In this document: piece by piece, positions 1-64,000 of the stretch
Numbering within the stretch: the first letter of the stretch is position 1
How the letters are laid out: the number at the start of each line of letters is the position of its first letter
NCBI GenBank assembly: GCA_025174535.1
Contig: JALBUN010000049.1
Span: forward strand, 1 to 64,000
Direction of reading: 5' to 3'
Length of the DNA: 64,000 nt
Origin: Cantharellus purpuraceus
Lineage: Eukaryota > Basidiomycota > Agaricomycetes > Cantharellales > Hydnaceae
Program-made: the position numbers and the translations under genes
The notes under the pieces: model-generated
Database searches by the model: none
What the model was told of the DNA's origin: nothing
The model's input: only the letters and a program-made list of their open reading frames with translations

Positions 1-271
1 GAGTCACCAGACCATCAGTGTAGCCATGGAAATTCATGTCCATTGAGACATCTGAGCCGTTGAAGCTAAGTTCCATATCTCGAGGCCCTTTCAAATACCT
101 TAGTCCGCATTTTGCTAGCTCCCAGTGGCATGATTTAGGATTTGCGTTGTAATGTCTGAGTACTCCCATAAGGAATGCAATGTCCCTTGCATTGCATACA
201 TGAGTGATCCCACTACGCTTGTGTATGACACCATCTTTCCTCTGATTTCCATCTTGGTCACGACAGGGTCC
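1..271 (-). pseudogene. Ty1/copia RT-RNase H fragment
   Basis: Minus-strand translation with gaps resembles the end of a copia reverse transcriptase and the start of its RNase H: a GSLMYAM-type block, a degenerate RYLKG-like block, then HGYTDGLVT in the position of the usual GYSDADWAG. Stops interrupt it and it is cut at 271 by an LTR-2. The rest of the element lies outside the window. The family call comes from motif recall, not a search. Confidence 0.6.
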
Positions 272-519
272 TGTTTTGGAACCTGCAAAATTATGGTGTT
301 AGGGCAAACTCTAAATCACCACAATTCCGTGAATGAACAGCTGAGAAGAATATCAAACCCTGCTGCAGCACAACTCCAGAAACAATTTAATGTTTGTACT
401 TTGGTTACAATCCTTTGTATTGGTCAATGCAGACTATATGCAGAGAAGTAATATGTTTCTTAGCAGCAAGAAATGAATAAGACTTCCAGAGTCTAGAGTT
501 CACGGACGCTTAGGGGTCC
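272..519 (-). repeat. Partial LTR-2, 248-bp tandem duplicate
   Basis: Positions 272-519 repeat almost base for base at 520-767. Both begin TGTTTTGGAACC and end at the same internal LTR-2 point (cttaggggtcc). This is either a tandem duplication of the LTR end or an LTR inserted next to another LTR. GGTCC sits directly before both starts. Confidence 0.85.
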
Positions 520-1945
520 TGTTTTGGAACCCACAAAATTATGGTGTTAGGGCAAACTCTAAATCACCACAATTCCCTGAATGAACAGCTGAGAAAAATA
601 TCAAACCCTGCTGCAGCACAACTCCAGAAACAATTTAACGCTTGTACTTTGGTTACAATCCGTTGTAATGGTCAATGCAGACAATACACAGGAAGGTAAT
701 ACATTTCTTAGCAGTAGGGAATAATAAGACTTCCAGAGTCTAGAGTTCATTGACGCTTAGGGGTCCAGATATTCCAAAAAGAGGGGAATGCACTTAGAGG
801 CTAGAGGAAGTAGGCAGATGAATCCAACCGTCCAACCAGTGACACTCTGAAGCTGGTAACAGCGATGTGTGAAGTAGTCTAGCAACTGCTTCACATGAGT
901 TCAAGATCCTAATGCTCTGCAAAGGCAGCACACACTAGTAACTTAAACAAAGAGCACTAATGGCAGGACTATCGACAGACAATCTCACCCTGTAGATTTG
1001 TAGTCACGTGAGGCAGATACTACACTCACGCCCAAAGCAGGACAATCACTACTTCGAGTGCAATCGAATACAGTTACACAACTGTATGTGACCCTTGAAC
1101 TGGACAATCAACAGTTACTGAGATATAGGGGATGACACTGTATGTCACTCTAGTCACACTGATGTGCAAATGATGGGGTAGAAAATGGTTATTTATTCAG
1201 AGGCAGAATGGGCTCCTTTTATATTGTATTTACAGGAGCTGACTAATACTACTGGAAACTTCTACCTATTAATAGATGGAAACTACTGGAAGCTAGTGGA
1301 ATATGTAAGAAGGGGGTGGAAGTTTCCTAGCCAATGAGCTGCTTGATTTGCTCTGACTCATGGCATGAGTCATGGATGGAGTCATAGTGTGACTCAGAGC
1401 AGGAGTCATGGTATGAGTCATGGAAGGAGTCATAGCATGAGTCATGGCAGGAGTCATTGCATGAGTCACCATTACCCAAATAACTCAGTCAATACTTCGT
1501 TTCCTGGGCTGATAAGCACAGCCATGGGTAGGCACAGCTTCTATTGAACTCTTCACTGAAAATGGAGTCAGGAGGTGCAGTGGTTGTGAAGATATTGAGC
1601 ATTTACTGGCAGTGGTGACCAGGAGTCGGAGATTAAAATGAGTCATGTGATTGAAAATGAGTCAGTAGTCTGGGTGACTCCGGCTGACTTTGAAGCTGGT
1701 GACATCTGTGAAGGTTTGTGGGTCCATGTTGGTCCCAAAACTTTGCCCAGCAGAACAATAAGTTTGTAGACTCATTTCTACATGGAAAATTCCCAAAAAA
1801 AATATGAAAAAATAGAGAATATTTGAATGGCCCTGAATCAAGAGAAAGCAGCACATATATGCTGATATTTTAAGGCCATGAAGCGAAATTGTACAGTTTT
1901 GGAACTTTAAACAAGATCTTTTAAGGGAAAACCAGTTCCCATACA
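520..1945 (-). mobile_element. LTR-2 copy 1 (solo LTR, minus)
   Basis: A 1.43-kb unit with TG...CA ends (TGTTTTGGAACC at 520, CCCATACA at 1945), matching the LTR-2 copies at 10100, 35806 and 32673. In its own (minus) direction it has a TGACTC-rich array (about 1345-1470) followed by a TATAAAAG box. No matching 5-bp TSD is seen at the two ends, so at least one edge has recombined. Confidence 0.85.
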
Positions 1946-2010
1946 TTCATCATCAGGTCTGCTGAATTCTCCTTTGACTGGATGTAGGTAAGTGCTGCTT
2001 CATTTGAAGC

Positions 2011-2538
2011 TGTTATGCACTGGGTCCGATTGGGGGTCAGAACTTGGATTGGAGTCAGGGGTCAGAGTTGGAGTGGGGATTGGGGTGTGTTGTGGGGTCA
2101 GAATGGACTTGGCTTCAGCTTATGTGCTGTGCCCTCACTAATACCTGTGTCTGAGATTTCAGAGACAGAGTATGACTTAGATGGTTTGGATCAGACTTAG
2201 AAGCTAGGCATGATTCGATATTCAAACTGGGGAATGAAGTCCCCAGTCATACAGCTTAAATACATATTTGAAATCTAATAATAGTTACTCCAGTGATGGG
2301 TCTCTGAGGCCAGCGGCCTTATGTGAATATGTCCAAGTCTGACAGGGATGGATGTCCAGGTTCCTATGGTGATGCTGATGCATTAATCAGAACTGGAGGC
2401 GGATGAGCAAGATCAATGGTGATGATCAGACAGACTAATGGAGATGTGAGGGTTTCCAAATGGAGTATAGATTTCATGTGTGCAGGGATCTGGGTGGATC
2501 GAATGGGGATCTGGGTGTTGATGAATATAGTCATAACA
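2011..2538 (-). mobile_element. LTR-5 (minus), likely 3' LTR of gypsy-B copy 1
   Basis: It runs from TGTTATGCACTGGG (2011) to ATAGTCATAACA (2538), the reverse complement of the LTR-5 copies at 23885-24422 and 52049-53130. On the minus strand it is preceded by a purine-rich AATAGAGAGATAC that could be a weak polypurine tract. It lies on the 3' side of minus-strand gypsy-B copy 1, and LTR-5 is joined directly to the gypsy-B interior at 53130, so it is read as that element's 3' LTR. Flanks gaagc and gtatc do not form a TSD. Confidence 0.75.
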
Positions 2539-2709
2539 GTATCTCTCTATTAGGGCTGAGCCCTTGAGGCCTCATGTCTGTGGATTGAACAGGTGAGATG
2601 GTTGGGTGCAGTTGGAGTTATACTGGGGTCTGGAGACATATAAAAGGAGAGACATGCTGAGGTCTTATCCTCAATGATATCAAATCCCTTTGCAAATCTG
2701 AGTGTGGCT

Positions 2710-4425
2710 GAGCTTGAGCAGTTGCTCCTGGCCTGATGGAAGGAAGAGGAAGAGGAATGGAAACAGAAGGAGGAGGAGGCAGAGGAATGGAGATGGAAGG
2801 AGGAGGTGATGGTGAAATGGAGATGGAAGGAGGAGGTGATGGTGGAATGGAGATGGAAGGAGGAGGTGGTGGTGGAATGGCAATGGAAGGAGGAGGAGGT
2901 GGTGGAATGGAGATGGAAGGAGGAGGTGGTGGTGGAATGGAGATGGAAGGAGGAGGGGGAAGAACAGAGATGGAAGGAGGAGGAGGAGGCAGAACAGAGA
3001 CAGAAGGAGGAGAAGGAAGCAGAGCAGAGGCAGAGGGAGGAAGAGGCAAACGCAGAGCAAGCGTGCAAGGTCAAGGAACTTGTGGCTGCAAGGCTGAAGG
3101 AAGTGGAAGAACAGGAACATAAGTTAGAGGTCACCATGGAAGTAGAGGAGGGGGTGACCAGGGTGGGGGCAACTAGTCAACTGGGGAGTCCAAGCATGCC
3201 AATACAGGCACAGACTCCTGAGGTTGCCATTATCTCGGTTGCATGGATGGAGTTGACCCGTCCAACACCTGTCCCACCAGTAGACTCACCAGTGCATTGG
3301 CAATCATGGCCATTGTTTGTGGCGGGTGCAGCTGAAGATGATGTGGTGGAGGCAGAGGAGGCAGAAGTGGAGGCAGACCCTGATGTGGACATGGAGCTCA
3401 ATGCAAATGTGGAGCCTGAGCAGGTATGGATGTCGGGATGGATACAGGGCCTGACCTGACCTTGAATTATTACGAGGAGATGGCCTGGGTAGCCACAGTT
3501 GAAGCTTGCAAATGGGCAGAGCTATATGCTGCTGCCACCAAGAAGAACCTCAAGGTCACAGTCTTCTCATTGAAGGCATACCCGAGTGCTGATACAGAGA
3601 AGTGGGAGGCAGATTGGAGGATCATATGGCACAAGGCAGAGGATCACTTATTAGTGACTCATAAAAAGGAGTTGCATGTTGCTAGGTCAGCAATTGAGCT
3701 TCATAAGCACAAGATGGAGAAGGCTGCAGTGGAGCAGCAGGACAAGGAGGAGGAGAGGGAAAACTTGGAGGCCATGTTGAAAAAGAGTAGACCACTCAAG
3801 GCTCTGGCTCCAATGGAGCCATTCAGCAGGCCTGGCATAATATGCAACTTGTGTTGTGACATGGGCGTGGAGTGTGTATGGCCCACTGGTCCAACCCACT
3901 GACTTCAGTCCTGTGATTGTTGTTGGGTTGGAAAGGAGGGTGTAGGATCAATGGCAAGTTTGATCCCTGAAGTTGGAGCATCAAGCCATGACCAGTGATC
4001 CAAAGAGGGGTGGAGAAAGAATCAGAAGGTCATCCGACCACAAGGCAGTGGAGACAGGTGCTGTGGCAGCTGGAGGTAGTGGTGTCAGATCAGAGGGAGC
4101 AACAACTGGGGCAGGTACAGGGTGCATCTCTCCACCCAACAGTACTGTGGGCCAGCTTATCAGGGTGGTTAACATACAGTCAGAGCATCTCCGGTGAATG
4201 GAAGGGTTGTTAGTGGACTTGGTCAAGACAATGAAATGGAAGGAGGTTCTGGAGGGTCGGCAGACTGCTGAGTTGCATCAACTGCAGAAGTTCATGGCCT
4301 CTCTGGATGAGGATTCAGACATGGGGGATGAAAAGGATTGGGTGTCAGATGTGGAGAGTGATGATGAGTCAGAGACAGAGGCTGAGGTAGACAAGGGGAA
4401 GGGAAAAAGGAAGTGTGATGTATAA
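2710..4425 (+). pseudogene. Coiled-coil / zinc-cluster protein, decayed
   Basis: Reading frames at 2806-3459, 3426-3902, 3973-4197 and 4198-4425 join into one protein-like sequence broken by a few stops and frameshifts. Order: a Lys/Glu/Trp-rich coiled coil, an acidic linker, a conserved helical part (HKKELHVARSAIELHKHKME), two cysteine clusters (CNLCCDMGVEC, then CDCCWVGKEGC just past a stop), a QLIRVVNIQSEHLR helix and an acidic C-terminus ending GKGKRKCDV. The paired C-x2-C-x6-C clusters recall a Zn2Cys6-like DNA-binding pair. From memory, similar proteins are common unnamed families in Agaricomycetes. It lies antisense between the integrase and 3' LTR of gypsy-B copy 1. Confidence 0.5.
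2750..3020 (+). repeat. Imperfect 27-30 bp GGA-rich tandem repeat
   Basis: About nine imperfect copies of a gaatggagatggaaggagga-type unit. In the coding frame they give WKEE-type coiled-coil repeats; the other frames give MEGGG or proline-rich shadows. Confidence 0.8.
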
Positions 4426-4539
4426 TTTATAAAAATGAAAATGAAAATGATTGTAATATTTTGGAACAGATTTGAGAATAGCGGAAGCTTTGACTTGTAA
4501 TTTTGAAGGAGAAAAAGCAGGTTGGAGTGAGGTTTTCAG

Positions 4540-5246
4540 AGGTTGGGTAGACTTGTAGCTTTTCTCTGTGAATCATAATAACCAATGATGCAGAATGATA
4601 GGAACTTAAAGATTTGTAAGAGGACTAGGTTTGTCTGGATAAGCAGAGTGAAAATCAGAGACAGATTCCAATGCATGATTGAGTTTGGACATGGAGATCC
4701 ATGAGGACTCTTCATCGGTGCCCTCATATCCAGTCCATTTGACCAGGTACTGGAGCTTGCACTTGTACCAACGATCAATCTTTGAGTCCAGGATCTCAGA
4801 TATCTCATATTCATTATCTCCCTCGATGATGAATGGAGGGGGTGGAGATTGGATGTGGCCAGGGATCTTGTTTGTAGTAGCAGGTTCAAGCATTGATATA
4901 TGGAAGACCAGGTGAACTGCTTGGAAGTGGTCAGGGAGTTGGAGGGTGAAGGACCTACTGCCTGCATGAGCAATGACCTCATAAGGACCTAAGTATTTCT
5001 CAGAGAGTTTCTTCGATGGACAGGTGGTCCAGAAGTGTTTGGCCTTGACAAATACTTTGTCTCTGATCTGTAGGTCCAGAGCTGAGATATGGTGTCAGTC
5101 TGCAGAGACTTGGTATTGTTTCTGGGCATAGGAGATGGCTTCTCAGAGATGTTGGTGTAGTTGGTCAAGGTTGGTTATGAATTGGTGGGCTTTGGTGGAG
5201 GTGAGTTCCTTCTCCAGGTGGACAGAGATGTTTGGATGGAGTTTTT
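4540..5246 (-). pseudogene. gypsy-B integrase C-terminus with chromodomain
   Basis: The 95-residue frame 4893-4606 contains YEISEILDSKIDRW..LQYLVKWTGY, the classic chromodomain fold start, followed by SSWISMSKLNHALE. In chromoviruses this C-terminal domain of integrase steers insertion to marked chromatin. The upstream part of this region encodes the integrase C-terminal barrel in disrupted frames and is cut at 5247 by MITE A. Confidence 0.8.
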
Positions 5247-5866
5247 GACATTTGTTTAGAAATATATTAAATATGTATATATAACCCATTTCTTTAAATT
5301 TTATATAATATATTTATAATAAAACATATTTTGATATTTCATTCATGATTCTCAAATTTATATAATTTACTTAGATTTAAAACATATTTTGATATTTTGA
5401 CATGATTCTCAAAATATTTTTTTTTTTTTTTTCATTTACTGGTGGCAACTGCTTCAAGGGAATATTCTACTCCTGCTACACTTAATTTCTTTCACTCAGG
5501 CTTTCTTGTACTATACTGGTCAAATAATCTAATGTACCTTGAATCCTCACCTGGTATTTGTATATCTAAATATTCTATATTATACCAATAATATTAATAT
5601 ATACATTACTGTTATATTCATATAAATAATTATGTTCAAACATCTTATCTTTTAAAGTTTATTTGAATATGAAATATATATTTATATTTATAAAAATTTA
5701 AGATATCCAAAAAAAATTCAGATATCTGAAATCTTTAAAGATATCCAGATTGTAACTCCCTATTTTTATTATCATTATTAAAATTCTGATGTATATATCA
5801 TATATTCTGATGTACATCTCATATACATCAGAATATTGTATAACAGCATCATTCCGAACAAGTGTC
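5247..5866. mobile_element. MITE-like element, copy A (620 bp)
   Basis: An AT-rich, non-coding element with terminal inverted repeats: GACATTTGTTTAGAAA (degraded) at the left and TTCCGAACAAGTGTC at the right. It is flanked by a 3-bp TSD, TTT (5244-5246 and 5867-5869). Subterminal TATACATCAG arms form hairpins near the right end. It interrupts the gypsy-B integrase and belongs to the same subfamily as copy D (52247). Confidence 0.85.
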
Positions 5867-6640
5867 TTTATTAGCAAAGAAAGGAGAGATGCCAGTAGTC
5901 ATGTTCCAAGCATTGTTGTAGGCAAACTCTGCCATTGGAAGTAGATCAGCCCAGTTGTCTTGTTGATAGTTACAATAGACTCAGAGATATTGTTCCAGGG
6001 ACTGATTTATCCATTCTGTTTGTCTGTCTCCTTCAGGATGGTATCTGGAGGTGAAATGAAGCTTCATGTTGAGAGCCTTTCCTAATGTGCAGAAGAAGGA
6101 GGAGACAAACTCTGAGCCCCAATCAGATGTGACATGTGATGGAACTCCATGTTTAGAGAACACATGGAGAATGAACAACTTAGCTAGTAAGGTGGAGGTG
6201 ATGGTGTTGTGTGTTGGAATGAATAGTGACTGTTTAGTGAACCTGTCAACAATCACAAGTACAGAAGTTGCTTAAGTGTTCCATAGGGTTTGTGCCTTTG
6301 CATTTTTGAGCACATACATGTGGTACAAGAATTACAGTAGTGTTGAATATACTCTTGCATTTTTGGCCACATGTAGTCTCATCAGATTAACCCTTGTGTG
6401 TTTTGCCCAAAGTGGCCAGAAATTGGGTGATCATGATAGTACTGCAAAACTTGGAGTTGGAGACCGTTGGCATTGGGGATGTATATCCAGTCATTGTGTT
6501 GGAGGTGTCCTTTGGGGTCAAGTGACCACTTTGGATCAGAAAGGTCATCCAAGTGTTTAACTGCAACAGGGTCAGATCGGAGTGATGAGCAGATGTCAGA
6601 GCAGAGTTGGTCAATGTCCATGATGGTGACAGCTCAGAGG
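5867..6640 (-). pseudogene. gypsy-B integrase, Zn finger and catalytic core
   Basis: Frames 6621-6382 and 6256-5981 encode an HHCC-type N-terminal region (YHDHPISGHFG, later CNSCTTC) and an rve core: MIVDRFTKQSLFIPT, SDWGSEFVSSFF with the second catalytic Asp, then EGDRQTEWINQSLEQYL with the catalytic Glu. Stops between the two parts inactivate it. Confidence 0.85.
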
Positions 6641-6798
6641 GTGGGAGTCATGAGGGTGGATGCTCATAGGGATGATGCCAGCTGCTCATTAGTGAACACA
6701 GGACAAAAGTTGTGTGGATTTACAGTGGCATAGTCACTACTCCCTTCTTTAGGGTAGACCTCCCAGGATCTAGTTAATGCATCAGGCTTTGCTCCAAG

Positions 6799-7570
6799 TC
6801 AACCAGGGTGGAAGCAGATAACGAGGTTGAACTGAGACAGGTATTTGGACCATCGGACTTGTCTCCAGGTGAGTAGTTTCATCATGGAGAAGTATTCCAA
6901 GTTCTTGTGGTCTGTTATGATGTCAACCAGATTGGAGGGGCCTTTGAGGTAGTGTCTCCATATCCAGAAAGTTTCATATGTGGCAAGGAGCTCTTTGTCA
7001 TGGACATCATAGTTCAGTTTGGGGGGTGTAAATGTGTGTGAGTGAAAAGTGATTGGATGGACTTGTCTGTCATGTGGAGAGATGATGGACAGGATCACGG
7101 CAAGTGCATAGTCAGAGGCATTGGTCTCTAATAGGATAGGGACGTCTGGAACCCAATGAGTCAGTATCGGAGCAGAGGTAAAGGCCTTTTTCAAAGTCTC
7201 AAAGCTCTGTCTACATTTGTCAGTGAAATTCCATTGGATGCCCTTCCTAGTAAGCCAGGTGAGTGGAATGGTAATATCAGTGTAATTGTGAATGAATCGT
7301 TAGTAGAAGTTGGTGAACCCTAGGAAGGACTGTACGTCTTTGACTTTCCGCAGCTCTGGCCATTCCTGTATGGCTTTGATTTTGTCATCAGACATTGTCA
7401 GTCCTGTGGGGGAGAGGATATAGCCTAGGTACTCAACTGAGTTGGAGTGGAATTTGCACTTGTTGGCGCAGGAAAAGAGGCCATGTTGGTGGAGACATTG
7501 GAGTACCTCCTGGATGTGTGTCTGATGTTCTTCTTCATTTTGTCTTATGGGGAGTACTAATGCAGCCCTC
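6799..7570 (-). pseudogene. gypsy-B RT thumb and RNase H
   Basis: Frame 7194-6799 gives FTSAPILTHWVPDVPILLET, then NASDYALAVILS (the RNase H Asp region), LNYDVHDKELLATYE and ITDHKNLEYF, the usual gypsy RNase H landmarks. Upstream frames give SPTGLTMSDDKIKAIQEWPE and QSFLGFTNFY of the RT thumb, interrupted by a stop where a conserved Arg is expected. The RT palm and catalytic motif are deleted. Confidence 0.85.
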
Positions 7571-7599
7571 AGCCTGTATGGAGGCTAGAGGACTGCTTA

Positions 7600-9329
7600 C
7601 TAATTTTTTTTTTGGTCCATCACCTTGGTGTCAGACTTGTCCATTGTAGCATTGGCTGCACAGCCCTTTGCTTTTGTGGCAGACAAGGTTGCCTTGTTGC
7701 AATCCTTGGCTTGGTGACCAGGCTTTCCACAGAACAGACAGAGGTTGTTGTCCATGTGGCACTGGCATTCCTGCTGGGTAAGTTTGCCATCCTTTCCCAG
7801 CTTGGTGGAGAGGTCCAGAGTACTCTTGCAAGCTCTGGAGTTGTTGCCAGGGCTGGAGTTGTTCTGACTGGAACCAGAAGCAGTGGCATTAGATGCTTGT
7901 TCAGAAATACAACAAATACGTATATACAACCTATTTTCCTCAAATTTTATACAATACACTTCAATTCAAACTTATTTTCATATTTCAACATGATTCTCAA
8001 ATTTTACACAATATACTAGATTAAAACATATTTTGATATTTTGGCATAATTCTCAAAAATAATTGTTTTTTCCCCATTTAGTGGTGGCAACTCTCTTGAA
8101 GGAACATCCAAATATCATTGATTCTTTCTTATACAATACTTGTAACATAATTTGAACTATCTTTAATCCCCACCTGGTATTTGTATATCTAAATACCCTA
8201 TATAATACCAATTATATTCATATATACATTCCTATTATATCCATGTAAATAATTATGTTCATCTCAACCAAATATCTCATCTTTTAAAGTTTATTAAAAT
8301 ATAGAATATATGTTTATATTTATGAAAATTTCACATATCCGAAATCTTTTAAGATATCCAAATTGTAACTCCCTGGCTTTATGTATCATTGAAATCCTGA
8401 TGTATATCTCCTATACATCAGAATATTGTATACTGACATGATTCCGAACAAGCGTCTTACCAGTGTTTGACTTCTGGCCAGAGTTGGTGGTGGTCTTCTT
8501 ATCGGACCCCTTGTTGGACTTGGGGGTCTTGTCTGACAATTTGTCTGACTTGTTGTTAGCCAAATTTTCATGGGAGACCTCAGATTGATGTTCCCAATAA
8601 TGGGTGTCCATGGATTGGGCAAGCTTGCAAAGGTTAACCAGAGTATCCAACTTACCAACGCATGATATCTCATCCTTGATTGCGGGACAGGAGGCCAATG
8701 TAAAATTGGTGTTGGAGTGCAGTGTCACCCCATTGGACCTTCAGAACTAGCTACTGGAAACTCACAATGTATTTTGCATTCTTGTGATTTTCCTTCATCC
8801 AAAGTTGATCAAGTTCATTCTCGGCATCAGCCTTGGGGTTGTAAGGACTGAAATTGGTCCAGAGTTTGGAGATGAAGTCAGAGTAGTCCTCTGACCATAT
8901 TGGGTCATCAGAGTTGTCCATGAGTGCTGGTTTGAAGTAGTCCATAGGACATGGCAAAGGTGACCTGAACCCAATCAGATATAAATGCATTGGGGTGGTC
9001 GTGGAAGTTCAACTGGCATTGTACCAGGAATGGTTGGAGTTTGCATGGATCAGAGCCGTCAAAAGGGTCAGGTTCCCAGACCAAGGTCTGGGACTTAGGA
9101 GCTTGTGGGCACAGATGCTGCTGGCGAGCAGGGAGATAGCTGGCACCAGATTTGGGGAGGGTGGAGTATCGTCTGCTTCATTGACAGCCTCTATATGACC
9201 CATTGGTTGTTTGATGACCTCAGGGATGGTGTCGATGCTGGGAGTGAGCACCTTGATGGTTTGTGCACATTGGAATTGGTGGTGGATCGTGGCATTGGGG
9301 TAGAAGTGAGTGCAGCAGTTTGAATATAC
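7600..9329 (-). pseudogene. gypsy-B gag, split by MITE B
   Basis: From the internal start (9329): TPSIDTIPEVIKQPMGHIE, an acidic and Pro-rich linker, a capsid-type region (YFKPALMDNSDDPIWSEDYS, then AENELDQLWMKENHKNAKYI), a Lys/Ser/Asn-rich linker and a CCHC zinc knuckle, CLFCGKPGHQAKDC. MITE B lies in the linker. The capsid frame is broken in places. The same protein order is seen on the plus strand at 53150-54740. Confidence 0.85.
7892..8456. mobile_element. MITE-like element, copy B (565 bp)
   Basis: TIRs are GATGCTTGTTCAGAA (left) and TTCCGAACAAGCGTC (right), with TSD TTA at 7889-7891 and 8457-8459. It has no coding capacity. CTGATGTATA and TATACATCAG form a 10-bp hairpin close to the right TIR. 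It is nearly identical to copy C and is inserted in the gag linker of gypsy-B. Confidence 0.9.
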
Positions 9330-9532
9330 TGTTGCTTGTCTTAGTTCACACCATTGCACAGAACTCAACCAAGTATATTGGTTGGGCAATGTGTTGTATA
9401 GTGTGGTAGTTAACTAAGTTCTATCTACTACATGTGGACCCACACATGTACTTGGGTCCACTGGCTTACATAATAACTATACATATGCACCCTATGGGTG
9501 CATATATCTACCAAGAAGACAGCATTCCTTAT

Positions 9533-10097
9533 GACGCTTGTTCAGAAATACAACAAATACGTATGTACAACCTATTTTCCTCAAATTTTATACAATACAC
9601 TTCAATTCAAACTTATTTTCATATTTCAACATGATTCTCAAATTTTACACAATATACTAGATTAAAACATATTTTGATATTTTGGCATAATTCTCAAAAA
9701 TAATTGTTTTTTCCCCATTTAGTGGTGGCAACTCCCTTGAGGGAACATCCAAATATCATTGATTCTTTCTTATACAATACTTGTAACATAATTTGAACTA
9801 TCTTTAATCCCCACCTGGTATTTGTATATCTAAATACCCTATATAATACCAATTATATTCATATATACATTCCTATTATATCCATGTAAATAATTATGTT
9901 CATCTCAACCAAATGTCTTATCTTTTAAAGTTTATTAAAATATAGAATATATGTTTATATTTATGAAAATTTCACACATCCAAAATCTTTTAAGATATCC
10001 AAATTGTAACTCCCTGGCTTTATGTATCATTGAAATCCTGATGTATATCTCCTATACATCAGAATATTGTATACTGACATGATTCCGAACAAGCGTC
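9533..10097. mobile_element. MITE-like element, copy C (565 bp)
   Basis: TIRs are GACGCTTGTTCAGAA and TTCCGAACAAGCGTC. The TSD is TAT (9530-9532 and 10098-10100); its right copy includes the first base of LTR-2. It therefore inserted across the left edge of an already present LTR-2. Confidence 0.9.
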
Positions 10098-10576
10098 TAT
10101 GTATGGGAACTGGTTTTCCTTAAAAGATCTTGTTTAAAGTTCCAAAACTGTACAATTTCGCTTCATGGCCTTAAAATATCAGCATATATGTGCTGCTTTC
10201 TCTTGATTCAGGGCCATTCAAATATTCTCTATTTTTTCATATTTTTTTGGGAATTTTCCATGCAGAAATGAGTCTACAAACTTATTGTTCTGATGGGCAA
10301 AGTTTTGGGACCCACATGGACCCACAAACCTTCCCAGATGTCACCAGCCCCAAAGTCAGCCGGAGTCACCCGGACTACTGACTCATTTTCAATCACATGA
10401 CTCATTTTAATCTCCGACTCAATCTGGTCACCACTGCCAGTAAATGCTCAATATCTTCGCAACCACTGCACCTCCTGACTCCATTTTCAGTGGAGAGTTC
10501 AATAGAAGCTGTGCCTACCCATAGCTGTGCTAATCAGCCCGGGAAACGAAGTATTGACCGAGTTATTTGAGTAATG

Positions 10577-10720
10577 GTGACTCATGCAATGACTCCTGCC
10601 ATGACTCATGCTATGACTCCTTCCATGACTCATACCATGACTCCTGTGATTACTCATACTATGACTCCTGCTCTGAGTCACACTATGACTCCATCCATGA
10701 CTCATGCCATGAGTCAGAGC
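10577..10720 (+). promoter_or_regulatory. TGACTC array in LTR-2 (bZIP/Gcn4-AP-1-like sites)
   Basis: Twelve TGACTC/TGAGTC-type heptamers at mostly 12-bp spacing; six are exact TGACTCA or TGAGTCA. Two more exact TGACTCA lie at about 10378-10404. The array ends about 130 bp before the TATA box. TGACTCA is the known Gcn4/AP-1 bZIP core; use in this fungus is inferred. Confidence 0.6.
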
Positions 10721-10847
10721 AAATCCAAGCAGCTCATTGGCTAGGAAACTTCCACCCCCTTCTTACATATTCCACTAGCTTCCAGTAGTTTCCATCTATT
10801 AATAGGTAGAAGTTTCCAGTAGTATTAGTCAGCTCCTGTAAATACAA

Positions 10848-10855
10848 TATAAAAG
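10848..10855 (+). promoter_or_regulatory. TATA box of LTR-2
   Basis: TATAAAAG followed by GAGCCCATTCTGCCTCTG; the same box is at 36557-36564 in the solo copy at 35806. It places the U3/R border shortly downstream. Confidence 0.7.
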
Positions 10856-11629
10856 GAGCCCATTCTGCCTCTGAATAAATAACCATTTTTCTACCCCATC
10901 ATTTGCACATCAGTGTGACTAGAGTGACATACAGTGTCATCCCCTATATCTCAGTAACTGTTGATTGTCCAGTTCAAGGGTCGCTTACAGTTGTGTAACT
11001 GTATTTGATTGCACTCGAAGTAGTGATTGTCCTGCTTTGGGCGTGAGTGTAGTATCTACCTTGCATGACTACGAATCTACAGGGTGAGATTGTCTGTCGA
11101 TAGTCCTGCCATTAGTGCTCTTGTTTAAGTTACTAGTGTGTACTGCCTTTGCAGAGCATTAGATTCTTGAACTCGTGTGAAGCAGTTGCTAGACTACTTC
11201 ACACATCGCTGTTACCCGCTTCAGAGTGTCACTGGTTGGACGGTTGGATTCATCTGCCTACTTCCTCTAGCCTCTAAGTGCATTCCCCCCTTTTTGGAAT
11301 ATCTGGACCCCTAAGCGTCCGTGAACTCTAGACTCTGGAAGTCTTATTATTCCCTACTGCTAAGAAATGTATTACCTTTCTGCGTATAGTCTGCATTGAC
11401 CATTACAACAGATTGTAACCAAAGTACAAACGTTAAATTGTTTCTGGAGTTGTGCTGCAGTAGGATTTGATATTCTTCTCAGCTGTTCATTCAGGGAATT
11501 GTGGTGATTTAGAGTTTGCCCTAACACCATAATTTTGCAGGTTCCAAAACACCTTAATGGAATGCTGCATACATTAATTATGACCATATAACTACATACT
11601 ATAGTAAGTAAGTACCTTGAGTTCTTACA

Positions 11630-11645
11630 CCCTCCCCTTTTTGAA
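11630..11645 (-). other. Polypurine tract of gypsy-A
   Basis: The minus strand reads AAAAAGGGGAGGG directly before the LTR start TGTAAG. The same tract precedes LTR-1 at 41841-41853. It is the plus-strand primer site of LTR elements. Confidence 0.8.
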
Positions 11646-11670
11646 TGAGACATGATCTCATTCAGTACTT

Positions 11671-13521
11671 TTAATCATACAGCTCCTTATGAAGCTGTTC
11701 TGATGAGTCAGTGTCCATATGGTCATCTTGTTCATATGGTTCCAGAGGGGGATGGCTCTCAGTCGTCCCTGACATGGTTGCGGTATCCTCATCCACTTGA
11801 ATGGATGAGGAGGATGCAATTGCTACTGCAGCATCCTGGTCAAGTTCATGATTCAATTGACCATGACCTAAACGCTCAGCAAGAGAGCATTTAGCAGCTT
11901 TATGAGCTGCTTGGGAGCCTCCTTGAGTCTCCTGCTTTTGCTTACCAACCTTAGCAGGCTGGTTAAAAGCTGCTCCAGAGGTGATGTCTAATTCAGTATG
12001 TTCTTTGGGGGAGCAATTCCCCCAATCATATGCCCCGGTGACTGAAGCATGAAAGGTGTCACCAAGAGTTGGTCAGAACTTTTGACCACTGGTCAATAAT
12101 CCCCAGTGGCTGGGATTCTGGAAGATAGTCCAGAGGTTCTTCTTGAATGCAGAAGAACCCTTCTTGGGAGTGGCCTTTTGCAGCCACATCCAGATGTCCA
12201 CATCAGACAAGTTCATAGTACCATCCGACTCCTGTTGGATGGCCAGGGGGACCCCATTATGGTTTACTTGCCACCCCTGTATGAGGGCAAGTGTGTCTAC
12301 TGGTGTGGTCGGTAGAGTGACAATAAGACTCACATTATTAGCGTGAGCCAGCAGAGTCATTCTCTTGATGACTCTGCACATTGTTACAGCCCATTCTGCA
12401 AATGGCATGGCCAAGGCCTTTTTATGGAGTGATATGAACTCCAGAGTGTCCATATCAGAGATGTTGAACCAGTCTGCCCTGATAGGGGTGGACTTGGCCA
12501 GAGGTTGTGGCAGGTGGCCAGTGACTGCTCTGGGAGGGTCAGCTGCAGTCATGAACCATGGTACCCATTTGGGGAATGATTTCCCTGCATTGGCATGCTT
12601 GAGAGCATGCCCAAATCATCCCAGTGTTTGCGATAATTTGTATGCTGGGCTTCTTCCAGCATCTTCAACGCTGGGTCTTTTAATGTATGGCTGGCATCAC
12701 CAGCCATATATTCCTTTTGAAGCTGATCAATCTCAGCTTTGATTTCAGATAGGGCAAACTCAAAGAGTTTGCCTGGTTGCTTAGCACCCTTGGGGATGCT
12801 AGCCAGGAGGAGACCACAACCATGGTTGTATCCCTCCCAGATTGGGTTGGTGTCATCCCAATTTTGACCCTTGAACCCTCAAGGGTTGACCCAAGGCAAT
12901 TTGCTCGGGAGATCGTCCTCTTTGGTGAGGTCGATTGTTTCCTGTGATGATGAAGCCGTGGGTTGTGAAGTCATAATGGCAGGCAATGATTTGCCTGCTG
13001 TAGCACACAATAGTGATGCTACTGGGGCCAAGCACACTGTTGTGAGCTTGGTTTTGAATGTAGGAGGTGCTCTATCAGCAGCCTCCTTCAGTGTCTTTAA
13101 CTTGTTTCTGAGATGAGTTACTTTGGACTTCTCATTGTCAAGAAGTCCTTCGAGTTCTTGGACCTGTGCAAACAGGTCCAAGTTATCCTTGTACATCTTA
13201 TCATAGTCTTCATGATAAGGTGTCGCAACATCATCTTCAATGTCATGTAAGTTGCGGCCACACAACTCTTAATGCTCTTTCCACCAAAGCATTAGAAAGA
13301 TATAGTTGACCCCCATTTTGGGCCTCAATTAAGTGTGACACATATGCATCGCACTTGTTGCACCCATGAGGATGATGGATGGCAGTGCCACCATGCCATC
13401 TGCCAATTTTCCAGGTCATCTCATCTTGATGACCTCTGATCATATCTGCAGAACTTGTTGCTGGTGCTGCCACTGTGGGAGTTTGTTCAACTTCCATCAT
13501 CTCCCTTCTGAGAGATGACAT
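11671..13521 (-). pseudogene. gypsy-A accessory ORF (unknown function)
   Basis: Frames 13521-13243, 13265-12879, 12552-12073 and 11856-11671 read as one protein of about 600 residues with small frame breaks. It starts MSSLRREMMEVEQTPTVAAP. Next come WHGGTAIHHPHGCNKCDAYV with two close Cys, a coiled coil (DLFAQVQELEGLLDNEKSKV), a Ser/Thr linker, a conserved block (PIRADWFNISDMDTLEFISL, LSDVDIWMWLQKATPKKG), a YDWG..PKEHTEL motif and an acidic tail. Two further partial copies (31320-32672 and 40576-41818) show the same order. It sits where env or other third ORFs sit in LTR elements. No signal peptide or membrane segment is visible, so it does not look like an envelope protein. From memory, related hypothetical proteins occur in other Agaricomycetes. 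Confidence 0.6.
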
Positions 13522-13939
13522 TTTGATGGAGGGGGGGGGGGTTGTGGTGGTTCAAAGAAGCACTGCTAGCCTTTTATGGCTGAGCTTGAAAATTCTTTAT
13601 TGAGGATTTTTCCAGTGACTATGTCACATGGGTGTAATGTGATTAATTATTGCTTACCCCTTTTGTGCTACTATGAGTCGATGGTGAACTGCTCCCTATG
13701 GGAGCAGTTTTTTCTGCCATCAAGCTGCCTGTTGTTATGGTAGCTCTATCCTTATCTAGGAACCACCATTAACTGAGGTAGTTCCTCCTCCCCTCATTGA
13801 GCTACTGTCATTGATGGTAGGTCGTTGTTGCATCCCACTAGAAGCTACCTTTATTCTCGGTAGCTCCACTTCTCCCCCTTGAGCCCCATTAGACCTTTGG
13901 GGCTCTGTCTCTCTAAGAACTACTGTCTATGAGGTAGTT

Positions 13940-14584
13940 CTTGCACTCGAGTCACCCCTCAAAGCTCTAAATAATTGTCTAGAGCTTCTAGGTCCTTACA
14001 CAATGTGTAAGGTTCCCAGGTGACATCTCCCAATGTTCATAGAACTTGAAATTCAAGTTCTTTATTGCTTATCCATCAATGAGCCACTCTTGCTTGTCAT
14101 CGTTCCCAACATTGTAAAATGACTTTGCTTCCTGTTTTGGGAATCTCATCTCATCATTCAGCACATATGGTCAAATGAGACTGATGTGGAATGTAGGCAT
14201 AATGTGCCTACTAGTCAGTTCTGGTGGCAGTTCCAGTGTCACTGTTGAAGCTTTATTATGGGCTTCAATTACTTTATAGGGCCTGATATACTTGGGCACT
14301 AGTTCTACCCTTAGGTAGAGTCAAGTTTTTCATTGAGAGGTAGACTTTGTCACCTCTCTGGAAGGTTGAACCTTCCCAACATTTCTTATTGGCATGAAAC
14401 ATCCAAACAACGTGACTTTCTATAATTGCATCATGCACTGCTAGCAGGTTTGTTTGAGCCTGCTGTGTGAATTGTTTGACACCCTTGAACTTGGTGTCAT
14501 TGTTCATGGGCATGCCTATTCTAGGCATATACCCATAGTTAAGCTCAAATGGAGTAAACCCTGTTGTTGAGCTTATGTTGGAGT
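13940..14584 (-). pseudogene. gypsy-A integrase C-terminus and chromodomain
   Basis: Frame 14528-14274 gives MPRIGMPMNNDTKFKGVKQF and GSTFQRGDKVYLSMKNLTLP, the integrase C-terminal barrel. Downstream, in shifted frames, come ELPPELTSRHIMPTFHISL, DDKQEWLID and GDVTWEPYTLCKDLEALDNY, a chromodomain-like C-terminus. The amino-acid sequence of the barrel part is identical to that of the inverted copy at 21687-21936. It is separated from the catalytic core by solo LTR-3. Confidence 0.8.
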
Positions 14585-15979
14585 TGTTTTGGAACCGTGA
14601 ACTTCAACCCAAACTGTGGTGTTAATCACAATCTAAGTTTAGCCCGAGGATGTATGACCTTTCAAGGCTAGCAATAAGCTTGAAACTATTTTAACGGAGA
14701 ACCCAATTGAGAAATTATACTCTGGTGAACAATCACAATCAATGTTGCCACAGGAAGTGAAGTAATAGAGATTTATGCTTGTCACGTGTAGTTCACGCTT
14801 TACTGCTGATGCAATGTAAAGTCAAAGATTGACAGGTGTTCAAGGGTTCAGAAACTTCAAAGGGGGAAGTAACCTAGTGCCTTAGTACTGTGGGTTGAGT
14901 GGATTAAAGCTAACAATAATCCCTTCAACGTAAAAAGATAGATACGCACTTGAACACTTCCTTCTGAACAAGCATATTCACTGTACATGTTTATCCGTGA
15001 TAGAATCAACAGTCAAGGGATATTAATCTCGTCTCAAAGAGGTGAGTTAATAGACTGTGTTGTTGATTTATTGAAATGCCCACAATTGAACCAACCGATC
15101 AATAGCAAAGTACGTGTTAACCTGACTAACCTCAGAGTCTCAATTAAACATGCAGTATTCTTGACCAATCAATAGCCTAGTACAGATTAACCTGACTAAC
15201 CTCAGAGTCTCAATTAAACGTGCAAGATTCTTGATTATAACCAATAGCCTGATACGTGATAATTTGACTAACCTCAGAGTCTCAATTACACATGTAAGGT
15301 TCTTGATCAATGAATAACAATTAATACACTTCAAGTTACTGCTCTGAGTGGGCTTGTAGTGTGTTAATTACTAATCAGTTACTCTGTATTAACCTCTTCT
15401 CCGAGTTTGATTAATATTAGAGCCTGCTGCGCTTGTAATATAATAACTTCTGGCTTCTCCAAGAGTCAATCAAAGTTAATATACACTAAGAGTAGCTGAT
15501 ATAAGCATGATGCTTATGTGATGATTACTCAATGCTTGAGTAGACACTGCTGTGTGTGTGTGGTAAAAAGATCTTATTTTTGCACTGCTGTTGCAGCCCT
15601 TTTTATATACATGGACTATCTAGCTTATGTAACTAATCAGAGAACATTCCTGGCGCTTAGGGAAGCCCCTGGAAGGAAAGAGAAGGCTGGGGAACCTTGT
15701 GGAAGGTCCAGGAAGGTGTCAGAAGCTTCTGTGGCTGCTTTTGGCTGAAGTGCGCGAACTCTGATGATTATGTAATGTGGGCATTGTTCACTCGCGCATG
15801 AGTGCTCGTCGGAGTTGAATGACAGATTATATCAGCAACCGACCCCTTGTGTACACTTGTGGGCTCAAATACACAAAAATGTGAAATATAAGTACATTCA
15901 ATAGAACATTTGGAATACCTTTAAACTACTAAATAATAGTCCTTATTTGAAGTAGTTTAGAACTGCATATACCCCAACA
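14585..15979 (-). mobile_element. LTR-3 (solo LTR, minus)
   Basis: 1395 bp from TGTTTTGGAACC (14585) to ACCCCAACA (15979). The TSD is GGAGT (14580-14584) versus GGAAT (15980-15984), one transition apart. Reading across the gap restores the uninterrupted integrase sequence seen at 21607-21650. A TATATAAAAAGG box lies on the minus strand at 15598-15609. The end motif GGTTCCAAAACA is shared with LTR-2, so the families are related. Confidence 0.9.
15086..15315 (+). repeat. Three ~72-bp tandem repeats in LTR-3
   Basis: Three imperfect copies of a unit containing ctgactaacctcagagtctc, spaced 72-75 bp apart. They lie inside LTR-3, downstream of its TATA box in LTR orientation. Confidence 0.85.
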
Positions 15980-16640
15980 GGAATTTAGTGTGAACTCCAC
16001 CATTGGACACTTGTGTGCCCAATCTTTCTGATCACTTTGTACAATGGTACAAAGTATTTGGCCAATGGAACGATTTGCTCGTTCTGTCACTCCATCCATT
16101 TGCAGATGGAACACTGTGGACATGAGGAGTTTCACTCCCATTATCTGCTGTAGTTCACACCAAAAGATAGATGTGAATTTTGAATCTCAATCAGACACGA
16201 TTGAGTCTGGTACACTGTGAAGGCATATAACTTCTTTAAGGAATAGCCATGCTACTCCTTTCACTGTCACATGCATGTTCGTAGGTATTATATGTACCTG
16301 TGATGTGAAGTGATCTATGACTACCAGTAGGTAGTCATAGTCATTCAATTTTGGTAATGGACCCATAAAGTCCATACCTATCACTTGCCAGGGCCGCTCC
16401 AGCACTGGCAAGCTATGAAGAAGCCCTGTGGGTTTCTTCGCACTGTCTTTATTCATTTGGCACTTCTGGTCATGCCTGGCCACCAGTACAACCGTCAAAT
16501 GTAATTTGTGGTCTTTAGTTGACCAAAATGGCCAACTACTTGGTGTGCATGGTCAATTATTATCTCAACCAGCCTCCTCCCTTCAGGAATGCTGAGTGGG
16601 GTATACAGACGACATTGCATTTGTATATATTTTTGGTCCA
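15980..16640 (-). pseudogene. gypsy-A integrase catalytic core
   Basis: Frames 16498-16187 and 16141-15929 give ERPWQVIGMDFMGPLPKLND (first catalytic Asp), DYLLVVIDHFTSQVHIIPT, DSIVSD (second Asp) and MDGVTERANRSIGQILCTIV (catalytic Glu). A stop and a frame change separate the two frames. Confidence 0.85.
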
Positions 16641-16889
16641 TATTAGACTGTCATGCACACTGAATCATGCATGCTCTTTAGGTGCTTCCAGCACCTTAGA
16701 AAGGACAGTATCCTTTCTATATGTGCCTTGTACAATCTGCATGAGGTTGATCCCATGCTCGACATGGGATTGCAATGGTGTTCTGTCATCATCTGATGAC
16801 ATCACTCCAACATCCTCTATTTCTTTAGAGGAATTAGAATCATAATTCAATGATTCTGTTTGAACATTGAGTGCTTCAGCTTCTAGTGC

Positions 16890-17627
16890 TCTGTTTTCTT
16901 TTTTCTCAAGCAGTCACCTTTGGGTGACTGCTGCTGTCCTGATCTCAATAAACCATTCTGTGGGGGGCAGTTCTCCTTCAGGGTCGAGACGTACATTTGC
17001 ATTCATGTAGATGTAGTTGGGATGACTCTCTGTTGGGGAGTCATCAGTATAGTAGCATGATACAATCCGCTACTTTGTTCTCTACCCCATCTATATGCAG
17101 GGTAGTAAAGTTGAAATGGGATAAGAACTCCCACCACCTAATCTGTCTAGGAGACAGGTTCTTTGGGTCTCAAAGTATTTGAGATCCTTGTGGTCAGCTA
17201 CTAGGACAAACTTTTGTCCTAGTAGCTTATCTTCCCATCTCATTAGGGCTTCAAGCACAGCTATAGTCTCGTGCTCATGGGTCTTATAGTGCTGTTATGC
17301 AGCACTAAATTTCTTGGATAGAAATCTGGCAGGCCAACAGGTCTGCCAATCTTTTCCTTGCCCATAGATGGCTCCAACTCCAGTTTTGGAGCTGTCAGTA
17401 ATAAGCCAAATAGTATTGGGATTATTAACATTGATGGGCTTCAATATTGGAGCCCTACACACTAGGAGCTTGATGCTTTTGAAGCATTTCTCCAGCAGCG
17501 GTGTCCATAAGAATGGATGATTATTATGAGCACAACCCAATAAAGGGGTTGTGTATGCAGTTATATCTGGCATATAGTGTGCCAGATACTGCACTAGTCC
17601 AAGAAAATGTTGGACTTCATGGTACAA
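16890..17627 (-). pseudogene. gypsy-A RT connection and RNase H
   Basis: Frame 17627-17295 gives VQHFLGLVQYLAHYMPDI and IWLITDSSKTGVGAIYGQG (the RNase H first Asp). Upstream coordinates continue HEHETIAVLEALMRWEDKL and LVADHKDLKYFETQ, then QIRWWEFLSHFNFTTLHIDG after a one-base shift. These are standard gypsy RNase H landmarks. Confidence 0.85.
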
Positions 17628-17639
17628 CCTAGGTCATCT

Positions 17640-18340
17640 CCACTCTCATATTTGCTACATTTTATCAGTGTCTGCATGCACACCTTGGTCATTTATTAGG
17701 TGACCAAGGCAATCCATACTTGTTGAGTATAGATTGATCTTATCCTTGCTCAGGAACATATGTGCTTTCCTGAGCTCAGTGAATACCATCTCTAGGTGGT
17801 GTTCGTGCTCTCGTATAGTACGAGAGTACACAAATATGTTGTCCAGATATACATGGACGAATCTTCTGATATATTCTTGAAAGATGGCAGTCATGAGTCC
17901 CTGAAATGTTGAGGGGGCATTGCAGTCCCCTTGCTGCATGACTTGACTGACAAATGTCCCCAAGATGGTTGCAAACACCATCTTGGGTATATCCATCAGT
18001 CTGACATATCTGTTTGCATGCCTCAGACGTATCAAGTTTAGATCGATATGTACAGCAGGCAACATCGTGGCTGATGTTGTCCTGATTGGGGAAGGGCGTT
18101 ATGTCCTTCACCGTATTATCATTCTGTTTGTGCAAGTCGAACACAGTGCAGAGCTTCCCATTTTTTTGGGAATGCATAGCATTGGTACAGCCTGCCAGGC
18201 TGTAGCCAATAACCACCATTTAGCAGTGGTGTATCACAGAACTTTCTCTGAAAGTTCTGCTCAGTAGTGCTTTGGACACTTAGGCAAGCAATAATGTATT
18301 CACTTGTCAGGATCCACAAGATTAATCTCATGGTTAACTT
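17640..18340 (-). pseudogene. gypsy-A reverse transcriptase
   Basis: Frame 18065-17655 covers the palm: VSQVMQQGDCNAPSTFQGLM, then FVHVYLDNIFVYS, then LRKAHMFLSKDKINLYS and MDCLGHLINDQGVHAD. The catalytic box reads YLDN (codons at 17838-17849, the last AAC) where YLDD or YVDD is usual. The N-terminal fingers (18219-18070) are in another frame. Confidence 0.85.
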
Positions 18341-18699
18341 CCCTAAATGGGGGAAGTTCTAAGGGTATGCTGCCAAATAGGTCAGTGTACATTTCTTTCC
18401 ATTGATTTCTCAACTGAGGGATCTGACCAGCTGTGTAAGCAGTTGATCCTTAACGAGATGAAGCTATTCACATCATGCTCTTATTTGGATCCTCCATTGG
18501 GGGGTCCTTTACTGAGTCTAGTCCTTTTTTTAGGAAGGACTGCATTGTGGGTAGCTCATGTTTAGAGTTACCCCCTTGGTGTCATTTATTCATGCCAATA
18601 ATCCTTCTTCATATTGAGTTTATACCCCATGACAGGGTACAAAGAGCATCAGTATTATGCTCTTCATTGGTGGGGACTTCTTCAGTTTCCATCATGATT

Positions 18700-19020
18700 T
18701 GGCCTGGGCCATTAATGTCCAGGCATATTCCTAGCTTTCATAGGAATGGGGTGCTGAGTATTACATCGTAATACTCAATGTTGGTGATATCAAAGTATTC
18801 TTCAATGTCCCAACTACCAAACTTTATGGTAGTGTGAGTACCATAATTTATGGTACTCCTGCTCCCAACACACACTAATTGCAGTGCGATGGGTTGCTCT
18901 AGCGTGAAGGTTTTCATACCTGTTACAGGTGTGAATTCAGGGGATATCATTATCCTGTCACTCCCACTGTCTAATAGACAGTGAGCTAGTGTTCCACCAA
19001 TCTCCCAATACCCAGAGATT
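18700..19020 (-). pseudogene. gypsy-A aspartic protease
   Basis: The minus strand reads LLDSGSDRIMISPEFTPVTG, with the catalytic DSG at 18963-18971, followed by SRSTINYGTHTTIKFGSWDI and YYDVILSTPFL, the ILGTPFL-like C-terminal strand. The upstream linker is frame-broken. Confidence 0.8.
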
Positions 19021-19439
19021 GTTTTATTGTCTATGTGTGGTCTATCTGGTCATGCTGTCAACTTCTGTTGGCTCCTATGATTATACATAGGTTTGGCTAA
19101 TCTGTCAACACTGACAGCAGCTATATGTGGCTGTCATGATTCCCTGCTTGTTGGGAATCTTGTTGCACTACAGAAATGCACTGCATAGGTGTGCTTCAGT
19201 TTCAATAATTGGGTCGAATTCATATCACATTAGAGCAATACATTGGTGTAGCCTCCTTTTCGGGGATGTCATCTTGGTCATCCCATTCATCAGCCACTTC
19301 TATAGCTGGCATTTTTTTGTCTAGATGGTCCTTGGGATCATCCATTGCTTCTTCATGTTCTCCCTCTATGGGGAGAATCCATCTACATTGTCCTCCACTA
19401 TGTGTGAGGACATGTCCTTTCAGACTGCAGCCGACCTTA

Positions 19440-21300
19440 CATTGCCCTTTAGTTTGGGGCAGCTGGATCACATGTGACCTGTCTGGCCACATTCATAGCA
19501 CACAATGTTACTAGTAACGTTGTTCGATCAATCACCACTCATGTGTGCTGGTGGTTTCAATTGATAATTACCCTTGAAAAGGTAATTGTTGGAATTGGAC
19601 CTGGAGCTTCCATTACAGGGTTCCAACCTTGACACACTTGCTTGTCATGAGTATGTGTTGGGAGCCATATACATGCATCCATGGGGTGTGGGGTGACTCC
19701 CTGTATTCATCATACCAGTAGTTTAATTGACTACTGGTCTATGGGTTGAGGAGGACGTGTTAGTCGCATTCTCCAGGCATTGCATACTGTGGTGGTATCA
19801 TATCGCTTCCTCTATCATTTGAGCAGTTTCGTACAACTGCTCGATACTGCTAAACTCGGCATTGAAGCCCTTCTTGAGGACTTCTTGTCTCAGAGGTTTG
19901 CGCATTGCAGTTACAAACCTCTTCCTGTACATGTATGCGTCTGGCAGCATTATCACGCAACCCACATACTTATCTAGGTCGTTCATTAATTCATGAATGG
20001 TCCTTTGACCCTGTATTACAGAGTCAAATTTATTTGATGCATGGTGATGTGTCAGAGTGTGTAAGAATCTACGTTGCAATCCTTGGATTGCAGTTTCCAG
20101 GGTCCAGTCTTGACTGCCCTATCATAGTGTTCTACATTCCTGTAGAACCATTCCTGGGCCTCACCTTTGAGGTGAGTGCCTAAGTACAATAGCTGAAACT
20201 TTGTACTTGATGGCCCTAGGAGATTATTCATCTTCAGCCATCGTAGCATACCTGCTACAAAGATCTTGAACTCTTTGAGATCTGTGCCTCCTGCATATTG
20301 CTCAGGAGGTGATACTTTAATGCCCACCTTGGCAAGTACAGACTTCTCTGGGTCTGTGTCTCTATTATTGACTATGGCTACTTGCACCATGCGAGTAATG
20401 CTGTTGATAGGATCAATTGTGTCCAATTGATCTGGTATGCCTTGACCTTCTTGGGTCAATGGTGCTGATTGTTCCTTGTTATGGGGAACGTCTTCTTGAA
20501 GTACCCATTGGGTATCTTGTTGTTCATGGTGGGTGTCTCCTGAAAGGCCTGCCACTTGTACATGCTGATAACTGTTCAGTGCATGTCACAACTGTCGATT
20601 TAAATTGACAGCCACATTGAGCTCTTGCTGGGGCCACTGCTCTCTAAACATCTGGCTGAGCTCCTGCTCTGTATGTTTAGCCTTCTGTTCGAGGGCTAAT
20701 CTATGTTTACAAGAAGCCTCAACTTCTCATTGTTTCCATAGCTTGATCTCTTGATCGAGCTCCTTTGCCATAGATTGAGGAGTTTCCTCTTCAATCTGGA
20801 TCAGTAATCCTTGCCTCACTGGGATTACTGGGTCTCTAATTCCCTCCATTGGGGGAATTTCTGTCTAACTGATCATTCAGTTGGACCCTCTCACCCCAGG
20901 GAGGTCCAGACTCTCCGGATTCAGATTCTTGTCAAGAATCTGATCTTTGGCGATGTGACTTGCATCGCTCAGAGTTCTCTTGGAGTGATTTTAACATTGT
21001 TCCTAGCTCTGAAATTTGCTGCCCCATAGTAGTGGCAGCATACCCTGCTTCAGCAGCCATCTTAGCTGCCTGAGCACTAGCTTTGCTAATGCTCTTCATC
21101 TCATATTGATTATGCATGAGTTGTTCAGTCAATCTTGTGATTGACCTGTGGGTTACACACCGCTCTGTGCTGCACGATTCCCTAGTAGAAGTATTGCTAC
21201 TTCTACTTGCTACTTGTACTTGTGCTCATATATTGAGCACGTTCCTTTCCTTTAAGAATGTTGGAGACAGTGGATGACTGTCTCCTCCTTTCTTCTCTAA
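19440..21300 (-). pseudogene. gypsy-A gag
   Basis: The N-terminal helical part includes MHNQYEMKSISKASAQAAKM (21132-20932). The capsid part, 20555-20052, reads KVSPPEQYAGGTDLKEFKIF, LGTHLKGEAQEWFYRNVEHY. The next frame (20079-19798) continues RRFLHTLTHHHASNKFDSVI to the end of the capsid. A zinc knuckle at about 19461-19502 reads CYECGQTGHM, a stop, then SSC. The stop is a TGA where Arg (CGA) is expected. Confidence 0.85.
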
Positions 21301-21475
21301 TCAAAGAACCACTTGATGAAGGGTTCTTGTTTGACAGACGATCTATTGTGCAATTGTCTGTGCAGTCTCATGATCGTGGCAACTCTCTTCTAGAGTCTTC
21401 TTTACGAGAAGTCCCTATGACTTCTCTAGGGATTATACTTATATGTTATAGTAAGTAAGTACCTTGGGTACTTAC

Positions 21476-22295
21476 AGAAACTCCTCATGTCCACAGTGTT
21501 CCATCCACAAACAGATGGAGCAACGGAATGAGCAAATCGTTCCATTGGCCAAATACTTCATACTGTTATATGAAGTGATCAGAAAGATTGGGCACACAAG
21601 TGTCCAATGGTGGAGTTCACACTAAACTCCAACATAAGCTCAACAACAGGGTTTACTCCATTTGAGCTTAACTATGGGTATATGCCTAGAATAGGCATGC
21701 CCATGAACAATGACACCAAGTTCAAGGGTGTCAAACAGTTCACACAGCAGGCTCAAACAAACCTGCTAGCAGTGCATGATGCAATTATAGAAAGTCACGT
21801 TGTTTGGATGTTTCATGCCAATAAGAAATGTTGGGAAGGTTCAACCTTCCAGAGAGGTGACAAAGTCTACCTCTCAATGAAAAACTTGACTCTACCTAAG
21901 GGTAGAACTAGTGCCCAAGTATATCAGGCCCTATAAAGTAATTGAAGCCCATAATAAAGCTTCAACAGTGACACTGGAACTGCCACCAGAACTGACTAGT
22001 AGGCACATTATGCCTACATTCCACATCAGTCTCATTTGACCATATGTGCTGAATGATGAGATGAGATTCCCAAAACAGGAAGCAAAGTCATTTTACAATG
22101 TTGGGAACGATGACAAGCAAGAGTGGCTCATTGATGGATAAGCAATAAAGAACTTGAATTTCAAGTTCTATGAACATTGGGAGATGTCACCTGGGAACCT
22201 TACACATTGTGTAAGGACCTAGAAGCTCTAGACAATTATTTAGAGCTTTGAGGGGTGACTCGCATGCAAGAACTACCTCATAGACATAAATGCAG
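21476..22295 (+). pseudogene. gypsy-A integrase fragment, inverted copy
   Basis: Plus-strand copy of the integrase Glu region, C-terminal barrel (21607-21936) and chromodomain, nearly identical to the reverse complement of 13940-14584 plus 15980-16130 but without LTR-3. It begins at the base after the partial LTR-1 start of the minus-strand element, giving a head-to-head (fold-back) junction at 21475/21476. It stops at 22295 next to copia-1. Confidence 0.85.
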
Positions 22296-22561
22296 TGTTA
22301 GATTATTTAGAAACTCAGAGAAGCTTCCTCGTACTGCTCCGCCAAATTGGACACCTCCCTCGCCATCACTTTCACCATGCCGTCCCCATCCATAGTAGCC
22401 ACATATACTAACAGAACCCCCATCTGAGCAACGCCGCAGGAGTTGCGCCTTTGCGCATTTCTACACCTGTGATCTGGGTTAGAAACATAGAAAAAACTAT
22501 ATTATTACTTTTAGGCGGAGCTTAGAATTTACAGTGAACTCATACTATGTCAGAATATACT

Positions 22562-23233
22562 CTACTTTTTAACACTCCCACTCCAGTGAACTGTCATTCC
22601 CAACTTCAAGACAAAATGTTCATGTTTCACCTTCCCAAGGCTTTCCGTCATAATATCCACTGTCATCTCATTTGTTTGGCAATATCTGACCTGTAATTGA
22701 CCGGATGCGACCACTTCTCTGATATAATGGTATCTCACTGCGATATGCTTCATTCACAGATGATTTCCAGGATTCTGAATTAACGTGAGAGCTCCCTGGT
22801 TGTCACATTGCAGTTCTGTGGGTTCATTCTGTTTGTGTCCAAGTTCATCCAGTAATTGTCTGAGCCAGATTGCTTCTTGAGTGGCATGACTTGTGGCAAT
22901 ATACTCGGCTTTGGTACTTGACAGTGTGGGTGAAGATTGGATCTTACTGCTCCAGCTAACCGCAGCGCCTCCCATCAGAAACACATAGCCTGCAGTTGAT
23001 TGACGAGTATCCGTATTGCCAGCCCAGTCTGAATCTGAGTATCCATGCAGAAGTTGCAAGACAAGTCCACCATCCATTGCATTTGAGTTGCACCTCAATA
23101 TGTGGTCTCTGGTTCCAATGAGGTAACGTACTATGCGTTTTGCTTCAAGCCAGTGCCATTGTCCTGGGTTTGTGGTGAATTTGCTTAGTGTTCCCACAGC
23201 AAATGCAATATCAGGCCGTGTTCCTAGCATCAC
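22562..23233 (-). pseudogene. copia-1 RT end and RNase H
   Basis: Frame 23254-22754 gives MLGTRPDIAFAVGTLSKFTT, HGYSDSDWAGNTDTRQSTAG (RNase H Asp), SSTKAEYIATSHATQEAIWL (Glu) and LQCDNQGALTLIQNPGNHL. Frame 22753-22562 continues MKHIAVRYHYIREVV and CQTNEMTVDIMTESLGKVKH, the usual copia C-terminus. Apart from the frame break between these two ORFs the region is well preserved. Confidence 0.9.
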
Positions 23234-23471
23234 CCACATCAATCCTCCAACCACATCAATCCTCCAACCACATCAATCCTCCAACCACATCAATCCTCCA
23301 ACCACATCAATCCTCCAACCACATCAATCCTCCAACCACATCAATCCTCCAACCACATCAATCCTCCAACCACATCAATCCTCCAACCACATCAATCCTC
23401 CAACCACATCAATCCTCCAACCACATCAATCCTCCAACCACATCAATCCTCCAACCACATCAATCCTCCAA
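23234..23471 (+). repeat. 17-bp minisatellite, 14 copies, inside copia RT
   Basis: Fourteen near-perfect copies of ccacatcaatcctccaa. On the coding strand the unit is ttggaggattgatgtgg, which encodes the conserved GGLMW block of copia RT. Because 17 is not a multiple of 3, each repeat shifts frame. The flanks on both sides are the normal RT sequence. Confidence 0.95.
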
Positions 23472-23884
23472 TGAGGTTTGCATATGGTGTCTTCTTCATC
23501 TCATTTATCTCCACTGACGATGTTGGACAGTCATCCACAGATAATTTGGTGCCGGCAGTGAGCGGGGTTGGTGCAGGCTTGGCATTGGTGAGTCCAAAGC
23601 ATGCTCCCAACTCCTCGAGTTTGTGACAGCATGATGGCCCCTTTCTCACAGGTGATTTGCATGCCAAGGATGTACCTTGCATCTCCAAGGTCCTTCAGTT
23701 TGAATTGCTCGCCCAGGTGTGTTTTGTGCATTCGCATGGTTGTGAGGCAGTTTCTGAACATGAGCATATCATCAACATATACCGCCAAGTAGACTATGGC
23801 ATCTCCATGTTGAAAGACATATATGCAAAAGTCAGAGTTGCAGTGGTGATACCCAATTTGCTCCAAAGCAGAGTTCAGTAGGTC
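23472..23884 (-). pseudogene. copia-1 RT palm with YVDD
   Basis: Frame 23929-23531 contains SALEQIGYHHCNSDFCIYVF, AIVYLAVYVDDMLMFRN (YVDD at 23768-23779), LGEQFKLKDLGDARYILGMQ, then in another frame NAKPAPTPLTAGTKLSVDDC. The catalytic motif is intact. The 5' half of RT lies beyond the solo LTR-5. Confidence 0.9.
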
Positions 23885-24422
23885 TGTTATGACTATATTC
23901 ATTAACACCCAGATCCCCATCCGATCCACTCAGATCCCCACACATATGAAATCTATACTCCATTTGGAAACCGCTACATCTCCATTTACCTGTCCGATTG
24001 TCACCGCCGATTCCGCCCATCCACCTCTGGTTCCGATTGATGCATCAGCATCACCATAGGAACCCGGACATCCGTCCCCGTCGGACTTGGACATACTCAT
24101 GTAGGGCCGTCAGCCTCGGAGACCCATCACCGGAGTAATTATTATTAGATTTCAAATATGTATTTAAGTTGCCCGACTGGGGACTTCATTCCCAGTTCAA
24201 TATCGAATCACGCCTAGCTCCTACATCCGATCCTAACTCTCTAAGTCATGCTCCGTCTCCGAAATCTCGGACACTGGTATTAGTGAGGGCGCAGCACATA
24301 AGCTGAAGCCAAGTCCGTTCCGACCCCCACGATGTACTCCGACCCCGACCCAACCTCCGACCCTAACTCCAACCCAACCTCCGATCCAAACTCCGACCCC
24401 CAATCAGACCTAGTGCATAACA
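23885..24422 (+). mobile_element. LTR-5 (solo LTR, CpG-rich copy)
   Basis: 538 bp from TGTTATGACTATATTC to TAGTGCATAACA with TSD AGGTC (23880-23884 and 24423-24427). It splits the copia RT frame exactly between WNDL and LNSALEQIG. It keeps many CpGs (ccgacccc, gcccgactgg) that are TG/CA in the other LTR-5 copies, so it looks recent or unmethylated. Confidence 0.95.
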
Positions 24423-25585
24423 AGGTCATTCCAAACTCGTGAGGCTTGCTTGAGTCCGTAGAGTGATTGTTGCAGTCGCTTGATCTTTCCAGCCCCTTCA
24501 ATACCATCAGGAAGGCAAAGGTAAATCTCTTCCTCTAAAGGGCCATTCAGAAATGCTGTTTCCACATCTAGCTGATGAATGTGCTGCAAATTTTCCTTTA
24601 GTGCGAGTGCAAGAAGCAATTGGAGTGACATTAGCTTGACCACAGGAGCAAATGTCTCATCATAATCAAGACCTGGCATCTGGGAGAATCCCTTTGCAAC
24701 GAGGCAAGCCTTGAATTTTTCTACACTACCATCTGCATTTTGCTTGACTTTCAGGATGATTTTAGCACCGATGGCCTTGTGTCCTGGTGGGAGAATTGCA
24801 TCAACCCACATTCCATTGTCTGCAAGTGCCTGTAGTTCCTTTTCAACAGCTGGTTTCCAGATCTCTTCCCAATCAGGTCCTTGCATGGCTTCACAGAGAG
24901 ACTGGAGTTCATTGCAGCTTCTGGTGGACATTGCTGCTGCTGTGGCAGTGAAGGTGACCTCAGCAAATTGGTCTGGTAAGTCCATTCCTTCTTCTACAGG
25001 TTCCTCTGCTATGATGTCTTGTGTGTGCTGAGACTCACAGATTTTCCAGGTTGGACGTATGGTGTGGTGTTGTGGGAGCTCTTGTGCTGGTCCCAATAGA
25101 TCCATTTCAGTGTGACGTCTGCATGGGACACTTGCAGGGGGCATTGGTTCTACATGATCTGCCAAGGTGAGTGGGGCCTCTGGTGTGTCTATGTCTGCTC
25201 CCACTGAATCATGGGTGGACAATGCTGCATCATCAGATTCATCGGTATTCTCTCCTGGAGACATCCTGGGGTTCATGACTTCATTTGGCCAATGGAATTG
25301 TAACTTTTCTGTTCGATGGCCATTCTTGGGTATGTGTGTGTGTTCGTCAAAAACAACATCACGAGACTTGATGATCTTACGTCTGTCAGGGTCCCAGAGA
25401 TGGTAAGCTTTAGTTCCTATCATGTAGCCCATCATGATACACTTTTGTGTTTTTGAATCTAGCTTTTTGCACTTATGTTTGGGAAGATGCACATATGCTG
25501 AGCATCCAAAGGGGCGAAGACCCACAATCCAAGGCTTTTGGCTGGTCCATGCTTCATGAGGGGTGTGATCAGCTAGTGCTGTCAT
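24423..25585 (-). pseudogene. copia-1 integrase C-terminus and RT fingers
   Basis: A long frame (25585-24410, read into the LTR) of about 390 residues. It begins HEAWTSQKPWIVGLRPFGCS and KLDSKTQKCIMMGYMIGTKA (integrase C-terminal GKK-type region). An acidic linker follows, then the RT start: EKELQALADNGMWVDAILPP, KFKACLVAKGFSQMPGLDYD, LDVETAFLNGPLEEEIYLCL and LYGLKQASRVWNDL. It ends at the LTR-5 TSD. Confidence 0.92.
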
Positions 25586-25591
25586 TGGGCT

Positions 25592-26494
25592 TCAATTGAT
25601 AAGATAAGTCGCTGTGCCAACCACTTCTGCCCAGAAACCATCTGAGAGTGTGGTGGAGAGGAGCATGCTGTGAGCTTGTTCAACTAGGGTCCGGTTCATT
25701 TTTTCAGCTAGTCCATTCTGTTCAGGTGTGTCTGGTGCCATTGTTTCATGAAAGATACCACTTGTTTTTAAAAATGTTTTGAACTGTTGATCAACATACT
25801 TGCCACCATTATCTGTGCATAGGCATTTGATCTTGCATCCAGTTTCAGTTTCAACCATTGACTTGAACTCTATGAAGGCTGTGAAGGCGTCGGACTTCCT
25901 TTGAAGGAAATAGAGGGAAAGGTGGTGTGTATTGTCATCTATGAATGTAATGAAATATTTCTTTCCACCAAAAGATGTGGGGAAAGGTCTGCAGAGATCT
26001 GAGTGGATCAGGTCAAGTTTATTGCGGGCATGCTTCCCTGATTTAGGGAAGGGTAAGCGACGTTGCTTTCCTTTTATGCAGGGTTTGCAGAAACTGACAC
26101 TTCCTTGTACAGCATCCACTCCTTCCACAAGACCCTTATCAACAAGTCATTTTATATTGTCAATGCCAAGGTGTCCAAGGCGGCAGTGGAGTAGGTTTAT
26201 GTCAATGATGCGTAACACTCCTGCAAGATTGGCATTTGCCGCTGAAGTGAGGGGTTTGCCCTTGAGGCGGTAAAGTCCACTGGATGTTCTTCTGGCTTCT
26301 GCAACAGCTCTGAGTGTTGGCTTATAGATGATCTGGCAGTTTGGGCCATCGAACTCCACCTTGTGGTCCCATTGGGTGAGGTGTGAGACTGATGAGGGTT
26401 GCTGCAAGCTCAGGGACATATAGGGTGTCTGGTAAAGTGGCCTTAAATAATTTGCCATTGACTTCCATATTGTAACACAGGGAGCCTCTCCCAC
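25592..26494 (-). pseudogene. copia-1 pre-integrase and integrase core
   Basis: Frame 26494-26147 gives the GAG_pre-integrase region (INLLHCRLGHLGIDNIK, with HCRLGH as part of the Zn finger). Frame 26128-25592 has CKPCIKGKQRRLPFP, LDLIHSDLCRPFPTSFGGKK (first Asp), KCLCTDNGGKYVDQQF (second Asp) and TPEQNGLAEKMNRTLVEQAH (Glu). The two are separated by a stop/frame change at about 26130-26146. Confidence 0.92.
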
Positions 26495-26798
26495 TGGCTT
26501 CTATGACTGTTGCATCACCAAGGGGAATAAGGATTGGTTTCGCGAGGACAGTAAATGAAGATTCGTCGAACCAGTTGCGGTGTGGGCTCATGTGTTGGGA
26601 ACACCCTGAGTCTATGAAGGAATCATCAGTTGACACTTTTGCAAGGTTTGCCATTATATCCATAGCAACAAATACATGGATTTTGTCATCATGCAGGGGA
26701 TTAGAATGGGCGATTGACCAGACAGCAACCATGTTGGCATGCTCTGAATTGGAGTCGCTAGAAGCCTCCACTGCATTTGCCTGGGTCTTGTCGTTCAT
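26322..26798 (-). pseudogene. copia-1 protease region
   Basis: Frame 26798-26322 contains DDSFIDSGCSQHMSPHRNWF with the DSG catalytic triad and TLPDTLYVPELAATLISLT, the standard copia protease end. It is preceded by a gag zinc-knuckle-like CKYPGHTEDKC-type run on the opposite side of a frame break. Confidence 0.85.
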
Positions 26799-27650
26799 CT
26801 TCTCCTCTTTTTCTGTCTTGTCTGCCTCCTTTTTGCGACACTTGTCCTCAGTATGCCCAGGGTATTTGCAGTATGTGCACTTGATTCACTTTTTATCCTT
26901 TGACTTTTGCCCCTTTGCCTTGTCTTTGGTGAGGAGTGCTGAGTTGGATGTTGCTGTGGATGCGTTGCCAGTAAGGTGTGTTGCTTCCTGCAGCAGGCAA
27001 GCTGAGACATCATGCGTATTGAGTTTCTTTGAGTCGGAAGCAGATTGTAGGAGTGTGATGGTGATGGTTTCCCAAAGGGATGGTCATGGAAGTGACCTGA
27101 GGAGGATCTGTGCCATGAATTCATTGTCAAATGCCTTTCCAGCCGCCACAAGTTTATTATTTTCATGGAGGAGGAAGTCAATGTGCGTTTGCATGGGTTC
27201 ACCTTCTTCATACTTCTTCTTGAGTATGCCTATTTTAATATGGAATGCAGCAATACCCGTGTGTGCCTCTTCATGTACCTTTTTAAGACTGTCCCAAATG
27301 TCTTTAGCACATTTATAATTTTCAATGTGATGTTCTTGATCCTCTTCGATGATCTCTATGAGAATCCCAGCTGCCTTTTCATCTCGCAATCACCATTCTC
27401 TGATCTCCTTCTCCATTCTGCTGTGCCAGATTTTATCTTCGGTAGTGTTTTGAGTGGATGATAATGTAGGTCGGATGTCATAACCTTCAACAACGCCCCA
27501 AACACGGTTCTTCATCAGTCTCCCACTCACCTTGAGTTTCCAGGAATGGTAATTCCCATGGGTGAGCTTTTTGAAGGATGCAGTGTTGGTGTCGTCGGAC
27601 GTGATGGTATGTGAGTTGAGTGTTGACAGTTGAGATTATCAGTGATTTCC
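26799..27650 (-). pseudogene. copia-1 gag
   Basis: Reading minus from about 27600: a SFKKLTHGNYHSWKLKV-type opening, RLMKNRVWGVV, then DEKAAGILIEIIEEDQEHHI, CAKDIWDSLKKVHEEAHTGI and LKKKYEEGEPMQTHIDFLLH (27389-27084). This is the UBN2-like copia gag. It ends in a Lys-rich zinc-knuckle region near 26870. A few stops and frame changes are present. Confidence 0.85.
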
Positions 27651-27842
27651 AGGGCAATGCACAGGGCAGGTGATCTTGAGCGATTAGCGGTCCCCGGGGC
27701 CCATAACCTATTGAAATCGGAAATCTAGTCGGGGCGCAGGCGACGACGTTGAGAACAGAAAAAACTACATTATTACTTTTAGGCGGAGCTTAGAATTTAC
27801 AGTGAACTCGTACTATGTCAGAATATACTCTACTTTTTAACA

Positions 27843-28771
27843 AAAACAATGTTCTATTAAGCTACTGACAAGAGGAAGAAAAAACACGGACCTAATTGGT
27901 TGTTCTACGCTCATTTGTTCAATCCTTATACTCACCCAAAAATACCTCCGAAGAGATATCCTTCCTATCCGGAGCTGTCGCAAGGGTACAAATTCCGAAG
28001 AATCCGGCCGGAGGTTAGAAGGACTAATTTCATATCAGCCTCGTCACAGGAACTCACATCGATGTCAGCTGCAGCAAGCAAAATGTTTGGTGGTGGGGGT
28101 ACTAGTATTTACCGACTTGATAACAAGAGAACCATCAGATAGCTAGACGGTGTGCATACCTACTCGATCACATAAATCCATCCAAAGCGCAGCTCTCAGA
28201 TCCCACCAGAGCCAGTGATGATCTTTCAAAGACCGTCAATGCACGTGCCAATCAGAGCATTGAGAAACTGGCGGACACTTGGAGAGCTGTATACGCTTTA
28301 GGAATAGTAAGGCTAAAGCGTATAGCTCTAATCGACGTGCATAATTTAAGAAAGGAGCCTACATGAAGCAGGAATGGCTCTAGAGTTAAGCCTTCCATAG
28401 GCGTCAGACGCAATGTAGACTGGCTATTAGACTAGCAAGGGTCCAGATTTAGTAGTTGGAAACATAAAAGGTTGACAGAGGAAGGAAATAGAATTTCAGA
28501 CGTGATAGCACAATGTTGAAAAGAGGTTGGAAGCATCAGGGAAAGCGGGAAGGTCGCCGCTCTTTTATGTGATTGCAGACTTTGCTGTTGCGAAGTAGAG
28601 ATGGAAGGATAATGGAGAGTCATTACAGGCAGCTCCTCAAATTCAAGCAGTTTCTCTGGCAGGTCATGATACGAGTTCGCCAGACATGAGCGACTTGTGT
28701 ACCTAGTAGCCTAGGAGATTAAGCTCAAGCCTCGCTATTAACGGTGCAAAGTCCCATTTAAAGACAACAGA
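27843..28771. other. Host-like intergenic stretch, no clear gene
   Basis: CpG-normal sequence. An 80-residue plus-strand frame at 27900-28142 (KIPPKRYPSYPELSQGYKFR) and a GC-normal hairpin (atacgctttag / ctaaagcgtat, about 28290-28323) are seen. I recognise no family and no splice-consistent gene. Confidence 0.4.
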
Positions 28772-29235
28772 TCATAATGTATGGACACGGGAGAGCTCGC
28801 CGGTGTCGAGGAACGGGAGTCGGGATCCGGAGCCGGAGCCAGAGTCAGACAGGACGGCGTCGTCAGAATCGGACAGGTTCTGTATCCTTTCAAGCAAATG
28901 CAACGACTCCGTCGCAGTGATGTATTTGACGACATAAAAGCTGCTCCATGAGACGTTGGCATATTGTTCGTCTGTCTCCAATATTTCACGAGGCGGGACT
29001 TGATTAGGTCTGGAGATTAGGTTTTGTGCTCTAATCCTGGTAGAACTGCGGCAGCAGAGATGAGTATGTTGATAAGGGTCTGCCATTTAGCTTGTGCAGC
29101 TAACTGTGAATCTATCTTTGAAAATGTGATGAGGACGAAGGTGCCATCGGACCTGGCCGCTAATTCGAACCCCGACGTGTGGCACCATACCACGGACCAC
29201 GATGCCACTGGCTTGTTTACTTCATCCCCATTCAT
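28772..29235 (-). CDS. Candidate host gene, unknown
   Basis: Two minus-strand frames overlap: 29235-29017 (MNGDEVNKPVASWSVVWCHT, with SDGTFVLITFSKIDSQLAAQ) and 29086-28772 (PREILETDEQYANVSWSSFY, YITATESLHLLERIQNLSDS, ending SRLPFLDTGELSRVHTL). A short intron near 29030-29070 could join them, but no GT..AG pair with matching phase stands out. Base composition is that of host genes. I do not recognise the family; it could also be a gene fragment. Confidence 0.3.
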
Positions 29236-29239
29236 CTAA

Positions 29240-29701
29240 TGAGTTCTGAAGCCAAAGTTCTATGCATTAGAAACTGTGAGGCGCCTGTGTCGTAATTTTG
29301 GAGGCAGGTAGTTGTAAGTCAGCACGTTGAGCAGAACATACCATCCTGCGCCATACTGATGTGTTTCCACAGTAACATTGCTTGCTGCATTTTGCCACAA
29401 AGCGACATCAACGCCAATTTTTTCCAATACTGTTTACAACATCATCAATTTGACACTACAGCAACGTGCCACTCTATCTTTTTTACAGGCTATCCACGTA
29501 TAAATGTTTGTGCAGCCTCTTGACTATACAGGTTAACAACACAACTTTCTCTCTCCCTCATTATCGACTGATCTTTGTTTTTACAACATATTTACATATA
29601 TCTTCAAACGGTAAGAATATATATCTCATGCCACTCTCCAGCGGGATGTAAAAAAGTAAAAATGAACAAGACCAAGACAATGCCCGAGAAGAAGAGGAAA
29701 A
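29240..29701. other. Intergenic stretch
   Basis: Lies between the candidate gene and the HMG-box gene. AT-rich, no convincing coding frame; the short plus-strand frames are Tyr/Leu-rich and without family features. Confidence 0.5.
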
Positions 29702-31152
29702 CTACGAGGTGGGTGTGTTATTTACCTGTACAAGGTCGCATACAGGGGCTGACACTATCCACTCTGTTTCCGCTGTCGTTGCCGCCGCCGCATGATATGC
29801 GTTCGAGTCCCCTATACCCACCCCCATCCCCATACCAAATTCTATTCCCATACCCAAATCTATCCTCTCCTTACTCATTCCCATGCCCATGCTCATTTCC
29901 ACCCCTATAGGGCCCGCATGGTCGATGTCCGTCCCCATATCCAACGCCCTCGCAAGCTGCCCCAATTCTTGCTCCGGTGCCACCCTCATTTTCACCGTTC
30001 TATCGCTGTCCACCAGATGCTGACACCCGGTGCTGGGTGATCCGTAGCCAAAGTTGTAACACATGCGCACTGGCTCTAGAACGTGGGGAGGAGGGGGATG
30101 GGGAACCCCGGCGCTTTGCTCCGATGACTTGATGATGTGGGGTATTACGGGTTGGGGGTGGCTCTGATTCACCCCCATCTGCCATTCGAACATCAGGGGG
30201 TAAGCATGTTGCGTTGATACCAGCGGGAGGGTGTATGTATGTCCATGCTGTGTAAAGTCGTGAGGAGGGACACCTGAGGGATGGACTCGTGTCCCTTCGA
30301 AAAGATGTTGGGAGAAGGGGGGCTCGGCGCGCTGTTCCAGAGCGTCTATATTGGACTCCAATGCGCTCTGAGAACAACGGCGACTCCAATCTTCTGATGG
30401 GGGCGCGGAGGTGTCATTGAATAGGAAGGGATGTAAAACGGGGTCGGGGAACAGAATTGATGAGTCTAGCGTCCAGGGCTCTTCTGCCTGCTGGGCGCAA
30501 TCCGGCGATAACGAGCTCGATGCTTGTGCACTAGCAGGCGGGGGACGAATGAGCGGATCCGTGAAGACTTGCTCACGCTGAGGGGCGGTGGAACACGACG
30601 GGACCATCTCCTGCGTGTCGTGAGGCGAGGGTTGCGGGGACAGATTGGACTTGTGGCAGGTCTTCCTCTTGCCGCGGCGGGGACCTGACGTACTGCTTTG
30701 TAGTATGGGACCCGCTTTGTCCGGCATGTACTTCTTGAGGAGGGTCTCACAGTCCTGCAATTGTTGCTCCCTCGTCCGCGCCTGACGACGCCGCTTGACG
30801 GGTCCTTTCGGCGTCGGTTTGTACTTGAAATCGGGGTATTTTCGATAATGATCCTCCTTTATCTCCTTCGCATGCTCTGTCCACTTTGCTACTTCTGTGG
30901 GGGAAAGTTGTCTCCAGCACATGCCAGCCATGCGAGACTTGTCCTGCTGGGTAACGCTGGGTGGGAAATCCCTCAGGAAGGCGGACCGGAACAACATGAA
31001 CGCGTTTGGGGCAGTTGTTGGTTTAGCTCAAATAAGAATAAAACGGGGCGGGGAATGTGGCCTTCGGGACGACCCCGACCGTGGTATTTGCCTTTTTGCT
31101 GCGATGACCAAGAATTGGCAGTCAGGCATTCTGTGTTGGAGGCTGAGGTCAT
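29702..31152 (-). CDS. HMG-box protein (mating-type/sexual regulator-like)
   Basis: A DNA-binding HMG-box transcription factor. The predicted start at 31152 gives 36 residues (MTSASNTECLTANSWSSQQK...) ending EGHIPRP. The main exon from about 31009 continues PNAFMLFRSAFLRDF, TQQDKSRMAGMCWRQLSPTE and HAKEIKEDHYRKYPDFKYKP, then a basic tail KGPVKRRRQARTREQQ. HIPRP + PNAF is the conserved MATA_HMG-box opening, so an intron lies between them (about 31010-31044). It has a GT donor but no AG acceptor at the needed place, so splicing is unresolved. The rest (~340 residues) is low-complexity with a Met/Gly-rich C-terminus (MSMGMGMSKERIDLGMGIEF). HMG proteins of this type regulate mating and fruiting in Agaricomycetes; which paralogue this is cannot be told here. 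No pheromone-receptor or HD genes are next to it. Confidence 0.75.
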
Positions 31153-31319
31153 CAGATACGTTAGGGGGCAGATGCGGATTGGTACACACTAGGTTCCATT
31201 TTTTTATATGATATAGTGGGAAGAGATGAGACGGACACGTTGATAAGAGAATTCAAGGGAGATCGCAACTCTTTGGCAGTGTGCACTGGCAGCAGCCATC
31301 AAGTTGCGTGCACTACTTA

Positions 31320-31604
31320 TATGGGTTGGGTATCATGAGAACCCGTGTAGGCAAGCATGCATGTTGCAGGGTCAACCAAAGGTGATAACCCCATGGTGAA
31401 ATGTGAAGAACAATGATCCAAGGTCATCAAGAAGAGATGACCTGGAAGATCAGCGGATGGCTTGGAGGTGCTGCCATCTATCACCCTCACAGGTGCAAAA
31501 AGTGTGATGACTATGTCTTGCACTTAATTGAGGCTCAGAAAGGGAGCTGACCATACCTCTCCACTGCTTCGGTGGAGAGAGCTTTGAGAACCGCATGGCT
31601 GCAG
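31320..31604 (+). pseudogene. gypsy-A accessory ORF fragment, 5' part
   Basis: The plus strand reads GHQEEMTWKI-like sequence, then AAIYHPHRCKKCDDYVLHLI and a degenerate VERAL block, homologous to 13521-13243. Ends at the TGCAG target site of the solo LTR-4; the ORF resumes at 32203. Confidence 0.8.
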
Positions 31605-32197
31605 TGTTACATCCTGTAACACCAAGTCTGATCTCCAGACTCCATCTCCATCTCCTTCTACTCCACCTCCATCAACTCCACCTCCATCAACCCCAAACTC
31701 CGTTATTGTTCTCTATATAAGTAGCTTTCCTCTTATGAGTTACAACAAACCTTTATCTTTTATATTGCTTAGTATTAGTTCAGACTTGGGTCCAAACTCC
31801 AAACTCCTTTCCATGTTGTATTCCACATCTGTCTTATTGTCCTATCACTTTTAGTTTATCATTCAATTCTTCACATACTTATATGGGCTACTCTCCATAT
31901 GTTACAGTAGTTTGTATATCAACTAAGATTTGCCCCATCAACTTCTTGGTTGCTAGCTTCTTGACAAGTTGAACTCTGGTTCTTAATCCAACTCTGTACT
32001 CTGAACTCCAAAATATTGGACCAACGATCCAAGGGGGTGCAACACACAAGTTGAAGCCAAGTCCACTCAATCTGACTCAATAGTTATTGTCCCCACTCTG
32101 TCTCCAGTTGAACTAGAACAGTGAAGTCCCCTCCTTTCTCTCACTAGCATCTGAACTCCAGTTACTCCATTGAACCCCTAGTATCCAGCACTTAACA
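31605..32197 (+). mobile_element. LTR-4 (solo LTR)
   Basis: 593 bp from TGTTACATCCTGTAACACC to CAGCACTTAACA, with exact TSD TGCAG (31600-31604 and 32198-32202). A TATATAAG box is at 31714-31721. The same LTR flanks gypsy-C (39076-39696), so it belongs to that family. Confidence 0.95.
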
Positions 32198-32202
32198 TGC
32201 AG

Positions 32203-32672
32203 TTGATTCCTGACATTGAAGATGATGTCACTAGTGCTCATCATAAGGATTATGATAGGCTGTTCAAGGACAACTGGAACCTGTTCATACAGGTTCAAGA
32301 ACTTGAAGGATTTCTTGAACAGGAGAAATCCAAGGTAACTCATCTGAAGGATGGGTTAAAATTATTCAAGGAGGCTGCTGCTAAAGTGCCTCCTACATTC
32401 AAGACCAAGCTCACAACAGTGCTCTTGGCCCCAGTAGCACTGTCATCATGCACTATGGCAGGCAAACCGTTGCCTGCCATTAAATCATCTCAACCTGTGG
32501 CATCATCATCATGGGAAATGATCAACCTTACTAAAGAGGACAATCACCTGAGCGAACCACCTCAGATTGACCCTTGAGAACTTGAGGGTCAAGAATGGGA
32601 CAATACAGACCTGATATGGGAGGATTACAACCATGATTGTGGTCTCCTCCTGGCTAGCATCCCCAAGGGTGC
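32203..32672 (+). pseudogene. gypsy-A accessory ORF fragment, middle part
   Basis: Frame 32197-32577 gives the coiled-coil part (NLFIQVQELEGFLEQEKSKV) and EAAAKVPPTFKTKLTTVLLA, homologous to 13265-12879 but diverged. Hairpin stems match the other copies with paired base changes (32275-32298 and 32308-32331). Ends at an LTR-2. Confidence 0.85.
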
Positions 32673-34105
32673 TGTTTTGGAACCCGCAAAATTATGGTGT
32701 TAGGGCAAACTCTAAATCACCACAATTCCGTGAATGAACAGCTGAGAAGAATATCAAACCCTGCTGCAGCACAACTCCAGAAACAATTTAACATTTGTAC
32801 TTTGGTTACAATCCTTTGTATTGGTCAATGCAGACTATATGCAGAAAGGTAATACATTTCTTAGCAGCAAGAAATGAATAAGACTTCCAGAGTCTAGAGT
32901 TCACGGACGCTTAGGGGTCCAGATATTCCAAAAAGAGGGGAATGCACTTAGAGGCTAAAGGAAGTAGGTGGATGAATCCAACCGTCCAACCAGTGGCACT
33001 CAGAAGCGGGTAACAGCGATGTGTGAAGTAGTCTAGCAACTGCTTCACACGAGTTCAAGATTCTAATGCTCTGCAAAGGCAGTACACACTAGTAACTTAA
33101 ACAAGAGCACTAATGGCAGGACTATCGACAGACAATCTCACCCTGTAGATTTGTAGTCACGTGAGGCAGATACTACACTCACACCCAAAGCAGGAATATC
33201 ACTACTTCGAGTGCAATCAAGTACAGTTACACAACTGTAAAAGATCCTTGAACTGGTAATCAACAGTTACTGAGATAGAGGATGACACTGTATGTCACTC
33301 TAGTCACACTGGTGTGCAGAAGATGGGTAGAATATGATGGATATGTTTCTATTTCAGAGGCAGAATGGCCTCCTTATATATTGTATTTACAGGGGCTGAC
33401 TAATGCTTCTGGAATATTCTACCTATTAATAGATGGAAGCTACTGGAAGGTTGTGGAAGGTGGAAGAAAGGGGTAGAATATTCCAAGCCAATCACAGGTT
33501 CTGATCACTGCATTAACACTGATCAGGAGCTGAATAATGGTTCTGGAAAGTTCTATCTAATAATAGAAGGAAACAGCTAGAATGTTATGGAAAGGGGTAG
33601 AATATTCCAAGGCAATCACCTGATTTGATCATCCATCAGCTGATCTGATCCCTGAACTAGGCACTGATCAGGCAAAAAGAAGGGTGTCCACCCTGTTTTC
33701 TGCACTGGTTTGGACAGCCATGGATAGCCACATCTCAGGTGATGATCTCCATGGAAAATGGTGCCCTGAGAGGCTGTGGTTGTCAAGTTAGAGAATATTT
33801 ATTGATCAGAGACATCTGAGCTTGAATTCAGGCCAAATGCCTGGTCCAAAGGTGGAGAGCCGGCTGTGTGAAGGTTTGTGGGTGCCTATGGGTCCACAAC
33901 TGTAGCACAGCAGAAATAAATGATTCTGGGCCGAGTTCTGCATGGAATATTCCCAGAAAAATATGGAAAAATAGAGAATATTTGAATAAGTCCATTCCAG
34001 GTACAAGCACCAACTATATGCTGATATTTAGGAATGGAAAAGCAATGTATAGCACATTGGTGCTGCATAAATAGGATTTGATAGGGAAAAGGTGGTCCCC
34101 ATACA
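32673..34105 (-). mobile_element. LTR-2 copy 3 (minus, diverged)
   Basis: 1433 bp from TGTTTTGGAACCCGC to CCCCATACA. The first ~600 bp match LTR-2 closely, the middle (33290-34000) is diverged and lacks the clear TGACTC array of copies 1, 2 and 4. Flanks ggtgc and tcagt do not match, so it is not a simple insertion. Confidence 0.8.
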
Positions 34106-35425
34106 TCAGTAGGAAGACTGGCAGATGACAATATGAGTATTATTTTTGAAAGGAACAAATGCACTATCCGAAACAAATCAGGAAAAATTGTCGCTGAAGC
34201 CATGCATAAACAACACAGCCTATATACTCTTGTGGCGACTCATCAATACTCAGAATATCTATTCCTGGCTTGTGCTGTTCCAACACTTAGCACATGGCAT
34301 AAACGGCTTGGTCATATCAGCTATCAATTGATAATCAACATGTCAAAACAAAAGATGGTTAAAGGTATGCCTGTAGACCTCTCGAACTCCCCTCCTGTAT
34401 GTGAACACTGTATCTTCGGAAAGCAGGCTAAAACACCAGTTCCACACATACGGGAGGGGGAGAGGGCAAAGGTGCCTTTGGATATAGTCTACTCGGACTT
34501 GACAGGCCCAGAGGATGTCCCTTCTGCCAGGGGAGCTGTCTATCTAATGAATATTATAGATGATTATTCTAGTTATCCATGGGGGTTTGCTCTCAAAAAG
34601 AAATCAGAAGCTTCTCACATCTTTCAAGAATGGAAATCCCAAGTTGAGCGAGAGACTGGTTGAAAACTAGGCATCATCCATACCAATGGAGGGGAAGAAT
34701 ATTCTTCCACTAACTATGAAAATTTTTTACGAAAGGAAGGTATAACACATCAGACTACAGCTCCATATACATCTGCACAGAATGGAAAATTGGAACATTT
34801 GCACTGCACAATTATGGGTTGAGCATGAGCAATGCAATTAGATGCAAGACTACCTCCAAATCTTTGGGCTGAATATGCACTGGTGGCTTTTTATTTGGTG
34901 CAACGGACACCAACCCGGGCACTCCGTGGGATGACACCTTATGAAGCCCTCTATGGAAAAAACCCCGAATCTCACACCTACATGAATATGGTTGCAGGGC
35001 ATTTGTCCTGATCCAGAACAAAGTCAACCTGAAGATTTACAAACGGTCAGAGGAATGTGTATTAGTGGGATATTCACCAAATTCCAAAGCCTACCAATGT
35101 TGGAATCAACAAACTATGCGCATAGTCTTGTCGTATAACATTGCCTTCATCGAATCACAAGACTCTATCCCTCACCTCCAAGCCACAGCACTGGGTTCTG
35201 ATGAAAATGCTGATGAGAACATGGATAACACAGAAGATGAGCTGGGAGAAGAGGATCAATTACTAGATGACAGAGATGGAACAGGAGAAATACAACCTCA
35301 GGATCATAGGATTGAGGGGGAGACCCCTCCCACTCTAATTCCTGATTCAACACAGCCCTGATGCTCAAGCCGAGAATCATGAGCATCAGCAGCTGGCACA
35401 GCTATGCAGGGCCTCACATATAACA
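34106..35425 (+). pseudogene. copia-2: integrase and linker fragment
   Basis: Frame 34133-34663 gives LSTWHKRLGHISYQLIINMS, CEHCIFGKQAKTPVPHI, LDIVYSDLTGPEDVPSARGA and IIDDYSSYPWGFALKKKSEA, then a TGA stop. After it come GIIHTNGGEEY, TAPYTSAQNGKLEHLHCTIM and NLWAEYALVAFYLVQRTPTR in frame. Frame 35065-35361 gives the integrase C-terminal SPNSKAYQCW block and an acidic linker. Gag, protease and RT are absent; the fragment abuts LTR-2 on the left and gypsy-C on the right. Confidence 0.85.
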
Positions 35426-35429
35426 GTAG

Positions 35430-35805
35430 ATTGGATCGGGTGAGAGAAGAAGTATGGGCCAGCACTAATTGTGTACTCGACCGTGCTTTTGTGGAAAGAA
35501 CATTTGTTGGCTCAAGCATACAACTTGTGTTTCCGGAGTCGGAGGAGGACTTCATGGACATGGTTGCTGTGTTCTTTGGAGGTGTCGGAGTATATCAGGA
35601 TATCATCCAAGTACATGAGGATGCATATATCCAGGAGGTTGGAGAAGATGTTGTTCATAAGATGCTGGAATGTTGCTGGAGCATTGGTAAGTCTGAAGAA
35701 TTGTATGGCTTGTGAGTGGGTAGGGTATCAGCACAGGTTTTGCTAAAAACGTCCATGAATTCATGATATTCTGTCAGAACATTCCTCATGTCAACCAGAG
35801 GGTCC
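35430..35805 (-). pseudogene. gypsy-C RT fragment
   Basis: The minus strand reads [20 protein letters not shown], then [13 protein letters not shown] with an intact YLDD (35602-35613), [15 protein letters not shown], a stop, and ANKCSFHKSTVEY. It is separated from the protease and gag by solo LTR-2 and is cut at the low side by copia-2. Confidence 0.85.
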
Positions 35806-37260
35806 TGTATGGGAACTGGTTTTCCCTTAAAAAGATCTTGTTTAAAGTCCCAAAACTGTACAATTCCGCTTGATGGCCTTAAAATATCAGCATATATCTG
35901 CTGCTTTCTCTTGATTCAGGGCCATTCAAATATTCTCTATTTTTTCATATTTTTTTTGGGAATTTTCCATGCAGAAATGAGTCTACAAACTTATTGTTCT
36001 GCTGGGCAAAGTTTTGGGACCCACATGGACCCACAAACCTTCGCAGATGTCAGCAGCCTCAAAGTCAGCCGGAGTCACCCGGACAACTGACTCATTTTCA
36101 ATCACATGACTCATTTCAATCTCCGACTCAATCTGGTCACCACTGCCAGTAAATCCTCAATATCTTCACAACCACTGCACCTCCTGACTCCATTTTCAGT
36201 GGAGAGTTCAATAGAAGCCATGCCTACCCATAGCTGTGCTAATCAGCCTGGGAAACGAAGTATTGACCGAGTTATTTGAGTAATGGTGACTCATGCAATG
36301 ACTCCTGCCATGACTCATGCTATGACTCCTTCCATGACTCATACCATGACTCCTGTGATTACTCATACTATGACTCCTGCTCTGAGTCACACTATGACTC
36401 CATCCATGACTCATGCCCTGAGTCAGAGCAAATCCAAGCAGCTCATTGGCTAGGAAACTTCCACCCCCTTCTTACATATTCCACTAGCTTCCAGTAGTTT
36501 CCATCTATTAATAGGTAGAAGTTTCCAGTAGTATTAGTCAGCTCCTGTAAATACAATATAAAAGGAGCCCATTCTGCCTCTGAAATAAATAACCATTTCT
36601 ACCCCATCATTTGCACATCAGTGTGACTAGAGTGACATACAGTGTCATCCTCTATATCTCAGTAACTGTTGATTGTCCAGTTCAAGGGTCGCTTACAGTT
36701 GTGTAACTGTATTTGATTGCACTCTAAGTAGTGATTGTCCTGCTTTGGGCGTGAGTGTAGTATCTACCTCGTGTGACTACAAATCTACAGGGTGAGATTG
36801 TCTGTCGATAGTCCTGCCATTAGTGCTCTTGTTTAAGTTACTAGTGTGTACTGCCTTTGCAGAGCATTAGAATCTTGAACTCGTGTGAAGCAGTTGCTAG
36901 ACTACTTCACACATCGCTGTTACCCGCTTCAGAGTGCCACTGGTTGGACGGTCGGATTCATCCACCTACTTCCTCTAGCCTCTAAGTGCATTCCCCTCTT
37001 TTTGGAATATCTGGACCCCTAAGCGTCCGTGAACTCTAGACTCTGGAAGTCTTATTCATTCCCTACTGCTAAGAAACGTATTACCTTCCTGCGTATCATC
37101 TGCATTGACCATTACAACGGATTGTAACCAAAGTACAAACGTTAAATTGTTTCTGGAGTTGTGCTGCAGTAGGATTTGATATTCTTCTCAGCTGTTCATT
37201 CACGGAATTGTGGTGATTTAGAGTTTGCCCTAACACCATAATTTTGCGGGTTCCAAAACA
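35806..37260 (+). mobile_element. LTR-2 copy 4 (solo LTR)
   Basis: 1455 bp from TGTATGGGAACTGG to GGTTCCAAAACA with exact TSD GGTCC (35801-35805 and 37261-37265). TATAAAAG is at 36557-36564 and the TGACTC array at about 36286-36430. It interrupts gypsy-C between protease and RT. Confidence 0.95.
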
Positions 37261-37924
37261 GGTCCTTGGAGTTCCTTGGAACTGTGGAGGAAATGAATAA
37301 CTTGAATGTTTGCGCGTTGGCTTGGAAGGAGTCATGGGCGAAGGTTGCCACATTGACAAAAGCAATTTTTGGAGCAACAAGTGGAGATGGAGTTACAGAG
37401 TTGAGTGGAGCTGATGCTACCAACTCAGATGGTGCCAAGGATTTAGTCTCTATCAAAGTTTGGAATGAGATACTGCCCAATACCCAGTCAATCAATGGAT
37501 TGTAGTGGGTGTGCCAGTTGTGTCCCAGAACTGCCAAGCAACTAACATCCAATGGAGTTACATAAAAAGTAACAGAGTGGGTTTCTCCCGTAGGAAAACA
37601 GAGTGGCAAGTCGATTGTGGATTTGATAACAGAGTTAGAGGATCCATTGAAAAACTGTAACGGAATCGGAGTGATGTCTTCAGTCCAGAGATGATGTCCA
37701 GAGACAAACAATGAGTTGAGGAAACAATGAGTGGAACCAGAGTCCACTAGGGTTGGGATTGGAGTTAAAGGGACGAGATCAGAAGTGAGTCGGAGTGTCA
37801 AGGAGTTAGGGTCTGAAAGAGCGGATGTGTTGAGACATAGCTCCGCAAAGGCACCAGTGAGTTCAATGCAAGCCTTGTCTGGTGCCGGAGCCAGAGGGTT
37901 GCTGGTTATTTTTTTGGGCTCCAT
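37261..37924 (-). pseudogene. gypsy-C aspartic protease
   Basis: Frame 37924-37196 gives IPTLVDSGSTHCFLNSLFVS (DSG), PIPLQFFNGSSNSVIKSTID, HSVTFYVTPLDVSCLAVLGH and YNPLIDWVLGSISFQ. The same order is seen in gypsy-B copy 2 at 54890-55200. The frame is open for over 200 residues until the LTR-2 insertion. Confidence 0.85.
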
Positions 37925-39075
37925 AGCCTTGGCTTCAGAGCTCTTGTCAGACTTGTTGTCTGTTGTAGCAGCACAAGCCTTTGTAGCTGCTGAGGTGGTC
38001 TTCAGACAATCCTTGGCAATGTGACCTACTTGTCCACAAAAGAGACAGAGGTTCTGTTTGATACGACGCTGTCATTCCTGTGGAGTAAGTTTACCATCTT
38101 TACCTAGCTTGGTAGAGGGGCCAGGGGTCTGCTTCAGAGTTCCAGAGGTAGAGGCTGTAGGGGGGTTGGATCTAGGGTTACTGGATTTACTGGAGTTGGA
38201 CTACTTCTTGTTGTTGCTGCCCTGGGTGTTGGAGGAAGAAGTGGACTTGCCCTTGTTGTGAGACTTGTCCTGATTCTTGCCTGAGGAGGTCTCTCAAGCT
38301 ACCTTGGAGCATCGTTCCCAGTACCAAGCATCGATGGACTGTACTAAAGTCCTAAGTTTGGATAGGGTGACGGGTTTGAATACTCTGGCAACTTCATCCT
38401 TGATTTGGGATGGAAGGCCATTGTATAATTGGTGTCGGAGTGCAGCATTCCCCCATTGGACATGAGCAGCTAGTCAATTGAACTCAACTAGATACTTAGT
38501 GATCCTCTGGTTATCACGCATTCAGAGATTCTTGAGTTCAGCATCAGCTTTGGCCTCCAGGTCATGAGGTCTGAAATTGGTCTTTAATTTGGACACAAAC
38601 TTGGAGTAGTCGTCTAGCCAAGAGGCTTCAGAATCGGAGGTCAGGGTGGGTTCAAACCAATCAAGTGCAGTTCCCTTTAAATAAGATAGAGCATAAGTAA
38701 CTTTAGCACTACCATTGGAGAATGCATCAGGACAGTCATGGAAGTTGAGGGTGCATTATGTAAGGAAGGGCTGGAGTTTGTGGGAATCAGATCCATCAAA
38801 GGTATCTGGTTCTTGGACCTTGGTCCGAGCAGAGGACTTCTTCAGAGACAACATGGAGTTAGCCAACATACTGAGGGCTTCTGCAAGGTTAGGGATTGGA
38901 ATGGATGAGGGATTGGCTGGAGGAGTGCCTTCCTGGAGTTCAGCCTCAAGCTCCTGATTGGATACTGGAGCTTCTCCAGAGACTTCCTCAATGGTGGCAG
39001 GTGGTACTCCCACTCAGATGGAGGTTTGGGTGCTTCAGGGGGGCATGATGATCGAGGGTAGTAGTCCATATATAC
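37925..39075 (-). pseudogene. gypsy-C gag
   Basis: Minus frames 39069-38842 and 39013-38756 give the N-terminal region (ATIEEVSGEAPVSNQELEAE, MLSLKKSSARTKVQEPDTFD). The capsid is frame-broken between 38750 and 38350. A zinc knuckle CLFCGQVGHIAKDC lies at about 38010-38055. It starts right after LTR-4 with GTATATATGGAC, a start like that of gypsy-B (GTATATTC). Confidence 0.8.
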
Positions 39076-39696
39076 TGTTAAGGGGCTGGAATGCTCGGAA
39101 TTTCAAAAGGAGTAACCAGAGTTAGGCTGCTAGTAATAGAGAGGAGTGGGACTTTACTGTTCCAGTTCAACCGGAGACAGAGTGGGAGCAATACTATTGA
39201 GTCAGATTGAGTGGACTTGGCTTCAACTTGTGTGTTGCACCCCCTCAGATTGTTGGTCCAATATTTCAGAGTTCAGAGCATGGAGTTGGATCAGGGATCC
39301 AGAGTTCAACTTGTCAAGAAGGTACTTGTCAAGAAGCTAGCAACCAAGAAGTTGATGGGGCAAATCTTAGTCAATATACAAACTACTGTAATAGACAGAA
39401 GGTAGCCTGTATAAATATGTGGAGAATTGAATGCTAAAACTAAAACGAAAAACAATAAGATGGATATGGAGTACAACATGAAAAGGAGTTTGGAGTTTGG
39501 ACCCAAGTCTGAACTATACTAAGCAATATAAAAGAAGGGGTTTGTTGTACCCCATAAGAAGAAACTACTTATGGAGAACAATAAGAAAAGGAGTTCAGAG
39601 TTGATGAAGGTGGAGTTGATGGAGGTGAAGTAGGGAGATGGAGATGGAGTTGGAGATGGAGTCCGGAGATCGGATTTGGTGTTACAGGATGTAACA
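39076..39696 (-). mobile_element. LTR-4, 5' LTR of gypsy-C (minus)
   Basis: 621 bp; on the minus strand TGTTACATCC (39696) to CCCCTTAACA (39076). It is followed on the minus strand by the gypsy-C gag leader. The matching 3' LTR is missing because the element is truncated at about 35430. Confidence 0.9.
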
Positions 39697-40186
39697 TGGT
39701 ACCAAGATAACACCATATCAGGATTTCTCTGGCAAACAACCAGATGTGTCATGACTGGAACAAAATGTTGGGTCATGGTACCAGACCAACGCTGTGCTAA
39801 ACTTGATCCAAAAGCTGAGGAACATTATTTTATTGGGATCACTGAGAATGCCAAGGCCTGGAAGTTTTATAACAAATTTACAAGGCATGTGCAAATTTCA
39901 TGGAATATTACATTTGATGCAGGCAATACAAAGCTATTTCTGATACCCAATGAGAACAATGAACCAGAACTGCCACTCAAGGGAGAGATACAGTCACCTG
40001 AGCAGCAGCAGGACCATCCCCCAGACCCAGGCACACTGCAGACCTTGGCAGCAGCATCCACCTCAGACCAAGCACAGCCTGATTCCCCACATGTCTGGCA
40101 CAGTAGTCGCATCACAAACTGGCCAGATTACTGGCAGCTCAATGACTCTGCATCAAGGTCAATGGATCCCATGTATATCAGCCATG
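39697..40186 (+). pseudogene. copia-3: integrase C-terminus fragment
   Basis: Frame 39676-40197 gives GTKCWVMVPDQRCAKLDPKA, EEHYFIGITENAKAWKFYNK and HVQISWNITFDAG, the copia integrase C-terminal region, then a Gln/Pro/Ser linker and HSSRITNWPDYWQLND. It is bounded by LTR-4 and a truncated LTR-5. Confidence 0.85.
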
Positions 40187-40524
40187 TTATGCACTAGGTC
40201 CAATGGAAGGTCAAAGTTGAGGTTGGATTTGGGTCAGAGTCAGAGTCAGAGTGGTGATCAGAACGGACTTGGCTTCAGCTTATGTGCTGCACCCTCACTA
40301 ATACCAGCATCCAAGATTTCAGAGATGGAGTAGGACTTTAACCAGTTTTGGATCAGACTTAGGATCCAGATGTGATTTGATATTTGAATTGGGGAATGAA
40401 GTCCCCAGCAGCATGACTTAAATACATATTTGAAATCTAATAATAATTACTCCAGTGAGGAGTCCCTGAGGCCAATGGCCTTACATGAGTATGTCTAAGT
40501 CCAATGGGGATGGGGGTCCTGGTT
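40187..40524 (-). mobile_element. Truncated LTR-5 (minus)
   Basis: Begins TGTTATGCACTAGGTCC and matches about the first 340 bp of the LTR-5 at 2011 in the same orientation. It stops at 40524, where an LTR-1 start begins. Confidence 0.85.
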
Positions 40525-40575
40525 TGTAAGTACCCTAGGTACTTACTTATGGTAAAATATTATAGATATATACTG

Positions 40576-41818
40576 TAACTCATTTCAAGGATGAGTTAAA
40601 ATCACTTAGGGAGGCTGCAACAAAGGCACCTCCTATGTTCAAAACCAAGCTCACAACAATGTGCTTGGCCCCAGTAGCACCTTCACCACATGCTATGGCA
40701 GGCAAATCATTGCCTGCCACCATTCCCTCACTACCCATGACCTCATCATCACAGGAAATAATTGTCCTCACCAAGGAGAATGATCATCTGGGCAAACTGC
40801 CTCAGATTGACCCTCAAGGTTCAAAAGTCAAGATTGGGATGATACCAACCACAAATGTGGGGAAGTCCTTCCCCAACTGGGCACTGTGGTTTCTAACTGC
40901 AGCTGACCTCCCCAGAATGGTCACAGGCCACTTGCCTCAACCTCTGGGCAAGTCCATCCCTATTAGGGTGGACTGGTTTGATATTTGTGATACAGACTCT
41001 ACTGAGTTCATATCATTGCATAAAATGGCATTGGCCACTCCATTCACAGAATGAACAGTGCCAATGTGCAGAGTCATTAAAAGAATGACTCTGCTGGCTC
41101 ATGCTGACAATGTGAGTCTTATAGTCACTCTACCAACTATGCTGGTAGATACACTTGCCCTCATACAGGGGTGGCAAATAAACCCCCACAGGGTGCCTCC
41201 AGCCATCTGATGTGGATATCTGGATATGGCTCCAAAAAGCCACTCCTAAGAAAGGTTCTTCTGCATTCAAGAAGAACCTCTGGGCTTTGTTCCCAGACTA
41301 CTGGCCACTGGGAATCCTTAACCAGTGGCCATAGGTTCTCACCAATTATTGGTGACTCATTTCACACTTCCATCATGGGAGTGTATGATTGGGGAGATTG
41401 CCCCCCCAAAGAGCACACTGAATTGGAGCTTGCACTCTGGCTTGGGCAAATGGGAGGTATCACCCCCATTCATGCTGCCCTCCTAGAGGTGTTTGTAAGT
41501 GGCATTTCCTCTGAAGATGCATTCAACCAACCCACCAGGGTTGGTAAGCAGAAGCAAGAGACTATAGGAGCCTCTCATGCAGCCCAGCAAGCTGCTAAAT
41601 ACTCTCTAGTGGAGTGTTTGGGTCATGATAAACTAAATTGTGACCTTGATTGAGACACCACCTTAGTGATTGCCTCTTCCTCATCCATCCAATTGGATGA
41701 GGATGCTGCAATGATGTTGGGGATGACTGAGAACCATCCCCCTCCAGAGCCATATGATCAAGACAATCATATGGACATGGACTCATCCAAACAGCTCCAT
41801 AAGGAGCTGTACAACTAA
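40576..41818 (+). pseudogene. gypsy-A accessory ORF, third copy
   Basis: Frame 40635-41054 gives FKTKLTTMCLAPVAPSPHAM, PNWALWFLTAADLPRMVTGH and PIRVDWFDICDTDSTEFISL. Later frames give MGVYDWGDCPPKEHTELELA and GKQKQETIGASHAAQQAAKY, then an acidic tail. Stops separate the parts. It allows comparison with 11671-13521 and shows a longer YDWG-region than that copy, which seems to have a deletion there. Confidence 0.75.
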
Positions 41819-41853
41819 TTGGTGAATGAGGTCATGCCTCAAAAAGGGGAGGG

Positions 41854-42123
41854 TGTAAGTACTCTAGGTACTTACTTACTGTAGACTAATATAAATATAT
41901 ATGTATTAGTATATACAGCATTCCCTTAAGGAATGCTGTTCTCTTGGTAGTATATGTGCCCATGGGGTGCATATATATATCATTATTATATAATCAGTGG
42001 ACCCAAGTATACATGTGGGTCCACATGTAGAAAGACTAAAACACCACACTTTACAGCATGTAGCACAACCAATAAGACTTGGTTGAGTTCCATGTTTGTG
42101 TGAACTAAGTCACCAAACTTACA
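41854..42123 (+). mobile_element. LTR-1 (complete, 270 bp)
   Basis: Runs TGTAAGTACTC to CCAAACTTACA. It is itself made of hairpins: GTAAGTAC/GTACTTAC, CAGCATTCC/GGAATGCTG, GTGGACCC/GGGTCCAC, AACCA/TGGTT. It follows the polypurine tract. Confidence 0.8.
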
Positions 42124-42640
42124 GAGCTACTGGCATGAAATTTGGTTGGACCGGTTGTGGAGTCTGTATGTGAAGAGGAAAAATGGACTCTTCAAATATG
42201 ACCTCTGTGGAGATAATGTATTTGTGAGTTCTCAGGTTCCACAACTTGTATGCTTTTGTAGATCCTTTTGTATCCTGTGAAAACAAGGTGTTCCAATGTT
42301 GGATTGAACTTTGTCCTGGTTGTTGTGATGTGACAGTATGCTAGGCATCCAAATGTGTGGAAGTAAGAGATTTCTGGGGCCTGTCTGAATAGCAGTTCAT
42401 GTGGAGATAGATAGTTGTTGGTGCATGAAGGAGCATGATTTCTCACATGTGTAGCTGTAGATATAGCACTTTCCCAGAAACCATTTGACATCCCAGCTGT
42501 CTGTAGCAGTGCTCTGGCTGTGCCAGCGATGGTGCAGTTGGCTCTTTCTGCAACCCCATTTTGCTGTGGCAGGTGAGGTGCAGTAAGTTGATGTTCAATC
42601 CCTTTACTTTCCACGCCATGCTCCACTATTTCCTAGCTAC
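42124..42640 (-). pseudogene. copia-5: integrase fragment
   Basis: Frame 42626-42192 gives HQLTAPHLPQQNGVAERANC (catalytic Glu region), FWESAISTATHVRNHAPSC, LFRQAPEISYFHTFGCLAYC and FNPTLEHLVFTGYKRIYKSI. Cut on the low side by LTR-1 and on the high side by host-like sequence. Confidence 0.85.
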
Positions 42641-43922
42641 GTCTCCCATGTCCTGTCCGCTCTGCTCGGTACCGCTTCTCATATGAAGTTTGGTGTGGGA
42701 ACTGTAGAGAAACATCTTTGATTGTGTCTGCTCCTGTCTCATCTATGCTTACCTTTCAAGTCTAAAACTCCTAAACTTAGTCAAATCAGAGTCGTTGAAC
42801 ATTACAACTTTCGCTTCAGCTTGGTCCTCTTGGAATGCTGGTCTTAGCCATGATTTGTGTCGAGCGAATCTGATGATGGGACTGGTGTGGAAGGGGAATG
42901 AGGGGGAGCCCAGGAGGAGAAGATGCACTCTTGGGCTCTATCAACCACAAAAACAGGTTCAACGACCGCGCCCGTTGCAGTGAACATTCTAGGTACTGTC
43001 TTGCATTTGACGTCTTTGCACACTGGCTTTTGGTTGCCTAGTTCGCCGATTAGGGGGGACAGCTTTCTTCAGCTCCTGCTGCTGGAACCAGTGTCTCCTT
43101 GTTGTTTCCAGGAGTGGGGACATCTCACATAGTCTCAGTACTAGATCCTTATCCGCTCTAGTCTTGACCTCTCACTCGAGCTGCAGGATGAACAACACAA
43201 ACCCACAAACCCACAATACCACCACCTCCCATGTGATCAAGTCAGCGCATTCATGTCTCCTTACAATTGAACTACTGCTTCAACCGATCATTCTATCCAT
43301 GTCAACTCTCCCACCACTCGCAACAGGTTGTGTCCCAAGGGTAAAGTGACCAAGCATTCCTGATTGTCAATTACAGCAGTTCCAATTTACATTGCGTCTG
43401 GACTCTCCTCTGACTGGGCGAAGAAGAGTTGTTACAGTGAATGTCACTATGGTGACCCTGTGGAGGTGAGTTAGGATATGTCTCGGTTTTCGCGCTCACG
43501 ATTCACCTCATGTATACAGACAAAATATTATCCGCAGCTGACAGGACAGAGACTGTGGAGTGATCATGGCGATGGTGGTGGTGGCTGTTTTGGAGGTGAA
43601 GCAGTAGTATCTTTGGTGGCGATGGTGGTGGCTTCTTCGGCAACTGAGGAGCGGCTGGTGGAGGCATGACTGGAGGTGATGTGGAGGGTGGTTCATGTTG
43701 TGAGATTAAGTCGATGAGTAGAGATGTATCAGATGAAATGTTGGATTGTCATTTAGATCACTGAGTCGATAATAATTGAAAACAGTTGAAACGGTCTGAT
43801 TAGACGAGCGTAGTAATCCAGTATCCTACTGGATTCACAGATAAGCGAGAGAGTGAGTCGGTAGGGAATGTACAATTTTGATTTACTAGGGAATTGCATA
43901 TTGGTAGTATGCGTATTTACAC
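42641..43922. other. Host-like intergenic stretch
   Basis: CpG-normal sequence with short frames only. I see a GGTGG-rich run at 43565-43690 and no recognisable protein family, tRNA or repeat. Confidence 0.5.
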
Positions 43923-44687
43923 TGTTGTTCCAGCTGCTGGACGTCTAGCTGCTGGACTTCTGGGGAGCAAGGAGAGGAGAGGGGGATTAGAGGGGACAGG
44001 GGAGGAATAGGAGCATATAGGAGGCTCAGGAGGTTTGGAGGGGCAAAGGGGGCAAAGGAGGACGGTTATAGGAATGGAAGAGGGAACAGGAGAAGCCCCT
44101 GTGAGTTCCAGAACTTCCTGGACATTATTTCGCTTTTATTTTCATCATTTCATCATCATGGACATATCCCCCCATCATCATCTCATCATCCATCCCATCA
44201 TTGACTCAGGACATTCACGAATGACTTCATTCATTCATAGGACTTAGTATCATATATAAATCACATCTGTAATGCACTTGAAAAGATAGAGCAATTATCT
44301 CTCACATATTCTGTCTGTGTGTCTGAATCTATTCGTATCTGGAATAACTCCAGAATGAACGCTTATTTCTATTATCTTTTGCATATTCTATTAGAATATT
44401 GCATATCCCACTCGAATATCGAATTACAAAGCCATACGATTACTGGCTACTTTTTTATTAAGCATTTACTCTCGTTCGAGTCATCTGCTCCTGATCTCTG
44501 CTCAAATTGTCAATATCTAGACGAAGACTACACCAAATACCATCAAACTTCATACGAGGATACTCCCAAGATATATCTCCAATTCTACTGCGCATACATT
44601 GTGTTCCCACCACTGCTCCATTTTCTATTCGACTTCTGCTCGTCACTACACCCCAACAAGGCAATTATTCACATTATTCAAATAACA
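43923..44687 (+). mobile_element. LTR-7 (solo LTR)
   Basis: 765 bp from TGTTGTTCCAGCTGC to TTCAAATAACA with exact TSD TACAC (43918-43922 and 44688-44692). A CATATATAAATC box at about 44250 fits plus orientation. A partial inverted relative lies at 57414-57775. Confidence 0.9.
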
Positions 44688-45607
44688 TACACATATGAAA
44701 GCGATCTTGGCATCCGGAACATACATGATGTGTCAGGTCTACATGAACACAGATAGGATAGGCAATTAACCGTGTATGTAAGTAATCGGTGAATAGTGGT
44801 ACAAACAAGATGGGGATTGGATATAGGAATCAGATGATTACAAGTAATCCAAAATAATGAGATATAGAGGAGTTTGAGTCAATTGAACGAGGAGTAGAAG
44901 ATTAGATTGAAATACTAGTTACAAATATAAAAGCTTGGCATATAGACTCACTACTCCTGAACGTTCACAGTGATTCATCATACGGACAGGTGTTCGTATG
45001 CGCGATGGTAATATGATATAGTCTTGCGACAGGTGATCGAACGGAGCATGATGACTTGTCGTGATGTATAACTTCGATTGTACGTGTGTTAAGGTATATT
45101 GATAGGATCCAGCGCTTAGATGTGATGTAGAAATATCGAGTTCGAGACGTGGAATCAACGAATGGGATGTTGACGGGGTATGGAGTGATAAACGTAATTG
45201 GAGGTGTAATGAGTCCATGCATATATTTCATAATAGTTCATATGGAGAAGATGGTGGTGTTGATGAGCGAGTGGCAGTGACTGAGGCGGCATCGGCGTCA
45301 GCTGCCTGTAGAGGGTGTATTGCAGATTTTCCAGCCATGCTCCATGTCCCTCATGAGTTACTCCGATCTCAAGGCGGGAAAGCATGTATTACGGTGCAGG
45401 GCGACGCTGCAGACTAGATTTCCCCAAGATATACAGGGCTGCGCCCCTGATGTGTGAGCATCCTTTACAAGAAGAGCTCATTGTCAAGAGTCCAACTCAC
45501 GGTGACTCCGTTCACCGCTACTTGAACGCATAAGCGTCAGTCGACTCCGAAAGTGGATCTGTTTATGGGATGTGACATCTGAACAGGCTCGCTATTCTCA
45601 TCGTAGG
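44688..45607. other. Intergenic, downstream of the NACHT-WD40 gene
   Basis: Host composition. Short frames on both strands (45385-45155, 45231-44919) have no family features; part may be 3' UTR of the NACHT-WD40 gene. Confidence 0.5.
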
Positions 45608-48600
45608 TTAAATTATGGTGGACATACATAGGCCATTGACGTGCGGGGAGCATTTCATATCCAGTATAACAATATGATTCGGACCGTACACGAGGCACAT
45701 CGTTGACCCAGCTACACTCGTCTGCAAAAAGTCCCGGTATTGAGGGGGTATCCAGCACCTGTGCAGTGCGTCGTCACCAATTATCCAGTTCCGATTATCG
45801 GCTATAGACAAGGAGGGTGTGTCATTTTCTCCGTGGTCAGCTGGATCATAAATGTGAAACTGGGAGGAAATGAGAGAACAGACTCGAGTGCCATCTGGCA
45901 ATTGGAGTTGTCCAGATGACAGAGTAGACTCGTTTATCTCGTTTGTTGTCACGTTCCATATCCAAACCATTTCCCGACATCCACATATGACATAACTATC
46001 GTCGTGCGAGAAGGCGATGGGCCACACAATATCCGAAGTCTTTACCTTGCTCTCAATCTGGCCCGTCACTGGGTTCCAGATCTGAATTGTCTTGTTCCAC
46101 GACCCGAATACAACACGACTACCATCGCGTGACAAGGCCACTGTCGACACCTGATCCGAATGCCGATACAGACTGACTTCGCTCTTCGTGTGACAGTTCC
46201 ATATTCGAACGGTCTTGTCGAATGATCCAGATACAACACGGCCTCCATCGTTAGAAAAGGCGACGGACCACACAACACTTGAATGTCCCCGCAATTCACA
46301 TTCTAGCGTGCTCGTCACGTGGTTCCAGACGTAAACCAGGCCGTCTGTAGTCCCAATTATGACACGACTACCGTCACGCGAGAGTGCACATGACTCCAGT
46401 TTACGCTCGCCCAACCACTCTAGCGTCATCATAGCCTGTGTCTCGGTCCGAGTCTGGAGTCTAGTCTCATCCATGTCCAATGTAGACATTATGTCTCTGC
46501 CAGTATTGAAATCTGTGTCCCAGATCCGAACCGTTTTATCGCACGATCCAGATGCAATGCGGCTGCCATCGGGAGAAAAGGCAATTGACCTGACTATATC
46601 TAAATGGCCCTCCAGAGTATGCATCAATCTGCCCGTCGTCACACACCAGATATACACTAGCCCATCCAACGCCGACTTATTCCCCACTGTAGACACGACC
46701 TGAGTGCCATCGGGCGAAAAATCCACAGACATCGGCCATTCATTGCCTGACTTGTTCTGTATCAAACACCTAGAGGGGCAAGGCATGATTGAGGATAAGT
46801 AAGCAGATGTCATCTCGGCCAGTGCAAACGGGATCTCGTCTCCTATGACACCGTCTACATCCCAGACCCATAGCTCGGTAGACGACGCAGCTGCAATGTG
46901 TTGAGAGTTGAAAGAGACTGTGACAGATGTCACCCAATCTAAAGGTCCCGTCAGCTCGCAAGAGAGCTGTCCGGTTGCAATGTCCCATATTCGAACAATC
47001 GCGTCCGAGCCAGACACGATGTACTTGTCGTTGCGGGTCACGGCAATAGACATCACTCTACGTGAATGGCCTGACAGAGTGAGTTCTGTTTCATACGTCG
47101 TTGTATTCCAAACCCAAACTGTTTTGTCCCACGATCCAGACACAATAAAATCACCTTTGTGCGAGAAGGCCACAGATGTCACCTCACCCGTATGACCTTT
47201 CAGCTCAGCCTCCTGCTCCCCAGTCGTAGTGTTCCAAATCCGAATTGTACAGTCCCGCGATCTAGATGCGATGCGGCTGCCATCAGGTGAGAAAGCGACG
47301 GGCAAGTGTAACATGTTCCAATCGTATTCCATCTGAGGCGCGTCCCCTCTGGTGGCGGTGTCACCATTCTCCTCCGATTCATCTGTCATCCGATACCCCT
47401 CCTCCCCGGTCACGGCATCCCCATCCTCCTCTGGTTCATCTTTCATCTGACGCCCCTCCTCCCTGGTCATGACGTCTCCATCCTCATCAAGGGCGTCTTC
47501 CTGACGCTCCCCGGTCACGGTGCCTCCATCCTCTTCCATGGTCCAGGTGTATGCACCTTCCTGCTCCCCCGTCACGATGTTCCAGACTACAGGGTTGCCA
47601 TACCTTCCAACGACTATACGACCGCCGTCAGGTGAGAAGGCAATGGATCCCGCGGTGTCGTGGTGTGGGATAACATGCAACGCCGGCCCCCAAGATTCTG
47701 ACAACCCATATGACACTTGAGGGGCGCAATGGAATGTGTCAGCATATCGCTCACGCATCAGTGACTTCTTTGGGATCCACACAAGTGCAGAATGATAAGT
47801 TTCAAGGGGGTGCTGGTTAATTGGTGCAAACGCGAATCTGAGGAACTGAAGAGCGTCCTTGAGTAGCCGTGCTATACCCTCAAATCCCATGTGCTTCGTC
47901 GCAAACGCCTGACAGATTGATTGATGAATGTTAATATTCCCGAATAAGCTTGGTGCTTACTGAGGTTGCTTCACTGGCTCTTTCAAGCGACCTGACTCCT
48001 GATCCGAGCTCTCTCACGGAGCTGAGACATTCAAACCAGTGTAGCAGATGGTCGTTCACAAACACTGAAAGAAGAACCTGGATGTCGTCCACTGGGCCAT
48101 GTCCTGAAGCCTCTTCGAGAACGTGTACAAGATGTGATGCCCAGTGCATGCAAGCATATCGTAAGCTGTCATGGATAGCGATGGTTTCCTGGGATGGCGA
48201 GAACGCTTGGTTGATATCCAAATTGCATATGTTACGTTTAAGAGACTGAGTCAAGCATCGGAGACACTTGACAGCTAACATCTGGTGACCTTCAAAGATA
48301 TCCAGGAAATACGTTTGACAGCGGCAGCGATCAACGATGAAATCGTGAAATGAGGCGTGAAAGATCGAGATAGGACCGACAGAAGGCACATGAATCACGG
48401 GGCGAAATGGCTCCAGGAAATCGTGGGCCCGAATGCTGTCCATCTCCAGCAAGGAGGCAATGGCGTCCAAAGATAAAGAGGCTTGCAGGAACATGACTGC
48501 GGCAAGCGTCTCGCGTATCGAAGACTCTTCGTCAGGTTCAAGCTCATTGTGGAAGGCCTGCTCCATGATATCATTGTATAACACATCCATTGCTTTCATC

Positions 48601-50678
48601 TGGTTCTTTGAAGGTTCCAGACATATGATGTGAGTTAAGCGACTTCTGAAGTCCACACCCTTGCCAATATACCGAACAACAGTCGCGGCGTAAACAAACA
48701 ATTGGTCCGATCGCTCGACAAGAATTTTGAGGTCTTCAGGAGGGGGCCAGGATATAGGTTGCGGGCTCCTTCGAGCAATTGCAGACAAGGAAAATTGAAG
48801 GTATGTTGTGATGTCATCTTGCACCACTGCCCTCTTAACGCTGTGCAAAGAAAGGACCTTTGGCGGATGCATAGGGTTATGATAAAAGGCGTTTCGGATG
48901 GTGGTCAGATCCCGACTGGAGATGAAAAACTTGAGAGGTATCTCTGAGGCACAGGCGACGACAGACTGAATCAATTGCACCACTACTCCAGGTTCGGTGC
49001 ACTCATCCAGAGCATCGATGATGACCGTTTTATAGGTCTTGACAGATGTGCCAAGGACGCGTTGAATCGGCCCTACCAGCAGCAAGCGGAACTGGATAGA
49101 GAGCGTGTGCAACGAGCCTACATCGGGTTTGTTCTCGATGGCCTCGTTTATTGCAAATCGAAGGAGTGGAGAAGCCTGAGAAAGTTTGTATGCGATGGTA
49201 GAGATGATGAGACGTGCGTTTCTAACTTCTTGGGAGGCAGAGCGTGAACAGAAGAAACTTGCTCCAAGCATATGCTTCTCGTCGAGGAGTTCACTGAGGG
49301 TGTGAGCGATGCTCGACTTGCCTGTTCCCGCCATTCCGTTCAGCCAGCAGACTTTCGGTGCTGCATCATCACGCGCCCATTCCTCAAGCTCAGCCAGAAT
49401 CTCCTCGCGGGTGCCCTGCAAACAACCAGGTTTTTCAATATCGCTAGGTATATCACGAATTTGACGAGTATCGTAAAATGCATGTTTGGTGTGCGGAAGA
49501 CCCTCTAATTGTTTCGTTTCAAAACTACACATAATGATCACATCACAGCAACTCACGAGTGACCTGAGTGGTTTCCACATATTTGAGTATTTCCTCTACC
49601 CTGGCGTCAACATTGAGCACAGTGTCCATCTGTAAAACATCAGATAAGCGAACAATCCTCCACTCTGCAGATTCATTTACTTCGAATGCATTCATCAGTA
49701 TTCCAATGTCACGAAACGATTTTGCCACCAAACTGGCGTCTTGTGTATTCTCGAACGCGCGTCTAACAAGCCATCGCTCTTGTACACGTTGGATCTTATC
49801 CGTGTGATGCTTCACAGCACTGACGCACTAGTGAGTTCAAAGGTAAGTCCACGAGACATGATGAAAGCACCCACGTTGATAAGTCTTCAACACGACGATC
49901 TAAGGCCCGCTGGGAACCGTGCCGCTTGTATTTCACAGCCATGGAGACGATGGCCTCGAGTTTCTTTCTGATGGCTTCATAATCTTCCTGGTTCTGTACC
50001 ACTTTCTGTATCGCAGAGGTGTTATTAGTCTTGTACAGTCACTTACGGCCAAGCATTACATACATCGATTACAGTCAAAACACTGCCTAATCCCGCAGCA
50101 GCAGCCTTCAGCGGTGGGAAAGCATATCCTACTGTATTCAGAATGGAAAGGAGGCCTTTGAATCCCTCGTAAGCAACGCCTCCCATGTCCTTGGCAAACG
50201 TCGGAGGAGCATCAGCGTCATTAAGGAGCTGGTTAAACTGATTAATGTCATGGTTGCCCTCGCCATCACAGAGCGGGGTGACTCGGAGGGTGCTGGTTGA
50301 ATTTGACTGTGCTGATGAATGTGTTGAAGAGGAAGCCTGAAGCTGGGCATTGGCGCTGTCACTCGGTTGGGGGAGGGAGCCGCCTGACTGTTCGAATGCA
50401 AAGGATGGAGAGGAAGGCTGAGGCTGAGGAGTATTGGTGCTAACACCAGGTGGGTAGGAGATGCCTGTGTTTGACGGTCCTGATGGAGGTGTTGGAGATG
50501 TAGGCTGAGGCTGGGTAGCATTGGTGTCAACACCAGAGTGGGGAAGGGCGCAGCCTGAGTCTGACAGTGCCGCTGCAGACGCTGAAGAGGGAGATGAATG
50601 AGACGAGGATCGATGTTTGAAGATGTTACGCAATGTATTGCGAAAGGATGTAGGCTTGCCACGGGCCTTGTTGAACAT
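45608..50678 (-). CDS. NACHT-WD40 STAND protein (NLR-like)
   Basis: Five exons with matching phases: 50678-50064, 50005-49875, 49819-49557, 49504-47961, 47908-45608; introns of 58, 55, 52 and 52 bp, with GTATGT, GTGGGT, GTGAGT and GTAAGC donors. The product is about 1617 residues. The N-terminus is Ser/Pro-rich (to ~150), then a helical region (FKGLLSILNTVGYAFPPLKA, EDYEAIRKKLEAIVSMAVKY) like the N-terminal helical domain of fungal STAND proteins. The NACHT domain has Walker A GMAGTGKSS near residue 393 and Walker B KTVIIDALDE near 495-505. The C-terminal half is about eleven WD40 repeats (VAFSPDGSRIASRSRDCTIR, DKTVRIWD). STAND proteins act as intracellular sensors that oligomerise on ligand binding and are linked to non-self recognition or cell death in fungi; this role is inferred. 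A long acidic repeat interrupts the first WD unit. All frames are intact and CpG-normal, so it appears functional. Confidence 0.9.
47320..47560 (-). repeat. Acidic repeat inserted in the WD40 propeller
   Basis: Residues ~970-1047 of the NACHT-WD40 protein: three to four copies of a ~20-residue EDGDxxTxEEGxxMxDE unit, between WNIVTGEQEGAYTW and the next SPDGSRIAS strand. On DNA it is a ~60-bp imperfect tandem repeat. Confidence 0.75.
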
Positions 50679-51050
50679 GGTAAGCAGTCTTTATCAATAG
50701 CGCTCCGGTGTGCAGATTCTTGTGCTAGAGATGATCACTGCCCTAAGATCTAAGCTTCCCACACTGCCTTCTTGCCCACAGCTCAGCGCCAGCTGGCTAT
50801 GCACGCAAGCGGCTGGATCTTCTGACCGGCTCGCCGAGTGAACTCAAATTCAGTTTCACACCCACTTGCCTCGACGTCAACTTGACAGGAAATGAAAGGC
50901 AGACGGGCCTTCTCAGTTGTGAGTTGTGCCAAAGGGACTCATATCCCTACTTTATACAAGAAAAACGGGGAAGGTCAAATCAGCGTAGAATTCCACACAG
51001 ATGATTAGAAAGCAAAAATCTTCGCTGAGACCTTCTTTCTCCCACGTCCT
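50679..51050. other. Upstream region of the NACHT-WD40 gene
   Basis: Host-composition sequence with no clear gene; it would hold the promoter of the NACHT-WD40 gene (minus strand). A LINE fragment begins beyond it. Confidence 0.5.
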
Positions 51051-52048
51051 TCGCACTTGCCACCCTTGTCCTCGGACAGTAACCCACCAAGGTCACCTAT
51101 CTGCTTTCATATACCAGCCCTGCATCAAATCCTACGCAGAATAGAAAAACCAAACCGCACAAAGCCCCAGGTAATGACGGCATCCCAAACGTTGTTCTCA
51201 AGAAATGTGCCGCCACACTCATTACACTCCTCCACACCTGCTTGGCCACCTTTATCATGCTTCAATACTTCCCCAAAACCTGGAGGATGTGGAAGACCAT
51301 AGTATTAAAAAAACCAGGCAGAGTGGACCATTCAATAGCAAAGTTATACTGACCTATTGCGCTATACAACACAATGGGAAAAATCCTGTCAGGCGTTATG
51401 ATGGACATCATGGTATATGTATCCCTGTGACACCCTTTGCTCCCTGCCAGACACTTTGGTGGTCTCCCAGGCAGAAACTCCACTGACTCTTTACTTTTAC
51501 CTCACTCACAGGATAAAACAACACTGGTGCAGTAACAAAGTAGTAACAGTCATCCTCCTGGACATAGCCAGCACTTTCCCAAATTCCATCACTGACCACC
51601 TAATCAAGAACATGTCCCAGCTAGGTTACCCCTATTCTTCAAAGCTCTGCTCCACAACTAACACACATACCTGAGTTTTGACAACTTCACATCAGAACAC
51701 ATGGAAATAGACAATGGCATAGGCCAAGGTGAAACAGTATCCATGATTCTATATTTAATATACAGCGCAGGACTAGTATCCATCCCAAAAGGCAAACAGA
51801 AAGATGGAGGTGCATATGTAGATGACAACTTCTTTGTAGTGGCAGAGGCAGACTTTGAGGAATGTGACCATGCACTCAACAAGATGTTTGACACACAAGA
51901 AGTATGGTCTAGGGCTCACAAGTCACATGCAGAACTCTCCACTTTTCAAATGCCTTCAATTCATAAGGAAATGTATGGAAAAATGTGACTTTCACCATAC
52001 AAGAAAGAATACAGTGATCACTGCAGTTAACCATATGAGGCTACTGGG
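51051..52048 (+). pseudogene. Non-LTR retrotransposon (Tad-like LINE) RT fragment
   Basis: Frame-broken RT: APGNDGIPNVVLKKC-type block, FPKTWRMWKTIVLKKPGRVD, PIALYNTMGKILSGVMMDIM, a GLPGRNSTDSLLL block, DNGIGQGETVSMILYLIYSA and GGAYVDDNFFVVAEADFEEC with the catalytic YVDD. The block order and NGxxQG..SP-like segment are those of LINE RTs; Tad-clade membership is from memory. No endonuclease or poly-A end is seen. Cut at 52048 by LTR-5. Confidence 0.8.
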
Positions 52049-53130
52049 TGTTATGGCTATATTCATTAATGCCCAGATCCCCAAGCATATGAAATATATA
52101 CTTCATTTGGAAACCGTCAAATCTCCATCAGTCCATCCAATCATCACCATTGACCTCACTCATCCACCTCCAGTTCTGATTGATGCATCAGCATCACCAT
52201 AGGAACCAGACATCCTGCCCCATTGGACTTGGACATATTCACATAAGACGCTTGTTCAGAAATACATCAAATATGTATATACAACCCATTTCCTCAAATT
52301 TTATATAATTTACTTAGATTTAAAACATATTTTGATATTTTGACATAATTCTCAAAAAAAATTTTTTTTTTTTTTCATTTACTGGTGGCAACTGCTTCAA
52401 GGGAATATTCTACTCCCACTACACTTAATTTCTTTCATTCATTCATTCTTGTACTATACTGGTCAAATAATCTAATGTACCTTGAATCCTCACCTGGCAT
52501 TTGTATATCTAAATATTCTCTATTATACCAATAATATTAATATATATATTACTGTTATATTCATATAAATAATTATGTTCATCCATAACAAACATCTTAT
52601 CTTTTAAAGTTTATTAAAATATGAAATATATATTTATATTTATAAAAATTTAAGATATCCAAAAAAAACTCGGATATCTGAAATCTTTAAAGATATCCAG
52701 ATTGTAACTCCCTATTTTTATGATCATTATTAAAATTCTGATGTATATCTCATATATTCTGATGTACATCTTGTATACATCAGAATATTGTATAACAGCA
52801 TCATTCTGAACAAGCGTCTAAGGCCGTCGGCCTTGGAGATCCATCACTAGAGTAATTATTATTAGATTTTGAATATGTATTTAAGTCATACTACTGGGGA
52901 CTTCATCTGCCAGTTCAAATATCAAATCACACCTAGCTTCTAAGTCTGATCCAAACTATCTAAGTCATACTCCATCTCCAAAATCTTGGACACAGGTATT
53001 AGTGAGGGTGCAGCACATAAGCTGAAGCGAAGTCCATTCTGGCCCCCACGATGCACCCTGACACCCACTCCAACTCCAACCCCAAACTCTGATCCAGGTT
53101 CCAACCCCCCATTGGACCTAGTGTGTAACA
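52049..53130 (+). mobile_element. LTR-5, 5' LTR of gypsy-B copy 2
   Basis: TGTTATGGCTATATTC (52049) to GTGTGTAACA (53130), interrupted by MITE D. It is joined directly to the gypsy-B leader GTATATTCAAACTG, which ties LTR-5 to gypsy-B. It inserted in the LINE RT. Confidence 0.9.
52247..52818. mobile_element. MITE-like element, copy D (572 bp)
   Basis: TIRs GACGCTTGTTCAGAA and TTCTGAACAAGCGTC; TSD TAA (52244-52246 and 52819-52821). Same subfamily as copy A (both contain ggcaactgcttcaagggaat). Inserted in LTR-5. Confidence 0.9.
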
Positions 53131-53149
53131 GTATATTCAAACTGCTGTA

Positions 53150-54740
53150 CTCACTTCTACCCCAATGCCATGATCCACCACCAATTCCGAACATGCATGA
53201 ACCATCAAGGTGCCCACTCCCAGCATCAACACCATCCCCAAGGTCATCAAAGAGCCAACAGGCTACATAGAGGCTGTCAATGAAGAGGATGACACCCCAC
53301 CCTCCCCGAATCTGATGCAAGCCATCTCCCTGCTCACCAGCAGCATCTGTACCCCACAAGCTCCTAAGTCCTGGACCTTAGTCTGGGAACCTGACCCTTT
53401 TGATGGCTCTGATCCAAGCAAACTCCAATGTTCCTGGTGCAATGCTGGTTGAACTTCCACATCTGTCCCAATGCTTTTACATCTGATCAGGTGAAGGTCA
53501 CCTTTGCCATGTGATGCTTGTTCAGAAATACAACAAATATGTATATACAACCTATTTTCCTCAAATTTTACACAACACACTTAGATTAAAACTTATTTTT
53601 ATATTTCAACATGATTCTCAAATTTTACACAATATACTAGATTAAAAACATATTTTGATATTTTGGCATAGTTCTCAAAAATAATTGTTTTTTCCCCATT
53701 TACTGGTGGCAACTCTGTTGAGGGAACATCCAAAAATCATTGATTCTTTCTTATACAATACTTGTAATATAATTTGAACTATCTTTAATCCCCACATGGT
53801 ATTTGTATATCTAAATAACCTATATAATACCAATTATATTAATACATACATTACTGTTATATTCATATAAACAGTTATGTTCATCTCAACCAAATGTCTT
53901 ATCTTTTAAAGTTTATTAAAATATGAAATATATGTTTATATTTATGAAAATTTCACACATCCAAAATCTTTTAAGATATCCAAATTGTAACTCCCTGGCT
54001 TTATGTATCATTGAAATTCTGATGGATATCTCATATACATCAGAATATTGTATAATGACATCATTCCAAACAAGTGTCTGTCCTATCTCAAGGGCACCAC
54101 ACTGGACTACTTCAAGCCAGTGCTCATGGATAACTCTGATGACCCAATATGGTCAGAGGACTACTCCGACTTCATCTCTGAACTCCGGACCAATTTTGAT
54201 CCTTACAACCCTGAGGCCAATGCTGAGAACGAACTTGATCGACTTTGGATGAAGGAAAATCACAAGATCACAAAATACATTGTGAGTTTCCAGCAGCTAG
54301 CTCCAAAGGTCCAATGGGGTGACACTGCCCATTACTGGGAACATCAATCCAAGGTCTCTCATGAAAATTTGACTAACAACAAGTCAGACAAATTGTCGGA
54401 CAAGACCCCCAAGTCCAACAAGGGGTCTGATAAGAAGACCACCAGCAACTCTGGCCAGAAGTCAAACACTGGTAACACCACCACATCTGGTCCCAGTCAG
54501 AACAACTCCGGCCCCAGAAACAACTCCAGAGCTTGCAAGAGTACTCTGGACCTCTCCACCAAGCTGGGTAAGGATGGCAAACTCACCCAGCAGGAATGCC
54601 AGTGCAGCATGGACAACAACCTCTGTTTGTTCTGCAGAAAGCCTTGTCACCAAGCCAAGGATTGCAACAAGACAACCTCATCCACTGTGAAAGCAAAGGG
54701 CCATGTGGCCAATGCCATGACAGACTCAAAAAAATAGTAA
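53150..54740 (+). pseudogene. gypsy-B copy 2 gag, split by MITE E
   Basis: NTIPKVIKEPTGYIEAVNEE and WTLVWEPDPFDGSDPSKLQ in the first part. After MITE E come YFKPVLMDNSDDPIWSEDYS, AENELDRLWMKENHKITKYI, a Lys/Ser/Asn linker and the knuckle CLFCRKPCHQAKDC, in which the Gly of the CCHC box is Arg. Frame 54048-54737 is open for 229 residues. Confidence 0.88.
53513..54078. mobile_element. MITE-like element, copy E (566 bp)
   Basis: TIRs GATGCTTGTTCAGAA and TTCCAAACAAGTGTC; TSD TGT (53510-53512 and 54079-54081). Same subfamily as copies B and C. Inserted in gypsy-B gag at a different codon from copy B. Confidence 0.9.
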
Positions 54741-54799
54741 GCAGTCCTCAGCCTCCGTACAGGCTGAGGGCTGCATTGGTACTCCCTGTGCAACAAACA

Positions 54800-56538
54800 A
54801 GGTCTGCTTGAACACATCCACTCTTTCTCACTCTGACTCTCTCACCCTCCTCGTCCACTCCGACTCCATTCCCAATACTGCTATTCAAGTGTTAATTGAC
54901 TCTGGTTCTACTCACTGTTTCCTTGATTCCTCTTTTTCTGATTTACATAAACTCCATACATACCCCGTAACTCCAATATCACTCTGGTTATTCAATGGCA
55001 CTACTAATGCTGTTATTTCATGAGCTATAGATCTGTCTATCCATTTTTCTATTGGAGAAATCCAGAACATTACATTCTATGTTACTCCACTTGACTCCAG
55101 CTGTTCTGGGGTTCTTGGACATAATTAGCTCACCTGCTACAATCCATTGATTGACTGGGCATTGGGCCATATCACATTCCATTCTCCAGTGCAGGCTGTG
55201 TCATTTCCTACGTCACCAGCAACTATAGGTGCAAAATTATCTTCCACCTCTGCTGACTCCACTCTGATAGATACTCCATCTACCCCTCCATCTATATCAA
55301 TGGTGGACACTATGGTCTTCACCTGACTAAGCAAACTGGATGGATCACAAACATTCCAGGTTCACCTCTCTGATCCAATTCTTCTCACTGCCTGCTCTGC
55401 TCGATCAGCTCTGCCAGACCTATCTATGGTTCCTAACAGTATCATGAGTTTGCCAACATGTTCAGCAAGTCCAAAGCCAACTCTCTAGTGAAACACTGAC
55501 CATACAATCTCAAGATTGAGTTGGATGACAACTCCACCCCTCTGCTTGGCCTGATCTACTCTGTCCCAAAAAGAGCTACTGGCTCTCCAAACATTTATAG
55601 ACAAGAACTTGGCCACAGGCTTCATCCACCCATCCCTATCCTCCCACGGGGCTCCAGTCCTATTCATCTGCAAGAAAGATGGATCACTCTGTTTATGTGT
55701 TGATTTCCATGGACTCAACAAGATCACCAAGAAAGACCAGTACCCAATACCCCATACCACAGACCTGCTCAAGAGTCTGCACAAAGCCAAGATCTACTCC
55801 AAAATAGATCTCTGACATGCCTATCATCTAGTCCATATCCAAGAAGGTGATGAGTGGAAAATGACTTTCCACACTCGTTATGGATCTTTTGAATGGTGTG
55901 TCATGCCCTTTGGACTAACCAATGCTCCAGCTGCCTTCCAGCAGTTCATGAATGATACCTTCACCAATCTCCTTGGTGTTACCATCCTCATTTACTTGGA
56001 CAACATTTTGGTATATTTGGATAATGAAGACAAATATTGGACACATGTCTGAGAGGTACTCCAATGTCTCCACCAACATGGCCTCTTCATCCACACCAAC
56101 AAGTGCAAATTCCACTCTGACTCCATCAAGTATCTAGGCTATATCCTCTCCCCTGCAGGACTGACAATGTCTGATGACAAAGTCAAAGCCATACAGGAAT
56201 GGCCGGAACCATGGAAAGTCAGAGACATACAGTCCTTCCTAGGGTTTTCCAACTTCTACTGACACTTCATCCACAACTACTCCAATATTACCATTCCACT
56301 CACCTGGCTTAATAGGAAGGGTATCCAATGGAATTTCACTAATGAATATAGACAGAGCTTTGAGACCTTGAAAAAGGCCTTTACCTCCCTGATACTGACT
56401 CATTGGGTTCCAGACATCCCTATCCTATCAGAGACCAATGCCTCCAACTATGCACTTGCTATGATCCTATCCATCATCTCTCCAGATGACAGACAAGTCC
56501 ATCTGATCACTTTTCACTCAGGTACCTTTACACCCCCC
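54800..56538 (+). pseudogene. gypsy-B copy 2 protease, RT and RNase H
   Basis: Protease: IQVLIDSGSTHCFLDSSFSD. RT: SSHGAPVLFICKKDGSLCLC, YSKIDL, a stop, then [59 protein letters not shown] (YLDN at 55993-56004 in place of YLDD), SPAGLTMSDDKVKAIQEWPE. RNase H: SETNASNYALAMILSIISPD up to the LTR-4 junction. Stops at YSKIDL*, THV*EV and FSNFY*HF are all TGA. Confidence 0.88.
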
Positions 56539-57172
56539 TGTTACATCCTGTAACACCAAGTCCAATCTCTGGATCCCCATCTCCTTCATCTCCATTATCC
56601 ATCAACTCCACTTCCATCAACTCCACTTCCATCAACTCCACTTCCATCAACTCCACTTCCATCAACTCCACTTCCATCAACTCCACTTCCATCAACTCCA
56701 CTTCCATCAACTCCACTTCCATCAACTCCACTTCCATCAACTCCACTTCCATCAACTCCACTTCCATCAACTCCACTTCCATCAACTCCACTTCCATCAA
56801 CTCCACTTCCATCAACTCCACTTCCATCAACTCCACCTCCATCAACCCCAAACTCCTTTCTTATTGTTCTCCTCACAAGTAGTTTCTTCTTATGGGTTAC
56901 AACAAACCTCATGTTCTATATTGCTTAGTAAAGTTCAGACCTGGGTCCAAACTCCAAACTCCTTTCTGTGTTGTACTCCATATCCACCTTATTGTCTTCT
57001 TGTTTTAGTTTTAGCATTCAATTCTCCACATACTTATACAGACTACTCTCTGTCTATTACAGTAGTTTGTATATCGACTAAGATTTGCCCCATTAACTTC
57101 TTGGTTGCTAGCACTAGCAGTCGAACTCCAGTCTTTTTCCATTGAACCTCAAGTTGTCCCAGACACTTAACA
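56539..57172 (+). mobile_element. LTR-4 with expanded minisatellite
   Basis: TGTTACATCCTGTAACACC (56539) to AGACACTTAACA (57172). Flanks ccccc and ttaga do not match, so it is joined by recombination. A 15-bp array expands its U3. Confidence 0.85.
56601..56840 (+). repeat. 15-bp minisatellite in LTR-4, about 16 copies
   Basis: Unit atcaactccacttcc, nearly perfect. The solo LTR-4 at 31605 has only two to three units (ctccacctccatcaa), so this copy expanded. Confidence 0.95.
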
Positions 57173-57413
57173 TTAGATTGGTCACCACCTACATGAGTTG
57201 GTGGTTTCAATTGATAATTACCCTTAGGGGGGTAATCATTAAAATTAAATCTGGAGCCACTGCTACGGGGTTCCAGCCTTGGCACACTCACTTGTCATGA
57301 GTGTGTATTGGGAGCCATATACACACATCCATGGGACATGGGTTGGCTTCCTGCATTGGCTACACCAGTAGTTCTATGGACTACTGGTCTATGAGCCAAG
57401 GAGGATGTGTTCA
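57173..57413 (-). pseudogene. gypsy-A gag fragment
   Basis: Matches 19540-19760 in the same orientation. The hairpin ACCAGTAGT/ACTACTGGT (57364-57388) is kept with a different loop from 19714-19738. Confidence 0.8.
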
Positions 57414-57775
57414 GAGTGGGATATGCAAAAGCTAATAGAAATACGCGTTCATTCTGGAGTTATTCCAGATATGAATAGATTCAGACACAGACAGAATATG
57501 TGAGAGATAATTGCTCTATCTTTTCAAGTGCATTACAGATGTGATTTATATATGATACTAAGTCCTATGAATGAATGAAGTCATTCGTGAATGTCCTGAA
57601 TCAATGATGGGATGGATGATGAGATGATGATGTGGGGAAGTGTCCATGATGATGAAATGATGAAAATAAAAGCGAAATAATGTCCAGGAAGTTCTAGAAC
57701 TCACAGGGGCTTCTCCTGTTCCCTATTCCATTCCTGTAACCATCCTCCTTTACCCCCTTTGCCCCTCCTAATGAC
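57414..57775 (-). mobile_element. LTR-7 fragment (minus)
   Basis: Reverse-complement match to about 44040-44415 (shared ggacttagtatcatatataa-type core). Both ends are truncated; it separates gypsy-A gag from the gypsy-A leader. Confidence 0.8.
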
Positions 57776-58135
57776 TCTTCCTCTTCTGCTTCTGTAGACT
57801 AACTAAGTTAGTCTACTAGTTGCTCACTTGTGTGAGTGACTGGGGGGTGTTGGTACATGTCTGTACACCAGCAACAGCTGGTTTTCTAGCACTGGCTAGA
57901 AAACTTCAATCAGAAGGAAGAATCAACTGATTCTTTCTATGGAAGTTCAAAAATGTGTAAGGTTGTGACTTAGTTCACACTGACACAGAACTCGACCAAA
58001 TTTATTGGTTGTGCTATGTACAATATGATGTGGTTAAAATCCAAGTTTTTTTTAACTACATGTGGACCCACATGTATACTTGGGTCCACTGATTATATAA
58101 AAACTGTATATATGGGTGCATATAGCTGTCAAGAC
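57776..58135 (-). mobile_element. gypsy-A leader and partial LTR-1 (minus)
   Basis: 57956-58135 matches the end of LTR-1 in minus orientation (CTTACA end at 57956; GTGGACCC/GGGTCCAC hairpin). 57776-57955 is hairpin-rich leader: TAGACTAAC/GTTAGTCTA and GTTTTCTAGC/GCTAGAAAAC, showing that the tiling also covers untranslated sequence. Confidence 0.7.
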
Positions 58136-59470
58136 ATGAATAACTGATTGTTAGCAAGGATGAAACATATGAGGAAATAAATGATACAGAATGTCACAAT
58201 ATATGATGTCATAAGGAGGAAACATTTTACAGAGGAAGGAGATTTTATGATGAGTATTAATCATCATAACATCTCCCATTTTGAGTAGAAACCACCACCC
58301 CCATAGAATGAAGAGAGGGCTTACAAAATAAATTTGAAAATGATCCTATCCTCATCTCAGAAATCCCTGAATCTTTTTACACCTTTTTCTTATCATTACT
58401 CCAATAACTCTTTGATTTTCTTTGAGTGAATTCTTGATAAGACTCACAAAATGAGATTTGTTGTCAATATATGTGATCCAGTACCTAAATCCTTGTGCAT
58501 TGGGCACCTTCAATGGGCTATGAACATTAGAATGGATGAGTTGGAGAATGTCAGTGGCCCTGAAGGAGGCTTTCTTGATGAATCATGGTGTTGTTTACCA
58601 TGAATACATGTTTCACAGATCTTGGGAAATGGATTGTCTGATGTGATGTCCATCCCCTCCACTATATTCTGTGCAAGTAGCTATTTGACAACATCAATCG
58701 CCAGGTGCCCAAAGCAACAATGCCAGAGCTGTAGATTCAGCAAATTGAACACAGCAATGTGTGTAGTGTGAGAGAGAGTATTGCCATCCAGGTATGCCAG
58801 TCTCCCTTTGACTGTTGCAGTACAGATCAGTTTGCCCAACTTGTAGAATTTCACAACCATTCCCATGATTTCTACACAAATCTGATGGTGTATAGTCAAG
58901 AAGAGGAGTGAGAGGAGGTTGTTTGCAAGTTTGGGAACATATAGTACATTCCTGAACAGTATTGGGGTCAAGTTTGAGTCCTTTGGGCAGAACACCACTG
59001 TGCCAATCCCTTCAAAGTACACAACACTATTATCTGCCAATTCAATGGGAACCCTATGGGGTTTGAGTTCTTTGAACCAATGGCAATGTGGAGTCATATG
59101 TGATGAGGCTCCTGAATCAGTGCACCAAAGGGAACTGGGATCAGAGACAAGGTGTATGTGATGAGAGTGAGGGAAAACACTTGTAGTGGTGAACACCAAT
59201 CCTGCAACTTCAACAACAGAGGAGGTAGATTCATCTGCCTGCTTAGCCTTCTGCTTCTGCTTCTTCTCCTGCTTAGCTGTCTGTCTGTGCTCCAGAATTG
59301 CCTTCTTGGCATTGACTAGAGCAAAGCAAACATCCATGTTATGAGTGGATGCTTCACAGAAGTTGCACCATTTAGAGGTGGTGAAAGCAGGTGGTTTGTT
59401 AGACAGCATGGCTGATTGAGCAGAACAGTGCTTTGAAGTCCCTGAATCCCAGTAGAGTGGAGGCTGTAGA
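58136..59470 (-). pseudogene. copia-4: gag end, protease and pre-integrase
   Basis: From 59400 down: a zinc-knuckle-like CNFCEASTHNMDVCFALVNA, a Lys/Gln-rich linker, WCTDSGASSHMTPHCHWFKE (protease DSG), NVLYVPKLANNLLSLLFLT, LQLWHCCFGHLAIDVVK, then CETCIHGKQHH in another frame. From 58380 down only degenerate sequence is left. The N-terminal part of the 327-residue frame (59664 to ~59470) is antisense to the kinase-like gene, not copia. Confidence 0.85.
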
Positions 59471-59876
59471 TGGAAGTGGGATATTTGATATTCACCTACC
59501 TGGTTCACCATTCCCCTCGTTTCCTTCCATGAAGGAGTTTCATGCCTGTCTTGGACACGAATTTGTCCTCCACTCCCAAGACTATCACCATGTGTGGTCG
59601 CAGTTTCAGGCCGTTGCGCAATGGCAGTATCGTACAATGTTCTCACATGGAGACCTTGCTCCAAGGAACATCATTATCAAGAAGGGCAGGATTGCTGCCA
59701 TTGTTGATTGGGAGTCAGCGGGTTGGTATCCTGAGTACTGGGAATATGCTTGCTGGGCGGATAGCAACTTCCGTTCCAATGAGATGTGGCACGATATATG
59801 GGACGAGATTTTGGATCCTTATCCTGTAGAACTGAAGGTTGATGAGTACGTTGGTGATGTGTTTACTCGTCTATGA
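59471..59876 (+). pseudogene. Kinase-like (APH/ChoK fold) protein, 5' end lost
   Basis: The C-terminal ~135 residues of a fungal protein-kinase-like protein. FSHGDLAPRN has the HxDxxxxN catalytic loop, IAAIVDWESAGWYPEYWEYA the metal-binding Asp, and the end is YVGDVFTRL before TGA. The family normally has about 250-350 residues; the N-lobe is missing because copia-4 ends here. Composition is host-like. Function of these proteins is mostly unknown. Confidence 0.75.
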
Positions 59877-61259
59877 TGTTTGCGCCTGTGAATACCCTCG
59901 CTTGTCTTTTTCAATTTTCTAATCGGAGATCCGCTCACATGTGTAGACCACTTGTAATAGAACAGACATTAGCCTTCGCCACGCCTGATCCGCGTTGTAC
60001 GCTGCACCTAACCCACGTTGATTGGGCGTGGCAATGGTTATATATTGCCTCATACACGCTTCGCCGAGGAAGCTAAAATTGAGGTTGAGTCAGCCAGAAC
60101 CAGAGTCAGCCCTCGACTAGTTGCAACTATTAGCTATATTGCCTTTCTGCCCACTATGCCATGAAACAAGAGCCGCATCTACCTGGCATTCTATGCACGC
60201 TCTAATCACGATGACTACCACATGAGCATCTTGGTGTCCCTTAAAAACCCGGACCCAGACGAGATCAATACTTGGCGATTCCATGCTATCAATAGGCCCA
60301 ATCAAGTCGATGCACGAACCAGGATTGGAACTATGAGCCGCTTCAGGTCCTAGGTTGGACAACAAAGTTGTTAGCGTTGTGTTTCCTGGATAAGACTCAA
60401 AAGAGTGGCAAAGAAATATCTGAGATGACCGCTGTAGAATTGGTGCAAGATGATGCAGATTGGAATTATAAGAGTTGGGCCTTTAGTGCAATCGAGGCAA
60501 GGATCCTTAATCACGTGTTTTTTATTCCTCTAACTGACGGGCATTCACAGTATCTGCACAACCAGGGAATCATCGGAGAAATGCCCACGTGTCTCAATAG
60601 CCTGTATGATGTTGGCTCACAGATGGCCAGAGATTTTGCAGCAAGTGTCGTCACAAGAATGCGAGAGTGTATCAGTCCCCACATGCAACTCTGCAGGAGT
60701 AGAAATAAATAAGGTAACCCTTTGCAATCATTTGTCAGTACTCTTGCGTTCCTTTATACTCTCCAAGATGACTCGAATGTACAGTACCGTATCCAAAACC
60801 CAGCGGATAAATGGTTTCAATTCTGTCCCTCACCACAAGTTCAAGCGAAACACAGCCAAAGAGTCCTCACTCGCTGGTGGGGCAATGCATTGACGTTTCC
60901 CTCTTCAAATTCCTCCTTCTTCTCTTCCTCTCAACCGCCCTCATCACAGTGCGTTCTCTGCGACAGTTATCACTACACCCTGGAAAGTTGTTACCCTCAC
61001 TCAGGCTGCTTTGTCTACACTTTCAAAGCCGTGTGCGACGTACCTGGAAAAGGACGCCACGGCTTGTGGGTGTTGAAGCATGCGTGCACCTCGTTGTAAA
61101 GTCAACTAGAGTGACTGGCGTGGTGGGTCACGGTTGTCAGGGCATGCTGGCCTCTGGTGTCCGCATACCCATCCATCAACATATCCAAATGCACCAGATC
61201 AGGCCTCCGAGCGAGGCATATGTCTTGAAGGTACAAGTCAGATCACAATAAAACGCAGG
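59877..61259. other. Host region with unassigned short ORFs
   Basis: Plus-strand frames 60368-60712 (TAVELVQDDADWNYKSWAFS, MARDFAASVVTRMRECI) and 60722-61099 look somewhat protein-like but have no family I recognise and no supported splice sites. They may be remnants of one gene. Confidence 0.35.
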
Positions 61260-62831
61260 ATCATCACTTGACTTACCCCCCTTCCTCAGCCGCACCGACG
61301 GCGCTGGGCCACGAACAGCTCGTCATGGACGAGACATCCGTCCATTCGTCGTCCTCCGGAAAAAAGGCACCGTGACAGCCACGTGTGAGCATCCACCCAG
61401 AGTCCTGACGACTTTGGCATATGATCTCTCTGGTCTACTACCCAGCATGACCGCCGCTGGTAGGTAGGCTTGTGGGCAGACCTTGAGATTCAGCGTTTTC
61501 GGGTCGTTTACGAATGCGCCAGACGCACTGAGACGGTTCCGTTGAGTCATACTTATAGCACAGGTTTGTCACTGCTTGATGCTACGCCCCCCACATCACG
61601 TCCAGCGCGGGTCCGTTCTGAAGCCACCGGGACAGCCAGGTGTGAGCGTTCACCCCGAGTCCTGACGGCTTCGGCATATGATCTCTGGTCTACCACCCAG
61701 CATGACAGCCGCTGGTAGACTTGTGAGATCAGAGAACCTCGCAGGCAGACCTTGGTTTGAGACTCTTATGTCCTCGGGTCGTTTATGTTGGATTAGAGGA
61801 TATTCGGGGTCACCATTGATAACTGATTTTTTTCTCACGAGCCGTATTTAGAAATATGGATTTAGGGTTAGGGAATTCAACCAGTGCGGAGCGAGGCACG
61901 ACATGTCATCAATATATATATATAAACACCATGTGTATACGCATTCATTTTAGAATTGGAATTGGAATTGGAAGCTGGATGGGTCGGTTGGCTGGCCGGC
62001 TGATGGATTGAAGAAGCAGTCTATAAGGGACGTCTGGCAAAATTGACTCAAAGATAACCGAACCAGAGTGGAGTGCCCGTGCGTCTGAGCGTTAGGGATC
62101 GCTGGCGGAAGGTGGTGTGGAGCCAGAGATATCAAATAGAGTGTGTGTGGGGTGAGCAGCAAGGCCCTCGAAGAACCGCAAGGCCTAACGCGCCGAGGTA
62201 GCGAGATCATTTCCGGCTTCTACATGCAAGCGCGGACACGCCAGTTAAACATGGACGGCCTAATGGACGATAGGGGAAGCCTGGTTACATACCGGACTCT
62301 ACTGGGATGCGCTTCCTGGAGCTGTGCAGGGTGTCGACGTAATCGCACTCAGGAGACCCGGTACGTTGATTCGATCAGTTTCATGTAGACAGGGTTCACC
62401 CGTGAGGCTGAGCGTTAGACCGGTGATTGAAGCAGGAGCGTAGGAATGACAGAGTAGCCGAGGACAGGCACACGTATGGGGGTGTGAAACGACAAGAAGG
62501 AAGACCGTCGGGTTAGGGTTGATAAGCCCATTTGACCGTGATGGGACTGAAAGTGTCAAGGCTGCCGCCTGGGACGTTGTCCTACTAGGAGGTCGTGCCT
62601 ACACGGACGTGATTGTATAAGGAGTTAGTTGTCATGGGGAGGCGAGGGAATGGAAATGAGCGTGTGAGGCGAGATCTGGGCTCGACGTGCTTCTCTGCAA
62701 GACGGACCGTGATATGCCAGGCGAAGCGAGCTAGCGGTGGAACGACACTGGCGGAATTCGAAATTCAAAGCAGCCAGCCACCCTCGTTGCAGACGACGAC
62801 GACGAGGACGAGGACATAGCTCATTTCTGCC
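61260..62831. other. Intergenic with a ~256-bp imperfect direct repeat
   Basis: Sequence from 61369 to about 61510 recurs at 61625 to about 61790 (both contain gcatatgatctct and gggtcgttta). A TATA run lies at 61910-61923. No gene is supported. The 3' part should hold the promoter of the gene at 62832. Confidence 0.6.
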
Positions 62832-64000
62832 ATGTCGACGGCGACGCGGACAGAGTCGCCGCCCTCTCTTCCCTCCTTTGCACAGACGTTCAGCCATCTC
62901 AACCGCGACACGGCACCCAAGGTCTCCCTCGCCGACACCCTCCCGCCCATCATCCACAACGTCGACGCACCCGATTCCCGCTCTGACGTGCGCAAAAAGC
63001 GGCCTCGCCACCCCGACTCCGACATGCAAAGGTAAACACACACACGCTGTCTCTTCACTGCAACGCTGGCATGCTCATCTGCGCACGGCTTCAGCACCGT
63101 CGTCAAACGTGAAACGCCCCCCTCCCCGTCCCCCGACTGTCCCAGCGTCGAGCACGACCAGCTCGATGCCACCCCGCCGCCCCGCCGCCCCGCGAAGAAA
63201 CGTCGCGTCAATGCCGCACAGGGCCCCAAAACCCGCCCGCCGCCACCTGCAGACTCCGACCCGCCCCCCGTCCCTGCCTTTTCGGGCCCCACCTCCACAG
63301 ACCAGGGCCCGATGGAGCAGGTCCGCCGTCTTCACACCTTCGCTGTAGCCATGCCCCCTCATCTCGTTTCTGTAGGTTCGCACAATGTTATCTATCAAGC
63401 AGAAACAGCAGGACATTATCGAGCAGCGTCGTGGATCCGCAGCGGGCCTGCTCCAGTCCACCTCTGGCGCATCACCACGACCGCCCCCGCTGGTGCGGCG
63501 ACAGTCAGGCACCAGCATCAACAGCGCCTCCATCGGCTCCTCACAGCAGCCACACCGCGCCTCCCCTCAACACGCCACACCCCCACACCACACCCTCCCT
63601 GCCCCCAACAACTCCTTCTCCAACTCCCGCCGCCGCAAAGGCGCCGCCCTCCAGATGAACGGGCACACACTCCCCCCCACAGCGCCCTCCCGTCTCCCGC
63701 CACCCATCCTCACCCCCTCCGCCTCCACCTCCACCCCCACCACCCACGCCTTTTCACAGCCGCCACCGCCCCCCCTCACACGCACCCCCGCCATCGCCAA
63801 ATCCTCCACCACCCGCGCGGCGCCCCCCAAGCCGCTCACCATCGCGCCACACGCCCACTCGCGCCGCCTGGAGCCCCTCGTGCACTCTGCGCCCGTCATT
63901 GGCGGGTTTGGCCCCGTGCGCGTGCCCGAGCTGCCCCCGGTGCCTATCACGCCCGGCGGCCGGCGGGCTGCCGGCGGAAGTGGTGGCAGTGGCATGGTGG
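62832..64000 (+). CDS. Proline/serine-rich nuclear-type protein, partial
   Basis: Exon 1 62832-63031 (MSTATRTESPPSLPSFAQTF, SLADTLPPIIHNVDAPDS), intron 63032-63094 (63 bp, GTAAAC..CAG), exon 2 63095-63344 (PPRRPAKKRRVNAAQGPKTR, a basic nuclear-localisation-like run, then DQGPMEQVRRLHTFA). A possible very short intron 63345-63375 (GTAGCC..TAG, 31 bp) leads to VRTMLSIKQKQQDIIEQRRG and a long Pro/Ser/Thr-rich part that runs off the window. The short second intron is uncertain; without it another open frame follows. CpG-rich and host-like. I recognise no domain; a transcriptional or chromatin role would be a guess. Confidence 0.65.

Follow-up and report, generated by a model that had tools for sequence, protein, structure and literature searches.

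Genome-scale ordered RNA structure (GORS), known from RNA viruses, is described in the cited portions of the literature (PMC7642675, PMC3950689) as hundreds of consecutive, mostly unbranched stem-loops along the genome, in which uninterrupted duplexes of more than 14 pairs are avoided, paired sites are less diverse and the pairings themselves are poorly conserved. The retrotransposon family analysed here, one copy of which lies in the 64,000-nucleotide stretch of Cantharellus purpuraceus DNA under study (the window), has a comparable series of unbranched stem-loops with almost no duplex above 11 pairs, a reduced diversity at paired sites and a folding energy far below that of shuffled sequences. 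In fact, the folding excess reaches 36%, whereas SARS-CoV-2 has about 15% and the highest virus value quoted in the cited part of PMC7642675 is 23.4%, the methods being slightly different. The family departs from GORS in that its stems mostly occupy the same columns at 72–80% identity, in lacking a sense-strand preference and in being an LTR retrotransposon and not an RNA virus.

A second parallel is found in hairpins generated by template switching, which, in the section cited (PMC8794818), have perfect Watson-Crick stems and can acquire multibase compensatory changes. The perfect arms are found in the family, whereas frequent compensated pairs, several of them adjacent, are not. These hairpins are described for RNA genes and DNA replication, while here a reverse transcriptase would have to do the switching, and G-U pairs are involved in 78.5% of two-step compensatory changes in the same source, unlike the family, which has no G.U preference and few compensated pairs. 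Ty3 and other Ty3/gypsy elements share the domain order and LTRs with the family, and Ty3 RNA is likewise structured, with a well-folded core; however, the abstract of that study (PMC11381356) reports no element-wide tiling, and the sister and contaminant gypsy elements that we tested lack it. Judging by title and abstract opening, a hairpin-tiled retrotransposon is described in none of the matches listed from the open-licence literature.

Element organization and hairpin density

The window copy (11552-21476, minus strand) is split by a foreign insertion of 1.4 kb (Table 1). Its protease, reverse transcriptase, RNase H and integrase follow the Ty3/gypsy order, the RVP_2, rve and Ty3_capsid matches being under cut-off but in place, and the extra ORF has 10 protein relatives, all from JGI. 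In other Agaricomycetes, the nearest relatives of the reverse transcriptase and extra ORF stand at about 60–80% amino acid identity. The sequence TGTAAGTA begins both ends of the copy, whose two LTRs are truncated and have 43 nt in common at 84%. In another copy, L056, the LTR is about 276 nt long, its end being placed by eye, and the sequence directly behind the LTR in L056 and L057, where a tRNA primer-binding site would be expected, starts without TGG, as judged from the letters. Between 11400 and 22400 there was no Rfam match at the gathering threshold.

Table 1. Coordinates of the element, its parts and related features in the window
Feature	Position	Strand	Basis or remark
3' part of hairpin-tiled Ty3/gypsy-type element: integrase region end, extra ORF region	11552..14585	-	alignment to other genome copies
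3' LTR remnant	11629 down to 11552	-	within 3' part of element
Extra ORF open piece, behind integrase	12073..12615	-	no Pfam match at E 0.1
Example hairpin	13157..13182	-	11-bp arms, loop 4
Foreign insertion, outside family	14586..15979	.	alignments of other copies lack it here
5' part of element: leader, gag, protease, RT, RNase H, integrase	15980..21476	-	
Integrase-like piece	16187..16552	-	Pfam rve E 0.02, under cut-off; position after RNase H
RNase H piece	17295..17633	-	Pfam RT_RNaseH_2 E 7e-9, over cut-off
Reverse transcriptase piece	17655..18098	-	Pfam RVT_1 E 5.7e-17, over cut-off
Aspartyl protease-like open piece	18738..19049	-	Pfam RVP_2 E 6.4e-4, 20.0 bits vs cut-off 20.3
Gag-like open piece	20052..20585	-	Pfam Ty3_capsid E 0.009, under curated cut-off
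5' LTR remnant, 43 nt	21476-21434	-	at element's 5' end
Inverted fragment of same family, adjoining element 5' end	21477..22286	+	99.5% complementary to 13924-14585 over 662 nt
Diverged family fragment w32k, first piece	31413..31589	+	80% identity to L020; 3 repeats vs 0.6
Diverged family fragment w32k, second piece	32211..32673	+	78% identity; 7 repeats vs 1.3
w41k, diverged, internally deleted relative without pol	40525..42121	+	76-78% identity; LTR sequence at both ends
Diverged family fragment w57k	57173..57411	-	75% identity; 4 repeats vs 0.8
10-bp leader hairpin, in diverged LTR/leader fragment	57881..57904	-	same hairpin in leaders of L056 and L057

Perfect inverted repeats (arms of at least 6, loop of 3–15) were counted against dinucleotide shuffles. 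The family copy, insertion excluded, contains 139 such repeats where shuffles hold about 24, and 55 against 1.7 when arms of at least 8 are considered. For arms of at least 6/8/10, the 3' part holds 51/20/4 (shuffle means 8.9/0.6/0.0, maxima 20/3/2 of 100 shuffles) and the 5' part 88/35/9 (15.5/1.1/0.1, maxima 27/4/2 of 100), whereas the insertion is near background (6/0/0 vs 4.0/0.3/0.0); the end-to-end tiling put forward in the preliminary description thus applies to both element parts but not to the insertion between them. All seven hairpins cited there hold a perfect inverted repeat, at 12592-12611 (8-bp arms), 12686-12708 (9), 12753-12773 (9), 13125-13148 (8) and 16034-16055 (9), in addition to the two listed in Table 1, although the leader hairpin, for all its perfect arms, sits in a separate diverged fragment and not in the copy named gypsy-A. 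Within 15 open pieces of this copy (5295 nt), codon-preserving shuffles average 22.4 repeats (sd 4.1, maximum 36 of 200) against 88 observed and, for arms of at least 8, 2.5 (maximum 8) against 33. As had been noted by eye, such tiling is not seen in a stretch of gypsy-B (55500-56400), which gives 6/0/0 vs 2.8/0.1/0.0 (maxima 8/1/1). Since the counts exceed both codon-preserving shuffles and gypsy-B, the density no higher than either that had been named as fatal to the claim is not what is found. Chance, base composition or codon usage, which has next to no probability, does not account for an effect this large: the observed counts lie above every one of the 200 codon shuffles and, in both element parts, above every one of the 100 dinucleotide shuffles. 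All that leans its way is that sister ORFs lie slightly above codon shuffles (43 vs 27.7 for arms of at least 6, maximum 39 of 200). A small general hairpin excess therefore exists in the gypsy elements of this genome.

Other family members are dense as well, namely the adjoining inverted fragment (14/4/0 vs 2.4/0.1/0) and the pol-less w41k (24/13/6 vs 5.4/0.4/0), whose LTR end was judged by reading to lie at about 42123. Elsewhere in the window, 22287-31400 is near background (21/4/1 vs 25.9/1.6/0.2), as is 42122-57100, slightly over it (53/6/1 vs 40.8/2.5/0.2, maximum 51). In the genome, 46 family segments have 17.8 hairpins per kb vs 4.1 in the flanks of the same loci, and 2–6 per kb are found in sister gypsy families and in 12 other gypsy contigs. 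The latter, recovered at 29–42% identity on searching genome contigs for relatives, were taken as contaminants and used only as background; no DNA of relatives in other organisms was found in viral contigs. Among reverse transcriptase matches at 52–70% amino acid identity, those fetched are decayed copies at 81–89% DNA identity, except L037, which has no nucleotide match to L020 and a background hairpin density. The long ORF of L042, which seemed to be a nested chimera, was set aside.

Stem architecture and strand symmetry

Copies were aligned on L020 in 95 rows, of which 77 at 84% identity or more constitute the main set (including L020 and the near-identical window and L009 copies), five at 81–84% belong to neither set and 13 are under 81%. 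The aligned copies have 182 stems of 7–12 pairs, covering 49% of 8.68 kb. Stem length drops steeply above 11; indeed, in single copies only 3 of 1729 perfect hairpins have longer arms, the longest being 14. A hairpin every 35–50 bp had been proposed, and the median centre spacing in fact is 39 nt (IQR 30.5–57.5), but regularity is no greater than chance (gap CV 1.04 vs random 0.99, 5–95% 0.88–1.11). Stems occur at 19.6 per kb inside mapped ORFs and 18.7 per kb outside, the latter class including decayed coding sequence unmapped by the open pieces of the window.

The folding-energy excess of L020 averages 35.7% on the sense strand (minimum 14.5%, 48 fragments) and 33.8% on the antisense strand, against 3.5–5.1% in sister families. 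Fixed single mismatches in stems comprise 7 G.T, 14 A.C and 15 others, and a sense-strand preference for G.U over A.C, sought in three ways, was absent. The structure is not confined to the sense RNA, the strand on which GORS resides, and selection on sense RNA alone, one form of the cause initially suggested, does not agree with these figures. The lack of both a G.U preference and a sense-over-antisense excess is unlike ordinary RNA-level selection. An alternative is that the hairpins are written during replication, the reverse transcriptase folding the nascent strand back on short quasi-palindromes, copying one arm from the other and returning to the template, so that imperfect repeats become perfect blind to coding and selection just purges harmful ones. 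Strictly Watson-Crick stems, random spacing and a density that does not differ between mapped ORFs and the remainder speak for this possible but less probable origin. Template switching is described as capable of producing perfect stems and of fixing them (PMC8794818, portion cited). Likewise, stems are evenly distributed over the codon registers (33/31/36) where synonymous choice alone would favour other registers (123/397/516); however, sites within one change of a stem are already nearly even (25/28/17), which weakens the register as proof of coding-blind stem birth. Also, codons of conserved reverse transcriptase residues deviate in 0 of 18 cases in stems and 0 of 24 elsewhere, against what such writing would predict.

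Packaging signals of other retroelements are borne on stem-loops, which lends some support to a reading of the hairpins as many discrete RNA signals, for example Gag-binding ones. This is very improbable, given about 180 sites with random spacing, no G.U preference and no common motif in the loops listed, 36 of them with three bases and 35 with four.

Divergence of stems, loops and spacers

Sequence divergence was compared with CpG-type sites excluded, in four pairs of diverged copies, using stems defined in the main copies, and in a set of nine diverged-copy comparisons. In the four pairs, stems differ by 5.5% vs 15–21% elsewhere between w41k and L040, by 5.2% vs 14–20% between L040 and L041 and by 4.4% vs 10% between w41k and L041, so that in these three related copies the difference is 2–4 times below that of loops and spacers; in the fourth pair, w32k-L035, it is not significant. 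Over the nine comparisons (L013 and L010, both under 81% identity, being excluded here, from the compensated-pair count and from stem-column sharing), stem constraint is significant in four and not in five, and those with slow stems have lineages in common. The proposed selection on RNA or single-stranded DNA structure is therefore backed by three of four pairs and weakened by five of nine. Slower change of paired stretches in several comparisons suggests that folding is preserved by something. In agreement, of 51 perfect stems in diverged copies, 44 join columns that are also paired with each other in the main copies, and the pol-less w41k retains its hairpins. The other seven stems are not shared with the main copies, most differing by few bases. 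Against selection, main stems of at least 8 pairs are paired below 70% in a diverged row in 14 instances, a count without denominator.

Compensated pairs number 13 of 599, at 8 positions (L038 and L039 in this count being parts of L040 and L041), and only one adjacent two-pair change is seen. Under ongoing hairpin writing about half of new stem mutations would be compensated, an estimated 80 or more of 599, and unbiased correction does not predict stems less diverged than spacers; furthermore, indels between copies are mostly private deletions, with no clear birth event or pattern. Template switching, also suggested initially, thus retains Watson-Crick perfection, codon indifference and a single compensatory change of two bases that includes a transversion (L020 columns 8177-8183), but is opposed by the scarcity of compensated pairs. 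Selection has against it the random spacing of the stems and a weak covariation, the A2 score being reached by 5 of 500 shuffles and A3 by 154 of 500, part of it CpG decay.

Slow stems without G.U preference are also what would be expected if paired bases were less mutable in RNA or single-stranded DNA and persisted without selection. Such a mutational shelter is unlikely: stem origin is left unexplained, transitions and transversions alike are reduced about 3-fold in stems relative to other sites (counts that carry ascertainment bias), which speaks for selection and is unlike the expectation from deamination, and pairing is kept in 13 double changes and lost in 1, though these events are few.

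Proposed maintenance of the architecture and its significance

We consider, with a probability of roughly 50%, that the hairpin architecture is inherited and strand-symmetric and has been maintained by selection, that it resembles GORS and that template switching perhaps wrote it first. One Ty3/gypsy lineage would have gained it along the whole nucleic acid, including genes, leader and LTR, as some 180 short unbranched Watson-Crick stem-loops of 7–12 pairs per element, common to the subfamilies examined, and selection would have retained the stems for as long as the element remained active. Both the RNA and, to the same extent, the single-stranded cDNA would form one short stem after another. 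By analogy with RNA viruses, the likeliest benefit may be that the nucleic acid is shielded from annealing and from being recognized by the host, which in a fungus would concern antisense pairing and RNA silencing, the stems being too short for long dsRNA. A combined account is somewhat less probable again than hairpin writing alone: the lineage's own replication would write perfect short palindromes all along the element, irrespective of its genes, proteins and LTRs would have adapted to them, and selection would keep the products as folded RNA and cDNA evade silencing.

Pervasive genome structure, known from RNA viruses, here belongs to an LTR retrotransposon of a fungus, and its signal exceeds the virus values compared. 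A tiled family beside untiled sisters in one genome offers a natural comparison for the purpose of such structure and for selection versus template switching. These results indicate that coding sequence can bear hairpins over half its span with conserved reverse transcriptase residues still in place.

Element and family copies

The hairpin-tiled family (gypsy-A) is represented by an element whose reverse transcriptase (RT) and RNase H pieces pass the Pfam cut-offs, while its protease, integrase and capsid matches are sub-threshold, yet in the expected order; the region of an extra ORF lies downstream of integrase and the element has LTR remnants at either end. In the genome searched (40.15 Mb, 50 contigs), one family stretch has at least 41 matches (40 candidates scored), the leader at least 40 (40 scored) and RT at least 150 (150 scored), over half of the latter being assigned to this family by our own reading. 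The copies display a mixture of CG, TG and CA at identical sites, which indicates CpG decay. RT has 235 protein relatives; among the 120 listed, the best has 80% identity over 80% of the query, and Sphaerobolus stellatus (63%) is the sole fungal name, a match compatible with the preliminary description's placing of the host among the Agaricomycetes. The extra ORF has 10 relatives, from JGI only.

Repeat features in the window
Feature	Position	Strand	Basis or remark
Degenerate Ty3/gypsy-type element	11552-21476	-	Pfam matches, domain order, LTR remnants
Foreign piece (1.4 kb) interrupting the element	14586-15979
Diverged family copy (w32k)	31413-31589 + 32211-32673
Pol-less, internally deleted family relative (w41k)	40525-42121		LTR sequence at either end
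AT-rich repeat, five copies	5804-5867, 8394-8457, 10035-10098, 52756-52819, 54016-54079		Own inverted repeat, TGATGTA..TACATCA type
Tandem repeats, units of 15, 17 and ~30 nt	56538-56912, 23180-23519, 2711-3043

Stretches of contig C17 (G000:C17:688450-698449 and 717550-718131) are near-identical to window positions 11375-21377 and 40570-41940 (99.6% over 10 kb, foreign insertion included; 100% at the C17 contig end), and perhaps represent an allele or a segmental duplicate. At loci L056 and L057 the sequence behind the 5' LTR does not start with TGG; self-priming of reverse transcription is possible there, and would be of interest in a hairpin element.

Hairpin density, folding and coding sequence

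All seven hairpins cited in the preliminary description (7/7) contain perfect inverted repeats, and the two element parts in the window hold 16-17 per kb versus about 3 in shuffles. Pooled over 20 loci, the family's 46 segments (96,978 nt) contain 17.8 per kb (7.8 with arms ≥8 and 2.03 with arms ≥10), against 4.1, 0.88 and 0.14 in the non-family sequence that flanks them (101,553 nt). The excess also holds against codon-preserving shuffles, with 88 hairpins observed in 15 open pieces versus 22.4 expected. ORFs of sister gypsy families from the same genome have a small excess (43 versus 27.7, maximum 39 in 200 shuffles; arms ≥8, 3 versus 2.5), and the remaining window ORFs contain 18 versus 17.1 (arms ≥8, 3 versus 1.05). 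Background densities of 2.2-6.0 per kb come from 12 further gypsy contigs, three loci of sister families and locus L037, whose own shuffles give 2.0-6.4. The w41k relative carries 24, 13 and 6 hairpins (arms ≥6, ≥8, ≥10) versus 5.4, 0.4 and 0 in shuffles, and bins around the AT-rich repeat copies hold 6-10 short hairpins per kb.

In 350-nt fragments the mean folding-energy excess over dinucleotide shuffles is 35.7% sense and 33.8% antisense in the reference copy L020, and 32.5% and 32.1% in the window copy; sister elements reach 5.1% and 3.5%, and window genes at 45.6-49.6 kb -2.8%. For scale, SARS-CoV-2 stands at about 15% in PMC7642675, where shuffling and step are slightly different, and the top value recorded at that time is put at 23.4%.

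Projected on L020 (≥7 pairs in most copies, one mismatch allowed), 182 stems cover 49% of 8,680 nt, with 36% of bases in arms; 53, 50, 39, 26, 12 and 2 stems have 7 to 12 pairs respectively, with loops of 3-14. Mapped ORFs carry 19.6 stems per kb and the sequence beyond them, which includes decayed coding sequence, 18.7; as first described, hairpins reach beyond genes, being found also in the LTR and leader of L056. Inter-stem gaps match random placement, with no regular spacing. The stems occupy the three codon registers as 33/31/36 (n=100), while 7-bp sites reachable by synonymous choice alone in the window's own proteins number 123/397/516, so that register 0 is over-used (P 7.7e-10). However, sites needing at most one change in the hairpin-poor sister ORFs number 25/28/17, and register use thus fits any near-palindrome-based process. 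Conserved columns of a 130-residue RT piece of L020 are covered by stems to much the same extent as variable ones (44% and 40%), and at columns conserved ≥85% deviating codons are 0/18 in stems and 0/24 elsewhere.

Stem conservation, covariation and origin

Perfect stems (arm ≥7) of diverged rows (<81% identity to L020) pair the same columns as in the main copies (≥84%) in 44 of 51 cases and fail to do so in 7; in 14 instances a main stem (≥8 pairs) is paired below 70% in some diverged row. When main copies are set against diverged ones, differences at the third codon position number 38/352 in stems, 51/130 in loops and 155/500 between stems, a contrast biased to low stem divergence since stems were defined in the main copies. 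Comparing diverged copies among themselves is cleaner, and the three strongest pairs, which have lineages in common, evidence slower stem change: w41k-L040 (stems 10/182, loops 18/85, between 41/269; P 2e-4), w41k-L041 (7/160, 7/67, 24/234; P 0.03) and L040-L041 (8/154, 13/66, 31/216; P 0.001). For w32k-L035 the slowdown is not significant (16/130 versus 29/149, P 0.14). The nine comparisons made with a second alignment include four significant ones, namely these three and w32k-w41k (9/84 versus 35/163, P 0.04), and L035-w41k, L035-w32k and three L020-fragment comparisons are not.

Covariation is modest in A2 (score reached by 5/500 shuffles; both sides changed in 20 pairs versus 17.6) and absent by pair count in A3 (154/500), and CpG decay accounts for part of the pair-count signal; conservation is thus the stronger signal. 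Double changes are compensated in 13 of the 599 pairs and fall at 8 positions; one further double change does not pair. The 57 single changes in stem pairs divide into 19 G.T, 19 A.C and 19 other. Were sense RNA the selected molecule, G.U should exceed A.C; fixed single mismatches (≥8 pairs) show no such excess, at 7 G.T, 14 A.C and 15 other (shuffle means 1.0, 1.3 and 5.8), and the G.U tolerance predicted under sense-RNA selection alone is not observed. Together with the near-equal folding in sense and antisense, these counts make the pattern strand-symmetric, which DNA-level writing or joint selection on RNA and cDNA would predict. Hints of strand or stability are that loops are A-rich (39%) and that C-G closes them more often than G-C (52 versus 22); sister ORFs are likewise A-rich (34%).

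Of the two causes initially proposed, perfecting of hairpins by template switching during reverse transcription is the main rival, at clearly less than even odds, and a possible origin; as correction alone it predicts, by our estimate, far more compensated pairs than those counted. The other, selection on RNA or ssDNA structure, is adopted for maintenance: we give about even odds (roughly 0.5) to a hairpin architecture along the entire element, kept by selection, that would function as genome-scale ordered RNA structure does. By analogy with structured viral transcripts, which according to PMC3950689 induce a weaker interferon response in fibroblasts, the hairpins may shield the nucleic acid of the element from fungal silencing.
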